DNA of 56,105 nucleotides from contig CAIXRH010000075.1 in NCBI GenBank assembly GCA_903921785.1, forward strand, positions 1 to 56,105, given 5' to 3'. The stretch comes from an uncultured Pseudomonadota bacterium (GTDB lineage Bacteria > Myxococcota_A > UBA796 > SXON01). Position numbers and translations under genes: made by a program. Of the stretch, positions 1 to 56,105 are shown in pieces. The notes under the pieces were generated by a model. The model saw only the letters and a list, made by a program, of their open reading frames with translations. It searched no databases and was not told the DNA's origin. Position 1 is the stretch's first letter, and the number at the start of each line of letters is the position of its first letter.

Positions 1-1446
1 AACCCCGAATTCGTCGACATGCTCGTCGACGAGGCGAAGGTTGCCGGGCTCTTGTCGCACGCGAACATCGTGCAGATCCTCGACCTCGGCAGCGTCGATC
101 AGCAATTCTACATCGCCATGGAGTACGTCAACGGGCGGGACCTCGGGCAGGTCCTCGCGCGGTGCGCGGAGAAGGGCATCACCCTCCCGGTGCCCCACGC
201 GGTCTTCGTACTCCTGGAGATGCTCAAGGGCCTCGAGTACGCGCACAACCGGCAGGTGATGCGGGGCGGACGGCCGGTCCCGCTCAACATCGTCCACCGC
301 GACATCGCCCCCGGCAACGTGCTGGTGAGCTTCCAGGGCGAGGTGAAGCTCACCGACTTCGGCATCGCGAAGGCGTCGGTGAAGGCGCTGGAGACGATGT
401 CCGGGGTGATCAAGGGCCGCTTCGACTACATGAGCCCCGAGCAGGCGGCGGCCCAGCCGATCGACCAGCGCTCCGACCTGTTCTCTGCGGGCGTCCTCTT
501 CTACGAGGTGCTCACCGGCCGCCATCCGTTCCGTCAGGCGGGCGAGCTCGCCACCTTGGAGGCGGTGCGGCGTGGCCAGTACGCGTCCCCGAGCGAGGTG
601 AACCCCGACGTCCCCTACGCGCTCGACGTGGTGGTGGACAAGGCGCTGCGGGTGCGCCCCGACGACCGCCTCCAGAGCGCAACCGAGTTCAAGGAGGCGC
701 TCGACCGCTTCTTCCACGATTCGGGCTTCATCTTCTCCGCCTCCACCCTGGCCGCCTTCGTGCGCGGGTTGTTCCCGGAGGCCGCCCCGGCGGAGCGGCG
801 TCCCGCCAGCGACGCGCCCACCCGGCCGCTCGAGCCCGAGGACGTCGAGCTCGACGACGACGAGTCCAGCGGGCGAAACCCCCACATTCCCGGGCGCGGG
901 GTGGAGACCGGTCCGCGGGCGCTCTCCCCCGATGCGTCCACCCTCCGCCCTGCGCCCGCCGCCCGGGACCCCGGCGCCTCGAACACCGCGCTGTCGATGC
1001 TCCGGGATGCTGTGTCTCTCCCGCCCCCTCCGGGCGACGAAGCGACGATCATCCGCAATCCCCGAGCGCTCGCCGCCGCCGCGGCCGCGGGCGGGGAGAA
1101 CCCCTTCGGCGAAGCCAACACCGTGATCCGCAACGAGGCTCGCGACCCCGCGGAGACCGTGCGTCTCCCCGTGGGTGGCGAGCTTCCCCGGCGGGCGGCC
1201 GAACCTCGACCGATTGCGGCCGCCGCACCTGCCGCAGCCCCCGCGCCGGCGCCCGCGCCGCGCCGGCCCCGAAGCGGGCCCGTCCGCGTACCCGGCGAGG
1301 TCCACGCCGCTTGGGCCATCGTGTGCTTCGCGATGGCGGTGGCCGCGTTCTTGTTCGGGCTCCTGGTCGGCAGTCGAATGCACCGCACCCCCGCGCCGTC
1401 CCCGGCCGCGCTCCCCAGCCCCACTGCCCCGTCCTCGGAGAAATGA
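1..1446 (+). CDS. Ser/Thr protein kinase, 5' end cut by window, C-terminal membrane anchor
   Basis: The reading frame is open from base 1, so the N-lobe with the glycine loop and catalytic Lys lies upstream of the window. Visible are the alpha-C region, a catalytic loop HRDIAPGN (HRD at visible codons 99-101, bases 295-303) and the DFG motif (bases 355-363), then the APE-like segment MSPEQ. After about codon 245 comes a low-complexity Asp/Pro/Ala-rich tail and one hydrophobic segment (about codons 438-458) ending in a short Pro-rich tail. The architecture is a Hanks-type kinase with a single C-terminal membrane anchor and cytoplasmic kinase domain, common in Myxococcota. No extracellular sensor domain is visible. 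The stop overlaps the next gene by ATGA, suggesting coupled translation. The substrate is unknown. Confidence 0.93.
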   Translation, partial: NPEFVDMLVDEAKVAGLLSHANIVQILDLGSVDQQFYIAMEYVNGRDLGQVLARCAEKGITLPVPHAVFVLLEMLKGLEYAHNRQVMRGGRPVPLNIVHRDIAPGNVLVSFQGEVKLTDFGIAKASVKALETMSGVIKGRFDYMSPEQAAAQPIDQRSDLFSAGVLFYEVLTGRHPFRQAGELATLEAVRRGQYASPSEVNPDVPYALDVVVDKALRVRPDDRLQSATEFKEALDRFFHDSGFIFSASTLAAFVRGLFPEAAPAERRPASDAPTRPLEPEDVELDDDESSGRNPHIPGRGVETGPRALSPDASTLRPAPAARDPGASNTALSMLRDAVSLPPPPGDEATIIRNPRALAAAAAAGGENPFGEANTVIRNEARDPAETVRLPVGGELPRRAAEPRPIAAAAPAAAPAPAPAPRRPRSGPVRVPGEVHAAWAIVCFAMAVAAFLFGLLVGSRMHRTPAPSPAALPSPTAPSSEK

Positions 1447-2345
1447 GCTTGTCCGACGCCCCCCGCCGCCCGTTCCCCCTCGCGGCCCTCGCGGCCATGC
1501 GACCGAAACAGTGGACCAAGAACGGGCTGCTCTTCTTCGGGCTGATCTTCTCGTCCCACTTCACCGACCCGCACGCCGTGATGCGCGCCTGCCTGGCCTT
1601 CGTGTCGTTCAGCCTCCTGAGCAGCACCGGCTACGTCTACAACGACTACCGGGACATCGAATCGGACCGAAAGCATCCGAAAAAGCGGTTTCGCCCTCTG
1701 GCTTCTGGGGAGGTCGGCAACGGCGGGGCCTGGCTCATCATGGGGGTGGCCGCCACCGCGGCGCTCGCCATCGCCGCGTGGCTCGGTCCCTGGTTCGTGG
1801 CGGTGGCCCTGGCCTACTTCGTCACCACCCTCTCCTACTCCAGCTACTTCAAGCACCTCGTCATCCTCGACGTGATGGTGCTGGCCGCCTGCTACCTCTG
1901 GCGGGCGGTGGCGGGCGCGGTGGCCATCGGCGTGCCGCCGAGCCCCTGGCTCCTGGTGTGTACCACCTTCGGTGCGTTGTTCCTTGGCTTCAACAAGCGC
2001 CGGGGGGAAATCCGACTCCTGGAGGGCAAGGCGCACGGCACCCGGAAGTCGCTCGACCACTACAGCCCGGCGATGCTCCAGGAGTTCCAGGCGATCACCA
2101 CCAGCGGCACGATCATCTCCTACGCCGTCTACACGGTGCAGTCGCTGACCCCCTTGCTCGGGCTGACGCTCCCGTACGTGGTGTACGGCGTCTTCCGCTA
2201 CATCTACCTCATCGATCAGAAGGGTGAGGGCGCCGCGCCGGACGAGACCCTGCTCAAGGACCGCCCGATCCTGATCACGGCGTTCCTCTACCTGGTCACC
2301 GCGGTGGCCGTGCTCCTGTTCTCCCACCCGCACCCGCCGGGCTGA
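1443..2345 (+). CDS. UbiA-family prenyltransferase, decaprenyl-phosphate phosphoribosyltransferase-like
   Basis: This 300-residue integral membrane protein begins at an ATG overlapping the kinase stop (ATGA). It opens with the RPKQWTKN signature typical of decaprenyl-phosphate phosphoribosyltransferase (DPPR synthase) rather than of quinone-directed UbiA. The first Asp-rich motif is NDYRDIESD (N67, D68, D71), and the second conserved cytoplasmic loop reads FNKRRGE near residue 184. Several hydrophobic helices follow, as in the UbiA fold. The family transfers phosphoribosyl from PRPP to a polyprenyl phosphate; assigning that substrate is inference from the sequence signature. The stop abuts the stop of the convergent lipoprotein gene at 2346 with no spacer. 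Confidence 0.85.
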   Translation: MSLSDAPRRPFPLAALAAMRPKQWTKNGLLFFGLIFSSHFTDPHAVMRACLAFVSFSLLSSTGYVYNDYRDIESDRKHPKKRFRPLASGEVGNGGAWLIMGVAATAALAIAAWLGPWFVAVALAYFVTTLSYSSYFKHLVILDVMVLAACYLWRAVAGAVAIGVPPSPWLLVCTTFGALFLGFNKRRGEIRLLEGKAHGTRKSLDHYSPAMLQEFQAITTSGTIISYAVYTVQSLTPLLGLTLPYVVYGVFRYIYLIDQKGEGAAPDETLLKDRPILITAFLYLVTAVAVLLFSHPHPPG

Positions 2346-3494
2346 TCAGCGCGGGAAGTCGAGGGTGCCCGTGGGGGTGTCGCCGTCCACCGGGGCGGTG
2401 GCGAGCTCGTCGGGCGCATCGGCGCCATCCTGATCGCGGTACCAGGCGGCGAACGCCACTTCGCGGCGGTCGGAGGTGCGCGTGGGGCGGAGCTCACAGG
2501 CTTCGAAGTGCCAGCCGAAGGCCTCGGGCGTCACGACGGCCACGAGGTCGATCGGATCGGCGGAGTCGGTGACGAACTCCCCCGTGGCGAGGGTCAGCGT
2601 GGCCCGTTCGGCGCCCAGCGCGAACGCGAGCTGGTCGCCGGAGCTGAGTTCGTCGTCCCGGATGCGGCCGCCGAAGCACACCCGGGCGCCGTCGACCCGA
2701 GCGGCCACACTGAAGCTGGCGTCCGAAGGGCCGTGCCAGTGTTCGCGCGTCGCCGCTTGCCAGGGCGCGTCGACCACCACCGGCTCGGCCACGTCCCACT
2801 CGTCCATGTCGCCGTCGACGACCACGGCGCCGTCGCCGGCGTGGAGGGTGCCTCGACCCCGGAAGGTCCGGTCGAGATGCTCCATCACCGCAGCGTCGGG
2901 CAGATCGTGGAGCCACCGGATGCTGAGCACGTCGAGCACGCGGGTGGCGACGATCTCGCCCGGGCCGTCGTCGGGCTGGTGCGGCTGGCGGAAGCGGAGC
3001 GTGCGGTCCTCCAACGCGAGGCGGAAGCCGCTGCCGGGGCCGGAGTGGGTGAGCTCCAGGGACGGGTACGAGGCGGTGGGGGCGCAGTCGCCCGAGTGGA
3101 GGTCGCAGCGGTAGCCGGGGCCGTCGGTGGGGAAGAGCCACGCCGTGGAGGACTCGAAGCGGACGGGCCGTACCGCGACGGTGCCGGGAAGGTGCAGCGG
3201 CACGCGGGCCTGACCGATGGCCTCATGGAGGCTCCAGGTCGTGCGCTCCGGGGAGTCGGGCCGGATCTCGAAGATCGCGCGTTCGCCGGGGAGGCGGAGG
3301 TTGTTGGCCACCCGCACGTCGATGTGGCCACGGGGGTTGGGGACGACCGAGAAGTAGGCGGTCACCGGCTGGCCCCCCACCGCGACCATGGCGACCGCCA
3401 CGGCGCGGGGCAGCGGATCCGGGACCGCCGACTCGTCCGCCGCGGGGCCCGTCGGGCGACACCCGAGCGACCCCGCGAGGACCAGCCTGATCAT
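2346..3494 (-). CDS. Putative lipoprotein with a CBM9-like C-terminal domain
   Basis: The frame extends upstream to 3557, but the ATG at 3494 gives a compact lipoprotein signal (MIRLVLAGSLGC) and overlaps the preceding stop by ATGA, so I place the start there (382 residues). The first half is an unrecognised beta-rich region. Around residues 225-232 the segment VDGDMDEW begins a stretch that resembles the CBM9-like domain found in many secreted proteins (a VDG-x-x-D-E-W opening followed by strands with an SFSVAARVDG motif). It is the last gene of the tonB-exbB-exbD-exbD-globin-redoxin run. A periplasmic or outer-membrane location is inferred from the lipobox. Function is unknown. Confidence 0.75.
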   Translation of the reverse strand: MIRLVLAGSLGCRPTGPAADESAVPDPLPRAVAVAMVAVGGQPVTAYFSVVPNPRGHIDVRVANNLRLPGERAIFEIRPDSPERTTWSLHEAIGQARVPLHLPGTVAVRPVRFESSTAWLFPTDGPGYRCDLHSGDCAPTASYPSLELTHSGPGSGFRLALEDRTLRFRQPHQPDDGPGEIVATRVLDVLSIRWLHDLPDAAVMEHLDRTFRGRGTLHAGDGAVVVDGDMDEWDVAEPVVVDAPWQAATREHWHGPSDASFSVAARVDGARVCFGGRIRDDELSSGDQLAFALGAERATLTLATGEFVTDSADPIDLVAVVTPEAFGWHFEACELRPTRTSDRREVAFAAWYRDQDGADAPDELATAPVDGDTPTGTLDFPR

Positions 3495-4030
3495 CGGGAG
3501 GCGGCGTACCACAAGGAATCCGCGTCCACCCGGTCGTTCACGCTGGCGCCGTACCACGCCCAGGTGACCTTCCCGGCGCGGTCCACGACGAAGGCCGCGG
3601 GCGCCTGATCGACGTGCGCCTCGGGGAGCGGCTGCCCGTTGCGGAGCACGCTCACCGCCCGGCGGACGAAACCGGGCTGCGACCTCGCGAACACGGCGCC
3701 GACCCCGCTCGCCCGACCGATCCCCCAGGTGTGGTACCGCGCCCCTTCCTCGTCCACCAGCATGGGGAACAAGACGTGGTGCCGCGGGACGAAGTCGCGG
3801 GCCGCCTCCAGGGGCGAGCGCGTGACCACCACCAGCCCACCTTGTTCCCCGTCGAGCTTCGACCAGATGGCGGTGAGGCGGTGGAAGGAGTCCAGGGTGG
3901 CGCCGGAGGAGAGGGCGCCGAAGAACACCACGCCAACGGCGCCTCGTCCCCGGGCGCGGGTGAGGTCGAATGGGAGGCCGAAGACGGGCTGGCCGGCGAG
4001 CGGCGGCGCCTCTTCGCCGACCTCGATCAT
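3491..4030 (-). CDS. Redoxin-fold (AhpC/TSA-like) protein lacking cysteines
   Basis: This 179-residue protein starts with VGEEAPPL, the opening typical of AhpC/TSA peroxiredoxins and TlpA-like redoxins (VGxxAPxF). It keeps the expected strand (VGVVFFGALSSGATL) where the active-site Cys normally sits, and a late strand AAFVVDRAGKVTWAWYG that matches the family's conserved end. There is no cysteine anywhere in the sequence, so a thiol peroxidase or disulfide activity is excluded; a binding or structural role is more likely. No signal peptide is visible. It starts at an ATG overlapping the globin stop (ATGA) and its stop overlaps the lipoprotein start, so it is tightly coupled in the operon. Confidence 0.78.
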   Translation of the reverse strand: MIEVGEEAPPLAGQPVFGLPFDLTRARGRGAVGVVFFGALSSGATLDSFHRLTAIWSKLDGEQGGLVVVTRSPLEAARDFVPRHHVLFPMLVDEEGARYHTWGIGRASGVGAVFARSQPGFVRRAVSVLRNGQPLPEAHVDQAPAAFVVDRAGKVTWAWYGASVNDRVDADSLWYAASR

Positions 4031-4404
4031 GCGGGCACCGGGGCGCAGTCGGTGCCGTCGGTCATCACCGCCTCCAGGCGCCGCTGCTCGGCGAGCCAGG
4101 TCTCGGCCACGTCGGCGGGGACGCCGCCGCGCTCGAGCTCCTGCTTGAGGATCGCGAGCCTTCGGCGGAACTGGCCGGCGTTGATCCGCAGCGAACGGTG
4201 CAGCGGCACGAGCGGGCGGCCGGTGTAGGCGGACGGACCGCCGAGCGCCGCGGAGGCGTGCTCGTACTCATGCAGCTTCACCCTCGCGAGGTCCTTCCCC
4301 GCGAAGAAGAAGCCGATGATCGTGTCGGCGGCCATGCGGTCCACGAACCGGTCGACGAGCGCCCGTACGGCGGGTTCGCCGCCGAGGCGGGCGTACCCGT
4401 TCAC
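4027..4404 (-). CDS. Truncated haemoglobin, group I-like
   Basis: The 125-residue protein begins YARLGGEPAVRALVDRF, a close match to the A/B-helix opening of group I truncated haemoglobins. It then shows FF in the CD region, the conserved ALGGPSAYTGRPL segment, and the proximal His within PLHRSLRIN before QFRRRL, as in the F helix. The B9-B10 pair, usually Phe-Tyr, reads Phe-Val here, so the distal hydrogen-bonding Tyr appears to be missing; this could alter oxygen or NO chemistry. The start is GTG and overlaps the upstream exbD-like stop (GTGA), and its own stop overlaps the redoxin start. Location in a TonB-ExbBD operon is unusual. Confidence 0.9.
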   Translation of the reverse strand: MNGYARLGGEPAVRALVDRFVDRMAADTIIGFFFAGKDLARVKLHEYEHASAALGGPSAYTGRPLVPLHRSLRINAGQFRRRLAILKQELERGGVPADVAETWLAEQRRLEAVMTDGTDCAPVPA

Positions 4405-4946
4405 GGCGTGGGGGGCGCCGCGGGGGCGGCCGGGTCGGTCGGGGCGCCGGGCATGCCGGGGAGCACCAGCGTGCCCGCGTTGAGCTGGATGACCTGATCG
4501 GGGGTGAGCCGGGCCGGGCCTTCGTCCTTCATGTCGGCGAAGCCGACGCGGTTGGCGCCGGAGTCCCGGGCGAGGTCGATCACGTGCACGACGGTGTCGT
4601 ACTTCGCGTCCGCTGCGCCATCGATGAAGACGTTCTTGTCGTCCTTCCGCCGGCCCTTGAGCTGGGTGGAGAGCTCCGTTCGCAGCTTGGTCTCGTCCAT
4701 GGGGACGAGGTTGAGGGCGAAGCTGTTGTCCTCGTAGATCGCCACCAGGAGCTGCTTCGGCGAGCTCGGGTCGGGAGGCGGGGGAGGCGAGTCGTCCTTC
4801 GGAGGGAGCTCCGAGGCCATCTTCTGCACCGTGACCGGCACCAGCACCATGAAGATGATGAGGAGCACCAGCACCACGTCGATGAGCGGGGTGACGTTGA
4901 TCTCGTCCATCCCGCCCTTGTTGCCACCACCGACCTTGGCGCCCAT
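4401..4946 (-). CDS. exbD: ExbD/TolR-family biopolymer transport protein, second copy
   Basis: This 181-residue protein has a short cytoplasmic N-terminus, then INVTPLIDVVLVLLIIFMV, the single transmembrane helix carrying the conserved Asp of ExbD/TolR, followed by a periplasmic domain. It shares its N-terminal MGAKVGG and the whole membrane segment with the neighbouring exbD (4948-5382), so the two arose by duplication. It differs by a Pro-rich stretch after the helix and a Pro/Ala-rich C-terminal tail. It begins one base after the stop of the upstream exbD and overlaps the globin start by GTGA. Together with ExbB it would form a proton-driven motor acting on TonB in the inner membrane. Confidence 0.93.
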   Translation of the reverse strand: MGAKVGGGNKGGMDEINVTPLIDVVLVLLIIFMVLVPVTVQKMASELPPKDDSPPPPPDPSSPKQLLVAIYEDNSFALNLVPMDETKLRTELSTQLKGRRKDDKNVFIDGAADAKYDTVVHVIDLARDSGANRVGFADMKDEGPARLTPDQVIQLNAGTLVLPGMPGAPTDPAAPAAPPTP

Positions 4947-4947
4947 C

Positions 4948-5382
4948 TCAGTTGCCCCCCTCGGCGGCGCCGTCCTTGATCTTCTCGGTCGCGAGCATCA
5001 TCGTGTCCGTACCCGCGATGTTCTCGTGGATGAGGTCGATCACCTCGCGCACCTGCTTGTAGGTGGCGGCCTTGTCGCCCTTGAGGACCAGCGAGCGGTT
5101 CTGCCGCTGGTTGCCGATCTCCGCGATCAGGGTCTCCTTGGTGACCTTCGTCTTGTCGACGTAGATCGAACCATCCCCCTTGACGCCGATGACCAGGTTC
5201 TGGCCCATGTCCTTCTCCTCCTCGGCGGTCTTCGCCTTGGGGAGCTTCACGTCTACGCCAGAGCTGAGCATCGGCGTGACCACCATGAAGATGATCAGCA
5301 AGACGAGCACGACGTCTACGAGCGGCGTGACGTTGATGTCCGCCATCGCGCCGCCTTTCTTGCCTCCTACCTTCGCGCCCAT
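4948..5382 (-). CDS. exbD: ExbD/TolR-family biopolymer transport protein, first copy
   Basis: At 144 residues this is the usual ExbD length. The N-terminus MGAKVGG is followed by INVTPLVDVVLVLLIIFMV with the conserved Asp in the single transmembrane helix (about residues 15-40), then the periplasmic domain with an IYVDKTKVT-type strand typical of the family. It lies directly downstream of exbB and one base upstream of the second exbD. ExbB, ExbD and TonB form the inner-membrane energy-transducing complex. The N-terminal identity with the second copy indicates tandem duplication. Confidence 0.95.
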   Translation of the reverse strand: MGAKVGGKKGGAMADINVTPLVDVVLVLLIIFMVVTPMLSSGVDVKLPKAKTAEEEKDMGQNLVIGVKGDGSIYVDKTKVTKETLIAEIGNQRQNRSLVLKGDKAATYKQVREVIDLIHENIAGTDTMMLATEKIKDGAAEGGN

Positions 5383-5410
5383 GGTGCGGCTTCCTCCTCG
5401 GGATTCCCGA

Positions 5411-6094
5411 CTACTTGGCGGCCGTGGCTTCGGAGCGCTTGAGCGAGTCCTTCTCGAAGAAGTCGGTGAGCTCGGCCGAGGCCACGCTCACGTCCTTGAG
5501 GATGTCGTCGATCACGGCGTTGAAGTAGTTGTAGAACCAGATCGCGATGATCGCGACGGTGATGCCGACCGCGGTCGAGACCAGGGCCTCGGCGATACCG
5601 CCGGAGATGGACGTGAGGTCGCCGCCGCCGGCCGTGGCCATCATCGAGAACGCGTTGATGATGCCGAAGATGGTGCCGACCAGCCCGACGAACGGGGTGG
5701 TGGAGCCGGTCGTGGCGAGCACGTTCATGCCCTTGCGGAGCGAGGCGCCCTCTTCGATCGCCACGGTCTCCAGCGCGCGCTTGGCGGCGGAGATCCCGTG
5801 CTTGTCCGACCGCTCGGCGTACTCCTTGAGGCCCGCGCCGAGGATGACGGCGAGGTAGGCCTTCTTGTAGGCTTCGCCGCCCACGAGCTTGATGGCGCCC
5901 GCGAGGTCCCCGTTCTTCAGGGGCGCGCCGATGGCGCCCGCGAGGGCGCGAGACTGGCCGCGCGCCGCGAAGAAGTAGAGGATGCGCTCCACGGCGACGT
6001 ACACGCACCAGAAGAGCATCAGCGCCATGGTGATGACCACCATGCGGGCCGGGATGCCCATCGCGCCCCAGATGCCAGTGAGGGAGAGATCCAT
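5411..6094 (-). CDS. exbB: ExbB/TolQ-family proton channel protein
   Basis: The frame is open from 6187, but the first 31 residues there are antisense-like and overlap tonB, so the ATG at 6094 (MDLSLTGIWG), preceded by an AGGA ribosome site, is preferred (227 residues). Three hydrophobic segments are visible: about residues 12-35, 120-145 (GSTTPFVGLVGTIFGI, the signature of the MotA/TolQ/ExbB channel) and 165-190 (STAVGITVAIIAI). The protein starts 11 bases after the tonB stop and precedes two exbD genes. It should form the proton channel pentamer of the TonB motor in the inner membrane. Confidence 0.95.
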   Translation of the reverse strand: MDLSLTGIWGAMGIPARMVVITMALMLFWCVYVAVERILYFFAARGQSRALAGAIGAPLKNGDLAGAIKLVGGEAYKKAYLAVILGAGLKEYAERSDKHGISAAKRALETVAIEEGASLRKGMNVLATTGSTTPFVGLVGTIFGIINAFSMMATAGGGDLTSISGGIAEALVSTAVGITVAIIAIWFYNYFNAVIDDILKDVSVASAELTDFFEKDSLKRSEATAAK

Positions 6095-6105
6095 GTCGGT
6101 GATTC

Positions 6106-6819
6106 CTACTTGAGCTTGAACTGGAAGTTGAGATCGAAGCCGGCCTTCACGGGCGCGCCGTTGTCGATGAGCGGGTAGAACCGCCACTGCATCGCCGCGT
6201 CTTTCGCCGCGGACTTGAAGAGCTCGGGGCAGGTCTTGAACTGGAAGTCGATGGGGACGCCCTGCTCGTCGATCACGAGGTGGACGATGCAGCGTTCGTT
6301 CTTGAGGCCGAGCTGCCGGGCCGCCTCGGGGAACTCGGGGACGACCTTGCTCTTGATCTGCACCTCGGTCCAGTAGACCGACTTGACCACGCCGGTGCCG
6401 CCGAGCTGCCCGTCGAGCACGCCGTCCTTCACGCCGCCCACCACGCCACCGACGACGCCGTCCTTCACGCCGCCCTCGACGCCGCCTTCCTGACCGCCGT
6501 CGTCCTCCGGCTCGTCTTCGACCGGGGGAGGCGTTTCTTGGAGCACCGTGGGATCGGGGGGCGTGTCCTGCACGACCTCCTTCTCCTTGTGGGGCTTCTT
6601 CTTGCCGCCGGGCGGGGGCGGCGGGGGCGGCGGGGGTGGCGGCGCGGCGAGGTTCACCGCGACGAGGGCCGCTTTTGCGTCCTCCAGCATCTCCGGCGCC
6701 TTCATCGTGGCGTAGAAGAGGATCGCGAGCCCGCTCCCGTTGAGGACCAGCGAAAAAAGCAGCGAGCCGGCCGTACGGGCGGCAGACTGGTTGCGATTGC
6801 GGCCAACATGGTCGAACAT
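6106..6819 (-). CDS. tonB: TonB-family energy transducer
   Basis: This 237-residue protein has an N-terminal transmembrane anchor (about residues 19-40), a run of eleven prolines near residue 60 followed by a Lys-rich patch, an acidic stretch, a Gly/Val/Asp repeat region built from GGV and KDGV units (about residues 108-140), and a C-terminal TonB fold ending in QWRFYPLIDNGAPV and a FQFKLK tail. The C-terminal domain carries two cysteines (ERCIVHL and KTCPEL), which could form a disulfide. It leads the tonB-exbB-exbD-exbD-globin operon. No TonB-dependent receptor is in the window, so the transported ligand cannot be inferred. Confidence 0.93.
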   Translation of the reverse strand: MFDHVGRNRNQSAARTAGSLLFSLVLNGSGLAILFYATMKAPEMLEDAKAALVAVNLAAPPPPPPPPPPPGGKKKPHKEKEVVQDTPPDPTVLQETPPPVEDEPEDDGGQEGGVEGGVKDGVVGGVVGGVKDGVLDGQLGGTGVVKSVYWTEVQIKSKVVPEFPEAARQLGLKNERCIVHLVIDEQGVPIDFQFKTCPELFKSAAKDAAMQWRFYPLIDNGAPVKAGFDLNFQFKLK

Positions 6820-6849
6820 CGAAGGGTCCCTCGTGCCCGGAAGCGCGGC

Positions 6850-6881
6850 ACTCTACTCGCAGCTTTCGCCGCGTGTGTCAA
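6850..6881 (-). promoter_or_regulatory. Candidate promoter for the tonB operon
   Basis: On the minus strand a perfect -35 TTGACA (6881-6876) lies just after the xseB stop. The best downstream -10 candidate is TAGAGT (6855-6850), but the spacer is 20 bases, longer than the usual 17. A GAGGGA ribosome site follows just before the tonB ATG. It would let tonB be transcribed separately from the helicase genes upstream. Confidence 0.35.
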
Positions 6882-6889
6882 CGCGGTGT

Positions 6890-7141
6890 CTAATCAGAGT
6901 TGCGATCCCCGCTCGCGGCGGTCTCGGTCACCCCGGCGGAGCCGCGGGAGAGAACGAGGATTCGGGCGTCGGCAGCGTCGAGGCGTTCGTGGCACTCGCG
7001 GACGAGCCCCACGCCTTCTTCGAAGAGGCGCAGGGCGTCGTCGAGCGGGAGGTCCCCTGACTCGAGCTTCTGCACGCGTCCCTCAAGCTCCTTGAGGGCG
7101 GCTTCGAACGAACGTGCCTCGGGCTTCGCCTCGCCGCTCAT
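6890..7141 (-). CDS. xseB: Exodeoxyribonuclease VII small subunit
   Basis: The 83-residue product matches XseB along its length: SFEAALKELEGRVQKLESGDLPLD, then LRLFEEGVGLVRECHERL and the short C-terminal tail. XseB binds the large subunit XseA to form the single-strand exonuclease VII. Its ATG overlaps the stop of the helicase-associated gene upstream (ATGA), so it is coupled to the XPB pair; xseA is not in the window. The link to two helicase-type genes suggests a DNA-processing context. Confidence 0.93.
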   Translation of the reverse strand: MSGEAKPEARSFEAALKELEGRVQKLESGDLPLDDALRLFEEGVGLVRECHERLDAADARILVLSRGSAGVTETAASGDRNSD

Positions 7142-9432
7142 CCCGGCCCTCCGGCGCGGCCGTCGGTGGTCTGGGCGCGCTCAATCTGCGCCACGGAGTA
7201 GCTCAGGCGCATGCCCGCCTCGACGTCGAACGCCACGAGCACGGCGGCGCCTTCGCGGTTGAGGGCGATGCGCTCGGGGACCACCAGGACCGCCTTGCGG
7301 CTGTCGTCCTTCAGCGAGTGGTACGTCATGTGCAGGCCGAGGTTGCCCTTGATGGCCTTCTCCAGGATGGCCCGGACCTCCTGCGGGTTGGCGCGGGGCG
7401 GACCCTTGGGCGGGCGCTTCTTCTTCTCCTGCATCTCCACGGAGGAGCCGGGGATGGCGTGCAGGTCGGCGGGGAGGGTGTCGGCGCGTTGGGCGCGGGC
7501 GACAGGATCTTCCCGGATTTCCCGAGCCTCGGCGAGGAGGTGGTGCAGCCGCTCGCGGCTCTGGGCCGCCTCGTCATCGGCCGGGTACTTGCGGATCTCC
7601 TTGCCGGGATTGAAGCCAGCCTCCATCAGCACGATGGTGATCTCGGGGAGCCGCTTCCGGTCGACCGCGTAGACGCCAGGGGCGAAGCGGTGGACGATGA
7701 ACGGCCGCAGCGCGCGGAGCGACTCGAACCGCTTGATGTGGGCGCGGTGCACGGTGAGCGCGGTGATCTCGTGGAACTCCACGTCGCCATCGCCGCCCAT
7801 CCAGGAGCGCAGGGTCGTCTCGACGTTCTGGGGCAGGCCGATCTGGCTGTACTCCCGGAGGAACTCCAGGAGCTCCTCGCGGCGCCAGCCCTTCTTCAGC
7901 GCCTGCTCGATGCTGATCTCGGTGATCTTGTAGGTGTTTGCCCGATCGCAGCCCATCAGCTCCGAGATCTCGCCGAGGCGGAACAGGAGCACCGGCGCGA
8001 GGCCGGCGGGGGCGATGATCTCGTAGTTCGGGGTGAGGTAGAACTTGGCGAACCCCTCGTCGTCCGGGGGGTCGAGGAGCGCGAGGCCCCGCGGGGAGAG
8101 CCGGTAGAACTTCTGCTGGCCCCAGACGCCGAGCTCCAGAACGCCGCAGTTGGTGAGCGCGGAGAAGCTGTAGCCTTCGCGGTCCGCGCCGCGCGGAGAG
8201 GTGTACAGGCGCTTGTGGAAACGTTCGCGCCAGTCTTCACCCCGCTTCCAACGCCGGTAGATGGCCATGAGCGGCGCTTCAGGCACCCACTCGCCCTTGG
8301 CGGAGTGCACCGCCCAGAGGACCCATTCGGCCATGCCCTGGCGCTTCTCCAGCGCGCGGAAGACGAGGTCCCGCTGGTCTTCGGGCTCCAGCGTGAGCCA
8401 CTCCTCCACGACCTCGCGGTTGACGGAGACCCGGTCGCCGCGGAGCTCGATCATCCCGTGCATCATCAGGAAGTCGTAGTGGAGGTTGAACACCTCCGAC
8501 TCCGGCGCCCAGAGCTGCGCGAAGAACTTGTCGAGGTCCTCCTTCTGGGCCTTGAACACTTCCTGCCGCTGCGTGAGCTTCGGCGGGTGCTGGTCCATGT
8601 AGGTGGCCAGGGTGGCCAGGGAGAAGTCGAGCGGCGGACAGAACGGCCGCTGGTCGACGACGCGGATCTCCTCGTGCTGGAAGGTGGGCAGCTCGAGCTC
8701 GGGGCCGAGGTGCTCCAGCAAGGGGTCGATCAGCGGCTCGGGGACGAGGTAGTAGAAGCCTTCCTCCACGGGGCCGCTGCCGCAGACGAGGCCGCGATCC
8801 GCGAGGACCTGCATGGTGCGGACCCAGTCGTGCTCGCGGCCGCCGAGCATCAGGACCAGCTCGCGGTGGAAGTCGTCGGCGTGGGCGAGGCCGCCGCACT
8901 GGATGAGCGCGGCGAGGGCCTGGCGGTCCCGCGGCTGCATCTGGTAGAGCAGGCCGCTGAGGCGGCTGCCCTGGGCGAGGGCACGCACGGTGAGCTGCAC
9001 GACCCGCTCGTGCTCGCCGACGCGCACCGGCTGGCCGCCGAGCGCGCGATACAGCGCGTGCACCAACGGCTCCGGCATCTTCATGAAGTAGGTGGCCAGC
9101 TCATCGATCTCGCCGCGGCTCATGCGGCGGCGGCGGGCGAGGCCAGCGGTGGGCTTCCACTTCTTGCGGTGCACCCGGGGCTTCACCACCATTTTGCCGG
9201 AGGAAGGCACGCCCGCGCCGGGGGCCTCGAAGTCGTCCCGGAAGACCCGACGCCCGCGGCGCCCACGCGCGCCGGCTTCGCCCTCGCCGCCCTCATTCTC
9301 CTGCGGAGCGAGCACGTCTGCCGAGGCGCCTTCGCCCCCGCCGCCGCCCCCCCGACGCCGACGCCGCCGGCGCCGCCGGCGCCCTCCGCCTTCGCCGTCC
9401 ACCGGTGCCGTGTCTTGTCCTTCATTGCTCAT
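7138..9432 (-). CDS. Helicase-associated (XPB/Ssl2 N-terminal, helicase_C_3) protein with WYL-like C-terminus
   Basis: This 764-residue protein opens with a tract of ten arginines and Gly/Glu-rich low complexity, a likely nucleic-acid-binding tail. A long helical region follows. Around residues 460-550 lies FYLTPNYEIIAPAGLAP and downstream sequence matching the helicase_C_3/XPB N-terminal domain. The last about 70 residues (LHMTYHSLKDD through LVAFDVEAGMRLSYSVAQIERA) resemble a WYL-type ligand or nucleic-acid-binding fold. There is no Walker motif, so it is not itself a helicase. It lies 22 bases downstream of the XPB gene, an arrangement also known in Mycobacterium (Rv0861c-Rv0862c), and overlaps xseB by ATGA. 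It is probably an XPB partner or regulator. Confidence 0.8.
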   Translation of the reverse strand: MSNEGQDTAPVDGEGGGRRRRRRRRRRGGGGGGEGASADVLAPQENEGGEGEAGARGRRGRRVFRDDFEAPGAGVPSSGKMVVKPRVHRKKWKPTAGLARRRRMSRGEIDELATYFMKMPEPLVHALYRALGGQPVRVGEHERVVQLTVRALAQGSRLSGLLYQMQPRDRQALAALIQCGGLAHADDFHRELVLMLGGREHDWVRTMQVLADRGLVCGSGPVEEGFYYLVPEPLIDPLLEHLGPELELPTFQHEEIRVVDQRPFCPPLDFSLATLATYMDQHPPKLTQRQEVFKAQKEDLDKFFAQLWAPESEVFNLHYDFLMMHGMIELRGDRVSVNREVVEEWLTLEPEDQRDLVFRALEKRQGMAEWVLWAVHSAKGEWVPEAPLMAIYRRWKRGEDWRERFHKRLYTSPRGADREGYSFSALTNCGVLELGVWGQQKFYRLSPRGLALLDPPDDEGFAKFYLTPNYEIIAPAGLAPVLLFRLGEISELMGCDRANTYKITEISIEQALKKGWRREELLEFLREYSQIGLPQNVETTLRSWMGGDGDVEFHEITALTVHRAHIKRFESLRALRPFIVHRFAPGVYAVDRKRLPEITIVLMEAGFNPGKEIRKYPADDEAAQSRERLHHLLAEAREIREDPVARAQRADTLPADLHAIPGSSVEMQEKKKRPPKGPPRANPQEVRAILEKAIKGNLGLHMTYHSLKDDSRKAVLVVPERIALNREGAAVLVAFDVEAGMRLSYSVAQIERAQTTDGRAGGPG

Positions 9433-9454
9433 CGGCGTTCCTCAGCGGCTCCAG

Positions 9455-11128
9455 TCAGTTGGAGCCTTCCTGGATGTAGTAGCGATAGCCCTGCTCGGTG
9501 AGGAAGAGTTGCCGTTTCATGGCGAACTCCTGCTCCTTGGTCTCCCGAGTGATCAGGCTGTAGAAATGGGCACCGTCCTTCTTCGGGCGGAGCACGCGGC
9601 CAAGCCGTTGGGCCTCCTCCTGGCGGGAGCCGAAGGAGCCCGACACCTGCACCGCGACGTTGGCGTCCGGCAGGTCGATCGAGAAGTTCGCGACCTTGCT
9701 CACGATGAGGAGCTTGATCTCGCCCTTGCGGAACTTGCCGAAGAGCACGTCGCGCTGAGGGCCGGGCGTCTCTCCGGTGATGAGCGGCGCCTTGTAGCGG
9801 CGGGCGATCTCGTGGAGTTGGTCGAGGTAGGTGCCGATGACCAGCACGTTGTCGGCCTGGTGGCGCTTCAAGAGGGTGTCGAGCACCTCGAGCTTCGCCG
9901 GGTTCACCGCGGCGAGACGGAACTTCTCTCCCTCGCGCGCCTTCTCGTAAGCCAGCGCGGCGCCGTTCTTCCACCCGACCCGGACCTCGTAGCACTTCGC
10001 TTCGGCGATGAAGCCCTGCTCTTCGAGGGACTGCCACGCCATGTCGAAGCGCTTGGGGCCGACGAGCGAGAACACATCGCCCTCGCGGCCGTCTTCGCGG
10101 ACGAGGGTGGCGGTGAGGCCCAGGCGGCGGCGCCCCTGGAGCTCGGCGGTGGCGCCGAAGACCGGGGCCGGGAGCAGATGCACCTCGTCGTACACGATGA
10201 GGCCCCAGTTCTGGTCTTCGAAGAGGTGGAGGTGCGCGAACTGCGCCTCCTTGGACTGCCGCCAGGTGAGGATCTGGTAGGTGGCGACAGTGACATCGCG
10301 GATGTTCTTCGTGTCGCCGGTGTAGGCGCCGACCTGACCCTCGGTGAGGTTGGTCTTGTCGAGGATCTCGCGGACCCACTGGTTCACGGCCGCGCCGTTG
10401 GTGGCGAGGATCAACGTCTTCTGCTTGACCTTGGCCATCGCGGCGATGGCCACGATGGTCTTGCCGGCGCCGCAGGGGAGCACGATGACGCCGTTGCCGC
10501 CCGCCGGCCGGCCATCCTGGAACCACCGATCGGCGGAGGTGCGCTGGTAGTCGCGGATGAGGAAGGGCTTGCCGTTCTTCATCACTTCGGCGGTCTGGAT
10601 GTCGAGCGGATCGCCTTCGATGAAGCCGGCGAGGTCCTCCACCGGCCAGCCGGCCGCGAGCATCCGCTGCTTGAAGATGCCGCGGTGGCCGCCCTGGATC
10701 GCGAGGTACCGCTTGCCATCCTCGACGAGGAGCTCCTTGACCGTCTTGACCTGACCGATGAGCTTCGCCACGTAGGCGGTGGTGAATTCCAGCCGGAGGA
10801 GCTTCCGATCGTCGGGGTGCTGAAGGAGCTTGACCAGCCCGTACCGCTCGATGGTCTCCGAGACCTGGGCGAGGACATCCGGGGGAACGTCGAACTTCGA
10901 CCACTCCCGCAGCCCGTCGACGATCTCGGCCTTGGTCATGCCGCTGGACGCGGCGTTCCACAGGGTGAGCGGGTGGATCCGGTAGGTATGGAGGTGCTCC
11001 GGAGACGTTTCCAGCTCGGCGAACCGAGAGAGGAAATCACGCACCCCCTCGTACTGCGGGTGCTTCGTCTCCAGAAGGACTTTTCCATCCCCCTGGACAA
11101 TGAGGGGGTTGTCAGGCCTGACGTGCAT
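9455..11128 (-). CDS. XPB/Rad25-type DNA repair helicase
   Basis: At 557 residues this is a full-length bacterial XPB. It carries a damage-recognition-like N-terminal part (LIVQGDGKVLLETKHP), Walker A LPCGAGKTIV near residue 215, a DEVH box near residue 312, the LGLTATLVREDGRE segment that contains the XPB RED motif, and the C-terminal helicase motif EEAQRLGRVLRPK. The family is a superfamily 2 3'-5' helicase or translocase; in eukaryotes it opens DNA during nucleotide excision repair. The ATG at 11128 is the first in frame after the divergent intergenic region. It leads the XPB / helicase_C_3 / xseB operon. Confidence 0.93.
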   Translation of the reverse strand: MHVRPDNPLIVQGDGKVLLETKHPQYEGVRDFLSRFAELETSPEHLHTYRIHPLTLWNAASSGMTKAEIVDGLREWSKFDVPPDVLAQVSETIERYGLVKLLQHPDDRKLLRLEFTTAYVAKLIGQVKTVKELLVEDGKRYLAIQGGHRGIFKQRMLAAGWPVEDLAGFIEGDPLDIQTAEVMKNGKPFLIRDYQRTSADRWFQDGRPAGGNGVIVLPCGAGKTIVAIAAMAKVKQKTLILATNGAAVNQWVREILDKTNLTEGQVGAYTGDTKNIRDVTVATYQILTWRQSKEAQFAHLHLFEDQNWGLIVYDEVHLLPAPVFGATAELQGRRRLGLTATLVREDGREGDVFSLVGPKRFDMAWQSLEEQGFIAEAKCYEVRVGWKNGAALAYEKAREGEKFRLAAVNPAKLEVLDTLLKRHQADNVLVIGTYLDQLHEIARRYKAPLITGETPGPQRDVLFGKFRKGEIKLLIVSKVANFSIDLPDANVAVQVSGSFGSRQEEAQRLGRVLRPKKDGAHFYSLITRETKEQEFAMKRQLFLTEQGYRYYIQEGSN

Positions 11129-11428
11129 CGGTCATCGAAAGTCGTCCTCCGCGGACGGATCGAGGCGGCCATCGGGGCGTCGCCCGGCGATGGCTTCCGG
11201 TGGGTACCGGACGGATCATCATCCATGGGCGTGCGGGTGAGGGCCCGCCGCGCTGTGAGCCCCTGGCCGGAAGATCCGTTCCCGAGGGGCGTGCGAGCAA
11301 TGTGCCACGGTCGGCGGCCGGTGTCAAGCTGGCGCTCCCGGAGGCGAAGCAACGGATTGTCGCCGCGGGCAGGTCACGGGGCGTCTGGCGGGCTCGCGCG
11401 CGGAGGCCGGACGGCCTACGTCGGCGGC
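11129..11428. other. Divergent intergenic region between XPB and the radical SAM gene
   Basis: This 300-base stretch separates two divergent genes. It holds a good minus-strand promoter candidate for the XPB operon (listed separately). For the plus-strand gene the only nearby signal is TACGTC placed six bases before the ATG at 11429, a weak match to a -10 element. I see no credible gene inside: the open frames here lack family resemblance. Confidence 0.5.
11299..11327 (-). promoter_or_regulatory. Candidate sigma-70-type promoter for the XPB operon
   Basis: On the minus strand TTGACA (11327-11322) and CACATT (11304-11299) are separated by exactly 17 bases. The -35 is a perfect consensus; the -10 matches TATAAT at three positions. 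It would give a leader of about 165 bases before the ATG at 11128. Confidence 0.4.
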
Positions 11429-12877
11429 ATGAGCGACCTTCCCCCGAAGATCCGTCCCTGGTTGTTCTACGACACCGCCACGAGCATCTGCGCCGCCTGT
11501 CTGCGGCGCGTGGAGGCCAAGATCGTCATCGGGGACGAGGGCGTGGTGATGGAGAAGTGGTGCCCCCGGCACGGCCGGGAGCGCGTGCTCCTGGCGGACG
11601 ACGCGGAGTATTGGCGCCTGGCCCGCGAGGTGTACATCAAGCGGCCGGAGATGCCGCGGCGGTTCAACACCCCGCAGAAGTGGGGTTGCCCCTACGATTG
11701 TGGGCTCTGTCCCGAGCACATGCAGCACTCCTGCCTCACGCTGATTGAGGTGACCGACCGCTGCAACCTCACGTGCCCGGTCTGCTACTCGGCGAGCGGC
11801 ACGCATCGCACCACCCAGCGCTCCCTTGCCGAGATCGAGACGATGCTCGACGCCATCGTGGCCAACGAGGGTCAGCCGGACGTGGTGCAGATCTCGGGCG
11901 GCGAGCCGACGATCCACCCCGACTTCTGGGCGATCCTCGATGCGGCGAAGCGGCGGCCGATCCGCCACCTGATGGTCAACACCAACGGGATCCGCATCGC
12001 CAAGGAGGCCGGGTTCGCCAAGCGGCTGGCGACGTACGCCCCTGGGTTCGAGCTCTACCTGCAGTTCGACTCGCTGCGCGGGGAGGTGCACCGCGAGCTC
12101 CGCGGCGCCGACCTCCGCGACGTGCGGATGCGCGCGCTGGACGCGCTGGACGAAGCAGGCGTCTCCACGACGCTGGTCGTGACCGTGAAGCGCGGGCTCA
12201 ATGACGGCGAGCTCGGCGAGATCATCGACTTCGCGCTCACCCGCCCCTGCGTGCGCGGGGTGACGTTCCAGCCGGTTCAGGTGGCGGGTCGCACCGAGAA
12301 TTTCGACCCGCTCACCGACCGGCTCACGCTCTCCGAGGTGCGGCGGCGGATCCTCGCCCAGACCTCGGTCTTTGCCCCGAAGGACCTCGTGCCGGTGCCG
12401 TGCCACCCGGACGCCCTGGCGATGGCCTACGCGCTGAAGGTGGGCGGGCAGGTGGTGCCGCTGACCGGGCTCTTCGACCCGAGCGTGTACATCGAGGGGA
12501 CCCGCAACACGATCGTGTTCGAGCGCGACGCGGGGGTGAAGGACCAGCTCTTCAAGCTGTTCTCGACGAACCACTCGCCGGAGTCGCAGGCGAACTGCCT
12601 CAGCGATCTGCTCTGTTGTCTGCCGAAGATCGACGCGCCGCCCGAGCTTCGGTACGACAACGTCTTCCGCGTGCTCATCATGCAGTTCATCGACGCGCAC
12701 AGCTTCGACGTACGCTCGGTGAAGAAGACCTGCGTCCACATCGCCCAGCCTGACGGGCGGATCATCCCTTTCGACACCTTCAACCTCTTCTACCGCGACG
12801 AGGCCGCTCAGCGGCTGGAGGCGCTGCGGGCGGAGGTGGACGTGGCGTTCGGGCGGGCGGGGCCGGCTTCCGACTGA
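11429..12877 (+). CDS. Multi-cluster radical SAM enzyme, tetraether-lipid-synthase/MJ0619-like
   Basis: The frame is open far upstream, but that part is antisense to XPB; the ATG at 11429 gives a 482-residue protein that begins with real domain sequence. It has three Cys-rich sites in order: C21-x2-C24 with C45-P-R-H48, like a small metal knuckle; C87-P-Y-D-C91-G-L-C94-P-E-H, plus C102; and the radical SAM cluster C112-N-L-T-C116-P-V-C119. A GGEPTIHPD motif follows. The C-terminal part has further cysteines (LLCC and KKTCVH) before PDGRIIPFDTFNLFYR. This layout fits the family of archaeal MJ0619 and tetraether synthase (Tes), which join alkyl chains or modify pterins; the substrate here is not deducible. 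Confidence 0.8.
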   Translation: MSDLPPKIRPWLFYDTATSICAACLRRVEAKIVIGDEGVVMEKWCPRHGRERVLLADDAEYWRLAREVYIKRPEMPRRFNTPQKWGCPYDCGLCPEHMQHSCLTLIEVTDRCNLTCPVCYSASGTHRTTQRSLAEIETMLDAIVANEGQPDVVQISGGEPTIHPDFWAILDAAKRRPIRHLMVNTNGIRIAKEAGFAKRLATYAPGFELYLQFDSLRGEVHRELRGADLRDVRMRALDALDEAGVSTTLVVTVKRGLNDGELGEIIDFALTRPCVRGVTFQPVQVAGRTENFDPLTDRLTLSEVRRRILAQTSVFAPKDLVPVPCHPDALAMAYALKVGGQVVPLTGLFDPSVYIEGTRNTIVFERDAGVKDQLFKLFSTNHSPESQANCLSDLLCCLPKIDAPPELRYDNVFRVLIMQFIDAHSFDVRSVKKTCVHIAQPDGRIIPFDTFNLFYRDEAAQRLEALRAEVDVAFGRAGPASD

Positions 12878-12918
12878 ACCGGGCGTCCGGCCCTTCCAGC
12901 GGCGGACGACGTTCGCGG

Positions 12919-12934
12919 CCGGGCAGCGGCCCGG
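12919..12934. terminator. GC hairpin in convergent intergenic region
   Basis: CCGGGC and GCCCGG form a perfect six-base stem around the loop AGCG, 42 bases after the radical SAM stop and between two convergent genes. There is no following T-run, so a terminator role is only possible. Confidence 0.35.
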
Positions 12935-12952
12935 TGGCGCCGCGCCAACGCC

Positions 12953-12989
12953 GGTCCTGGCTCGCGAGGGTGGGGAGGCGCCGGGAGGG
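12953..12989 (+). repeat. Interspersed repeat family A, copy 1
   Basis: The segment starts GGTCCTGGCTCGCGAGGGT and ends GCCGGGAGGG. The first 21 bases are identical to copy 2 at 24068, and the whole is closely similar to copy 3 at 45841-45877 on the opposite strand. It lies between convergent genes (radical SAM and OPT transporter). Confidence 0.75.
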
Positions 12990-13018
12990 TGAACCAACCT
13001 CTCCCCCTCGAACCTCGG

Positions 13019-14872
13019 CTACTTCCCGAAGAAGCCCATCAACCACGGCCCGCCGATGGTCCCCAGGCGCACTGCCACGCTGGTGAGGCTCTCCCCGGCC
13101 AGCGCGCCGCTGGAGACGGGGACCAGCGTCTCCTCCGCCTTCGCGTCGCGACGGGAGAGCCACAGGGCGATGAGCGCGCCGATGAACATCGAGATCGTGT
13201 TGGAGGCCGGGGTCGTGAACCCGAGTCCGACGCCAGCGGCCGAAGGGATGTAGGGCTTCCACTTGGGGAAACGCCGCTCGACCAGGACCAGCACCACGCC
13301 GAGCGACGCGCCGATCGCCAGGGCGAGCTGGGCGCTCGGGTGGAGCTTGTGGAACCCCTCGGCCAGGAGCAACGCCACGCCTTTCCAGGTCTGGGCGGCG
13401 GGGGCGGGCCACTTCTCGCCGAAGTCCTGGGGGCCGTCGACGAGCACGTTCCAGACGGGGACCACGAAGAGGCTGCCCGCAAAAACACCCGCGAGCTGCG
13501 CCCAGAATTGCTGGCGGGCGTTGGCGCCGAGCAGGTAGCCGCTCTTGAGATCGGTGAGCAGGTCCGCCGCGTGGAGGCCGACCCCGCCGGTGACGTTCGC
13601 GGTCATCAGGTTGGTGGTGACGTTCCCGGGGTCGAGCACCCCGAAGGTGATCTGCGTGATCTTCCCGAGGGCGCCGCTGGGCGTGGTGTCGGTCTCGCCG
13701 GTGACGCGGCAGGCGACGATGGCGATGAAGAACGCCAGGATCACGCTGACGACGCCGAGCCACGGGTGGATGCCGAAGATGAAGTATTCGGCCGCGATCA
13801 CCAGCGGCGCGGTGATCGCCACGCCGATCACGAACCAGGACATCGGCACCTCGGAGGGGTCGTCCTCCGCCTTTTCGCTCCCGAACGCCTTGGCCACGCT
13901 CTGCATGGCCGCCACCACGCTCCGCCACTGGAAGGCGAACGACGTGAGGCCGCTGGTGAGCATGACCGCCGAGCCGAACCACACGCTCCACATCGAGATG
14001 TTCTTGTAGCCGAGCCCGTACGGGATGATCCCGTAGTGGAAGACCACGGGCACGAGCACGAGGTAGTTCACGACGGCGCCGAGCATCATGCCCCACGCCG
14101 CTCTCCAGCCCATGATCGCGCCGGCGGCGATGAGGATGATGCTGGTGTCGAGGTTGAAGGTGTACTTGGTGAGGGGACGGCCGCGCAGCGTGGGCTCCGC
14201 GTCCAAGAGCGCGAGGGTGGCGGCGTCGAGCTTGCCGCGGACCCAGGGCTGGAGCTTCTCGGGGATCAGCAGCAGCGGCGCGCCGAGGGAGAAGGGAAGG
14301 GCCTCCGGGATGTTCCAGGGGATCCATCCGGCCTTCGCCTCGCGGAAGAAGCCCACGAAGATGCCCGCGAGCGCCCCGAAGCCGAGGAGCCGCGACTGCC
14401 GGCCACCCTCGGTGCCGCCGTGGAGCGCCTTCAGCGTCTCCGCCGCGGCGATCCCGCTCGGGAAGCGGAGCTGCTCCACGTTGATCATCTGCTGCTTCAT
14501 CGGGATGGCCATCACCACGCCGAGGAGCGCGATCGAGCTGATCCAGGCGAACATCGAGAGCGGCGGCAACGACGTGTTGGTGAGCATCATCAGCGCCGGG
14601 ATGGCCGCCACCGTGCCGCCGCCGACCATGTACCCGGCGCTGCTGGCGACGGACTGCATGGCGTTGTTCTCGAGCAGCCCGAACGGCTCCCGCACCCACT
14701 TCAGCCGGAACAGTGCGGCGAAGATCGCCCACGCCAGCACGCCGGAGGTGATCGCCACCCCGAAGCTCCAGCCGATCTTCAGGCCGGTGTAGAGGTTGGA
14801 GAGGCTCATCGCGCCGCCGAGGAGGCAGCCGGCGATGAGCGAACGCGCCGTGAGCTGACGGGAGGAGGTCAC
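13019..14872 (-). CDS. OPT-family oligopeptide transporter
   Basis: This is a very hydrophobic membrane protein of about 617 residues. It has the OPT signatures: an N-terminal LYTGLKIGWSFGVAI helix, QMINVEQLRFPSGIAAAETLKALH, and a C-terminal half with SGYLLGANARQQF. Many transmembrane helices are visible, as expected for this family, which moves peptides or metal chelates into the cell. The frame is open to 14962, overlapping the DUF1501 gene, but those residues look non-native; I chose the GTG at 14872, 26 bases after the DUF1501 stop. That start has no clear ribosome site, so it remains uncertain. It may be co-transcribed with the DUF1501 group. Confidence 0.88.
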   Translation of the reverse strand: MTSSRQLTARSLIAGCLLGGAMSLSNLYTGLKIGWSFGVAITSGVLAWAIFAALFRLKWVREPFGLLENNAMQSVASSAGYMVGGGTVAAIPALMMLTNTSLPPLSMFAWISSIALLGVVMAIPMKQQMINVEQLRFPSGIAAAETLKALHGGTEGGRQSRLLGFGALAGIFVGFFREAKAGWIPWNIPEALPFSLGAPLLLIPEKLQPWVRGKLDAATLALLDAEPTLRGRPLTKYTFNLDTSIILIAAGAIMGWRAAWGMMLGAVVNYLVLVPVVFHYGIIPYGLGYKNISMWSVWFGSAVMLTSGLTSFAFQWRSVVAAMQSVAKAFGSEKAEDDPSEVPMSWFVIGVAITAPLVIAAEYFIFGIHPWLGVVSVILAFFIAIVACRVTGETDTTPSGALGKITQITFGVLDPGNVTTNLMTANVTGGVGLHAADLLTDLKSGYLLGANARQQFWAQLAGVFAGSLFVVPVWNVLVDGPQDFGEKWPAPAAQTWKGVALLLAEGFHKLHPSAQLALAIGASLGVVLVLVERRFPKWKPYIPSAAGVGLGFTTPASNTISMFIGALIALWLSRRDAKAEETLVPVSSGALAGESLTSVAVRLGTIGGPWLMGFFGK

Positions 14873-14897
14873 CGCGGGAGGGTAGCCGGTCTGCTGC

Positions 14898-16151
14898 CTA
14901 CGCGAGGACCGCGTCGATCGTGGTGCCGAGGGCGGGATCGATGAACTCCTCAGGATCGACATCGGCGAGCTTCAAGAGCGTCGCGCCCAGGTGACCCGGC
15001 AACATCGTGACCCCGCTCGCAGATGGCTCGCCGGTGGAAAGGTCGATCGCCTCGCCGGTGAGCTGCTCCGTCCACCGTCCGACGCGCGTTCCGCCGGCGA
15101 CGCCGCTGCCGATGAGCATCGCCGACGTCCACGTCCAATGGTCCTTTCCGCCCGCGGCGTTGTTCTGGGGGGTGCGCCCCATCTCGGAGAGCACCACCAC
15201 GGTCGTCTCGTCGAGGAGGGTGGGCTGGCTCTCTCCGGGCGCGCTCGCAAGGTCCCCGAGCAGCCGGTTGAGCGCGCCGAACAAGTTTTCGGAGAGCACA
15301 CCCTGGTAGTCGTTGCCGGAGTGGGTGTCCCACGCGCCGTTGCCGCCGCTGCCGAACGCGACCACGCCGGTTCGGGCGAGGCCGCGCGCGAGGGCACGGA
15401 CGGCGACGCTGGCGGTGGAGTAGAGGTCCTGCCCGGTGACGCGGAGCTCGTCGGCCACGTCGATCAGGGAGGTGGACCGGTCCATCGCCAGTTGTTCGGC
15501 GGCGCCGACCCGGGCGGGCATGCCGGACGGCGCGCGGGCGGTCCACGCGTCCAGTCGGGCGCGGACGAACGCCTCTTCGAGCGCATCCCGGTCGGGCGGG
15601 ACGTAGGGCACGGGCTGGTCGGACGTCAGGAGCGCGGTGCCGTCGACGAGGGTGGCGAGCTGGCTCGCGAGGCCGACACGAACGGACGCGTCCACGTACG
15701 CGTGGGGGTAGATCGGCCCGGAGATGTGCACGTTCGGCATCACCCGGGGCACGGTCGTGTGGCCGGCGACGATCGACGCCCAGTCATCCGTGCCGTCGTT
15801 GGCGGTGCCGGTCATCGTCCAGCGGGTGCACACGTCGTGGGCGACGCTCGGGACCTGATAGCCGTCGACGAGACAGGTTCGCGGCCCCCAGGATTCGAAG
15901 AACGCCCGCACCGATGGCCGCGCCGGGGAGTCGGTGAAGGTGAAGCCGCCCCCGGTGCCCGGCTCGTCGCCGTCGAGGTGGTCGGTGGTGTCGTTGAAGA
16001 TCGGCGCAAACACGACCGCCTGGTCCCATCCGCCCGGACAGAAGACAAAGAGGAACTTCCGCTCTCCGGCGCCGTCGGCGAAGACGCGGCGGGGGAGGAG
16101 GAGCCCGGCTGTGCCCAGGGCGAGGAAGTGGCGGCGAGAGAGACGGGGCAT
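14898..16151 (-). CDS. DUF1501-family protein with Tat signal
   Basis: The 417-residue product begins with a twin-arginine signal (SRRHFLALGTAGLLL), followed by FLFVFCPGGWDQ, characteristic of DUF1501, which belongs to the alkaline phosphatase/sulfatase-like fold. Later motifs include WDTHSGN and VVVLSEMGRTPQNN, also family-typical, and DHWTWTSAMLIG. DUF1501 proteins are exported folded and usually sit next to DUF1549, DUF1800 or DUF1588-type partners, as here: the partner stops one base upstream. The biochemical role is unknown. Confidence 0.9.
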   Translation of the reverse strand: MPRLSRRHFLALGTAGLLLPRRVFADGAGERKFLFVFCPGGWDQAVVFAPIFNDTTDHLDGDEPGTGGGFTFTDSPARPSVRAFFESWGPRTCLVDGYQVPSVAHDVCTRWTMTGTANDGTDDWASIVAGHTTVPRVMPNVHISGPIYPHAYVDASVRVGLASQLATLVDGTALLTSDQPVPYVPPDRDALEEAFVRARLDAWTARAPSGMPARVGAAEQLAMDRSTSLIDVADELRVTGQDLYSTASVAVRALARGLARTGVVAFGSGGNGAWDTHSGNDYQGVLSENLFGALNRLLGDLASAPGESQPTLLDETTVVVLSEMGRTPQNNAAGGKDHWTWTSAMLIGSGVAGGTRVGRWTEQLTGEAIDLSTGEPSASGVTMLPGHLGATLLKLADVDPEEFIDPALGTTIDAVLA

Positions 16152-16152
16152 C

Positions 16153-17799
16153 TCAATACGTCCAGAATTCGGGGTCGCGGAGGAGCACGCTCACCACGGC
16201 CGTCCAGCCCCCTTCGGGGCCGCCGGTCGCTTCCGCGGCGGAGAAGAGGTCGGTCTCGGCGGCGATCGCCTCGGCGTCGGGCTCTTTGGCCATCAACCGG
16301 AGGTGGATGTCGCGGAGGGCCCCCTCGAAGGCGGGGTTGGTGGGCGTGAGCACGGCGAGGGCATCGGGGGTTTCGGTGCCGATGAGGCGACGATCCACCG
16401 GATCCGCCGCGGCGTCGTGGCCCACGACCCAGGTGGCGGCCGCTTGCGCGAGGCGACGCAAGGCGACGGAGCGGGACACCGTGGGCTCGAGGTTGGGCTC
16501 GCGGACCGTGTCGCCGTCGGCGCCGCCGAGGAGCACGCGGAACCCGAGCGTGTCGCTGTCGAGGAGGTCGACGCCGGTGAACGTCCACTGGAACCCGGTG
16601 GCGTCCTCCACCACTGCGCGGAGGGTGGTGGGGCTCATCAGCCGGAGCGGGTGTGCGGCCTGGCGTTGGGCGTCGGTGGCGGCGGCGGTGAGGCTGCCGG
16701 CGCGGTACTCCTCGGTGGCGAAGGTGGCGCGGAGGAGGTCCTTGTAGCTCCAGGACGCGGTGAGGGCGTCGCGGAGGGCGTAGACGGAGGGGTCGTCCTC
16801 CAGCGCGGTCTTGCGCCCCCAGAGGCGCTCGGCCGTGCGCCGCGCGGTGCAGACCGCGAAGCGGGGATCGTCGGCCACGAAGAGCCCGAGCTGGCCCGCC
16901 GCCGTGACCGGCGTGCCGAAGTACCCGGGCGACACGCCGGTGATCGACTCCGAGAGACGCTCGCGCTCGGGGTGGTAGGTGACCATCTCCGTGCCGTCGC
17001 GGTCTTCGTAGGGCCAGAAGCCGAAGAGCGTGGAGGCGAGGGGGTCCATCGTCGCGTGGCAGGCGATGCAGCCGGGTGAGGTGGTGATCGCGTCCTGGAG
17101 GCCCTGCGTGGACTGGTCCGCCACGTTCTCAAAGAGCACGGGCCGCCCGGCGAAGTCGTAGCAGAGCAGGAGCCGGGCGAGCGCGGCCGCGCGGCCCCGG
17201 TTGTAGTTGAAGATCGTCGTGTGGTACCGCATCCACAAGCCGGTGGTGGCGAGGATGCCGTTGGCGGGCCGGCCGTCGGTGTAGCGGGCCTCGCGCCACT
17301 CGCCGGTGGCGGCCGGATCGACGAACTCCAGGGGCGCCATCTCCGCGAGGAGGTCGTTCGCCATGGTGACGTCGGTGGTGACGATCTCGGTGTACGGCCG
17401 GTCCTGGGCGACGACGTGGGCGACGAGGCGTGCGGGTTCATCGTCGAACGCGCGGGTGAAGGGGTAGCTCTGGGTGGGATCGAGGCCGAACTCCGTCGGG
17501 TCGATCCGCAGGGTGTCGAGCCGGAGCAGCCAGCTCTCGGCGACGACGTCGGCGAGGTGGCCCTCGAACGCCGGGTCGGCCATCCACGCTTCGGTGAGGG
17601 TGTCGAGGCCGCCGACCTCGGCCTCGGCCTCGGCGAGCTCGTCGACGGTCGGGAGTCGCCCGCGGGTGTCGATGCTCAGCCGCCGTGCGAGCCGGGCGGG
17701 GTCGAGGGGGACGTAGATCGAGGGCGCTGGCTCGACGACCGGCGGTTCGGACGTGTCCACGGGCGGGGTGGCGCAGCCGAGGAGGACGGCGACGATCAT
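16153..17799 (-). CDS. Lipoprotein with DUF1549/DUF1588-like regions and a CxxCH motif
   Basis: The frame is open to 18387, but the ATG at 17799 overlaps the upstream stop (ATGA) and gives a lipoprotein signal (MIVAVLLGC), so the protein is 548 residues. Near the N-terminus RLARRLSIDTRGRLPT resembles the start of DUF1549. In the middle, a CIACHATMDPLAS segment resembles the conserved core of DUF1588 and has a CxxCH that could bind haem. The C-terminal half has repeated helices. Such proteins are routinely encoded beside DUF1501 genes, as here, and beside a cytochrome c-like lipoprotein two genes upstream. An extracytoplasmic redox or polymer-degradation role has been proposed for such clusters, but it is unproven. 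Confidence 0.8.
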   Translation of the reverse strand: MIVAVLLGCATPPVDTSEPPVVEPAPSIYVPLDPARLARRLSIDTRGRLPTVDELAEAEAEVGGLDTLTEAWMADPAFEGHLADVVAESWLLRLDTLRIDPTEFGLDPTQSYPFTRAFDDEPARLVAHVVAQDRPYTEIVTTDVTMANDLLAEMAPLEFVDPAATGEWREARYTDGRPANGILATTGLWMRYHTTIFNYNRGRAAALARLLLCYDFAGRPVLFENVADQSTQGLQDAITTSPGCIACHATMDPLASTLFGFWPYEDRDGTEMVTYHPERERLSESITGVSPGYFGTPVTAAGQLGLFVADDPRFAVCTARRTAERLWGRKTALEDDPSVYALRDALTASWSYKDLLRATFATEEYRAGSLTAAATDAQRQAAHPLRLMSPTTLRAVVEDATGFQWTFTGVDLLDSDTLGFRVLLGGADGDTVREPNLEPTVSRSVALRRLAQAAATWVVGHDAAADPVDRRLIGTETPDALAVLTPTNPAFEGALRDIHLRLMAKEPDAEAIAAETDLFSAAEATGGPEGGWTAVVSVLLRDPEFWTY

Positions 17800-18659
17800 G
17801 GGTGGGCCGCCAGGGAGGCGCGAGCCGCCGCGTCGAACAGCGGGCCGGACTCGGCGACGACGCAGGTGTCTCCGACGACCTCGGCTCCCCAGGCCACCGC
17901 GCCGCAGCCGTCCGGCCCGACCGAGAGCGTCCACCAGCCGGAGCTCGGATCGCGGACACCGACCTCGCCGGAGGTCGGGAGCATCCCGGCGTACGCGACG
18001 TCCCGGAATTCGATGTACGCGCTGCCCCCCATCACCCCTCCATTGACCACCCCGGAGAACCCCGACGTTTCGTCCACCTCGCCGGAGATCTGGATGCCCC
18101 CCTCCGTTCCCGCGGCGATCGCGCCATGCCAGAGGGGGTCGCGATACTGACCCCCGTAGAAGGTGGCGAACGAGGCGGTGTCCCCGGTGCGTGTCCACTC
18201 GATATCGGCGTGCCCGCCGGCGTAGACCTCCTCGCCGGACGCGGTGACCTCGCCGGTGAGCGACCAGAGATCCGTGGCGATGAGTTCCTCGCCGTCCGCG
18301 GACGCCCGTCGGGTGACGTAGGCGATCCACACGCCGAGGATGGTGTAGTGGCGGCCGGTGCACGGGCCGCTCCAGTAGGACGTCCACGTCTCCGGGTCGT
18401 CCTTGGAGAAGACCCGCACCGGGCAGCTGCCCGCGCCCGCGAGGCTGTCGTCCATCAAGCCCTCAAACCAGGCATGAAGATCGAGCGGCCAGACAAGGCC
18501 CTGAGTGCTCGCCTCCCGGAAAGCCGCCTCCACTCCGGCAAGATCGAGCTCGGGGGGGATCTCGGGGGCGGGGAAGGCCTCGGACGTGTCGCCGCGGGCG
18601 CCGGGCGTGCCCACCCCGCTGTCCGTCGCCCCGGAGGTACAGGCGACCAGGAAGATCAT
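17796..18659 (-). CDS. Lipoprotein of unknown function
   Basis: I start at the internal ATG at 18659, which overlaps the upstream stop by ATGA and gives the lipoprotein signal MIFLVAC (287 residues); an ATG three codons earlier is also possible. After the Cys the sequence is Thr/Ser/Gly/Asp-rich (TSGATDSGVG), as in several lipoproteins of this window. The remainder is beta-rich, with several Gly-rich strands and paired cysteines. I recognise no family. It sits between a cytochrome c-like lipoprotein and the DUF1549-type gene, so it probably belongs to the same envelope complex. Confidence 0.75.
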   Translation of the reverse strand: MIFLVACTSGATDSGVGTPGARGDTSEAFPAPEIPPELDLAGVEAAFREASTQGLVWPLDLHAWFEGLMDDSLAGAGSCPVRVFSKDDPETWTSYWSGPCTGRHYTILGVWIAYVTRRASADGEELIATDLWSLTGEVTASGEEVYAGGHADIEWTRTGDTASFATFYGGQYRDPLWHGAIAAGTEGGIQISGEVDETSGFSGVVNGGVMGGSAYIEFRDVAYAGMLPTSGEVGVRDPSSGWWTLSVGPDGCGAVAWGAEVVGDTCVVAESGPLFDAAARASLAAHP

Positions 18660-19036
18660 CGCCCACACGCCAGGTACTCGCGGAGCCGCTCAAGCTCGAC
18701 GTCGGGCACCCCGCCCCCGATCGGCATGGTGCCGTCGTCGAGCACGGTGCGCTCCACCGCGTCGAGCTGGGCGAGCGCGTCCGCTTCGCTGTCGAAGTTC
18801 ACGGCCTCGGGCGCGCCCCGCCGATCCGCGGTGCCCGACGAGTGGCACGTGCGGCAATAGCCCGCGAAGAAGCCGGCGCCCCAGTTCTCCCAGGTGGTGG
18901 AGCTGGCGGCGAGGGAGCACGAGTCGGCCTCGGCCTGCGAGTCATCGGCGGTCGGCTCGGCGGAGGCGCACGCGAGCGCGCCGACGAGCAGGAAGAGCGG
19001 GGACGGGAGCGCAGACGCCACGGCCGGAGCGTACAT
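18656..19036 (-). CDS. Small cytochrome c-like lipoprotein
   Basis: The 126-residue protein has a signal peptide with a probable lipobox (LVGALAC) and then one CRTCH haem c motif (CxxCH). A later methionine in GTMPIGGGVPD is the likely sixth ligand, and the C-terminal helix ELERLREYLACG is typical of monohaem class I cytochromes. The stop overlaps the next lipoprotein start. It begins 17 bases after the upstream Pro-tailed gene, preceded by a GAGG ribosome site. It is probably an electron carrier anchored at the membrane for the DUF1549/DUF1501 group. Confidence 0.85.
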   Translation of the reverse strand: MYAPAVASALPSPLFLLVGALACASAEPTADDSQAEADSCSLAASSTTWENWGAGFFAGYCRTCHSSGTADRRGAPEAVNFDSEADALAQLDAVERTVLDDGTMPIGGGVPDVELERLREYLACGR

Positions 19037-19053
19037 CCCGCCTCAGGGGCCGG

Positions 19054-19773
19054 CTACTTCTTCTTTCCCTTGGGGGGCGGCGGCGCCGGGGGAGGGGGCG
19101 GCGGGGGCGGGGGCGCGGCGGCCGCCTTGCGCGCTTCGGCGTCTGCCACGGCCTTCTGGAACTCGGCGTACAGCGTGGCGTCCGGCGCGTGGGCGCAGTT
19201 GTCGGTGAGGGGAACCACCGCGTCGAGGTTGTCTTCGTCGGCGTAGAGGATGCCGTCGAAGCAGTCCCAGGCGACGTGGTTGGACGCGGCGCGGGAGGCG
19301 GCGACGAGCGTGTGGCCGCTCGCGTAGTCCTTCCGCGCGACCAGCACGGTCTGGGCGATGCGCTGCCCATCCACATTGCCGGGCTTCAACCCAAGGACCG
19401 CCTTGGCCTCGGTGAGCGCGAGGTCGGCGTCGTTGGTGGCGGCGGCGGCGCGGGCGTACCAGAGGTGGGCCTCGACCTGATCGGCGTTCTGGCCGGCGGC
19501 GTGCTTCGCCGGGTCGAGCGCGTCGGCCGGCTTGCCCTGCATCACCAGGGCCCGGGCGAGGCCGGTGAGGGCCTGGCCGCAGTCGGGCTCGGTGGTGAGC
19601 ACCTTGCGGAAGGCGGCCTCGGCGGCGGCCCAATCCTGAGCGAGCAACGCATCCATCCCGACCTTCTGGTCGGCCGCGGCGGCTTCGGTGGCCTTCCAGG
19701 CGGGCGCCGGTGGGGGCGCAGGTTTCTTGGCGTTCGCGGGGGAGAGGACCAGCAGGAGGAGCAGGGTGTGCAC
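19054..19773 (-). CDS. Secreted TPR-like protein with Pro-rich C-terminal tail
   Basis: A GTG at 19773 gives a signal peptide (VHTLLLLLVLSPANA) and 239 residues; the longer frame upstream is antisense to HMG-CoA reductase. The mature part has helical pairs with TPR character (DWAAAEAAFRKVLTTEPDCGQALTGLARAL, split over about residues 45-75, then further Ala-rich helices). The C-terminus is a run of prolines with Lys at the end (PPPPKGKKK). A strong promoter candidate ends seven bases before the GTG. It may start a transcript through the cytochrome/DUF1549/DUF1501 genes that follow at short spacing. Confidence 0.78.
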   Translation of the reverse strand: MHTLLLLLVLSPANAKKPAPPPAPAWKATEAAAADQKVGMDALLAQDWAAAEAAFRKVLTTEPDCGQALTGLARALVMQGKPADALDPAKHAAGQNADQVEAHLWYARAAAATNDADLALTEAKAVLGLKPGNVDGQRIAQTVLVARKDYASGHTLVAASRAASNHVAWDCFDGILYADEDNLDAVVPLTDNCAHAPDATLYAEFQKAVADAEARKAAAAPPPPPPPPPAPPPPKGKKK

Positions 19774-19780
19774 GACCGGC

Positions 19781-19809
19781 AATATACGGGGCCGATGCCC
19801 GTCGATCAA
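19781..19809 (-). promoter_or_regulatory. Promoter candidate giving a leaderless or near-leaderless transcript
   Basis: On the minus strand TTGATC (19809-19804) and TATATT (19786-19781) are separated by exactly 17 bases. The -10 ends seven bases before the GTG at 19773, so transcription would begin at or next to the start codon. The -35 lies within the first codons of the divergent HMG-CoA reductase gene. Confidence 0.55.
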
Positions 19810-20937
19810 CTCCGCTCCCCCCCTCGCGACCCCGCCGACGACTGGTCCGAGGCGGCCGTGGCCGCGCGCCGCACGTTCTACGAAGATGTGCGGAGCGGGT
19901 GGTCCGCACCCCACCTCGGCGGCGCGCCGGTCCCACCCGGGCAGGCCCGCGGCAACGTCGAGGGCCTCCTCGGCTATGCGCAGGTGCCGTTCGGCGTCGC
20001 GTACCCCCTGGTGCTCCGAGGCGACTTCGAGGGCGCGTACGCCGTGCCCTTCGCCACCACGGAAGGCACGATGGTGGCCAGCTATCAGCGGGGGTTCCGG
20101 CTGTGCGCCGAGGCGGGCGGTGTCTGCGCCCGGGTGCTCCGGGAGGGCTACGCGCTCTACCCGCTCCTCGCCTACGCGTCGGTGGACGACGCGCTGGCCG
20201 CCGCCCGCGTGGTCGACGCCGAGCGCGACCGCCTCGTGGCCCTCGCGAACGCCACCACCGCTCACGGACACGTCACCGAATTGAGCTGGGAATTGCTTGG
20301 GCGACGGCTGATGCTCACGGTGCGGATGGACACGGGGGACGCGCAGGGCGCGAACATGGTGAACCGGGCGGTCAGCGCGCTGGTGGCGGGGATGCCCGGC
20401 CGGCCGCGGGTGGCGCTCCACGGCTACGACCCCGAGAAGCGCGCGAGCACCCGCCACTGGCGCGGTCGGTGGACCGTGGCCGACGTGACCCTCCCCGGTG
20501 AGCTCGTGCGCGCGCGGCTCCGGACGACCCCGGAGGCGATCGCGGAGCTGTGGACCGACTACCACCTCGCCTACGGGCGCATGGGCACCGCGAACCACGG
20601 CCTGCAGGTGGCCAACGGCCTCGCCGGCCTCTACGTCGCCACCGGGCAGGACGCCGCCTACGTGGCCGAGTCCTGCGCCTGCACGCTCTCGCTGGAGGCG
20701 CGCAACGGCGACCTCTACGCCTCCCTCGACCTGCCGTCCTTGCACGTCGCGACGGTGGGCGGGGGCACCCGCAAGGGCACGGCTGCCGAGGCGCAAGCGC
20801 TCCTCGGCGTGAAGAGCGCCCGGGAGCTCGCCTGCGTGACCGCCGCCGCGCTCCTCGCCGGCGACCTCAACCTCGCCGCCAGCTTCCTCGGCGACGACTT
20901 CGCCGGGGCGCACGAGCGGCTGGGGAGGAATCGGTAG
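19795..20937 (+). CDS. Hydroxymethylglutaryl-CoA reductase, class I-like
   Basis: The 380-residue protein has the HMG-CoA reductase motifs in order: EGLLGYAQVPFGVAYPL with catalytic Glu at residue 56, VPFATTEGTMVAS, MDTGDAQGANMVN with catalytic Asp, a Lys in the DPEKRA segment, and TVGGGTRKG near the C-terminus, ending with a His (AHERLGRN). The motif wording (ATTEG, TVGGGT) resembles class I more than class II enzymes. It reduces HMG-CoA to mevalonate, the committed step of the mevalonate route to isoprenoids, which myxobacteria use. The start is the ATG at 19795; it has no strong ribosome site. No other mevalonate gene is in the window. Confidence 0.92.
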   Translation: MPVDQLRSPPRDPADDWSEAAVAARRTFYEDVRSGWSAPHLGGAPVPPGQARGNVEGLLGYAQVPFGVAYPLVLRGDFEGAYAVPFATTEGTMVASYQRGFRLCAEAGGVCARVLREGYALYPLLAYASVDDALAAARVVDAERDRLVALANATTAHGHVTELSWELLGRRLMLTVRMDTGDAQGANMVNRAVSALVAGMPGRPRVALHGYDPEKRASTRHWRGRWTVADVTLPGELVRARLRTTPEAIAELWTDYHLAYGRMGTANHGLQVANGLAGLYVATGQDAAYVAESCACTLSLEARNGDLYASLDLPSLHVATVGGGTRKGTAAEAQALLGVKSARELACVTAAALLAGDLNLAASFLGDDFAGAHERLGRNR

Positions 20938-21007
20938 GGCGCCGATCCGGGCGTGCCGGCTCCCTCCGGTCGCCGTCGGCCTCCCTGCGGGCTCGGCCTC
21001 CGGCCTC

Positions 21008-21034
21008 GGCCGCGGCGCCGTGCGCGCCGCGGCC
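21008..21034. terminator. Strong GC hairpin between convergent genes
   Basis: GGCCGCGGCGC and GCGCCGCGGCC form a perfect 11-base stem around a five-base loop (CGTGC). It lies 70 bases after the HMG-CoA reductase stop, in the convergent spacer before the ferredoxin gene stop. With no T-run, it may act in either direction as a pause or RNA-end stabiliser. Confidence 0.5.
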
Positions 21035-21196
21035 GGCGGCGGCTCCCAGGCGCTGGCCTCCGACGCCTCCTCTGCGCCGCCGCCGCCCTCCGGTCCGCCT
21101 CACGCGGCGCGGTCGATACGTCATTCGCAGGATCGGAGTCGGTCGCGCTTTCGGGCGGAGGCGGTGTCCAAAGGGCCGCTTCGGGGCGGCGGGTGG

Positions 21197-22204
21197 CTAC
21201 CCTTCCTGGAAGCTGGTCGCGAGCCCACGCTCGGTCGCCTCGCCTTCGCTGACCCAGTGGATACACGTAACCGGGCACGCCTCGATGGCGTCCTGGATGA
21301 GGTCCATGGGGCCGTCCTGGGCCACCGGGGCGGCCTTTCCGTCAGCGGGGAGCACGAAGACCTTGTCGGTCTGCTCCACGCAGGTGCCGCAGGAGATGCA
21401 CTCCCACTGGTCGATCGCCAACAAGTGGCCGGCGGCCTTGGCGCGGGAGCTCTCGTTGTCGACCGGGCCCCAGTAGGGAGTGCCGTCCTCCGCGCGGTTG
21501 ATGCCGATGCCGCCGCGGATCGCGCCGACGTCGCGGTTGTTGGCCTTGGCGCGGGCGATGTAGTGGTCGAGGTCGGTGGAGCCCTGGTCGGCGTGGAGCA
21601 GCTTCTCCGGGGCGCGCGCGGCGGCGGCAGCGGCGGCGGCGAGGGAGAGCTTGACGGGGGCGGGCTCGGGCGCGGCGGCAGCGGGCGTCGGGGCGGTGAC
21701 GGGCGAGGGGGGGGCGGCGGGCGCGGTGACGACGGGTTCGGGCGCGACGGGCGTGGCGACGACGGGTTCGGGCGCGACGGGCGGCGCGGCGACCGCTGGC
21801 TCGGCGGCCGTGGCGGCGACGGGCGCGACGATCTCCGTGGCCGGCGCGACCTCGACGACCGCGGCGACGGGCTCCTCCGGGAGCGCGGGCGCGATCGCGG
21901 CCTCGGGAGCCACGTCGACCGAACCGACCAGGGCGGCGGACGGCTCCGCCTCTCCGCCCAGACGCTCCGCGGCGGCCGGCGCCTCCGGCGACGGCCTTGG
22001 CGCTGACGCGACCGCCCCTTCCGCCCGCGCCGCTCCCGCGGCGCTCCGCTCCACCCGCCCTGCCGCCGCCTCCGGCGGCCCCGGCTTCGCCGGTGGCGCC
22101 TCCGGCGCAGGCTTCCCGGGCAGGCGCCCGGCGAGGGCGTCCTTGACGGTGCCCCGGAGCCCCTTCTCCTCGGCGCCGAGCGCCGCGCGCAGCCGGCCGA
22201 ACAT
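21197..22204 (-). CDS. [4Fe-4S] ferredoxin with long Ala/Pro-rich N-terminal extension
   Basis: From the ATG at 22204 the 335-residue protein has a short basic N-terminal helix, then about 180 residues of Ala/Pro/Glu/Val low complexity, including repeated VAPEPVV units, and only at the C-terminus a single-cluster ferredoxin domain. The cluster ligands are CISCGTC followed by ACPVTC. A conserved stretch before it (IRGGIGINRAEDGTPYWG) may bind a partner. The ATG shares one base with the stop of the [2Fe-2S] gene upstream (TGATG). It is predicted to be a one-electron carrier; the long linker could tether the cluster to a large complex. The partner is unknown. Confidence 0.82.
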   Translation of the reverse strand: MFGRLRAALGAEEKGLRGTVKDALAGRLPGKPAPEAPPAKPGPPEAAAGRVERSAAGAARAEGAVASAPRPSPEAPAAAERLGGEAEPSAALVGSVDVAPEAAIAPALPEEPVAAVVEVAPATEIVAPVAATAAEPAVAAPPVAPEPVVATPVAPEPVVTAPAAPPSPVTAPTPAAAAPEPAPVKLSLAAAAAAAARAPEKLLHADQGSTDLDHYIARAKANNRDVGAIRGGIGINRAEDGTPYWGPVDNESSRAKAAGHLLAIDQWECISCGTCVEQTDKVFVLPADGKAAPVAQDGPMDLIQDAIEACPVTCIHWVSEGEATERGLATSFQEG

Positions 22205-22521
22205 CAGCCCTCCAGGACCAGCCGCTTCACCGGCCGGCCGCCGTGGAAGTGTTCCCGGACGATCTCCGGGACGTCCGCTGCCGTGACCCCGCCGTACCAG
22301 GTGCCCTCCGGGTACACCACGAGGGTGGGACCGGCGCGGCACGGACCGAGGCAGTTGCTGGTCTGGAGCTTCACGTTCTCCCAGAGCGCTTCGTCCTGTT
22401 CGAGCGCGGCGCCGAGCGCGGCGGCGACCTCCGCGCACCCGCGGTCGGCGCACGAGCCCTTGGGGTGCCCCGGCGGGCGCTTGTTCGTGCAGACGAAGAC
22501 GTGATGCTTCCAGGCAGGCAT
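22204..22521 (-). CDS. Thioredoxin-fold [2Fe-2S] ferredoxin
   Basis: The 105-residue protein begins at the ATG at 22521 and shows the ligand pattern of Clostridium/Aquifex-type thioredoxin-like [2Fe-2S] ferredoxins: CTNKRPPGHPKGSC with ten or so residues between the first two Cys, and CLGPCRAGP near residue 60, followed by VVYPEGTWYGGV, which is highly conserved in the family. It is coupled to the [4Fe-4S] protein downstream. A TATAGT sits six bases before the ATG. The likely function is soluble electron transfer. Confidence 0.9.
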   Translation of the reverse strand: MPAWKHHVFVCTNKRPPGHPKGSCADRGCAEVAAALGAALEQDEALWENVKLQTSNCLGPCRAGPTLVVYPEGTWYGGVTAADVPEIVREHFHGGRPVKRLVLEG

Positions 22522-22527
22522 GGGGGG

Positions 22528-22533
22528 ACTATA
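22528..22533 (-). promoter_or_regulatory. -10 element candidate, leaderless type, for the [2Fe-2S] gene
   Basis: TATAGT on the minus strand matches TATAAT at five positions and ends exactly six bases (CCCCCC) before the ATG at 22521. There is no purine-rich ribosome site. No convincing -35 is seen. Confidence 0.5.
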
Positions 22534-22644
22534 CCCGCGGGCGGGCGGTCTGGCCGGTGAGCGGGCGCACCGGGAGCGCGGGGGGGCGCGCGGCAGCCAT
22601 CCGGGGACGGGGCGCGATACGTCGGCGCCACTCCCGGTGGCCGA

Positions 22645-23139
22645 ATGCGGTTCGTGCTGGCGTTCTCCCTGCTCCTCCCCGCGGGCGCCTTCGCCGCGCC
22701 GCGCACCGCTCCACCGACCGCTCCGGCCGCGGCGCCCGCGTCCGCGCCGGTGGCGCCGACGATCGATCCCGCCTTCGAGGCGGACATCCGGCAGCTCCTG
22801 GCGGTCACGGGCTCCGCCGCGCTGGCCAAGCAGATGATGACCCAGATGTTGCCGCAGCTCAAGCAGCTCGCGCCCTCGCTCCCCGCGTCGTTCTGGACCG
22901 ACTTCGAAGCCTCGGTGGACACCAACGAGCTCATCGACCTGATGGTCCCGGTCTACGCCCGGCACCTCACGGACGACGACGTGAAGGCGCTCGTCGCCTT
23001 CTACCAGACGCCGACCGGGCAGAAGTACATCTCCGTCTCCCCGGCGATCGCGCAGGACTCGATGATGGTGGGCCGGCAGTGGGGGGAGAGCCTCGCGATG
23101 CGGGTGCTGACGAAGGCGCAGGCGGCTCCGGCTCCCTGA
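22645..23139 (+). CDS. DUF2059-family secreted protein
   Basis: The 164-residue product has a signal peptide (MRFVLAFSLLLPAGAFA), a Pro/Ala-rich linker of about 20 residues, and a helical domain with the DUF2059 hallmark LVAFYQTPTGQKYI followed by SPAIAQDSM. DUF2059 proteins are periplasmic or outer-membrane-associated and of unknown function. The gene is divergent from the ferredoxin pair (123-base spacer) and is followed by the long non-coding region. Confidence 0.88.
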   Translation: MRFVLAFSLLLPAGAFAAPRTAPPTAPAAAPASAPVAPTIDPAFEADIRQLLAVTGSAALAKQMMTQMLPQLKQLAPSLPASFWTDFEASVDTNELIDLMVPVYARHLTDDDVKALVAFYQTPTGQKYISVSPAIAQDSMMVGRQWGESLAMRVLTKAQAAPAP

Positions 23140-23163
23140 GGAGGCCGAAGCGAGCAGGTGCCA

Positions 23164-23240
23164 AGGGGCTGGAGGCGGCCCACCGCCTTGCCCCCCGTCA
23201 ACGTCGGCGGTCGAGGAGCCGCCGGGGCGAGAATGGCGAG
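23164..23240 (+). repeat. Interspersed repeat family B, copy 1 (77 bases)
   Basis: The element begins AGGGGCTGG and ends GAGAATGGCGAG. Its last 39 bases match the copy at 29274-29312 with three differences. It contains CGGCGG-N8-CCGCCG, a hairpin. It lies just downstream of a gene end. Confidence 0.8.
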
Positions 23241-23303
23241 CTCGGAGCATGGGGGCTGCGGGGACGGAGCACGGGTGAACCCCTCAACGTTGCGCCCTCC
23301 GGC

Positions 23304-23328
23304 TTGGCGTCTTTGTGTCTTTGCGTGG
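23304..23328 (-). repeat. Family C repeat (CGCAAAG type), left inverted arm
   Basis: Read on the minus strand this is CCACGCAAAGACACAAAGACG followed by CCAA, the reverse of the motif at 23370-23394. The arms are 41 bases apart and face each other, so the pair could fold or mark the ends of a small element. Confidence 0.6.
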
Positions 23329-23369
23329 ACTCTCTGGGTGGGCCTGCCCGCGGCCAGGTTCTCGAAGCT

Positions 23370-23394
23370 CGCGCCAAGGCGCAAAGAGACGCGG
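23370..23394 (+). repeat. Family C repeat (CGCAAAG type), right arm
   Basis: The segment contains CGCGCCAAGGCGCAAAGAG. A similar motif recurs at 55803-55829. CGCAAAGACGCAAAG-type repeats are widely scattered in many bacterial genomes. Confidence 0.6.
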
Positions 23395-23531
23395 GAACCA
23401 CGTGGTGCGGTTCGGGAAAGTCCATTTGGCCAAGCGGCACTATTGTCGGCTTCCTTCGTCGCGAGCAAGAAACGGATGCACGAACGCCGAGAATGTCGCC
23501 GCCCTCCTCGGGGCCCCGTGCCGGTCTTGAG

Positions 23532-23550
23532 CGGCGGCGCTCGGCCGCCG
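23532..23550. other. Short perfect hairpin
   Basis: CGGCGGC and GCCGCCG form a seven-base stem with loop GCTCG. It lies immediately before the 63-base tandem repeat. Confidence 0.45.
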
Positions 23551-23557
23551 AGCCCAA

Positions 23558-23707
23558 CCCCAAGGAACCGCGCCTGTGACCCGCTCACCCTGCGCGTTCC
23601 TTGGCCTCCGCGGCGTTCCACCCCAAGAAACCGCGCCTGTGACCCCCTCACCCTACGCGTTCCTTGGGCTCCGCGGCGCCCAACTCCAAGAGACCGACCG
23701 TGTCACC
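23558..23707 (+). repeat. 63-base tandem repeat, 2.4 copies, each with nested palindrome
   Basis: Copies are at 23558-23620, 23621-23683 and a partial one at 23684-23707. Copies 1 and 2 differ at only a few bases. In each full copy CCAAGGAAC at the left (AAGAAAC in copy 2) pairs with GTTCCTTGG to the right; CGCGC and GCGCG extend the stem past a one-base bulge, and GTGA/TCAC pair in the loop. It is too short and too few in number to be CRISPR. Confidence 0.8.
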
Positions 23708-24067
23708 GGCACTTACGAATTCCGTTCAGCAAAGCGACTCTCTCGCTGACACGTTGCGCCGAATTTTCAAAATCGCAAGCATGAACGCTGAGCATGCGGG
23801 GTTCGTCGACAATTCTGCACAAAACGCCGGCTTGCTCCCCTGAATCGCCCGATCCGCATCGCGTGGTCGGACGAGGGGCCGTTCTCGCGGGCGGAGGTCC
23901 GTTCCGCTGGCCCGCATCGGGACAGCTCGCCTTCGCCCGCGGCGAGGTCGACGCGGGACGTGCCGCCCGGGAGGAGGCCCGGCGTGAGGTCCAGGCGATG
24001 GGCTACCACCGGCGCGACCCTGAGCTGGAGGCGCTGACGCACCTCGGATGCCCCGACCCCCGACGTT

Positions 24068-24103
24068 GGTCCTGGCTCGCGAGGGTGGAGCCGGGCCGGG
24101 AGG
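24068..24103 (+). repeat. Interspersed repeat family A, copy 2
   Basis: The first 21 bases (GGTCCTGGCTCGCGAGGGT plus GG) are identical to copy 1 at 12953, and the end GGGCCGGGAGG matches copy 3. It lies 24 bases beyond the stop of the minus-strand C45 gene. Confidence 0.75.
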
Positions 24104-24126
24104 TCAGCGCACCAAAATACCGCCCC

Positions 24127-25257
24127 TCAGATCCGACACCTTGGCCCCACGCCGTCGACCTCGCGGTCGCCGATCGGGCGCCCGACGCCCACCACGAAGC
24201 GCTCCCAGGGGCTCACGTCGGGCGGGCCCCAGGTGGCCCAGAGCTCGCGCGTGGCCGGCCGCACGATGGCGGCGCCGCTGGTCTCGATGTGCGAAGGCGG
24301 GCCGCCATGGCGGCAGATGCACGAACCCTCCGCCATCAGCGCCTGGAGCCGCGGCAGGTCGATCACCCCCTCGGCGACCTCGGCTTGCGCCACCCGCAGC
24401 CGCTCGTGAGAGCTCGCGAGCAACCCTGCGTCCCGCTTCGCCTCCCACGCGCGGGTGAGGTCGTGCACGCAGTGGTTGGTGTGCACGATGGGCGCCTCGC
24501 CGAGCGCTTCGAGCACCTGCACCCGCCCCGACGCCTCGATGTTCACCCCGCGGCCGTCGGCGTCCATCAGGAGGTAGTCGTGGCCACCCGCCAGCTTCGC
24601 GTCGCGGACGCAGGCGATGGCGTCCTCCAGGGTGGTCTGCGCGAGCGCCTTGCGCACCACGTAGTTCCACGTGACGCCGACCCGCCCGTCGGTGCAGACG
24701 AGGTTGTTGATGCCGACCGTGATCCCGGCCTCGTTCACCCCGATCTGCCCGAGGCAGCCGACGGTGGAGAAGATGAGGGCGGCCGGGGCGTCGTCGGGCC
24801 GGAGGTCGAAGAGCACCACGAACGGGGTGGCGGTGTCGTGCATGTCCCAGGTCTGCGCGAACATCCCGCCGAGCGCGGGCGTGCGGTGGGGCGGCACGAG
24901 CACGGCGGTGCAGTCGTCCTCCTCGAAGCCGGGGCCGCCGGCGGCGCGCACGGCGTCCACGAAGTCGGTGAAGCCGCCGACGAGGATCGCCTCCTCCACC
25001 GTGATGCCCGCGGCCTCGGCCATGGCCTCCAGCTCGGCGTGGAGCCCGGCGTCGTAGGCGGCGTGCGCCGGGATCATCCGCCGGGCGAGGGCGAGCACGT
25101 CCTCCCGGGTGGTGGGGCGCCCCGCCCAGGCACCGGCCGCGGCGAGGTGCACCCGCTCCTCGGCGTACGCCCGGATCTCGGCGGCGAACGCCTCGCCGTG
25201 GGCCCGCCCCCGCGCGACCGGCCCCCCGCGGAGCTCGAAGAGCCGGAGCGGCTTCAC
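24127..25257 (-). CDS. C45-family peptidase / acyl-CoA:6-APA acyltransferase-like Ntn hydrolase
   Basis: I start at the GTG at 25257, which overlaps the aminotransferase stop (GTGA), for 376 residues; the open frame further upstream is antisense-like. The probable nucleophile is the Cys in EEDDCTAVLV near residue 125, which in this family becomes the new N-terminus after self-cleavage. FAQTWDMHD follows, matching the Q-x-W-D motif, and GQIGVNEAGITVGINNL is also characteristic. Family members acylate or deacylate amide bonds (penicillin acyltransferase and related amidases). Coupling to a class III aminotransferase suggests it frees or conjugates an amino compound; the substrate is unknown. 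Confidence 0.85.
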   Translation of the reverse strand: MKPLRLFELRGGPVARGRAHGEAFAAEIRAYAEERVHLAAAGAWAGRPTTREDVLALARRMIPAHAAYDAGLHAELEAMAEAAGITVEEAILVGGFTDFVDAVRAAGGPGFEEDDCTAVLVPPHRTPALGGMFAQTWDMHDTATPFVVLFDLRPDDAPAALIFSTVGCLGQIGVNEAGITVGINNLVCTDGRVGVTWNYVVRKALAQTTLEDAIACVRDAKLAGGHDYLLMDADGRGVNIEASGRVQVLEALGEAPIVHTNHCVHDLTRAWEAKRDAGLLASSHERLRVAQAEVAEGVIDLPRLQALMAEGSCICRHGGPPSHIETSGAAIVRPATRELWATWGPPDVSPWERFVVGVGRPIGDREVDGVGPRCRI

Positions 25258-26606
25258 GCCACCCCCAGCTTCGTGGCGACCTCGGCGACCGACGCGTCGA
25301 GCACGTCCATCGCTTCGTCCACCTCGGCGTCGGTGAGCGTGAGCGGCGGGAGGAACCGTACGCAGTTGGAGTAGAGCCCGGCGCGGATGGTGATGAGGCC
25401 GCGCTGGAGCGTGGCGGCGTTCACCTGCTGGGTAGCCTCCATCCACGGCTCCCGGGTGACCGGGTCCTTCACCAGCTCGATCGCCAACATCGGCCCGAGG
25501 CCACGCACGTCGCCGATGAGCTTGGGGAAGTGTGCCTGCAGCGCCACGAGGCGGCCGCGGGTGCGCTCGCCGATCGCGGCGGCGCGGGCGAGGAACGCGG
25601 GCTGGGTGATGGTGTCGAGCGCGGCGAGCGCGGCGACACACGCCAGCGGGCTCCCCGAGTAGGTGCCGCCGAGGCCGCCCGGGTGGGGCGCCTCCATCAC
25701 GTCCGCCCGCCCGATGATCGCGGAGATCGGCAGGCCCGCGCCCAAGGACTTGGCCGTGGTGACGAGGTCGGGGACGACGCCGGCGTGCTCGATCGCCCAG
25801 AGCTTGCCGGTGCGCCCCATGCCGCACTGCACCTCGTCGGCCACCAGCAGCATCCCGTGCTGGTCGCAGAGCTGCCGGAGGCGCTGCATCCACCGGGCCG
25901 GGGCGGTGACGAAGCCGCCTTCGCCCTGCACCGGCTCGATCACGCAGGCGGCGACGTGGGTGGGATCGACGAACGCCACGAAGCCGTGTTCGAGCTGGGC
26001 GATGTGCCAGTCGACGTAGGCCTCCTCGCTCATCCCGGCCGGGCGCCGGTAGAGGTTCGGGAACGGCAGCCGGTAGACCTCGGGGGCGAACGGCCCGAAC
26101 CCCTTCTTGAAGAGGTTGAACTTGGAGGTCATCGCCAAGGTGAGGTTGGTGCGGCCGTGGTAGCTGCCCTCGAAGACCACGATGCCCTGCCGCCTGGTGT
26201 AGCTGCGGCTGATGTGCACCGCCGTCTCCAGCGCTTCGGCGCCGCTGTTCATCAGCGCCGTGCGCTTGGGCGCGGGGCCGGGGGCGAGGGCGTTGAGCCG
26301 CTCGGCGAGCAGGATCGAGCTCTCGTGGCTCGCCACGATCGCGCACATGTGCAGCAGCTCGTCCGTCTGCGCGTGCAGCGCCGCGACGACGTTGGCGGGC
26401 GTGTGGCCGACCGCGAGCATGCCGATGCCGCCGGCGAAGTCGAGGAAGGTGTTGCCGTCCACGTCGGTCATCGTGGCGCCGTGGGCGCGCGCGATGGCGA
26501 TGGGGGTGAGGCGGGCGGCGCCCGGGGGCATCGCGGCGTCCCGCCGGGCGAGGATGGCGCGGCTGTTGGGGCCGGGGACTTCGGTGCGCAGGGAGATCGC
26601 GGGCAT
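25254..26606 (-). CDS. Class III aminotransferase, 4-aminobutyrate aminotransferase-like
   Basis: This 450-residue PLP enzyme has the class III features: LDFAGGIGMLAVGH, MNSGAEALETAV, the conserved DEVQCGMGRTG with the PLP-contacting Asp, and the Schiff-base Lys in TTAKSLGAGLPIS. GabT-type enzymes transfer the amino group of an omega-amino acid to 2-oxoglutarate. The ATG at 26606 has a GAGG ribosome site. The stop overlaps the C45 gene start. Substrate specificity within the class cannot be fixed from motifs alone; GABA is the best guess. Confidence 0.9.
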   Translation of the reverse strand: MPAISLRTEVPGPNSRAILARRDAAMPPGAARLTPIAIARAHGATMTDVDGNTFLDFAGGIGMLAVGHTPANVVAALHAQTDELLHMCAIVASHESSILLAERLNALAPGPAPKRTALMNSGAEALETAVHISRSYTRRQGIVVFEGSYHGRTNLTLAMTSKFNLFKKGFGPFAPEVYRLPFPNLYRRPAGMSEEAYVDWHIAQLEHGFVAFVDPTHVAACVIEPVQGEGGFVTAPARWMQRLRQLCDQHGMLLVADEVQCGMGRTGKLWAIEHAGVVPDLVTTAKSLGAGLPISAIIGRADVMEAPHPGGLGGTYSGSPLACVAALAALDTITQPAFLARAAAIGERTRGRLVALQAHFPKLIGDVRGLGPMLAIELVKDPVTREPWMEATQQVNAATLQRGLITIRAGLYSNCVRFLPPLTLTDAEVDEAMDVLDASVAEVATKLGVA

Positions 26607-26682
26607 GGGGCCTCGTGCCGAGACCGCTTCCTATCCCCGAATGGCGCCCCGAGCGCCCCGGTCGGGCGCCGTCACCGCAACC

Positions 26683-27930
26683 TCACCGGACCCGCACCCC
26701 GTCGACCCACACCTGCTCGGCCCGGTGGCCGGCGAGGTGCTGCACGAGCACCCGTGGATCGGCGATCTCGCCGGGCGGAGGCGTGAAGAGCGCGAAGTCC
26801 GCCGCCGCCCCCACCTCGAGTCGGCCGAGGTCGGGGCGCCCGAGGGCCCGCGCGGCCACCGAGGTGATCCCCGCGAGCGCCTCCTCCGGGGTGAGGCCCA
26901 TCGTGAGGCAGGCCAGGGTCGCACACGCCCACAGGTCCGAGACCGGCGAGCTCCCCGGGTTGAGGTCCGTCGCCACGGCCAGCGGCACCCCGGCCTCGCG
27001 GAGCGCGGCCACGGGCGGCGACACGTCCCGCAGGTAGAGCATCGCGCCGGGGAGCATCACGGCGACGGTGCCTGCCGCTGCCATCGCGGCGATGTCGTCG
27101 GCGTCGGCACGCTCGAGGTGGTCGCAGGAGCGCGCGCCGAGCCGGGCGGCCAGGGCGGCGACGCCGGTGTGCGCGACCTGCTCGGCGTGGGCCTTCACGG
27201 CGAGCCCGGCGGCGGCGCCCGCCCGGAGGATCCGGTCGGCTTCTTCGAGGGTGAAGGCGCCGCGGTCGCAGTACACGTCCACCGCGTCGGCGAGCGGGGC
27301 GCAGGCGGCGAGCATGGGGCCGCAGAGCTCGTCCACGTACTCGCGGCGATCGCGGTCGGGCGGGATGGTGTGGGCGCCGAGGAAGGTGGTGAGGACCCGC
27401 TGGGGGCCGGCCGCAGCCCGGGCGACCGCGAGCATCCGCCGCTCGGCCTCCACCGCGAGGCCGTACCCGCTCTTGATCTCCACGGTCGTGACGCCGTGGG
27501 CGAGCATCGTGCCCAGTCGGGCGCGGGTGAGCCGGAGCAGCTCCGCCTCCGGGGCGGCGCGCGTGGCGGCCACGGTGGTGTGGATGCCGCCGCCACCCTC
27601 GAGGATCGCCGCGTAGGTCTCGCCGCTGAGCCGGCGGACGAAGTCGCCGAGGCGGGTGCCGGCCCACACGGAGTGGGTGTGGCAGTCCACCAGTCCGGGC
27701 ATGGCGATGCGGCCCATGCCCTCGATGAGGACGGCGCCCGACGGGGCGTCGAGGGTGCCGGCGGGGCCCACCTCGGCGATCCGCCCGTCGATCGCGAGCA
27801 CGTCGACCTCTCGGAGGGCGCGGGAGCCTGTCCACAGGCCGGAGATCCGCCGAACCAGCACCGCCGGCTTTTTGCTTGCGGTGGGCGCCGGGATCGTGCT
27901 ACCACCGGGGGTCGTTTCGAGGCTCGCCAT
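26683..27930 (-). CDS. hutI: Imidazolonepropionase
   Basis: The 415-residue protein matches HutI: metal ligands in LVDCHTHSVWAGTR, GGGIHTTV, the EIKSGYGL motif, FLGAHTIP, HAEQVAHTG, and DLNPGSSP near the C-terminus. It hydrolyses imidazolonepropionate to formiminoglutamate in histidine catabolism. No hutH or hutU is nearby. The N-terminal 20 residues are Ser/Thr/Pro-rich and atypical; a GTG at 27861 would remove them. If the ATG at 27930 is used, it overlaps the start codon of the divergent lipoprotein by two bases (CATG). The next gene downstream, an aminotransferase, begins 76 bases on. Confidence 0.92.
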   Translation of the reverse strand: MASLETTPGGSTIPAPTASKKPAVLVRRISGLWTGSRALREVDVLAIDGRIAEVGPAGTLDAPSGAVLIEGMGRIAMPGLVDCHTHSVWAGTRLGDFVRRLSGETYAAILEGGGGIHTTVAATRAAPEAELLRLTRARLGTMLAHGVTTVEIKSGYGLAVEAERRMLAVARAAAGPQRVLTTFLGAHTIPPDRDRREYVDELCGPMLAACAPLADAVDVYCDRGAFTLEEADRILRAGAAAGLAVKAHAEQVAHTGVAALAARLGARSCDHLERADADDIAAMAAAGTVAVMLPGAMLYLRDVSPPVAALREAGVPLAVATDLNPGSSPVSDLWACATLACLTMGLTPEEALAGITSVAARALGRPDLGRLEVGAAADFALFTPPPGEIADPRVLVQHLAGHRAEQVWVDGVRVR

Positions 27931-28843
27931 GCGTACCGTGTCCTATGCCGCCTTCCTCCTGCTCGCGAGCGCCTGTGATGGCGGCTCCTACTCCACCCAG
28001 CAGCCGTTCACCGGCAGCGACACGGCGGACACCGGCAGCGGCGACACCGACACCGGCGGTGGGGACACCGATACGGCGGACACCGACACGGACACGGATA
28101 CCGACACGGTGGACACCGGCGACACGGACACCGACACGGACACCGATCCGCCGCCGTCGCTCTGTGAGAACGCCTGGTACGCCATCCACTACGCGCCGTA
28201 CCACCGCGAGTACGACATGGAGATCAACATCGCCAGCCTCGGGGGTGGGGTCGGCACGGGCTACCAGGAAGACTACGGCACGGCCTACGACGGCGCCGGC
28301 AACAAGGTCTGGGCGATGATCGACTCCGCCGAGGGCGGCGGGGCCGGGTGGGACGGCGAAGAGCACATCGGCTGTACCAACAAGAAGGGGGAAGAAGGCC
28401 TGTTCATGGAGGAGTGGGACATGTCCCTCCTCATGCAGGGCTCCGCCGCGGCCACGCCGGTGGCGGAGATCACCCCGGCGCGGAAGATCTTCCCGGCGGA
28501 GTATGAGGTCGGCGGCGCCGGCTCCTGGAACTACTCCGACACCGCCAACGTCACCGATTCCATGGGCGTGGCGAGCTTCACGGCCGAGAGCTCCGGCACC
28601 TACGTGGACGGCGGCTTCGAAGACATCGAGATCGACGGCACGACGTACCACGCTTACAAGCTCACCAACACCTACACGACCAACATCTCCCTGATGACGG
28701 GCGCGCAGACCATCAACGGGCAGCAGACCCTCTGGTACGTCAAGGGCATCGGCCTGGTGAAGGAAGAGAACGTCAACACCGACGACGGCTCCACCATCGT
28801 CCTGCGCACCCTCACCTCGTTCACCGGTCTCTCCGCGGAATAG
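27929..28843 (+). CDS. Lipoprotein with Asp-Thr repeat linker
   Basis: The start at 27929 is preceded by GAGG and gives a lipoprotein signal (MRTVSYAAFLLLASAC). Residues about 28-75 are an Asp/Thr/Gly-rich linker with runs of DTDTDT. Beyond SLCENAWYAIHY the protein (304 residues in total) is beta-rich, without recognisable family. The linker likely lifts the domain away from the membrane. The downstream small secreted protein starts nine bases after the stop, so the two are probably co-expressed. Confidence 0.8.
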   Translation: MRTVSYAAFLLLASACDGGSYSTQQPFTGSDTADTGSGDTDTGGGDTDTADTDTDTDTDTVDTGDTDTDTDTDPPPSLCENAWYAIHYAPYHREYDMEINIASLGGGVGTGYQEDYGTAYDGAGNKVWAMIDSAEGGGAGWDGEEHIGCTNKKGEEGLFMEEWDMSLLMQGSAAATPVAEITPARKIFPAEYEVGGAGSWNYSDTANVTDSMGVASFTAESSGTYVDGGFEDIEIDGTTYHAYKLTNTYTTNISLMTGAQTINGQQTLWYVKGIGLVKEENVNTDDGSTIVLRTLTSFTGLSAE

Positions 28844-28851
28844 GCGAACCC

Positions 28852-29229
28852 ATGCTGCTCCCTCTCCTCGTCTCGTTCGCGCTCGCGGACAAGAACACCG
28901 CCATCTTCGTGAACGACCCGCAGTACACCAAGGCGCCGTTCGCGGGCCTTGAGCGGCTGTACGTCGATCCGGCCACCACCGTGGGTCAGGTCAAGCCGTT
29001 GGCCACCGCGCCCAAGGCCGAGCACACCAAGGACGCCCCCGGCGCCCACACGGTGGTGTTCACCAACCCGATGAGCGCCTTCGGCGAGGTCGCCCTCAAC
29101 GGCACCAAGATCGGCACCGTCGGCCCCTTCGCCACGGTGCACCTCGAGGGGTTCGCGGCGGGCTGGTACCAGCTCGACGTGACCATGACCAGCGGCTTCT
29201 CCCGCCACTTCGCGGTCGAAGTCAAGTAG
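28852..29229 (+). CDS. Small secreted protein, unknown function
   Basis: This 125-residue protein starts with a signal peptide (MLLPLLVSFALA) and has a short beta-rich mature part with the segments AIFVNDPQYTKAPF and VALNGTKIGTVGPF. No domain is recognised. It follows the DT-rich lipoprotein at close spacing and ends 45 bases before a family B repeat core. Confidence 0.7.
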   Translation: MLLPLLVSFALADKNTAIFVNDPQYTKAPFAGLERLYVDPATTVGQVKPLATAPKAEHTKDAPGAHTVVFTNPMSAFGEVALNGTKIGTVGPFATVHLEGFAAGWYQLDVTMTSGFSRHFAVEVK

Positions 29230-29235
29230 GCGTCG

Positions 29236-29312
29236 AGGGGCTGGCGGCGCGCCACCGGCCTTCCGTCCTGAACCGTCGGCGGTCGAGGCACCGCCGGGGT
29301 GAGAATGGCGAG
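29236..29312 (+). repeat. Interspersed repeat family B, copy 2 (77 bases)
   Basis: It has the same length and boundaries as the copy at 23164-23240 (AGGGGCTGG to GAGAATGGCGAG). CGGCGGT and ACCGCCG form a seven-base stem around CGAGGC; the loop-side changes relative to copy 1 keep the pairing. It fills the spacer between two convergent genes. Confidence 0.8.
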
Positions 29313-29329
29313 GCCGGGCGCCGCGCTGC

Positions 29330-30604
29330 TCAGATCACCGTGCCGTCGGCCAATTGGGCGTCCTTCGGGATGATGACGATGCCGTCGCGCACGACCCAAC
29401 CCTCGCCGTCCTGATCGGGGCGGTTCCGGTCGCCGCGGATGACGCAGTTCGCGCCGATGCGGGCGTTCTTGTCGATGATCGCGCGCTCCACGACGGTGCC
29501 GGGGCCCACGCCCATGGCGATGATGCCGCGGCGGGCGTTCTCGGCGCGCGTGTCGTCGTCTTCGTAGTAGTCCGCGCCCATCATCACCACGTCCTTGAGC
29601 TCGGCGCCCCGCTGCACGCGGCTGCGGATGCCGATCACGGAGCGCTCCATCCGGGCCCCGAAGAGCAGGCAGCCGTCGCTCACGATGCTCTGGATGACCT
29701 GGGCGTCGAGGAACTTGGTGGCCGGCAAGAACCGCTGCCGGGTGTAGATCGGCGCGCCCGCCACGTGGAAGCGGAAGGGGGGCTCCTCGGCGGTGAGGGC
29801 GAGGTTCGCGTCGAAGAAGCTCTCGATGGTGCCGATGTCCCGCCAGAAGCCGTCGAAGTGGTGGGCCATCACCTTCTTCTCGGCCACCATCCGAGGGAGG
29901 ATGTCCTTGCCGAAGTCGACGTTTTTGGGGTCGGCCAGGGCCTCGCGCAGGGCGTCGAACCGGAAGAGGTAGACCCCCATGTTCACCAAGTAGTCTTCGT
30001 CGCCGAGGCCCCAGGCCTGCCGCAGCGACAGCGGCGGGAGCACGTCGGTGATGTCCTCCGTCGCGCTCGGCTTCTCCCGGAAGGTGCGGATCTGGCCTTC
30101 TCCGTCCGCGTAGAGCACGCCGAGCCCCGTGACCTCCTTCCGGGGCACCTTGATCACGGAGACCGTGGCATCGGCCCCGCTCTCCACGTGGCGGTTGAAG
30201 ATCTCCCGGTAGTCCATCCGGTAGAGGTGATCGCCGCTGAGGATGAGTACGTGTTCCGTTTTCGCCGCTTCGAGCCTTCGGAACTGCTTTCGGACGGCGT
30301 CGGCCGTTCCCTGGAACCAGTCCATGTGATCGTCCGTCTGCTCGGCGGCGAGCACGTCCACCCCGCCTTGCCCGAAGATGTCGAACCGGTAGGTCTGGGC
30401 GATGTGGGCGTTGAGCGAGGCGCTGTTGAACTGGGTGAGCACCGCGATGTGGCGGAACCCCGAGTTGATGGCGTTGCTCAGGGTGATGTCGATGAGGCGG
30501 TACTTCCCGCCGAGCGGCACGGCCGGCTTCGCGCGGTGCCGCGTGAGCGGGGAGAGTCGGGTCCCCCGGCCCCCGCCGAGGATGACGGTGTAGACGCGCG
30601 CCAT
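29330..30604 (-). CDS. glgC: Glucose-1-phosphate adenylyltransferase
   Basis: The 424-residue product is a typical GlgC: an N-terminal GGGRGTRLSPLTRHRAKPAV nucleotide site, LIDITLSNAINSGF, GTADAVRKQ, SGDHLYRMDY, and a left-handed beta-helix C-terminus with SVIGIRSRV. It makes ADP-glucose for glycogen from glucose-1-phosphate and ATP. The ATG at 30604 is preceded by AGAGG, and a -10-like TACGCT lies 17 bases before it. No other glycogen gene is adjacent. The frame open to 32041 upstream is antisense. Confidence 0.95.
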   Translation of the reverse strand: MARVYTVILGGGRGTRLSPLTRHRAKPAVPLGGKYRLIDITLSNAINSGFRHIAVLTQFNSASLNAHIAQTYRFDIFGQGGVDVLAAEQTDDHMDWFQGTADAVRKQFRRLEAAKTEHVLILSGDHLYRMDYREIFNRHVESGADATVSVIKVPRKEVTGLGVLYADGEGQIRTFREKPSATEDITDVLPPLSLRQAWGLGDEDYLVNMGVYLFRFDALREALADPKNVDFGKDILPRMVAEKKVMAHHFDGFWRDIGTIESFFDANLALTAEEPPFRFHVAGAPIYTRQRFLPATKFLDAQVIQSIVSDGCLLFGARMERSVIGIRSRVQRGAELKDVVMMGADYYEDDDTRAENARRGIIAMGVGPGTVVERAIIDKNARIGANCVIRGDRNRPDQDGEGWVVRDGIVIIPKDAQLADGTVI

Positions 30605-30715
30605 GGACACCTCTCCGCGCCAGCGTAGCGCGCCAGGGGGTGCGCTCCCACCCCCCTCGCGCCCGCGTGTGGTCGGCGAAGCGTGCTGGCCGGGTCCGTT
30701 CCGCCGGGCCGCCGT

Positions 30716-30723
30716 GTTAGAAC
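30716..30723 (+). promoter_or_regulatory. Extended -10 candidate before the TPR gene
   Basis: TG-T-TAGAAC is an extended -10 pattern that ends eight bases before the GTG at 30732. It supports this GTG rather than the ATG at 30603 as the start. Confidence 0.3.
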
Positions 30724-30731
30724 GGACTCCG

Positions 30732-33530
30732 GTGCCTACCGTCGTTTCCACTCCGACGCCGCCGGACGTCGACCGCCGCCGTGAGCGCGCCGTGCTCGCG
30801 CTCGCCGCGAAGGGTGAGCCGACCGCGGTGCTCAAGCTGATCGCCGCCTGGACAGCGGTGGGCAACCCCACCCTGGCCGCCCAGGTCGCCGAGGGGCGGG
30901 CGCTCCTCGCGCTCCGTCTCGTGGACCGCGCGGTGGCCCGCGCGCGCGCCGTGATCGAGGCCGCGCCGAGCGACCGCGCCGGGCTCCGCCTGCTCGCCGA
31001 AGCGTACATCGAGCGCGGCTGGCCGCTCCGCGCGCGCCCGGTGCTCGACGGGCTGCGGGCCGCCGGCGAAGACGTCGCCGCCCTCACCGAGCGGGCCGCC
31101 GCGGAGCCTCCTCGCCCCGAGGCCACCGCCCGAGAGACCGAGGCCACGGCAGACTTCGCGGCGCGGCTCGCGCTGGCCGAGCAGTTCATGGCCGGCGGGA
31201 GCCTCACCCGGGCCGCCCAGCTCCTCGAACGGCTGGCGGGGGAGCAGCCCGCAAACCCCCGGGTCGTGGCGCTGCGTTGGGGGCTGGCCGGCGATTTTTC
31301 GGCCAGCGAGCCGCTGGAGCTGATGGTGAAGCGGGCGCTCCCCGCCATCCTGGAGCTCAGCGCCGTTCCCGAAGAGTCGGAGCATACGGAGAGCCTGGGC
31401 GCCGACGGCAATGTGCTCCTCGAGCCCGAGGCCGCGGCGGCCGCCCCGTTCCCCACGCTGTTCAAGCGAGTCGGTCCCGCGCCTGCGCCGGTGCCGCCGG
31501 CCGAGCCCGAGGCGGAAGAAGAAGAGGAGCGCACCGCCAGCAGCGCCCTCCCGGATCCCGCGGCGGCGCCGGTGGCGCTGACCAGCGTCTCCGGCGGCGG
31601 TTCGGGCGACACCCAGATCCTGATGGTCGTCGGTGAGCAGGAGGGCGGCAGCCTGCACCGGAAGCGCGAGCCGGGGAGCGGCACCCTGAACCTGCGGGAG
31701 TGGCAGGCTTCCATGGGCGTCGATCCCGTGGCCTCCGACCTCGACGACGTGGAGCTCTCAGAAGAGCTCCGCACCGTCGGCGAAACGCCCTTGGTGGAGG
31801 CGGCCGAGCCGGCCGCTCCCGCGCCGCCGCCTGCGCCCTCCGAGGGCTTCGACAAGCCGATCGAGGTCATCGAACGCCACCCCGAGCCGCCCCCCTTGCC
31901 GTCCATCGAGCCCGACGAGGAGGTGGAGGAGCCGGAGGGCCCCCGCATCGCCCCCGGGGTGCGGGTGGCGATCGGCGGGTTGTTCCTGTTCGGCTCGGTG
32001 CTGCTCCTCGGCCTGCTCGCGCTGATGATCGCCCGCGCCACCGGCGTGCTCGACGGCGCCCGCGCCAGCGTGGACCTCGGCCAGGTGCTCGCCTCCTCTG
32101 ACTACCCGGCGCTGGTGGAGGCAGAGAAGCGCCTCGCCGAACACGCCGACGCACCCGCCGAGCAGGCCGAGCTCGCCCGCGCGCGCATGGTCCTCTGGGC
32201 CGAGTACGACGGCGACCATCAGCTGCTCGACGCGGTGGACGCGCTGCTCGCCGATCCCAAGGGCATCGACGCCCATCGTCTCGCCTACCTGCGCGCCGCG
32301 GAGCTGCTCGCGTTCCGCAACCCCGCCTCCGCGCTGGCCGCGATCGGCCGGGAGCCCGCGGCGGACGACGAAGACCGGCTGCTGCTGGCTCGGATCCACG
32401 CCGCGATGTCCGACGGCGCCGCCGCCGAGGCCGACCTCGGCGAGATCGTCGCGAAGGATGAGCCTCGGTACCGCCTTGGTCACGCGCAGGTGCTGCTCAC
32501 CGAGGGCCGCGAGCCCGAGGCGCGGGCGATCGTCACGCTGTTGGTGTCCCAGGCGCCGAACCTGGTGGCGGCGCGGCTCTTGGAGCTGCAGATGCGCGAG
32601 GGCACGCCGCAGGAGCGCGCGGCCGCGGCCAGCGTCTTCCGCAAGACGTACGGCGCCCTTGGGCTCTCGCCGCGCCAGGAAGGCGAGGCCGCCTGGGTGG
32701 AGGCGCGGGCGTGGTGGGAGGTCGGCAACCGCGAGCGGGCGGTCTCGGCGGCCGAGGCGGGCGTCGCCCGGGACGGCACCCATCGCGACCTGCTCATGCT
32801 CCTCGCTCGGGACGACGTCGCCCAGGCCGAGCTCGTCGCGAGCGCCCGGAAGCTCCAGTCGCTCCTGGAGATGTACCGGGCGGACCTCGAGGCCCGTCAG
32901 GCGCTCGTGCTGGTCGACCTCGACCTGGACCGGATCGCTGAGGCGCGCACCGCGGCCGATACGGCGAATCCTCCGCTCCAGGGTGTCCTCCGGGCCCTCG
33001 TGTACGGCTGGTCGGGCGAGGCCGGCGCGCCCGATGTGGCGGCCGTCGACAGCGCGACGCCGCTCGGCGCCTGGGCGCGGGCCCTCCTCGCCGCCAGCGC
33101 CCACCGCCCCGACGCGGCGGCGATGGCGGTCGGCGCGGCCGACCTCCTGGCCGCCAGCGACGATCCCTTCGTGAGCCGCCTCGCGCCGCGGGCGCGGGTC
33201 TTGGCGGCGACGCTCGATCCGGAGCCCACGGCGGCGGCCGAGGTGGCGGAGCTTCGGCGCAGTGGCCTCGCGGACGCCGCTGCGCACGTCTTCATCGGGC
33301 GCTATTGCGAGCGGGTGGGCGCGCGGGTGCTCGCTGCCCAGCACTTCGACCGCGCGGCTGCCCTCGAGCCCGAGCTGGGGTTGGCGCTCTACGAGAAGGG
33401 AAGGTTCTATGCGGATGCTGGCGACTCCTTGAGCCGCACCCAGGAGGCCTGGCAGGCCTACCTGGCCCTCGCGCCGAGCGGGCCGCGGGCGGAGCGGGCC
33501 AAGGGCGCGGAGCTTCCGGCGCCGCACTGA
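30732..33530 (+). CDS. Large TPR-rich protein with one central transmembrane helix
   Basis: I choose the GTG at 30732 (932 residues) because the 43 residues before it, from an ATG overlapping the glgC start, have atypical composition. The N-terminal third is helical with TPR-like pairs, then a Pro/Glu-rich linker with a poly-Glu patch. A single hydrophobic segment (VAIGGLFLFGSVLLLGLLAL, about residues 415-435) divides it from a C-terminal half of alpha-helical repeats, ending with a clear TPR (FIGRYCERVGARVLAAQHFDRAA). Topology suggests cytoplasmic and periplasmic repeat domains bridging the inner membrane. It is followed 34 bases later by an outer-membrane-type gene. Function is unknown. Confidence 0.8.
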   Translation: MPTVVSTPTPPDVDRRRERAVLALAAKGEPTAVLKLIAAWTAVGNPTLAAQVAEGRALLALRLVDRAVARARAVIEAAPSDRAGLRLLAEAYIERGWPLRARPVLDGLRAAGEDVAALTERAAAEPPRPEATARETEATADFAARLALAEQFMAGGSLTRAAQLLERLAGEQPANPRVVALRWGLAGDFSASEPLELMVKRALPAILELSAVPEESEHTESLGADGNVLLEPEAAAAAPFPTLFKRVGPAPAPVPPAEPEAEEEEERTASSALPDPAAAPVALTSVSGGGSGDTQILMVVGEQEGGSLHRKREPGSGTLNLREWQASMGVDPVASDLDDVELSEELRTVGETPLVEAAEPAAPAPPPAPSEGFDKPIEVIERHPEPPPLPSIEPDEEVEEPEGPRIAPGVRVAIGGLFLFGSVLLLGLLALMIARATGVLDGARASVDLGQVLASSDYPALVEAEKRLAEHADAPAEQAELARARMVLWAEYDGDHQLLDAVDALLADPKGIDAHRLAYLRAAELLAFRNPASALAAIGREPAADDEDRLLLARIHAAMSDGAAAEADLGEIVAKDEPRYRLGHAQVLLTEGREPEARAIVTLLVSQAPNLVAARLLELQMREGTPQERAAAASVFRKTYGALGLSPRQEGEAAWVEARAWWEVGNRERAVSAAEAGVARDGTHRDLLMLLARDDVAQAELVASARKLQSLLEMYRADLEARQALVLVDLDLDRIAEARTAADTANPPLQGVLRALVYGWSGEAGAPDVAAVDSATPLGAWARALLAASAHRPDAAAMAVGAADLLAASDDPFVSRLAPRARVLAATLDPEPTAAAEVAELRRSGLADAAAHVFIGRYCERVGARVLAAQHFDRAAALEPELGLALYEKGRFYADAGDSLSRTQEAWQAYLALAPSGPRAERAKGAELPAPH

Positions 33531-33552
33531 CCGCAGGCCCGCACGGATCCGT

Positions 33553-33558
33553 TACCAT
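33553..33558 (+). promoter_or_regulatory. -10 element candidate, leaderless type
   Basis: TACCAT ends exactly six bases before the ATG at 33565, with no ribosome-site-like sequence between. No good -35 is visible. Confidence 0.35.
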
Positions 33559-33564
33559 CCGCCG

Positions 33565-34266
33565 ATGCTCCCCGTGCTCGCGCTCCTGGCGTCCTCCCCG
33601 ATCCTCGTCTCCCGCGCCGAGGCCAAGGATGGGGCCTTTCAGCTCAGCCCGCGGGTGAATCGGCGCTACCAGGACGTGATCGTCACCGTGAGCGGCACCC
33701 GTTGGCGCGGCAAGATCACGGCGCGCGGCGACATCTACAAGATCCGCCTCGCGGACCAGTCCGAGATCGCCATCCCGAAGGAGGAGATCGTCTCGGTGAC
33801 GCGCGAGCTGGACCCCGGCCTGCTCCACAACGGCCAGTGGTGCGCCCGCTTCACCCCCGGCTTCGAAGCCGCCTTCGTGATCGCCGACACCGACGGTGGC
33901 CCGCAGTACGGGCTCTACGGGGAGTTCGCCATCGCGCACAACTTCGGCGGCTCCTTCGAGCCGGAGCTCACCCTCACGGTGACCCCGGTCGGCCCCAAGG
34001 ACGGCGCGGTGACCGCCGAGGTGGGCCTCGGCATCCGCTACTACCTCCAGCCCACGAGCAAGTGGAAGGCGTACACCAACACCCAGGTCATCCTCTACGG
34101 AACGCGCGGCGATCTGGGCTTGCGCACCGGCCCCGGCTTCATGTGGGACCTCTCTCCAGGGTTCGGAATCGGCACCAATCAGGGGGTGACGTTGCTGATC
34201 CAGGACAATCCCGACGCCGTCGCGGTGGGGTACCACGCCGGGTTGACTCTCCAGGGCCGCTTCTGA
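33565..34266 (+). CDS. Secreted outer-membrane-type beta-barrel protein
   Basis: This 233-residue protein has a signal peptide (MLPVLALLASSPILVSRAEA), an N-terminal region with the strand DVIVTVSGTRWRGKI, and a C-terminal half of alternating strands (EPELTLTVTPVGP, GYHAGLTLQGRF) ending in Phe, as in outer-membrane barrels. The final strand and terminal Phe support recognition by the BAM complex. No specific family is identified. It lies between the TPR membrane protein and a two-component cluster. Confidence 0.7.
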   Translation: MLPVLALLASSPILVSRAEAKDGAFQLSPRVNRRYQDVIVTVSGTRWRGKITARGDIYKIRLADQSEIAIPKEEIVSVTRELDPGLLHNGQWCARFTPGFEAAFVIADTDGGPQYGLYGEFAIAHNFGGSFEPELTLTVTPVGPKDGAVTAEVGLGIRYYLQPTSKWKAYTNTQVILYGTRGDLGLRTGPGFMWDLSPGFGIGTNQGVTLLIQDNPDAVAVGYHAGLTLQGRF

Positions 34267-34300
34267 TAGCCTGGAAATCCTCCCGAGTCCGAGACAAGGA

Positions 34301-35386
34301 ATGTCTCTGGCAAGCAAGCTCTCCCCGCAGGCCGTCCGAAGTCACCGCGTCCTCGTGGTGGACGACGAGGCGCTGAACCTCCAGGTCTTCGACTACAATT
34401 TCGGAGAGGAGTTCAACCTGCTTTTCGCGGGAAACGCGGAGGACGCGCTGGCGATCCTCGCCCGGGAGCACGTCGCCGTCGTCATCGCGGATCATCGCAT
34501 GCCGGGCCGCCTCGGGCTCGACCTGCTGGCCGAGATCTCCGTTACGCGTCCGGAAGTGGTGCGGGTGCTGCTCACCGCCCATGCCGACGTTCCCCTTTTG
34601 GTGGACGCCCTCAACCGCGGCGTGTTGTTCCGCTACATCTCGAAGCCGTGGACCGCGGACTCGATGCGGCAGGACATGCACCACGCCCTCGAACAGCACG
34701 TTCTGCAGGCGGAGCACCTCCGGCTGGTGCACCTCGCCTCCGATCAGCTGCACCCTCCCGAGTCGGTGGCGGCGGCGCTGGAGGCGGAGCTCGCCCGGGC
34801 GCGGGAAGCGGTCCGCGCGGCGGCCTCCGCGATCCAGGGCGGCGACGCATCCACAGCCTCCTTCGCGCTCTCTCGCGCCGCGGCGACGCTCGACCCGCTC
34901 CTGGCGGATGCCCGTCGGGTGGCCACGCGGCGCTCTCCCAGTTGGCTCCCGCTCGACCCGGGACACGCGCTGCACGCCGCGCTCACTTCGGTGGCAGCCC
35001 GCGCCAGCGCCGCGGGGGTGGAGGTGCAGCTGATCGCCGACGCCGCGCTTCCCCGCATCTTCGGCGCGCGCGACGCCGTCGCCGAGACCCTCGCGGCGCT
35101 CCTCCAGAACGGGGTGGATGCGGCGGCGCTCGCCCCGGCACCCCGCTGGGTCGAGGCTTCGGCCTCGGCCGATGGCCAAGCGGTGCGCATCCGGGTTCGG
35201 GACAGCGGATCGGGGTTCGAGCCCTCCGCCGCCACGCGGACGTTTCACAGCGGCCGGGGGCGGGCGGGCCTCGGGCTGGCCGTGGTGAGAGCCATCACCG
35301 AGGGCCACGGCGGGGAGCTCGACCTGTCGAGGGCTCCGCACGCAGAGGTCAGCGTCATCTTCCCCGCGGCGCCTGGGCGAGGATGA
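34301..35386 (+). CDS. Response regulator fused to a histidine-kinase-type ATPase domain without phospho-His
   Basis: The 361-residue protein starts with a receiver domain: acidic pair D21-D22, phosphoacceptor D64 in IADHRMPG, Thr in LLTAHAD and Lys in ISKPW. A helical linker of about 90 residues follows. The C-terminal about 110 residues hold a HATPase_c-like module with N-box QNGVDAA, VRDSGSGFEP and GLGLAVVRAITEGHGGEL. I see no H-box (no His-Glu-x-x-x-Pro), so it could not autophosphorylate in the usual way; it may bind ATP or act on a partner. Its stop overlaps the PilZ fusion gene by ATGA. A TG-A-TAGCCT extended -10 lies upstream (34264-34272). Confidence 0.85.
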   Translation: MSLASKLSPQAVRSHRVLVVDDEALNLQVFDYNFGEEFNLLFAGNAEDALAILAREHVAVVIADHRMPGRLGLDLLAEISVTRPEVVRVLLTAHADVPLLVDALNRGVLFRYISKPWTADSMRQDMHHALEQHVLQAEHLRLVHLASDQLHPPESVAAALEAELARAREAVRAAASAIQGGDASTASFALSRAAATLDPLLADARRVATRRSPSWLPLDPGHALHAALTSVAARASAAGVEVQLIADAALPRIFGARDAVAETLAALLQNGVDAAALAPAPRWVEASASADGQAVRIRVRDSGSGFEPSAATRTFHSGRGRAGLGLAVVRAITEGHGGELDLSRAPHAEVSVIFPAAPGRG

Positions 35387-38172
35387 ACGCGATCCCGAGG
35401 CGCACCAACCCGCGCCGCCGCACCATCCTGCGGCTGGAGGAGCCGGGCGCGCGGGAACATCGGGTGCTGAACCTGTCCGTGAACGGGTTGTTCGTGGAGG
35501 GAGACGTGCTCCCGACCTCCGGGGTGGGGTCCCTCTGGCTTCCGGGCTCCGAGCGGCCCCTCGAGGTCCGCTTCCGCAACATCTTCCCGCGCAGCGGCGG
35601 CCACGGCGTGCAGTTCGACCCCGCGGACCGTCGCGGGCGGCAGTTGCTCCACGACTACGTGACCCACCACCACGAAGAGGCGCGGCTACGGCAGCTCGAG
35701 GCGCGCCTCGGCGGTCCCTCCAACCTCAAGCCCCTCGGCGAAGAGGTGAGCACCCGCGCGGTCTTCCAGCCGCTGGTGGACAGCCAGGCGATCATCGACG
35801 TGTACGCGTCGGGAGACGCCGCCCCGGTGCGCGCGAGGTTGACCGCGTTGCACCCGCTCGTCTCGCGGCTGGAGCTCGAGGTGGATCGCCACGCGCCCAT
35901 GCCCCGGCCGTACGAGCCGTTGTTCCTGGCGCTCCGCCGCGGCCACGCCACCTACCTCGCCGACACCGTGGTGGAGTCAACCGCGGGGGGGCGGGTGACG
36001 GTGATGCTCCCCGAGCGGGTGTTCCTCCCCGAGCGGCGCAGCCTCGATCGGGAGCCCACCCACGGCCGGCAGGTGCTGCGCCTCGACGTGGACGGCGCCC
36101 GTCTCGGCGAGGTCGTGGACATCGACGCCAACGGCATCGCCGCCCGGTTTTTCGTGGGCGACGCGGCGCGCATCGTCCGCCGCGCCGAGCTCCAGGGGAG
36201 CTACCTGGGCGACGGCGAAGCCGAGCGGCCCTCCGGTGCGCTTCGGGTGGCGTGGCATCGCCCGGTGGGCCAGGGGCAGGTGCACATCGGGTTCCAGCGC
36301 GTACGCGCGCGGGTGGTCGTGGAGCCGACGCGACTGCTCGATCCGTACCAGCCGCCTGGCCGGCTGAGCAGCTTTTTCACCGCCGTGGGCGCGGCCGTGG
36401 GGCAGGCACTCGATCGTGTCGGGCTCTCGCCTGTCCCAGCCCCGCGGACCTGGGTGATGGAGGCCGAGACCGGGCGGCCCCTGGTTCACCTCGTCAATGC
36501 TACGTTCGACCTTGAGCATCCTCCGCCTGGGACGCTCCACGTCGTGCTGATCCCGCCCCCGTATGGCCGCCGAAAGGAGACCCCCTCCGCGTTGGCGCTG
36601 ACCCTCCTCGCCGGCTTCCGTGCCGCGGGCGAGCCGCTCCTGGTCTTGCGCTGGGATGGCCGGAACCACCTCGGCGAGTCGTGGCGGGACCCGGAGCTCA
36701 CCGCGCCCGAGCACGCGATGCTCCATTACACGCAGAGCCAGGCGGTCGCGGACCTCGCGGACACCCTGGCGAACCTCCGCCGGCGTTTCCCCACGCAAAC
36801 CCTGCGGGTGGCGGCGATCACCTTCTCCCTCGCCGCGGTGGCGGTGCGCCGGTACCTGGCCTCCGGCGGCGAAGGGATCGATCTGTGGGTGGCGCCGATG
36901 GGCGCCGCCGACGCCCGCGACACCATCCGCAACGGCAACGGCGGCGTGGACCTCGTGGGGGAGAAACAACGGGGGGCGACGCTCGGGGTGCGGCTGATCC
37001 AGGGCCACCTCGTGGACGCCGATCGCCACTGCGCCGACCTCATCGAGAGCGGCTTCGCCGACCTCGAGGATGCCCGACGGGACTTCGCGCTCATCCGCCA
37101 GCCGGTCGTCTGGCTCTGTGGGATGCACGACTTCTGGGTGAACACCCACCGGGTCCACGATGTCTTGTCGGTCCCAGGGCCAGGCGACCGGGAGCTCATC
37201 GAGGTCCCCACCGGCCACTTCGTTCGCAGCAGCACCGAAGCGCTCGCGACCTTTCGCATCGTCACCGAGCGGGTGCTTGAGCGCCTCGCAGGCAAGCGAA
37301 TCGTGGCGAAGAGCCCCGCGCCTCACCTCTTGCTACGCACGGGCCAACTGGAGCGGCAGCGGCTCGCGCCGGTGGCCTTCGACGCCCGCGCTTGGTGGCG
37401 GGATTACCTCCTCGGCAACCGCGAGAACCCGCTCGGCTTCGACCTCATCGCGCTGACCGACGAGTACGTGCAGCTCATCGACATCCAGGTGGAGCTCCTC
37501 GACGTTCACCCGGGTCATCGGGTCGCCGACCTCGGGTGTGGCACCGGAAACGTGCTCTCCGCGCTCGTCCATCTCCCGCCTGCGCGCTTGGAGGGGGTCA
37601 CCATCGAGGCGGTGGACCTCGTCCCGGAAGCCCTCGATCGCGCGCGCGAGGCCGTGCGCGCCGCGGCCAAGTCTTTCGGGTTCGTCCCGCCTCCGGTGCG
37701 CTACCAGGCGGTGGACCTCACCCTCCGGGATCGTCCGAATCTCCCCTACGCGGATGGCTCCCTCGATCGGGTGATCCTCTCGCTGGTGCTCCCGTACCTC
37801 GACGATCCCCACGCGTTGTTGGAAGAAGTGCACCGGGTGCTCCGCCCAGGGGGCGTACTGGTGGTGTCCACCCTGCGTCCCGACGTCGACATGTCCGGGC
37901 CCGTCGCCCGGCTTCGCCAGAAGTTGGAGCGCGGCGGGACCCAGGTCGTGGAGGGGTGGACGTCCGGGCGGCTCACCGTGGCGCTCCGAGACTTCCTCAA
38001 TCGCGCCGCGACGCTGATGGACCTGGAAGCCGAAGGGCGCTTCCATTTCCACGAACGAAGGGAGCTGGACGAGCTCCTCGCGTCTCACCACTTTGGCGAC
38101 CGACAGGTCGTCGAGACGTTCGGAGTTCCCCCATTGGCTCTTGTCGCTGTCGGGAATAAGTCGGCGGGGTAA
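35383..38172 (+). CDS. PilZ / LuxD-like acyl hydrolase / SAM methyltransferase fusion
   Basis: From the ATG overlapping the upstream stop, this is a 929-residue three-part protein. Residues about 1-100 form a PilZ domain with the c-di-GMP motif R13-x3-R17 and N30-x-S32-x2-G35. A second, degenerate PilZ-like stretch (VVDIDANGIAARFF) lies near 240. Residues about 385-640 resemble a LuxD/alpha-beta hydrolase: VLRWDGRNHLGES, candidate nucleophile S482 in TFSLAAV, D583 in GMHDFW and H612 in PTGHFV. Residues about 700-929 form a class I methyltransferase with DLGCGTG at 716-722 and a late DRVILSLVLPYL. I predict c-di-GMP-controlled transfer or release of an acyl group plus methylation. The joint substrate is unknown; I know of no named family with this layout. 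Confidence 0.85.
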   Translation: MNAIPRRTNPRRRTILRLEEPGAREHRVLNLSVNGLFVEGDVLPTSGVGSLWLPGSERPLEVRFRNIFPRSGGHGVQFDPADRRGRQLLHDYVTHHHEEARLRQLEARLGGPSNLKPLGEEVSTRAVFQPLVDSQAIIDVYASGDAAPVRARLTALHPLVSRLELEVDRHAPMPRPYEPLFLALRRGHATYLADTVVESTAGGRVTVMLPERVFLPERRSLDREPTHGRQVLRLDVDGARLGEVVDIDANGIAARFFVGDAARIVRRAELQGSYLGDGEAERPSGALRVAWHRPVGQGQVHIGFQRVRARVVVEPTRLLDPYQPPGRLSSFFTAVGAAVGQALDRVGLSPVPAPRTWVMEAETGRPLVHLVNATFDLEHPPPGTLHVVLIPPPYGRRKETPSALALTLLAGFRAAGEPLLVLRWDGRNHLGESWRDPELTAPEHAMLHYTQSQAVADLADTLANLRRRFPTQTLRVAAITFSLAAVAVRRYLASGGEGIDLWVAPMGAADARDTIRNGNGGVDLVGEKQRGATLGVRLIQGHLVDADRHCADLIESGFADLEDARRDFALIRQPVVWLCGMHDFWVNTHRVHDVLSVPGPGDRELIEVPTGHFVRSSTEALATFRIVTERVLERLAGKRIVAKSPAPHLLLRTGQLERQRLAPVAFDARAWWRDYLLGNRENPLGFDLIALTDEYVQLIDIQVELLDVHPGHRVADLGCGTGNVLSALVHLPPARLEGVTIEAVDLVPEALDRAREAVRAAAKSFGFVPPPVRYQAVDLTLRDRPNLPYADGSLDRVILSLVLPYLDDPHALLEEVHRVLRPGGVLVVSTLRPDVDMSGPVARLRQKLERGGTQVVEGWTSGRLTVALRDFLNRAATLMDLEAEGRFHFHERRELDELLASHHFGDRQVVETFGVPPLALVAVGNKSAG

Positions 38173-38174
38173 CG

Positions 38175-40790
38175 ATGCTCCCGCCCCGTCGCCCGGTCTC
38201 TCATGAGGCGTTCCATGCGGACGTGCTCGCCTCTACGGTTCAGAACCTCAGGTTCGCCGCGACGATCGGCATGTTCGTGGTTCCCGGGTTCTGGCTCCTG
38301 GACCGCCTGGTGGTCCCCGATCTCGCCTGGCTGTTCTTGCAGTGGCGCCTCGGGGCTTCGTGCATCCTCGCCGTGGTGGTGCTGCTCACCCGCACCCGCG
38401 CGGGACGGGAGTCCGTGGTGGCCCTCGGCTACGCGGCGCTCTTCAGCGCGGCGCTCCCGGTCTCGGCGATGGTCGCGTACATCAACCCCGGTGTCTCGCC
38501 GTACTACGCGGGGTTGGACCTCGCGATGTTGTTCGCGGGGGTGTTGTTTCCCTGGAATCCGGCCCACACCGCGGCCGTCAACAGCATCCTCGTCGCCAGC
38601 TTTCTCCTCCCGGTCGCGATGCACGGCGGCCCCTCCGATCTGGGCGCGTTCGTCAACAACACGTTCTTCCTCCTGGTCACCGCGGCCGTGTCCACGGTGG
38701 CGAACTGGTCCTTGTACAAAGAACATCGCCGGCGGTTCGATCTGTCGTGGTCGTTGGAGATGCGCTCGGCCGACCTCGCGGACGCCAACGAGCGGCTTCG
38801 GGAGGCCGACGAGCTCAAAAGCCGGTTCTTTGCCAATGTCTCCCACGAGCTGCGCACGCCGCTGACGCTCGCGCTCTCCCCCGTGGAGGCGCTGCTCGCC
38901 GACCCCACGCTCCCGCCCCGGCTTCGGGAGACGTTCCACGCGCTCCACGTCGATCTCCTCGCGCTTCGCCGGCGGATCGAGGAGCTCCTCGACCTCGCCC
39001 GGCTCGACAGCGGGCGCATGCGCGTGGTGCGCGCGCCCGTGGACCTCCCGCGGCTGGTCTCCGACGTGGTCACCGCGGCGCGGCCGTTCGCGATGCGCCA
39101 GCACATCGAGCTGGACATGGAGGCCGAACCCGGGCTGCCCCCCGTCGCGGGGGACGCCGGCGTGCTGGAGCAGATCGCCTTCAACCTCATCTCCAACGCG
39201 CTGAAGTTCACCCCGTCCGGAGGTCGCGTGTGGGTGAGCGTCAGCCGGGAGGCCTCGAACCTTCGGCTCACCGTCCGTGACACCGGACCGGGGCTCTCCG
39301 AGGCGGACCAGTCGGAGCTGTTCACCCGCTTCGGGCGCACCACCACCGCCCCGGCCGCGCGTGGCTCCGGGCTCGGGCTCGCGTTGGTGAAGGAGTTCGC
39401 GGAGCTCCACGACGGACGCGTGGCGGTCCGCTCCTCGCCCGGAGAGGGCGCCGCGTTCGACGTCTGGCTCCCCGTGGGGCCCGGCACCCTGGAGGCGGTG
39501 CCCGCCACGACCCTGCCGTGGCAGCTCTCGATGGACTTCGAGAGCGAGATGGAGCATGCGGTGCCGCGCGCCGAGCCGATGCCCGTGGCGGGCCTGGATC
39601 GTCCGCAAGTGCTGGTGGTCGACGACAACGCTCGCCTCCGCGACTTCGTCGCCCGCTCCTTGGCCGACGAGTACACGGTGGTCCAGGCGGTGGATGGCGT
39701 GGACGCCCTCGCGAGGATCGAGGTGAGCATCCCCATGGTGGTGGTCGCGGACGTGATGATGCCGCGCCTCGACGGCCGCGGGCTGCTCACCGCCATCCGC
39801 CGCGACCCCCGCCTCGCCCACCTGCCCGTGGTGCTGCTGACCGCGCACGGCGACGCCGATCTGCGCGACGAGGCGCTCGAGCTCGGCGCCTCCGACTTCC
39901 TCACCAAGCCGTTCTCGGTGCGGGAGCTCCGGGCGCGGGTGCGGAACTTCGTGGCCTTGCGGGCCGCGCAGCAGGCGTTGGCGGAGGCGAACACCGCCCT
40001 GGGGAACTCCCTGGCAGAGACGCAGGCGGCGCAGCGCCGGGTCGTGCGTGCGGAGAAGCTCGCGGCGATCGGTCAGCTCGCCGCCGGCATCGGGCACGAG
40101 GTCAAGAACCCGGTGAACTTCCTGCTCAACTTCGCGCGGCCCTCGGCGGTGCGGGTGGCCGCCCTCGCGGATCGCCTCCAGGCCGACCCCGCCGTGGCCG
40201 GGGAGCTCGGCCGCGTGCGCGAGGCCCTCACGCGCATCGTCGAAGGCGGCGAGCGCATCGTGCACATCGTCGATGGCCTCCAGGCCTTCGCGCGGGGCGG
40301 CGGCGCCCGGGTGGAGGTCGACGTGGACACGGAGGTGCGCAGCGCCTGCCGGATGGTCGAGGTTTCGCTCCGCGACAACGTGCGCCTCGTGCTCGATCTG
40401 GGCGACGTCGGCACCGTTCTCGGGAGCCCGGTGGGCGTAGGGGCAGTGGTGCTCAACCTCGTCACCAACGGGATCCAGTCCATGCCGCACGGCGGGACGC
40501 TGACGGTCATCACCCGTGGAGACGCGTCCCGGGTCACCCTCCGGGTGCGCGACACCGGGGTGGGGATGTCCGCAGAGGTCTTGGGACGGATCTGGGATCC
40601 GTTCTTCACCACGCGCCCGGCGGGGGAGGGCCTCGGCCTCGGGCTCGCGTTGGTCCACCGGCTCGTCTACGAAGAATTTGGCGGGAGGATCCTGGTGGAG
40701 TCCACGGAGGGAGAGGGGACGGTGTTCACCGCCGAGGTGCCACGGTCCTTGCCGCGGTTCGGGGGCCAGGACCTCGCGCGCACGGCGTGA
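38175..40790 (+). CDS. Hybrid histidine kinase with two kinase cores flanking a receiver
   Basis: This 871-residue membrane protein has an N-terminal sensor of about six hydrophobic segments (residues 25-190) with no named sensory domain. It then has a first kinase core with H224 in SHELRTPL, N-box SNALKFTP and G-boxes; a receiver with acidic VVDDN and phosphoacceptor D526 in VADVMMPR; and a second kinase core with H641 in GHEVKNPV, N-box TNGIQSMP and GLGLGLALVHRL. Two full kinase modules in one chain are unusual. It starts two bases after the PilZ fusion stop, so the receiver-ATPase protein, the PilZ fusion and this kinase form one operon. Confidence 0.92.
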   Translation: MLPPRRPVSHEAFHADVLASTVQNLRFAATIGMFVVPGFWLLDRLVVPDLAWLFLQWRLGASCILAVVVLLTRTRAGRESVVALGYAALFSAALPVSAMVAYINPGVSPYYAGLDLAMLFAGVLFPWNPAHTAAVNSILVASFLLPVAMHGGPSDLGAFVNNTFFLLVTAAVSTVANWSLYKEHRRRFDLSWSLEMRSADLADANERLREADELKSRFFANVSHELRTPLTLALSPVEALLADPTLPPRLRETFHALHVDLLALRRRIEELLDLARLDSGRMRVVRAPVDLPRLVSDVVTAARPFAMRQHIELDMEAEPGLPPVAGDAGVLEQIAFNLISNALKFTPSGGRVWVSVSREASNLRLTVRDTGPGLSEADQSELFTRFGRTTTAPAARGSGLGLALVKEFAELHDGRVAVRSSPGEGAAFDVWLPVGPGTLEAVPATTLPWQLSMDFESEMEHAVPRAEPMPVAGLDRPQVLVVDDNARLRDFVARSLADEYTVVQAVDGVDALARIEVSIPMVVVADVMMPRLDGRGLLTAIRRDPRLAHLPVVLLTAHGDADLRDEALELGASDFLTKPFSVRELRARVRNFVALRAAQQALAEANTALGNSLAETQAAQRRVVRAEKLAAIGQLAAGIGHEVKNPVNFLLNFARPSAVRVAALADRLQADPAVAGELGRVREALTRIVEGGERIVHIVDGLQAFARGGGARVEVDVDTEVRSACRMVEVSLRDNVRLVLDLGDVGTVLGSPVGVGAVVLNLVTNGIQSMPHGGTLTVITRGDASRVTLRVRDTGVGMSAEVLGRIWDPFFTTRPAGEGLGLGLALVHRLVYEEFGGRILVESTEGEGTVFTAEVPRSLPRFGGQDLARTA

Positions 40791-40793
40791 GCG

Positions 40794-41909
40794 CTACGCT
40801 GCGCCCGCCCACTCGAGCGCCGGTCGACCTACGTGGTACCCCTGGATGAGGTGAGCCCCGAAGCGCGCGGCCGCGAGCTCCTCCTCCTCGGTCTCCACCC
40901 CCTCCGCGATGAGCTCGGCTCCGGTGGCGCTCGCGAAGCTCGCGAGGAGCTGAATGAGGCGCTGCTTTCGGGCTTCGCGGTCCATGTTGCGGACGATGGA
41001 CATGTCGGCCTTGATGAACGCGGGCTGAAGCTCCGCGAGCACCGCGAGGCTGTTGTAGCCGGAGCCGATGTCGTCCACCGCGATGCGGAAGCCACGGCGG
41101 GTGAGCTCGTTGAGCACGTCTTCCGCACCTTCGAAGTCGGCGATCGGCGCGCGCTCGGTGATCTCCAGCACGACCCGGTCCGCCCAGGGCTCCAGCGGGG
41201 CGAACTGCTCGAGCACGGTGGCGTCGCCGAATTGGGCGGGGTGGGTGTTCACGAAGACATCGAGCGCCGGGGGCAGCCGCTGGAGCCAGCCGGCGGCGAG
41301 GCGATTCACGCACACTCCGAGGTCGGAGACGCGGGAACAGCGCTCCACGGCCTCCAAGACCGAGAGGGGGCCGGTGAGGCGCGGGTGGCGGCTGCGGAGC
41401 AAGAGCTCCACGGCGACCGGCAGGCGCTCCGTCGGCCGGACGATCGGCTGCCAGGCGAGGCCGAGCATGTCGCCCTCCACACACTCCTGGAACATCCGGG
41501 AGTGCAGCGCCCGATCGGCCGCGCGGTCGATGGCGCTGCGGACAAACCCCGCCGTCTGCTCCAGGCCGCGGATCTCCGCCTCCAGCTGCTCGACCTGGAA
41601 CGGCCGGTGGAGGAGCCGATGCGCGAGTCCTTCGGACACGGCGGCCTCCCCGTACGCGCCGCCGGGGCCGACGTGGAGCAGTCGCATCACCCCGGGGAAC
41701 GTGGAGCGCGCTTCGCCGAGGAGCGTGAGCACGGGTTCCACGCCGAGCGCGTCGGAGGCGACCAGCACGTCCACCCGCGAGGTGGCGAGCCGCTCCAGGG
41801 CTTCCGCGGGCTCCCCCACGGCGTCCACCACGTAGCCGGCGGCGGTGAGCACGCGCGCGAGCGTGGCGCGCATGTTTGCGTCACGATCAGCGAGGAGAAC
41901 GTGGGGCAT
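40794..41909 (-). CDS. Receiver-EAL protein, predicted c-di-GMP phosphodiesterase
   Basis: The ATG at 41909 gives 371 residues; the open frame upstream lacks homology. The N-terminal about 120 residues have the shape of a receiver domain (VLLADRDANMRATL), but the acceptor region reads VLVASDALG, with Asp displaced, so phosphorylation is doubtful. The EAL domain has ELLLRSRHP in place of EALLR, NTHPAQF, LEITE, AVDDIGSGYNSL, IKAD, EGVETEEE and QGYHVGRP: the metal and catalytic residues look preserved, suggesting an active enzyme hydrolysing c-di-GMP. It faces the histidine kinase gene with stops three bases apart, so it could oppose PilZ activation of the neighbouring fusion. Confidence 0.88.
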   Translation of the reverse strand: MPHVLLADRDANMRATLARVLTAAGYVVDAVGEPAEALERLATSRVDVLVASDALGVEPVLTLLGEARSTFPGVMRLLHVGPGGAYGEAAVSEGLAHRLLHRPFQVEQLEAEIRGLEQTAGFVRSAIDRAADRALHSRMFQECVEGDMLGLAWQPIVRPTERLPVAVELLLRSRHPRLTGPLSVLEAVERCSRVSDLGVCVNRLAAGWLQRLPPALDVFVNTHPAQFGDATVLEQFAPLEPWADRVVLEITERAPIADFEGAEDVLNELTRRGFRIAVDDIGSGYNSLAVLAELQPAFIKADMSIVRNMDREARKQRLIQLLASFASATGAELIAEGVETEEEELAAARFGAHLIQGYHVGRPALEWAGAA

Positions 41910-42061
41910 CGGCGGCCCATCTACCCCGCCTTCGGTTCCGGGGGGAGTGCCGGAGCCGCCCGCGTTTGGGGGATGACGGTGGCGAGTCAGGCTCGGTCCT
42001 GGGGCGGAGGCTGGCAGAATACGCAATCTCCAAATAACCCAGGCAACCCGAGAAGCCAAGG

Positions 42062-42610
42062 TCACCCGCGGGAGGTCGTGGCCAGCTTGCGTACGGCGCG
42101 GAGCACCGACTCATCCGTTTCCACGGAGGGCACCGCCTCGATCGCGACCCAACGTGCCGCCAGCGCGTCGGAGCCGGCGGCAAAGGCGTTGGAGCGCGCG
42201 CGGAGCAGGACCCGCACGTCGAAATGTTTGTGGGCGGGGTCGCCCTTGCGGGCCGGGATCTCGTGCACGTCCAGGTCGAAGACCCGATCGAGCACGTCCA
42301 CGTCGGTGAGGCCCGTCTCCTCGGCGACCTCCCGGCAGGCCGCGGCGCCCAGATCGACATCGTCCGGCTCGACGTGGCCGCCCGGCTGGAGCCAGCGGCG
42401 GAACTTCTCGTGGAAGATGAGCAGCAGCGATCCTCCGTCCGGCGAGAGCACGAAGGCGCTGGCGGTGAAGTGCCCGGGCGCCCAGAGGTCACGGGCGAAG
42501 GGGTCGGCGGCGTCGCACAGCGCCAACATCGCCGCGTGGTGGGCGGCTTCGAGGGCATCGACGGGACGGTAGCGCGCGAGCAGCGCGCGCACGGCGGGGG
42601 CGCGGTCCAT
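42062..42610 (-). CDS. NUDIX hydrolase
   Basis: The 182-residue protein has a NUDIX box, GGHVEPDDVDLGAAACREVAEETGL when read in two parts: GGHVEPDD and then REVAEETGL. The spacing between Gly and Arg is a little longer than the textbook box, but REVAEETGL carries the metal-binding glutamates. The domain opens with ASAFVLSPDGGSLLL, a typical strand. The ATG at 42610 is 25 bases from the divergent lipoprotein start, and TATCCT sits nine bases before it on the minus strand. The substrate (nucleotide diphosphate or other) is unknown. Confidence 0.9.
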   Translation of the reverse strand: MDRAPAVRALLARYRPVDALEAAHHAAMLALCDAADPFARDLWAPGHFTASAFVLSPDGGSLLLIFHEKFRRWLQPGGHVEPDDVDLGAAACREVAEETGLTDVDVLDRVFDLDVHEIPARKGDPAHKHFDVRVLLRARSNAFAAGSDALAARWVAIEAVPSVETDESVLRAVRKLATTSRG

Positions 42611-42623
42611 GGTGCGGCAAGGA

Positions 42624-42629
42624 TACACT
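42624..42629 (+). promoter_or_regulatory. -10 element candidate, leaderless type
   Basis: TACACT ends exactly six bases before the ATG at 42636. The same AT-rich patch reads TATCCT on the minus strand ahead of the NUDIX gene, so the 25-base divergent spacer could drive both genes. Confidence 0.4.
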
Positions 42630-42635
42630 GCGGGC

Positions 42636-43775
42636 ATGACGCTGCGCTTCGCCACGATCCTCGTCCTCCTCTCCGCTTGCGACGATGTGAACACCGGCAT
42701 CGGCGTGGGTCCCCGCGACACGGGGCCCGACACCGGCAACGGCGGGATCGACACGAGCATCGAGGACACCACGGACACCGACGAGGACCAGGACGACGAC
42801 GGCTTCTCGCCCTCCGCCGGCGATTGCGACGACGCCGATCCTCGCGTCTCCCCCGCGCGGGACGAAGACGGGTCGGACGAGAAGGACAACGACTGCGACG
42901 GGAAGATCAACGAGGAGTTCACCGGGGTGGACGTGGCCTGGGTCGAGTCCAGCGGCGCGGGGCACGTGCTCACGATCGACAAGATCGGCCGGATCGCCGC
43001 CGATGTGCCGACGGGCGCGTGCGTGCCCTTCTTCCTCGACCACGTGGTCCGCGACGGCCAGACCGCCGCCGACGAGTGGATCATCAACGACAGCCTCGCC
43101 GGCCTCGCCCGCGTCACGGCCGATGGCACCTGCACTCCCCTCGCCGACTTCTCCGACACCGAGGTGTACGAGTACCCGCCCTACGGCGTCACCGTCACCC
43201 CAGACGGCGCCATCTACGTGGTGTTCACCGATCAGTTCGGCACCGTCGCCGAGGACGGCACCTACACCCAGCTCGCGACGTGGGACCCCGAGGCCGACTT
43301 CCTGGGCATCGGCCTCGCCAACGACCCGAAGACCGGCCAGGTCGGCATCTTCGACATGCTCGGCGGTTTTGCCACCTGGGACGCGACGAGCGGCTTCGTC
43401 ATCGAGCACGCGCCGAACTTCGAGGCGCCGGAGCTCTCGACCGTCAGCGGCAGCCACGGCGACGACGGGAGCTGGTACGTGCCCGCGGTCTCCGCGGCCG
43501 GCTACGGCGTCTACGGCTTCAACCCCGCGTCCTCCGCCTGGGAGATGCAGGACCAGTGGACGGACGAGGACTGGGCCCCGTTCATGCTCGCGGTCGACGG
43601 CTCCGACCCGAAGCGGATGGAGTTCTACGTGACCGCGACGGCCGGCGCCTTCCAGACCGTCTGGCGCATCATCCACGGAACCAACCACGCCGACGATCTC
43701 TACGCGAGCGACGGCACGGACTTCGGCAACTACTACGGCATCGTCGCCGACGACGGCGCGGGGTACGCAAACTGA
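42636..43775 (+). CDS. Lipoprotein with MopE-like Asp-rich metal-binding motif
   Basis: The ATG at 42636 gives a lipoprotein signal (MTLRFATILVLLSAC), then an Asp/Thr/Gly-rich linker. Near residues 53-85 lies an Asp/Asn/Cys-rich unit (DDDGFSPSAGDCDDADP, then EKDNDCDGKINEE), the motif seen in MopE-type copper/calcium-binding proteins and many myxobacterial surface proteins. The rest of the 379 residues is beta-rich, with repeated segments such as GVTVTPDGAIYVV, suggestive of a propeller, including a VTPDGAIY blade. Its stop overlaps the LexA-box candidate ahead of uvrB. Confidence 0.8.
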   Translation: MTLRFATILVLLSACDDVNTGIGVGPRDTGPDTGNGGIDTSIEDTTDTDEDQDDDGFSPSAGDCDDADPRVSPARDEDGSDEKDNDCDGKINEEFTGVDVAWVESSGAGHVLTIDKIGRIAADVPTGACVPFFLDHVVRDGQTAADEWIINDSLAGLARVTADGTCTPLADFSDTEVYEYPPYGVTVTPDGAIYVVFTDQFGTVAEDGTYTQLATWDPEADFLGIGLANDPKTGQVGIFDMLGGFATWDATSGFVIEHAPNFEAPELSTVSGSHGDDGSWYVPAVSAAGYGVYGFNPASSAWEMQDQWTDEDWAPFMLAVDGSDPKRMEFYVTATAGAFQTVWRIIHGTNHADDLYASDGTDFGNYYGIVADDGAGYAN

Positions 43776-43787
43776 ACTTGCGTTCAG
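43772..43787. promoter_or_regulatory. uvrB: LexA box candidate upstream of uvrB
   Basis: CTGAACTTGCGTTCAG is a perfect six-base inverted repeat with a four-base spacer (GAAC-N4-GTTC core). It lies 24 bases before the uvrB GTG and overlaps the upstream lipoprotein stop. It differs at only one position from the Myxococcus xanthus LexA consensus as I remember it (a right half ending GTTCAG). A repressor there would block transcription of uvrB. Confidence 0.6.
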
Positions 43788-43800
43788 GTAGGGGCACGAT

Positions 43801-43806
43801 AGGAGG
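43801..43806 (+). promoter_or_regulatory. uvrB: Ribosome binding site deciding the uvrB start
   Basis: AGGAGG lies five bases before the GTG at 43812 and is the strongest ribosome site seen in the window. It fixes the non-ATG start. Confidence 0.8.
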
Positions 43807-43811
43807 GTGAC

Positions 43812-45809
43812 GTGCCGTTCAAGCTCGCCACCGACTACCAGCCCGCCGGGGACCAGCCCACCGCCATCGCCCAGCTCATCGGCGGGTTGAGGCAGGGGCT
43901 CGTCCATCAGGTCCTCCTCGGCGCCACCGGCACCGGGAAGACCTTCACGATCGCCAACGTGATCGCCCAGTGGAACCGGCCCACGCTGCTCCTCGCCCAC
44001 AACAAGACGCTCGCCGCCCAGCTCTATGGCGAGATGAAGAAGCTCTTCCCTGAGAACGCGGTCGAGTACTTCGTCAGCTACTTCGATTATTATCAGCCCG
44101 AAGCGTACATCCCGTCCTCCGATACCTACATCGAGAAGGACAGCCTCATCAACGACCACATCGACAAGCTTCGGCACGCCGCCACCCGCTCGCTGCTCGA
44201 GCGCAACGACGTGATCATCGTGGCGAGCGTGTCGTGCATCTACGGCCTCGGCTCTCCGGAAGCCTACGACGGGATGTTGTTGCTGCTGGTGCCCGGCCAG
44301 AAGATCCGCCGGAAGGACCTGCTCGCGAGGCTGGTGGAGCTCCAATACGAGCGCAACGACACCGATCTGCACCGCGGGGCGTTCCGTGCTCGTGGCGATG
44401 TCATCGAGGTGATCCCCGCCCACGAGAGCGAGCGGGCGGTGCGCATCGAGCTCTTCGGCGATGAGATCGAGGCGATCCGGGTGTTCGATCCGCTCCGGGG
44501 CACCCGGCTTGAAACGCTGGAGAAGCTCTGCATCTACCCGGCGAGCCACTACGTCACCCCGCGCGAGAAGATCGATCACGCGGTGGAGACCATCCGCAAC
44601 GAGCTTCAGGAGCGCCTGGTCCAGTTCAAGGAGCAGGGGCTGTTGTTGGAGGCCCAGCGCATCGAGCAGCGCACCTCGTTCGATCTGGAGATGATCGAGC
44701 AGATGGGGTTCTGCAACGGCATCGAGAACTACTCCCGGCACCTCACCCAGCGCCCCTCGGGGGATCCGCCGCCCACCCTGCTTGAGTATTTCCCCGAGGA
44801 CTGGCTCATCGTGATCGACGAGAGTCACGTTTCCGTGCCGCAGGTGGGCGGGATGTACCACGGCGATCGCAACCGGAAGGAGACCCTGGTCAAGTTCGGG
44901 TTCCGTCTCCCCTCGGCGCTCGACAATCGTCCGCTCACCTTCCAGGAGTTCGAAGCGAAGATCCACCGCGCGATCTACGTGAGCGCCACTCCCGCCCGCT
45001 ACGAGCTGGAGAAGGCCGAGGGGGTGGTGGCCGAGCAGGTGATCCGTCCCACCGGGCTGCTCGATCCGCTCATCGAGGTGCGCTCGGCCGGCGCCCAGGT
45101 GGATGATTGCCTCGCGCGGATTCGTGAGGTCGTGGCTCGAAACTGGCGCGTGCTGGTCACCACCCTCACCAAGCGGATGGCGCAGGAGCTCACCGACTAC
45201 TACCGGGAGCTCGGGGTCCGGGTGAAGTACCTCCACAGCGACATCGATACGCTGGAGCGGATGCAGATCCTCCGCGAGCTCCGCCAGGGCGAGTTCGATG
45301 TTCTGGTCGGCATCAACCTGCTCCGCGAGGGGCTCGACCTGCCGGAGGTCGCCCTGGTCTGCGTGATGGATGCCGACAAAGAAGGCTTCCTCCGCAGCGG
45401 CACTTCGCTCATCCAGACCATCGGCCGCGCCGCGCGGAACGCGGAGGGCCGGGTGATCCTCTACGCCGACAAGATCACCCCCTCCATGCGCGAAGCGATG
45501 GGGGAAACCGAGCGGCGCCGTGTAAAACAGCTCGCCTACAACGCCGAGCATGGCATCACCCCCACCACCATCGTGAAGAGCTTCGACTCGCCGCTCGCCG
45601 CCATCCTCGACGCCGACTACGTCACCGTGCCGAAGGAGGCCGCGGAGGCCAAGGACCTCCCAGAGATGACGCTGGAGGCCCTCCCGTTGGCGATCTCCCG
45701 CCTGCGGGCGGAGATGAAAGCCGCCGCCGCCAAGCTCGACTTCGAGCGGGCCGCGGAGCTCCGGGATCGGGTGCGAGGGCTCGAGGAGCTCCAGATCAAG
45801 GCGGGGTGA
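43812..45809 (+). CDS. uvrB: UvrABC system protein B
   Basis: The 665-residue product begins at GTG 43812 ([18 protein letters not shown]). It has Walker A GATGTGKT at residues 37-44, the beta-hairpin region with [12 protein letters not shown], helicase motifs including [20 protein letters not shown] and [12 protein letters not shown], and the C-terminal UVR domain ([17 protein letters not shown]) that binds UvrC. UvrB verifies DNA damage in nucleotide excision repair after UvrA loading. No uvrA or uvrC is nearby. A LexA-type palindrome precedes it, suggesting SOS control. Confidence 0.98.
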
Positions 45810-45840
45810 TCCCTTCGGTCGAGGGGTGGTTTTTGGTCCC

Positions 45841-45877
45841 CCCTCCCGGCCCTCCTCAACCCTCGCGAGCCACGACC
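45841..45877 (-). repeat. Interspersed repeat family A, copy 3
   Basis: On the minus strand it reads GGTCGTGGCTCGCGAGGGT and ends GGCCGGGAGGG. It covers the last codons and stop of the tgt fusion gene, with the convergent uvrB stop 31 bases away. Confidence 0.7.
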
Positions 45878-47919
45878 GATGTCGGCGGCGCCGCTGCGGC
45901 CGCTTCCGCGGGGCGAGTCGCCGGCTGCCACTGCGGGTGCTGTTCGATGGCCTGCGTGAACGCCGCGCGCGCGCTCTCGGGCACGTCCGCGGGCCATCGC
46001 GCGCCCGACCGTCGCCACTTCTCCAGGAGCGCCGATCCGAAGAGCGCGCCAGGGCCGGGCTGCGTCCAGGCCACGGTGGTCTCGGTCTTCGGGCCGGTGG
46101 CCACCCCCGGGCCGACGAAGAAGCCGGCGCCGAGCATCGCGGCGCGGGCCGCCGTGGAGTTGGTGTAGGTGTAGAGTGCGGCTGGCTTCGAACACGCGGC
46201 CTTCACCCTTGCGAAGGCCGCGAGCGTCCAGAGGGGGCCGTCCGCCTTGAACGAGAACGGATCGTAGAGGATCACGTCGGGGGCCGGGGCGGCGGCGAGG
46301 GTCCCGAGGACGTCGCCGAGGTGGAGCGTCCAGCGGATCGGGCGGGTGCGGCTGGTCCACGCGCGGCCTGCGAGGAGCGCGGCGGGGCCGGCGTGGCGCA
46401 GCGCGGGGAAGTGGTCGTGGTGGGCGGCGGCGAGGCGGAGGGCGTCGAGGTCGATCTCGAAGCTCACGAGGTGCAGCAGCCGCGTCCCTTTCCCCGCCTC
46501 CCAGGCGCGGATCACCGCCATGGCGTTGGTGCCTGCGCCGAGGCCGACGTCCCAGACCACCAGCTCGGGTCCGTCGCCATCCGCCAGCGCGGGGAGGCCG
46601 GGCTGGTCCACGTAGAGGCGGCGGGCTTCGTCTTCGGGCGCGCTCACCGAGTGCATCACCTCGCCGGAGCGGGTGTCCTGGATGCTCCGGAACGGCGGGG
46701 CGCCCTCCCAGCCCGGCCGCTCGACGAGGGCGAAGTGTCCCAGCGTCGTCGGTGGAGGGCCCCGGGTGCGTCCGCGCTTGGGCGCCACCGGCGGTGCGTC
46801 TTCGTCCGGGCGCTCCAGCCGTTCGCGCTCTTCGGCGTACAGCGAGAGGAAGCTGCCCGCATCGAGCGCCGCCCGGATGCGGCGCATCAGGTCGAGCCAG
46901 AAGTGGAGGTTGTGCAGCCCGAGCAGCGTCCACGCGAGGGGCTCGCGCGCGTCGAACAGGTGCCGGAGCCAGGCGCGACTGTAGCGGGCGCAGACCTCGC
47001 AGGTGCAGGCGGGGTCCAGCGGCGTGTCGGCGAGGCGGTAGACGCCGCGGCGGAGGTCGAGCCGTCCGACGCGGGTGTAGACCCGGCCGCGTTGCGCGAG
47101 GGCGGTGGGGAGGATGCAGTCGAAGAGGTCCACCCCGCGGTGCACCCCCTCCAGGAGGTCGAGCGGGGTGCCGACGCCCATCAGGTAGCGGGGGCGGTCC
47201 CCGGGCAGCCGCTCCGTCACCAGCTCGGTCATGTCCTCCCGTTCGGCCTTGCTCTCGCCCACTGCCAGCCCGCCGATGGCGAAGCCGTCGAACGTGCCCT
47301 GAGTGAGGGTGTCGGCGCTCTCGCGGCGGAGGTTGGCGTGCGTCGCGCCCTGGACGATGGCGAACAGCCCCATCGGGTCGTCGCCGCGGGCGGCGAGGCA
47401 GCGGGCGGCCCACCGGTGGGTCCGGTCCATCGCGTCGCGCGCGCGGGCTTCGTCCACGGTGGAGGGCACGCAGTGGTCGAGCACCATCGCCACGTCGGAG
47501 CCGAGGACCCGCTGCGCGGCGATGCAGCTCTCAGGCGTCAACCCGAGCCGCTGGCCGCTCGTGGGGTGGCGGAGCCGCACCCCCTCCTCGGAGACCTCGG
47601 CGTTCTCTCCCAGCGAGAACACCTGGAAGCCGCCGGAGTCGGTGAGCAGCCCGCCGGACCAGCCCATGAATCGGTGCATCCCCCCCAGCTTCTCCACCAC
47701 CTCCAACCCGGGTCGTTGGGCGAGGTGCCAGGTGTTGGCGAGGAGCATGGTCGCCCCCGCGGGGGCCAGGCCCTCCGTGCGCTGCGCGCGCACCGAGCCA
47801 GCGGTGGCCACCGGCATGAACTGGGGCGTCTCGATCACTCCGTGGGCGGTGTGCAAGCGACCGCGGCGGGCGCGCGTCCCGCCGATCCCGCTCGCCGCGA
47901 ACCTCGGCCGTCCGCTCAG
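45856..47919 (-). CDS. tgt: tRNA-guanine transglycosylase fused to an MnmC-like methyltransferase domain
   Basis: The first about 360 residues are Tgt: TPQFMPVAT, LTDSGGFQVFSL with the catalytic Asp, ARRGRLHT, LFDCILPT and the zinc site CTCEVC with a following His. After a linker, residues about 440-600 match the MnmC-like (DUF752) methyltransferase domain: VWDVGLGAGTNAM near 455, ILYDPFSFKADGPLW, and LYTYTNSTAARAAMLGAGFFV. Tgt swaps G34 for a queuine precursor; the MnmC domain methylates an aminomethyl group on U34. The homology extends before the TTG at 47856, into ARRGRL, so I place the start at CTG 47919, which overlaps the upstream stop (CTGA). No in-frame ATG or GTG exists there. The full length is about 687 residues. 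Confidence 0.85.
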   Translation of the reverse strand: MSGRPRFAASGIGGTRARRGRLHTAHGVIETPQFMPVATAGSVRAQRTEGLAPAGATMLLANTWHLAQRPGLEVVEKLGGMHRFMGWSGGLLTDSGGFQVFSLGENAEVSEEGVRLRHPTSGQRLGLTPESCIAAQRVLGSDVAMVLDHCVPSTVDEARARDAMDRTHRWAARCLAARGDDPMGLFAIVQGATHANLRRESADTLTQGTFDGFAIGGLAVGESKAEREDMTELVTERLPGDRPRYLMGVGTPLDLLEGVHRGVDLFDCILPTALAQRGRVYTRVGRLDLRRGVYRLADTPLDPACTCEVCARYSRAWLRHLFDAREPLAWTLLGLHNLHFWLDLMRRIRAALDAGSFLSLYAEERERLERPDEDAPPVAPKRGRTRGPPPTTLGHFALVERPGWEGAPPFRSIQDTRSGEVMHSVSAPEDEARRLYVDQPGLPALADGDGPELVVWDVGLGAGTNAMAVIRAWEAGKGTRLLHLVSFEIDLDALRLAAAHHDHFPALRHAGPAALLAGRAWTSRTRPIRWTLHLGDVLGTLAAAPAPDVILYDPFSFKADGPLWTLAAFARVKAACSKPAALYTYTNSTAARAAMLGAGFFVGPGVATGPKTETTVAWTQPGPGALFGSALLEKWRRSGARWPADVPESARAAFTQAIEQHPQWQPATRPAEAAAAAPPTSVVAREG

Positions 47920-50534
47920 GGCGTGCAGCCCGTGTTGCCCACGCAGCTGAAGGTCGCGGAGGCCCCGTACACCGAGTCGATCTTGGTGGTGAAGCTGGCG
48001 TGCGCGCCCGCGACGTCGTCGGGGCTGTTGCCGGTCCAGTCGCAGGTGGTGGAGCTCAGCGTGCCAGTGGTGGTGCTGGTCATGTACGCGCCGCCGCCTT
48101 CCCCGCCAGAGTTGGTGTTGTCGTACACCCCGCCGTCCAGGCAGGTGACCGAGCCCTTCTGGATGTACAGCCCGCCGCCGTAGGTGGTGGCGGTGTTGCT
48201 GTGGACGTCCGTGCCGTCCAGCGTGACCGCCGCGAACCCGAAGGCGTTGATGCCGCCGCCCGAGGTGGCGGTGTTCCCGGTGACGTCGCAGTCGGTGAGG
48301 GTGACCGTGGCGGCGCCGGCCGTGGTTCCGTTCGCGAAAACGCCGCCGCCGAAGGTGCTCCCGCCCCCTGCTGCCCCAAGCCCGCCCGTGAGCTTGAGCC
48401 CGGTGAGCTTGACCGTCGAGTCGGCGACGTTCACCACGGTGCCCGAGACCCCGTTGCGCGAGAGCGTGGTCACCAGCGCCCCGTACTGCCCGAGGATGTC
48501 CACGTCGTCGCCTGCGGTGGCGCTGATGCCCACGTACCAGGTGCCCGGGCAGACGAAGTAGCTGCCGGTGGACGCGGTGTTGATCGTCACCGGGGAAGCC
48601 GCGGTGCCGGCGTCCCAGGCCGCCGTCACGTCCGACCAGACGTCGGCGTCGGTGGCGTAGGAGACGGTGTCGTACTCATCCGAGGCGGCCCAGGAGCTCG
48701 CCGAGCAGTCGTTCTGCTGCAGATCGCAGAGCTCGGGGGCGCCCGGGTACACCCGCTCGTCCGCGTCGTCGCAGTCGGCGTCGACCGTGACGCCGCCGGG
48801 CGTGCAGGTGTCGGTCGAGGTGTCGCCGTACCCGTCGCCGTCGGCGTCGGTGTAGTAGTGGGTGATCCCTTCGTCCGTCGCGCCGTCGCAGTCCTGGTCG
48901 ACGTAGTCGCAGACCTCGGTGGCGCCGGGGTGGGTGGAGGCCACGGCGTCGTCGCAATCGGTGGAGACGGTCGAGGAGTAGGTGCCGTGCGTTGAACACC
49001 AGCACTGGGACGTGCCGTGACCGTAGCCGTCCCCGTCGACGTCTGCGTAGTAGGTCGTGCAGGCGGTTCCGTTCTGTTCGTTGACGGTGCCGTCGCAGTC
49101 GTCGTCGTCCGTGGTGCCGCAGTCCTCGATCGTGATCCCGGGGCTCACCGTCGCGCTGGCATCGTTGCAGTCGTCGTTGGCGGCCGTGGTGCCGCTGACG
49201 TCGTACACGCCGGACACGTCGCAGTGGCACTCGGAGTCGGCGAGGTCGCCATACCCGTCGCCGTCGACATCCGCGTAGTACACATCACAGCCGACGGCGT
49301 CCTGGTCGTTGTTGCCGCCGGAGCAGTTGTCGTCCGCCACGGTCGAGCAGTCTTCTTCCATGTCGGGGTTGATGTTCTTGTTGCCGTCGTCGCAGTCGTC
49401 TTGGTTGCCGCCCGCGTACCCGACGGCGTCGAAGTCGTCGCCGTCCTGGTCGTAGTCCGAGCCGCCGGAGCAGTCTTCGTCGATGCCGTCGTACCAGATC
49501 TCGGTGGCGCCCAGGTAGATGTAGCCGACGCTGTCATTGCAGTCGGTGCCGAAGTGGCCGGTCTCGTCGGGGAAGGCGTTGGTGCTCTGGCCGTCGCTGT
49601 CGGCGTCGAAGTCGTCGTCGCCGAGGCAGTTGGCGTCCACGCCGTCGTAGGGGGTGTCGGTCGCCTCGGGGTAGATGCGGCTGGCCGCGAAGATCACGCC
49701 GTCGACCGTGGTCGGGGAGTCCCCCGGGACGTCGATGCAGTCGTCCCCGCCGTAGAGCGACGAGTCGTGGCCGTCACCGTCCTGATCGTAGTCGGAGCCG
49801 CCGGAGCAGTCTTCGTCGGGGCCGTCGTACCAGATCTCCTCGCCGCCGCGGCCGACGTTCTCGTCCAGGTCGTCGCAGTCGAGGTCGACCGGGGTGCCGT
49901 CCTGGTCCTGGTCGTAGTCGTCGAGCTCGTCGCAGTTGGCGTCGGTGCCGTCGTACCAGGTCTCCACCTCGTCGGGGTTCACGCTGCCGGGCTCAAACGC
50001 CGCGGGGTTGTCAAAGACGTCGTCGGCGGCGTCGAGGCAGTCGGCGCCGGCCGAGCCGTCGGCCTGGTGGTGGTACTGGGAGTCGAAGCCGTCGCCGTCC
50101 TGGTCGAAGTCGGAGGAGCCGTCGCAATTGCTGTCGACGCCGTCGTACCAGGTCTCGGCCACTCCGGGGTACACTTCCTGAGGTAGCGGCTGGTAGAAGC
50201 CGAGGAGCGCGGTGAATTCTGCCGGGGGCGGGGAGGCCGGGCCGTCCCAGCAGTCGTCGCCGGCCACGGAGCCGTCGTCGGAGAAGAAGGTGTCGACGAG
50301 GTGGCCGTCGCCGTCCTGATCGAAGTCGTTGGCGCCGTCGCAGTTGCTGTCGACGCCGTCGTACCAGGTCTCGGTGGCGCCGGGATGGATCAGGTTCGCC
50401 GGAACGCCGTCGAGGTCGGCGGAAGGGTTGTCGTAGCAGTCGCCCTGGGCGATGGAGTAACCGTCGCCGTCGTTGTCGGTCCCCGTCCAGGTGGAGCCAC
50501 AGCCGACGAGCAGGAGCGAAAGGAGCACGCGCAT
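47916..50534 (-). CDS. Large lipoprotein with MopE-like Asp repeats and a beta-helix domain
   Basis: The ATG at 50534 gives MRVLLSLLLVGC, a lipobox, and 872 residues. The first half has at least six units built on TWYDGVDSNCDG-type sequence followed by DQDGDG, each about 50-60 residues apart, then three YYADVDGDGYG units and DCDD-x-HPGATEVCDY modules. This is the thrombospondin-3/MopE type of metal-binding repeat (calcium or copper). From about residue 640 the sequence becomes a Thr/Gly-rich parallel beta-helix with TLTDCDVTGNTATSGGGIN-like rungs. It is strongly acidic. A secreted or surface adhesin or metal-storage role is inferred. The stop overlaps the tgt start. Confidence 0.85.
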   Translation of the reverse strand: MRVLLSLLLVGCGSTWTGTDNDGDGYSIAQGDCYDNPSADLDGVPANLIHPGATETWYDGVDSNCDGANDFDQDGDGHLVDTFFSDDGSVAGDDCWDGPASPPPAEFTALLGFYQPLPQEVYPGVAETWYDGVDSNCDGSSDFDQDGDGFDSQYHHQADGSAGADCLDAADDVFDNPAAFEPGSVNPDEVETWYDGTDANCDELDDYDQDQDGTPVDLDCDDLDENVGRGGEEIWYDGPDEDCSGGSDYDQDGDGHDSSLYGGDDCIDVPGDSPTTVDGVIFAASRIYPEATDTPYDGVDANCLGDDDFDADSDGQSTNAFPDETGHFGTDCNDSVGYIYLGATEIWYDGIDEDCSGGSDYDQDGDDFDAVGYAGGNQDDCDDGNKNINPDMEEDCSTVADDNCSGGNNDQDAVGCDVYYADVDGDGYGDLADSECHCDVSGVYDVSGTTAANDDCNDASATVSPGITIEDCGTTDDDDCDGTVNEQNGTACTTYYADVDGDGYGHGTSQCWCSTHGTYSSTVSTDCDDAVASTHPGATEVCDYVDQDCDGATDEGITHYYTDADGDGYGDTSTDTCTPGGVTVDADCDDADERVYPGAPELCDLQQNDCSASSWAASDEYDTVSYATDADVWSDVTAAWDAGTAASPVTINTASTGSYFVCPGTWYVGISATAGDDVDILGQYGALVTTLSRNGVSGTVVNVADSTVKLTGLKLTGGLGAAGGGSTFGGGVFANGTTAGAATVTLTDCDVTGNTATSGGGINAFGFAAVTLDGTDVHSNTATTYGGGLYIQKGSVTCLDGGVYDNTNSGGEGGGAYMTSTTTGTLSSTTCDWTGNSPDDVAGAHASFTTKIDSVYGASATFSCVGNTGCTP

Positions 50535-50540
50535 GGCGGG

Positions 50541-50546
50541 AGCATA
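50541..50546 (-). promoter_or_regulatory. -10 element candidate, leaderless type
   Basis: TATGCT on the minus strand ends six bases (CCCGCC) before the ATG at 50534. At 17 bases upstream GTGACG matches a -35 at four positions. Confidence 0.4.
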
Positions 50547-50623
50547 CTTCACGGGGACCGGCTCGTCACGCGGACCTGTCGTTCACCCACCCGGGCGGGC
50601 TCGTACCCCTCGGGCCCCGTCGC

Positions 50624-52264
50624 TCACTGGTAGTAGACCAGCCAGCTGTTGACGTCGACCCGCGCCCCAAACCCCTGGCCCGAGTCGTACGGCTGAGGCA
50701 CGTACGCTTCGCCCTCGTAGAGCCCCCGATACACGATGGAGTTCTCGCCGGTGAGGTTCACATCCGCCGTGACGTCGGCGCTCCACGGATCGACCTGGCG
50801 CCCCGGACACCAGCCGCCGCGGCCGAGGACCCAGGTGCCGTACTGGTTGGGCACGGTCCCGGACTCGACCTGCTCGGCGCAGCCGTAGTCGGTGCCGGCC
50901 ATGGGGAATTCGTCGAGGTAGGCGCCCCCGCCGTTGACCGTGAACTCGTGCTGGTGGTTGCAGAACTCGGCGCAGTTGGCGCGGTCCTGCCCGTAGCCGT
51001 GGCCGCTGATGAGCCCCATCACGTCCACGCGGGTGGTGCCCGCGGGCGGCGTGAAGGTGATCGGCTCGCGGCCGGTGTTGTAATCCTGGTTGAAGCTGCC
51101 GCCGGCCCAAAGGTACTCGATGCCCACGGGGCGCACGCCCTTGCCCTGGTTGGAGAGGCGCACGTCGAGGGTGATGAACGGGGCGTTGGCGCTGTCCACC
51201 CGGATCACCCGCTCGCCGCCGTCCTGCACCAGCGCGAGGAACGGCGTCGCGTCGACAACCCACCGGCCGGGTCGAGCGTAGGCGGTGATGAACCGGCCGA
51301 TCTCGGTGCACGTGCCGGACTCGTCCACGTCGGTGGTGGAGGGATCGTCCACGTCGCAGAGGTAGACGTAGGCGAGGTAGTCCCACTCGCCGCAGCCGCT
51401 GGCGTCCGGGTGGCCGTTGCAGATGAAGCTGAGGTCCAGCTCCATCGTGTCGTACCCGGCCACCGTCGCGGCGCTGCCGAAGTCCATCGTGGCGATCCGC
51501 TCGGACGAGCTCTCGAAGACGCGGGTGACGGTGGCGGCGTCCACGTCGAGGCGGTCCTGGAGCTGCGCCTGGTGTTCGTACCAGATCGCTTCGTAGTCGA
51601 GGAAGGTGGCCGGGTAGGTCTTCCAGCCGGTGATCGGGTCGCCGAGGTAGCCGACCTCGCGGATGTGCTGGAGGCGGTCCACGCCCCAGTTCAGCGGGAG
51701 GTCGCCGCTGCCGTAGGTGGCGACGAGGTCGTCCATCCAGGTGCCGGTCTCGCTCCAGTCCGTGGAGACGAAGTGGGTGTGGCCCTGCCACTGCGCGAGG
51801 AGCGTGGGGTCGTCGTCCGCCACGTTCTCGATCTCGGACTGGAGCCTGGCGAGGGACGCCTGACGGTCGCTCTCAGAGGCTTCGCTGCTGAAGAACACCC
51901 AGTGGGTGTTGGCCGGCGCGCCCTCCATCCAGTCGCGGATGTCCGCCCGTTTGCTGAAGTCCGGGTACGCGTAGTCGTTGCGGAGCACCACGAACATCAC
52001 GCTTTCGCAGCCGGTCCAGGCGGTGGAGAGCGTCCAGCTCGACCCGTCCATCTGGGTGAGCGTGGCGTCGGGCGCGACAAGGTCGAACTCGCCCTCGGTG
52101 CCGGAGGGGTCCCACGCGCGGACGGGGAGCCCCAGCTGATCACAGATCGTCGGCGCCGAGGCGGTGTCGGCGGTGTCCGCGCCAGAATCCCCGGTGTCGG
52201 GGGTACTGGAGGCGGTGTCGGTCGGCTCGGGGGTGGCGCAGGCGAACAGGAGCGAGAGCAACAT
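50624..52264 (-). CDS. Lipoprotein with redoxin-like N-terminal region and PNGase F-like C-terminal domain
   Basis: The signal MLLSLLFAC is followed by a Thr/Asp/Ser linker (DTASSTPDTGDSGADTADTAS). Residues about 60-160 (FDLVAPDATLTQMDG, WTGCESVMFVVL) look like a thioredoxin-fold segment with a single Cys. The second part, from about residue 255, has CGEWDYLAYVYLC, SGHGYG, NCAEFCNHQHEF and GRGGWCPGR, which match conserved pieces of peptide-N-glycosidase F family proteins. Such enzymes cleave N-linked glycans from glycoproteins. Total length is 546 residues. Activity is unproven, as key residues cannot be checked here. It leads the run with the MopE lipoprotein, 89 bases upstream of it. Confidence 0.65.
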   Translation of the reverse strand: MLLSLLFACATPEPTDTASSTPDTGDSGADTADTASAPTICDQLGLPVRAWDPSGTEGEFDLVAPDATLTQMDGSSWTLSTAWTGCESVMFVVLRNDYAYPDFSKRADIRDWMEGAPANTHWVFFSSEASESDRQASLARLQSEIENVADDDPTLLAQWQGHTHFVSTDWSETGTWMDDLVATYGSGDLPLNWGVDRLQHIREVGYLGDPITGWKTYPATFLDYEAIWYEHQAQLQDRLDVDAATVTRVFESSSERIATMDFGSAATVAGYDTMELDLSFICNGHPDASGCGEWDYLAYVYLCDVDDPSTTDVDESGTCTEIGRFITAYARPGRWVVDATPFLALVQDGGERVIRVDSANAPFITLDVRLSNQGKGVRPVGIEYLWAGGSFNQDYNTGREPITFTPPAGTTRVDVMGLISGHGYGQDRANCAEFCNHQHEFTVNGGGAYLDEFPMAGTDYGCAEQVESGTVPNQYGTWVLGRGGWCPGRQVDPWSADVTADVNLTGENSIVYRGLYEGEAYVPQPYDSGQGFGARVDVNSWLVYYQ

Positions 52265-52270
52265 CCGCGC

Positions 52271-52276
52271 AGGGTA
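52271..52276 (-). promoter_or_regulatory. -10 element candidate, leaderless type
   Basis: TACCCT ends six bases (GCGCGG) before the ATG at 52264 on the minus strand. It matches TATAAT at only three positions, so it counts mainly because of its position. Confidence 0.3.
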
Positions 52277-52304
52277 GCGCGAAAGGGGCCTGCTCGGGTG
52301 CGAC

Positions 52305-54608
52305 TCAGCTCACGGGAGGTTCGGTCGCTGCGGCGGGGGCCGGAGCTTCGGCCGGGGCGGGCGCCTCGGGGACCACGGCCTCGGGGAACCGGAAAACCAC
52401 CTTCCGATCGGCGAGGTCGGCCTCCACTCGGCCGCCGTGCGCCAGCTTGCCGAAGAGCAGCTCGTCCGCCAGGGGCTTCTTGAGGTGCTCCTGGATCACC
52501 CGGCTCATCTCGCGGGCGCCGAACTCGGGCTTGTAGCCTTCATCCGCGAGCCACTCGCGCAGCGGGTCGGTGACCGAGAAGATGACCTCCCGCGCCTGGA
52601 GCTGCGCCGCCAGCTGGCGGACGAACTTGTCGACCACCTGGAGGATGACCGAGCGCCCCAGGCCGCCGAAGACGACGCTTCCGTCGAGCCGGTTGCGGAA
52701 TTCGGGCGGGAAGACACGAGAGAGCGCCTCCGACACCTTCCCTTCGGCCCCGGGCGGGTTGAACCCCACGGACCCCTTCGCCGCCTCCCGGGCGCCCGCG
52801 TTGGTGGTGAGGATGAGCACCACGTTGCGGAAGTCGGCCTTCTTGCCGTTGTTGTCGGTGAGGGTGGCGTTGTCCATCACCTGCAGGAGGATGTTGTAGA
52901 TCTGCGGGTGCGCCTTCTCGATCTCGTCGAGCACGAGCACGGCGTACGGGGCGCGGCTCACCGCGCCGGTGAGCAGGCCCTCCTGGTCGAAGCCCACGTA
53001 GCCGGGGGGCGCGCCGATGAGGCGGCTCACGGTGTGGGACTCGCTGTACTCCGACATGTCGAAGCGGAGGAATTGCACGCCGAGCACCTCGGCGAGCTGC
53101 TTGGCGAGCTCGGTCTTGCCGACGCCGGTGGGGCCAGAGAACAAGAAGCAGCCGACCGGCCGGTTGGGCTGGCCCAGGCCGGCACGGTTGAGCTTGATGA
53201 CGGAGGCGATCGCGTCGATCGCCGGGTCCTGCCCGAAGATGCGCTCCTTGAGCTCGCCCGCGAGGTTCTTGAGGCTCTTCTGCTCTTCCTGGCTCACGCT
53301 GCGCGGGGGGATCTTCGCCATGCGGGCGACGACCGCCTCCACATCCGCCACGTCCACCACGCCGCCGGGGACGGAGAGGCGCTTGGCGGCGCCGGCTTCG
53401 TCCACCACGTCGATCGCCTTGTCGGGGAGGAAACGTTCGTTCACGTAGCGGGAGCTGAGGCGGGCGGCGCTCTCGAGGGCGCCCGGCGTGTAGGTGACGC
53501 CGTGGTGCTTCTCGTAGTGCACCTTGAGCCCCTCGAGGATGAGGATGGTCTCCTCCACCGAAGGCTCTCCGATGTCGATCGTCTGGAAGCGCCGGGCGAA
53601 CGCGCGGTCCTTCCCGAACGCCTGCCGGTACTCCTGGTGCGTCGTGCTGCCGATGCACCGCAGTTCGCCGCCCGCCAGCGCGGGCTTGAGGATGTTCGAC
53701 GCGTCCATCGCGCCGCCGGAGACCGCGCCGGCCCCGATGACGGTGTGGATCTCGTCGATGAACAGGATCGCATCCGGCGTGGCGACCAGCTGGTCGATCA
53801 CCGCCTTCAGTCGCTCTTCGAAGTCGCCGCGGTAGCGGGTGCCGGCGACGAGCGCGCCCATGTCGAGCGCCCACACGGTGCAGGGCTTGAGCAGGTCGGG
53901 CACCTTGCCCTCGACGATCGCCTTGGCGAGGCCCTCGACGATCGCGGTCTTTCCGACGCCGGCATCGCCAAGGTAGAGCGGGTTGTTCTTGCGGCGGCGG
54001 GCGAGGACCTGGATGGTCCGATCGAGCTCGGCGGTGCGCCCGATGAGCGGATCGACCTTCCCGGCCTGGGCCTTGGCGTTGAGGTTCACGCAGAACTGCG
54101 CGAGCGGGTCCTTCACCGGGGCGGGCGCCTCGGCGTCGGCCCCGGCGCCCTCCATGCGGCGCTGCGCGGGCACCTTGCGGCGGCCGTGGGCGATGAACGA
54201 GGTGACATCGAGCTTCTCGACGCCTTGCGTCTGGAGCATGTGCACCGCGGGGCTGTCCTGTTCGGAGAACAGCGCCACCAGCACGTTCGGACCGCGAATC
54301 TCGGTCTTCCCGCTGGACTGCACGTGGAGCGCGGCGCGGTTGAGCACGCGACGGAACGTGTCGGTCTGGGCGGGCTCGAGGTCCTCCGCCTCGTCGGCGG
54401 GCACCTTGTCGAGCGTGAGGAAAAACGCCTCCAGCTCGGCTTCGACCTTCTTGAGGTCGGCGCCGCAGGCTTCGAGGCACTCGGCGGAAGAAGGGTCGCT
54501 CAAAAGCGCGAAGAGCACGTGCTCCAGCGTGATGAACTCGTGGTTCCGCTCCCGCGCCTCATCGAGGGCGAGGGAGAGGGCGATGGTCAGCTCTCGCGAG
54601 AGGGTCAC
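52305..54608 (-). CDS. clpA: ATP-dependent Clp protease ATP-binding subunit ClpA
   Basis: The 767-residue protein has the ClpA N-domain ([19 protein letters not shown]), a first AAA module with [13 protein letters not shown] and the [11 protein letters not shown] segment, and a second module with [15 protein letters not shown] and [11 protein letters not shown], and ends in a Pro/Ala/Glu-rich tail. ClpA unfolds substrates for ClpP. The GTG at 54608 overlaps the clpS stop (GTGA). No clpP is in the window. Confidence 0.97.
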
Positions 54609-54946
54609 TCCGGCTCCGTCGTCACGAGTAGCGGATAGGCACGGCTACGGGCGAGGTCGAGGGCCTGGCCCGCCTTCGCCTCCGCGATCTCCTTGGTGAA
54701 CACGCCGGCGACGCCCTTGCCGCCGCTGTGCACCGAGAGCATGATTCGGGTAGCTTCCACCTTGCTCTTCCGGAAGACGAGCATCAGCACCTCGATCACG
54801 AACTCCATGGTGGTGAAGTCGTCGTTGTGCAGGAGGACCTTCCACATCTTCGGGCGTTCAACCCGAGGTTTCGTGGCGGTTGCGCCTTCTTCGCGCACGT
54901 CGGGCTCCTTCGGAGGCCCCGCGCGCCAGCCGTGGTCATGGATCAT
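54605..54946 (-). CDS. clpS: ATP-dependent Clp protease adaptor ClpS
   Basis: This 113-residue protein has the ClpS core: WKVLLHNDDFTTMEFVIEVL, then the SVHSGGKGVAGVFTKEIAE segment that lines the N-degron pocket. The N-terminal extension of about 30 residues is variable, as is usual. The ATG at 54946 is the first in frame after the upstream region. It delivers N-end-rule substrates to ClpA, encoded next and overlapping by GTGA. Longer frames upstream run antisense to the YceI gene. Confidence 0.95.
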   Translation of the reverse strand: MIHDHGWRAGPPKEPDVREEGATATKPRVERPKMWKVLLHNDDFTTMEFVIEVLMLVFRKSKVEATRIMLSVHSGGKGVAGVFTKEIAEAKAGQALDLARSRAYPLLVTTEPE

Positions 54947-55057
54947 GCGCCCACGTATCCTCCCTCGCACCGCGATGGATTGATGCAGGACCGACATCAA
55001 TCCCGGGGTGGTCGCGCGTCGCTGGGGGTTTAGCTTCCGGTCACCCAAGGAGTCCTG

Positions 55058-55624
55058 ATGATCTCTGCCCTCGTCTTCGCCCTCACCTCCGCCCAGGCTG
55101 CCACCTACGACATCGACAGCTCGCACACCCGCGTCGGCTTCGGCATCACCCACATGATGGTGAGCACGGTGCGCGGCGAGTTCGGCACCGTCAGCGGCAA
55201 GGTGGAGTACGATCCGGCGAACGTCGGCGCCACCAAGATCAACGCCGAGATCGCCGTCACCAGCGTGGACACCCGCGAGCCCAAGCGCGATGAGCACCTC
55301 CGCTCGCCCGACTTCTTCGACGCCGCGAAGTTCCCCACCATGACCTTCAAGTCCAAGGCCGTGAAGAACGCCTCCGCCACCGGCTTCGACGTGGTCGGCG
55401 ACCTCACGATGCACGGCGTCACCAAGGAGGTCACCCTGCACGTGGACCCGATCTCCAAGGAGTACAAGGACCCCTGGGGCAACTTCAAGGCAGGCACCCA
55501 CGCGGTGGGCACGGTCAACCGCAAGGACTTCGGCATGGTCTACAACAGCGCGATCGACGGCGGGGGCTACATCCTCGGCGACGACGTGAAGATCGAGATC
55601 GACGTGGAGATGGGGCGCAAATAG
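55058..55624 (+). CDS. YceI-family protein
   Basis: The 188-residue protein has a short signal peptide (MISALVFALTSAQA), then TYDIDSSHTRVGFGITHMMVSTVRG cut in two motifs: DSSHTRVGF and VSTVRGEFG. LRSPDFFDAAKFPTM and GVTKEV follow, all YceI signatures. YceI proteins are periplasmic lipocalin-like barrels that bind isoprenoid-type lipids. An AAGGAG ribosome site lies about seven bases before the ATG, and TAGCTT upstream is a possible -10. It is divergent from clpS (111 bases). Confidence 0.95.
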   Translation: MISALVFALTSAQAATYDIDSSHTRVGFGITHMMVSTVRGEFGTVSGKVEYDPANVGATKINAEIAVTSVDTREPKRDEHLRSPDFFDAAKFPTMTFKSKAVKNASATGFDVVGDLTMHGVTKEVTLHVDPISKEYKDPWGNFKAGTHAVGTVNRKDFGMVYNSAIDGGGYILGDDVKIEIDVEMGRK

Positions 55625-55630
55625 GCTTTA

Positions 55631-55655
55631 GACCTGAGGCTTCAGGCTTCAGGTC
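55631..55655. terminator. Hairpin after the YceI gene
   Basis: GACCTGA (55631-55637) pairs with TCAGGTC (55649-55655), with an 11-base loop, starting six bases after the stop. It may terminate or stabilise the YceI transcript. No strong T-run follows. Confidence 0.45.
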
Positions 55656-55802
55656 CGAGGCGCGGGGCCGGTGGCTTCCAGCCTGAGCGCCTTCGTCGGC
55701 GTCGAGCCTTTGGCTCGGCGCCTTCGGCGTTTTGGGCTCCCGCCGCCCGCCACCTCGGTCCGGCATCCCGTCCCCCGGGCCGCGGAGTCGCCCAAGAAGA
55801 TC

Positions 55803-55829
55803 ACGCCAAGACGCAAAGGCGCAAAGCCG
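55803..55829 (+). repeat. Family C repeat (CGCAAAG type), third copy
   Basis: ACGCCAAGACGCAAAG is followed by GCGCAAAGCCG. It resembles the arms at 23304-23328 and 23370-23394. Confidence 0.55.
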
Positions 55830-55914
55830 AGCGCGGACCCGGCGTACCCGATTACGGGATCATCGGAAATCGCGTAGATACCAAAGGCAAAATCGCCGAT
55901 CCGTGTGCGGCGTC

Positions 55915-56019
55915 CCTCCAGCCTTCGGCCTTCGGCCTTCGGCCTCCAGCCTTCGGCCTTCGGCCTTCGGCCTCCAGCCTCCAGCCTCCAGCCTCCAGCC
56001 TGAAGTCTCCAGCCTGAAA
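55915..56019 (+). repeat. Heptamer tandem repeat, 15 units of CCTTCGG/CCTCCAG type
   Basis: Units run in strict seven-base phase: CCTCCAG, three CCTTCGG, CCTCCAG, three CCTTCGG, four CCTCCAG, then CCTGAAG, TCTCCAG and CCTGAAA. A short tract of CTTCAGG heptamers at 55633-55660 is the reverse complement type. Such slippage-prone tracts vary in copy number. Confidence 0.9.
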
Positions 56020-56047
56020 CGGACCGGCGCGGGTGCACGGACCTGCC

Positions 56048-56105
56048 CACCCGTCGACGTCGGCGGTCGAGGAGCCGCTGGCGGCGAGCCTGGCTGGGCG
56101 GGCGC
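56048..56105 (+). repeat. Interspersed repeat family B, copy 3 (partial, cut by window)
   Basis: CGTCGGCGGTCGAGGAGCCG (56058-56077) is identical to copy 1 (23202-23221). Beyond that it diverges from the two full copies, and it is cut by the end of the window. Confidence 0.65.

Follow-up and report, generated by a model that had tools for sequence, protein, structure and literature searches.

A PilZ, LuxD-like hydrolase and methyltransferase fusion paired with a six-TM histidine kinase, a candidate signal synthase of a Phc-like module

Described systems and the locus

Among the described systems closest to the locus studied here is Phc (phcBSRQ) of Ralstonia and its relatives in the Burkholderiaceae, in which a methyltransferase gene lies beside a membrane histidine kinase and receivers without a DNA-binding domain (PMC8578825, PMC11960443), in the order methyltransferase-kinase-receiver-receiver (PMC8578825). 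Six-TM histidine kinases are also the receptors of lipophilic autoinducers in the cases of CqsS and LqsS (PMC4821796). In Myxococcus xanthus, PixB joins two PilZ domains to a GNAT acetyltransferase and binds c-di-GMP though both PilZ domains lack the serine of the second motif (PMC8316039); its role is in motility and development. LuxD, finally, is a myristoyl-ACP thioesterase with a solved structure (1THT; Pfam PF02273). The products of the Ralstonia system are 3-hydroxy fatty acid methyl esters. In CqsA-CqsS and LqsA-LqsS the synthase and receptor genes are found together, and CqsA and LqsA are PLP enzymes producing alpha-hydroxyketones.

We analyzed a window of 56,105 nucleotides (positions 1 to 56,105 of contig CAIXRH010000075.1) from an uncultured bacterium (assembly GCA_903921785.1; GTDB Myxococcota_A). 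The locus has the layout of Phc, with a candidate synthase gene, a membrane histidine kinase and receivers without a DNA-binding domain (Table 1), and the six-TM domain of its kinase matches the kinase of an operon with this layout in Paraburkholderia, through which the likeness to Phc runs. It differs from Phc in its candidate synthase, where another class I methyltransferase is joined to two PilZ modules and a LuxD-like hydrolase, and in its kinase, a hybrid that carries a receiver of its own; no link to PhcA is known for it. Like PixB, the enzyme has PilZ modules in tandem on the same chain as a transferase, but PixB has other catalytic domains, lacks a hydrolase and has a different neighborhood. 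With CqsS and LqsS the locus shares the six-TM kinase type, likened by description, whereas their PLP synthases are unlike the enzyme in the window.

Table 1. Positions of genes, domains and predicted functional residues in the window.
Feature	Position	Strand	Basis
233-aa conserved protein, likely exported, heading the gene run	33565..34266	+	Conserved in genus
Receiver-HATPase protein without DNA-binding domain, overlapping enzyme start	34301..35386	+	Pfam
Fused PilZ - YcgR-like PilZ - LuxD-like hydrolase - methyltransferase gene	35383..38172	+	929 aa; open frame, full-length homologues, AlphaFold
N-terminal PilZ domain, residues 6-93, R13xxxR17 and N30xS32xxG35	35398..35661	+	Pfam PF07238 at cut-off; motif kept in relatives
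Second YcgR-like module (N-domain and PilZ barrel), about residues 121-307	35743..36303	+	RRxxxR 218-223, profile, model strands
LuxD-like alpha/beta hydrolase domain, residues 352-645	36436..37317	+	PDB profile search, domain model, Foldseek
Ser482 codon, predicted nucleophile	36826..36828	+	Invariant in 27 homologues; aligns with LuxD residue 114
Asp583 codon, predicted triad acid	37129..37131	+	Invariant in 27 homologues; aligns with LuxD residue 211
His612 codon, predicted triad base	37216..37218	+	Invariant in 27 homologues
Class I SAM methyltransferase region and lead-in, residues 656-929	37348..38169	+	Pfam Methyltransf_11 3.4e-17
SAM-binding motif DLGCGTG, 716-722	37528..37548	+	G718, G720, G722 invariant
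Six-TM hybrid histidine kinase (HisKA-HATPase-receiver-HisKA-HATPase), proposed product receptor	38175..40790	+	Pfam; six hydrophobic segments
Kinase six-TM sensor domain (profile A6)	38232..38720	+	Found in 55/55 enzyme-positive genomes
EAL-domain protein, predicted c-di-GMP phosphodiesterase, convergent neighbor	40794..41873	-	Pfam EAL 7.8e-44; conserved in genus

An enzyme of four parts in one chain

The enzyme is encoded by one uninterrupted frame, whose start codon and the stop codon of the preceding gene overlap in ATGA. A first-pass annotation, made from the sequence alone, had read it as a single chain of PilZ domain, LuxD-like hydrolase and methyltransferase, and the chain and its order are borne out by 27 aligned homologues drawn from many families of the phylum, all of which keep the same order of parts. 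Since these homologues also keep the catalytic triad, the GxGxG glycines and the RRxxxR motif of the second module invariant, the fused order goes beyond chance. Across the phylum, 55 of the 379 sampled genomes carry the enzyme, with one copy each in a single long frame. A frameshift or a mis-joining of separate genes is excluded, as every strong match to the hydrolase in these 55 genomes lies inside a long frame; we found no stand-alone hydrolase gene in the enzyme's own genome or among the strong matches across the phylum, and no relative in which the parts are separate genes, the observation named at the outset as telling against a true fusion. A scan of GTDB contigs for named relatives returned a methyltransferase match only, a plasmid search with the whole protein returned generic methyltransferases only, and none of the papers in the collection searched combines PilZ, LuxD and methyltransferase. 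These searches agree with the earlier remark that no named family has this order.

The residues of the c-di-GMP motif (R13-x3-R17, N30-x-S32-x2-G35), the triad (Ser482, Asp583, His612) and the SAM-binding motif (DLGCGTG, 716-722) all lie where the first-pass annotation had placed them; what it overlooked was the second, YcgR-like PilZ module. Against the Pfam gathering score of PF07238 (22.5 bits), the N-terminal domain scores 21.3 bits in the window protein and 22.7 bits together with its in-frame neighbors in the genome search, and 23 of 27 homologues match the family (best 1.9e-16). Both motifs of the family, RxxxR (R13/R17) and [D/N]xSxxG (N30/S32/G35), are present. The second module resembles YcgR-type flagellar brake proteins in having an N-domain followed by a PilZ barrel and an RRxxxR-type linker motif, which is invariant in the 27 homologues, but it is internal to an enzyme and the sequence match is weak (PP4397-type proteins came first in the profile search, at E 0.04 only). 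A PilZ domain was detected within it in 10 of 27 members, and its strands are present in the AlphaFold model. Its second motif is degenerate in this genus (D246-I-D-A-N-G251, DIDANG, in the window), and relatives without the N-terminal PilZ domain retain [D/N]xSxxG here. From these motifs, the enzyme is predicted to carry two c-di-GMP-sensing modules.

For the hydrolase, both the sequence profile and the predicted fold point to LuxD as the best solved relative. A profile search against the PDB had 1THT as its top match (E 4.8e-9), Foldseek with the domain model placed 1THT first among 350,542 chains (TM 0.78), and the catalytic Ser and Asp align with those of LuxD. The models are confident (mean pLDDT 84.3 for the whole chain in AlphaFold and 94.7 for the hydrolase) and did not give the result that the earlier annotation had named as grounds for doubt, a hydrolase without a pocket at these residues; its proposed Ser482-Asp583-His612 triad in a LuxD-like hydrolase is supported, the predicted alpha/beta hydrolase fold of 1THT being joined to a Ser-Asp-His triad that is invariant among the homologues. 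In contrast to LuxD, the domain does not match PF02273 (Acyl_transf_2), is fused to PilZ domains and a methyltransferase, and has no luxCE partners nearby. No Pfam family covers the domain in the window, and PF02273 is matched weakly by 6 of 27 homologues (best 2.2e-4). The fold cannot single out one substrate, because lipases and cinnamoyl esterases have TM-scores near that of LuxD. A Lux-type aldehyde pathway was considered and rejected: the LuxC-family matches in the genome are not near the enzyme gene, and the family also matches 9 of 14 control genomes.

The class I methyltransferase that the first-pass annotation saw at the end of the chain is well supported, with a strong match to Methyltransf_11 (PF08241) in the window protein, a methyltransferase Pfam match in all 27 homologues and a GxGxG motif whose SAM-site glycines are invariant. 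By family searches its sequence is generic.

The kinase and its upstream slot

The first-pass annotation had left the neighboring genes unused. In 39 of 41 loci the gene after the enzyme encodes a six-TM hybrid histidine kinase, with no such kinase nearby in the other two, and enzyme and kinase are jointly absent from four genomes of the same genus. The receiver-HATPase gene is present in all six loci of the same genus, with a similar gene in two others (L050 and L056); the 233-aa protein that heads the run has no Pfam match. In several branches c-di-GMP enzymes adjoin the locus, in one branch an MMPL/RND pump gene belongs to the enzyme operon, and in two loci (L116 and L118) the same operon includes a methyltransferase of the CMAS type (cyclopropane synthase family). 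No pump gene adjoins the enzyme in the window.

Where the kinase is present without the enzyme, its upstream slot is occupied by a different PilZ-methyltransferase fusion (profile A7), which was found in 59 of 80 kinase-only genomes and in 1 of 55 enzyme-carrying genomes. The two enzymes are almost mutually exclusive. This second fusion is a homologue of the opening gene in a phcBSRQ-like operon of Paraburkholderia, with the order methyltransferase-kinase-receiver-receiver, whose first two genes match the second fusion and the six-TM domain. The A6 profile matches the kinase of this operon with E 1.1e-16, and its phosphoacceptor is His233, compared with H230 in PhcS (PMC11960443). At E 1e-5 the A7 profile has no match in the window enzyme, nor does a search with it find the second fusion in the enzyme's own genome; the enzyme may therefore function like PhcB, yet it is not a PhcB.

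A candidate signal synthase and competing readings

We consider it somewhat probable that the enzyme serves as signal synthase in a Phc-like module of cell-cell signaling. That a putative receptor kinase adjoins it in almost all of the relatives examined suggests that a methylated fatty signal is made and sensed under second-messenger control. We propose that the LuxD-like serine hydrolase would remove an acyl chain from a carrier (ACP, CoA or lipid) and that the fused methyltransferase would methylate the freed acyl product, in the simplest case yielding a methyl ester comparable to the Ralstonia 3-hydroxy fatty acid methyl esters, with c-di-GMP gating the enzyme. In relatives that have a pump gene alongside those for synthase and kinase, this MMPL/RND pump may carry the product out of the cell, and the adjacent kinase would sense this lipophilic product and signal through its own receiver and a neighboring receiver-HATPase or receiver-kinase protein, partly towards the c-di-GMP enzymes encoded nearby. 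Of the two products first suggested for the enzyme, a diffusible signal or a modified lipid, the signal is the better guess, because the pairing with a six-TM kinase is as in the phc-like operon and another PilZ-methyltransferase occupies the same slot. More tentatively, the enzyme could represent a new class of autoinducer synthase, combining LuxD-type acyl release with methylation under c-di-GMP gating, that displaced a PhcB-like synthase and kept the PhcS-like receptor; second-messenger state and cell-cell signaling would then converge on a single enzyme across the phylum.

The same neighbors could serve the remodeling of envelope lipids, in which c-di-GMP would trigger the deacylation and methylation of an envelope lipid, the MMPL pump would move it and the kinase would monitor the state of the membrane in place of a diffusible signal. 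The adjoining pump of one branch, which is of MMPL/HAE3 type, and the CMAS-type methyltransferase in two operons fit such a role, as does the alpha/beta hydrolase fold, which is also near monoglyceride lipases. However, an enzyme so strictly paired with a single type of kinase, and exchanged for another beside it, resembles a synthase with its receptor, and the alternative occupant of the slot groups with the phc-like operon; we regard lipid remodeling as unlikely. The strict pairing would also suit an adaptor that contacts the kinase when c-di-GMP is bound, as PilZ/YcgR proteins commonly work through protein contact, its enzyme domains modifying no more than a protein or some small substrate with a regulatory role. 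This is less probable still, given that both enzyme domains keep their catalytic residues invariant across deep divergence and that the alternative occupant is likewise a methyltransferase.

An esterase and a methyltransferase sharing one chain also recall BioH and BioC, such that the methyltransferase would form a carboxyl methyl ester, the hydrolase would remove it and c-di-GMP would set the balance. The methyltransferase does show a weak similarity to BioC (TIGR02072), but its 44.1 bits compare with an NCBIfam cut-off of 184.95, a score that many of the genome's other methyltransferases equal or exceed. With a hydrolase nearest to LuxD and neighbors that are signaling genes, without biotin genes, we consider such a writer-eraser pair very improbable.

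If the enzyme is indeed a signal synthase, a prediction that can be tested with the gene, its kinase and a lipid extract, it would belong to a signaling system common within one phylum, where the enzyme producing a lipid signal is under the direct control of c-di-GMP. It would also offer a clear case of a receptor retained while its synthase was swapped for an unrelated enzyme.

Domain make-up and conservation of the fused enzyme

The enzyme is encoded by an open frame of 929 residues, whose ATG overlaps the stop codon of the gene upstream and whose own stop codon lies two bases ahead of the kinase gene (table). All residues named in the first-pass annotation are correct in this frame, and the PilZ, hydrolase and methyltransferase parts that it listed are present, but a second module between the first PilZ domain and the hydrolase had been missed. 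In this module an N-domain precedes a second PilZ barrel, and AlphaFold predicts strands from about residue 137 to 307. Because its profile reaches its top matches, PP4397-type proteins, at only E 0.04, and Pfam PilZ is found there in 10 of 27 members, we regard it as YcgR-like with moderate confidence. Pfam finds the methyltransferase strongly; judged by its motifs the enzyme also carries PilZ, with the N-terminal domain scoring at the cut-off. The annotation knew of no named family with this domain order, and our literature and family searches found no description of one.

The hydrolase region has no Pfam match. When its profile was compared with all PDB sequences, LuxD (1THT) came top (E 4.8e-9; next match 8.5e-5), and the alignment pairs the hydrolase Ser and Asp with LuxD residues 114 and 211, which we take to be the LuxD catalytic positions. 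The domain was modelled confidently (pLDDT 94.7), and Foldseek ranked 1THT first of 350,542 chains (E 6e-16, TM 0.78), as it did for the whole enzyme chain. The domain is LuxD-like, as first proposed, but it fails the Pfam test for PF02273 and is not a member of that family. Lipases and cinnamoyl esterases have TM-scores similar to that of LuxD, and the fold therefore leaves the substrate unsettled.

Among 142 relatives, we found long matches in 28 genomes plus the window's own, and aligned 27 full-length proteins, the others being 27-56% identical to the window protein. The triad (Ser482, Asp583, His612), Lys398-Glu399, the GxGxG glycines and the RRxxxR of the second module are kept in all 27. 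An N-terminal PilZ bearing [D/N]x[S/N/T]xxG and RxxxR is present in 20 of the 27 (the second Arg is changed in three); in the seven lacking this domain, the second PilZ retains an intact [D/N]xSxxG. Nearly every member therefore keeps one plausible c-di-GMP site, though which of the two it is varies. The window genus has a degenerate second site (DIDANG in the window). Such a motif need not preclude c-di-GMP binding, because PixB of Myxococcus binds even though neither of its PilZ domains has the Ser conserved in the second motif (PMC8316039). In one branch (loci L051-L058, L025 and L034-L037 of relatives), the methyltransferase has an insertion of about 60-110 residues near window residue 780, which may be a lid over a large substrate.

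The hydrolase occurs in 55 of 379 phylum genomes (E below 1e-60), as a single copy per genome and, allowing for contig ends, always inside a long frame; no second copy was found in the window's own genome. The proposed single chain held up as well: a split version, looked for across the 379 genomes, was not found. The protein tree places the window genus among distant families and apart from its own family's other branch, which makes horizontal transfer or an old duplication likely.

Kinase pairing and exchange of the neighbouring enzyme

In 39 of 41 loci, the next gene downstream of the enzyme, or the next but one after a pump gene, encodes a six-TM hybrid histidine kinase; this count includes L094, where the kinase lies at the border of the sequence retrieved. 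At L096 and L104 no kinase was found near the enzyme, and both genomes carry it elsewhere. The kinase's six-TM domain occurs in 135 of the 379 phylum genomes, among them every one of the 55 that carry the enzyme (Fisher 3e-29, a value that overstates independence because the genomes are related). Within the window genus the two occur together in seven genomes and are both absent from four, and it is telling that they are missing together within a single genus. An MMPL/HAE3-type pump is encoded between or next to the two genes in one branch. Many of the operons are completed by genes for receiver-HATPase or receiver-GAF-kinase proteins that have no DNA-binding domain. In several branches the neighbours include enzymes of c-di-GMP turnover: EAL proteins in the window genus, GGDEF-EAL proteins elsewhere and, as read by eye, an HD-GYP domain fused to the kinase in one branch.

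We also read twenty loci with the kinase but not the enzyme. In 13 of these, a fusion of a PilZ-like domain with a different methyltransferase (motif KPLGYPGDY...GLFDYL) is encoded just upstream of the kinase or a few genes further away, with a CMAS methyltransferase and a pump, for instance, in between; of the remainder, one has a weak match and six end at the contig end. This second family, apparently PhcB-like, is found in 76 of the 379 genomes. It occurs in 59 of 80 kinase-only genomes versus 1 of 55 enzyme genomes, where the lone copy is partial and on another contig. Of its 58 full-length copies, 48 are within 5 kb of the kinase gene. Beside one putative receptor type, then, the one enzyme takes the place of the other.

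Features in the window and in other loci
Locus	Position	Strand	Feature
Window	7138-11128	-	XPB/RAD25-like helicase (ERCC3_RAD25_C, 8.5e-44; Helicase_C_3 also at its own N-terminus) adjoining a 725-aa Helicase_C_3 protein
Window	33565-34266	+	233-aa protein, likely exported, ahead of receiver-HATPase gene; no Pfam match; kept in 6/6 same-genus loci
Window	35383-38172	+	Fused enzyme
Window	38175-40790	+	Six-TM hybrid histidine kinase
Window	45856-47856	-	666-aa frame: queuine tRNA-ribosyltransferase (TGT, 3e-128) and C-terminal Methyltransf_30 (1.3e-8; MnmC-type tRNA methyltransferase family); perhaps a fusion of two enzymes that modify the tRNA wobble position
L093	9051-12005	+	Six-TM hybrid kinase downstream of enzyme; C-terminal stretch reads by eye as HD-GYP (c-di-GMP phosphodiesterase)
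L116	7776-8642	-	CMAS-family (cyclopropane synthase type) methyltransferase between second PilZ-methyltransferase and pump
L118	11461-12315	-	As in L116
L137 (Pseudanabaena plasmid)	5920-8539		Second methyltransferase family, six-TM-domain kinase and response regulator together
L120, L122, L127, L129-L133, L135, L116, L118, L124, L125			Second-family fusions beside six-TM kinase

Proposed relation to Phc signalling

Among plasmids, the best relative of the second family comes from Paraburkholderia graminis, where its gene heads a methyltransferase - kinase - receiver - receiver operon. The family profile matches this methyltransferase over almost its whole length (E 1.5e-83), and the six-TM profile matches the operon's kinase (E 1.1e-16), in which His233 is the phosphoacceptor. 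Upstream of the operon there is also a CMAS-family gene. The Ralstonia phc system, which makes and senses methyl 3-hydroxymyristate, has, encoded in one operon, the methyltransferase PhcB, the kinase PhcS autophosphorylated at H230, PhcR (a receiver plus kinase without a DNA-binding domain) and the receiver PhcQ (PMC8578825, PMC11960443); Paraburkholderia homologues exist for PhcB and PhcQ (PMC6989110). With the Ralstonia side taken from these published descriptions, the Paraburkholderia operon is inferred to be phc-like. A plasmid of the cyanobacterium Pseudanabaena carries the module too, which therefore extends beyond proteobacteria-like lineages. Other six-TM kinases, CqsS and LqsS, are receptors of lipophilic autoinducers (PMC4821796).

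As the simplest account, we propose that the LuxD-like domain would free an acyl chain, which the methyltransferase would methylate, that c-di-GMP would gate the enzyme through PilZ, and that the methylated product, perhaps after export, would be sensed by the adjacent kinase. Of this, the domain architecture, the conservation of the catalytic residues, the pairing with the kinase and the exchange of the two enzymes are observed. Envelope lipid remodelling is a less probable role, to which we give roughly one chance in five; an adaptor role in signalling, with only a small part for the enzyme domains, is less likely still, and a writer-eraser pair of BioH/BioC type seems very improbable. On the proposed acyl-signal reading, the enzyme may work like PhcB, by analogy, yet it is not a PhcB, because the second-family profile does not match it. 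The module of enzyme, kinase and receivers resembles Phc signalling, and its parts were already known, but it has another, fused protein as its putative synthase.
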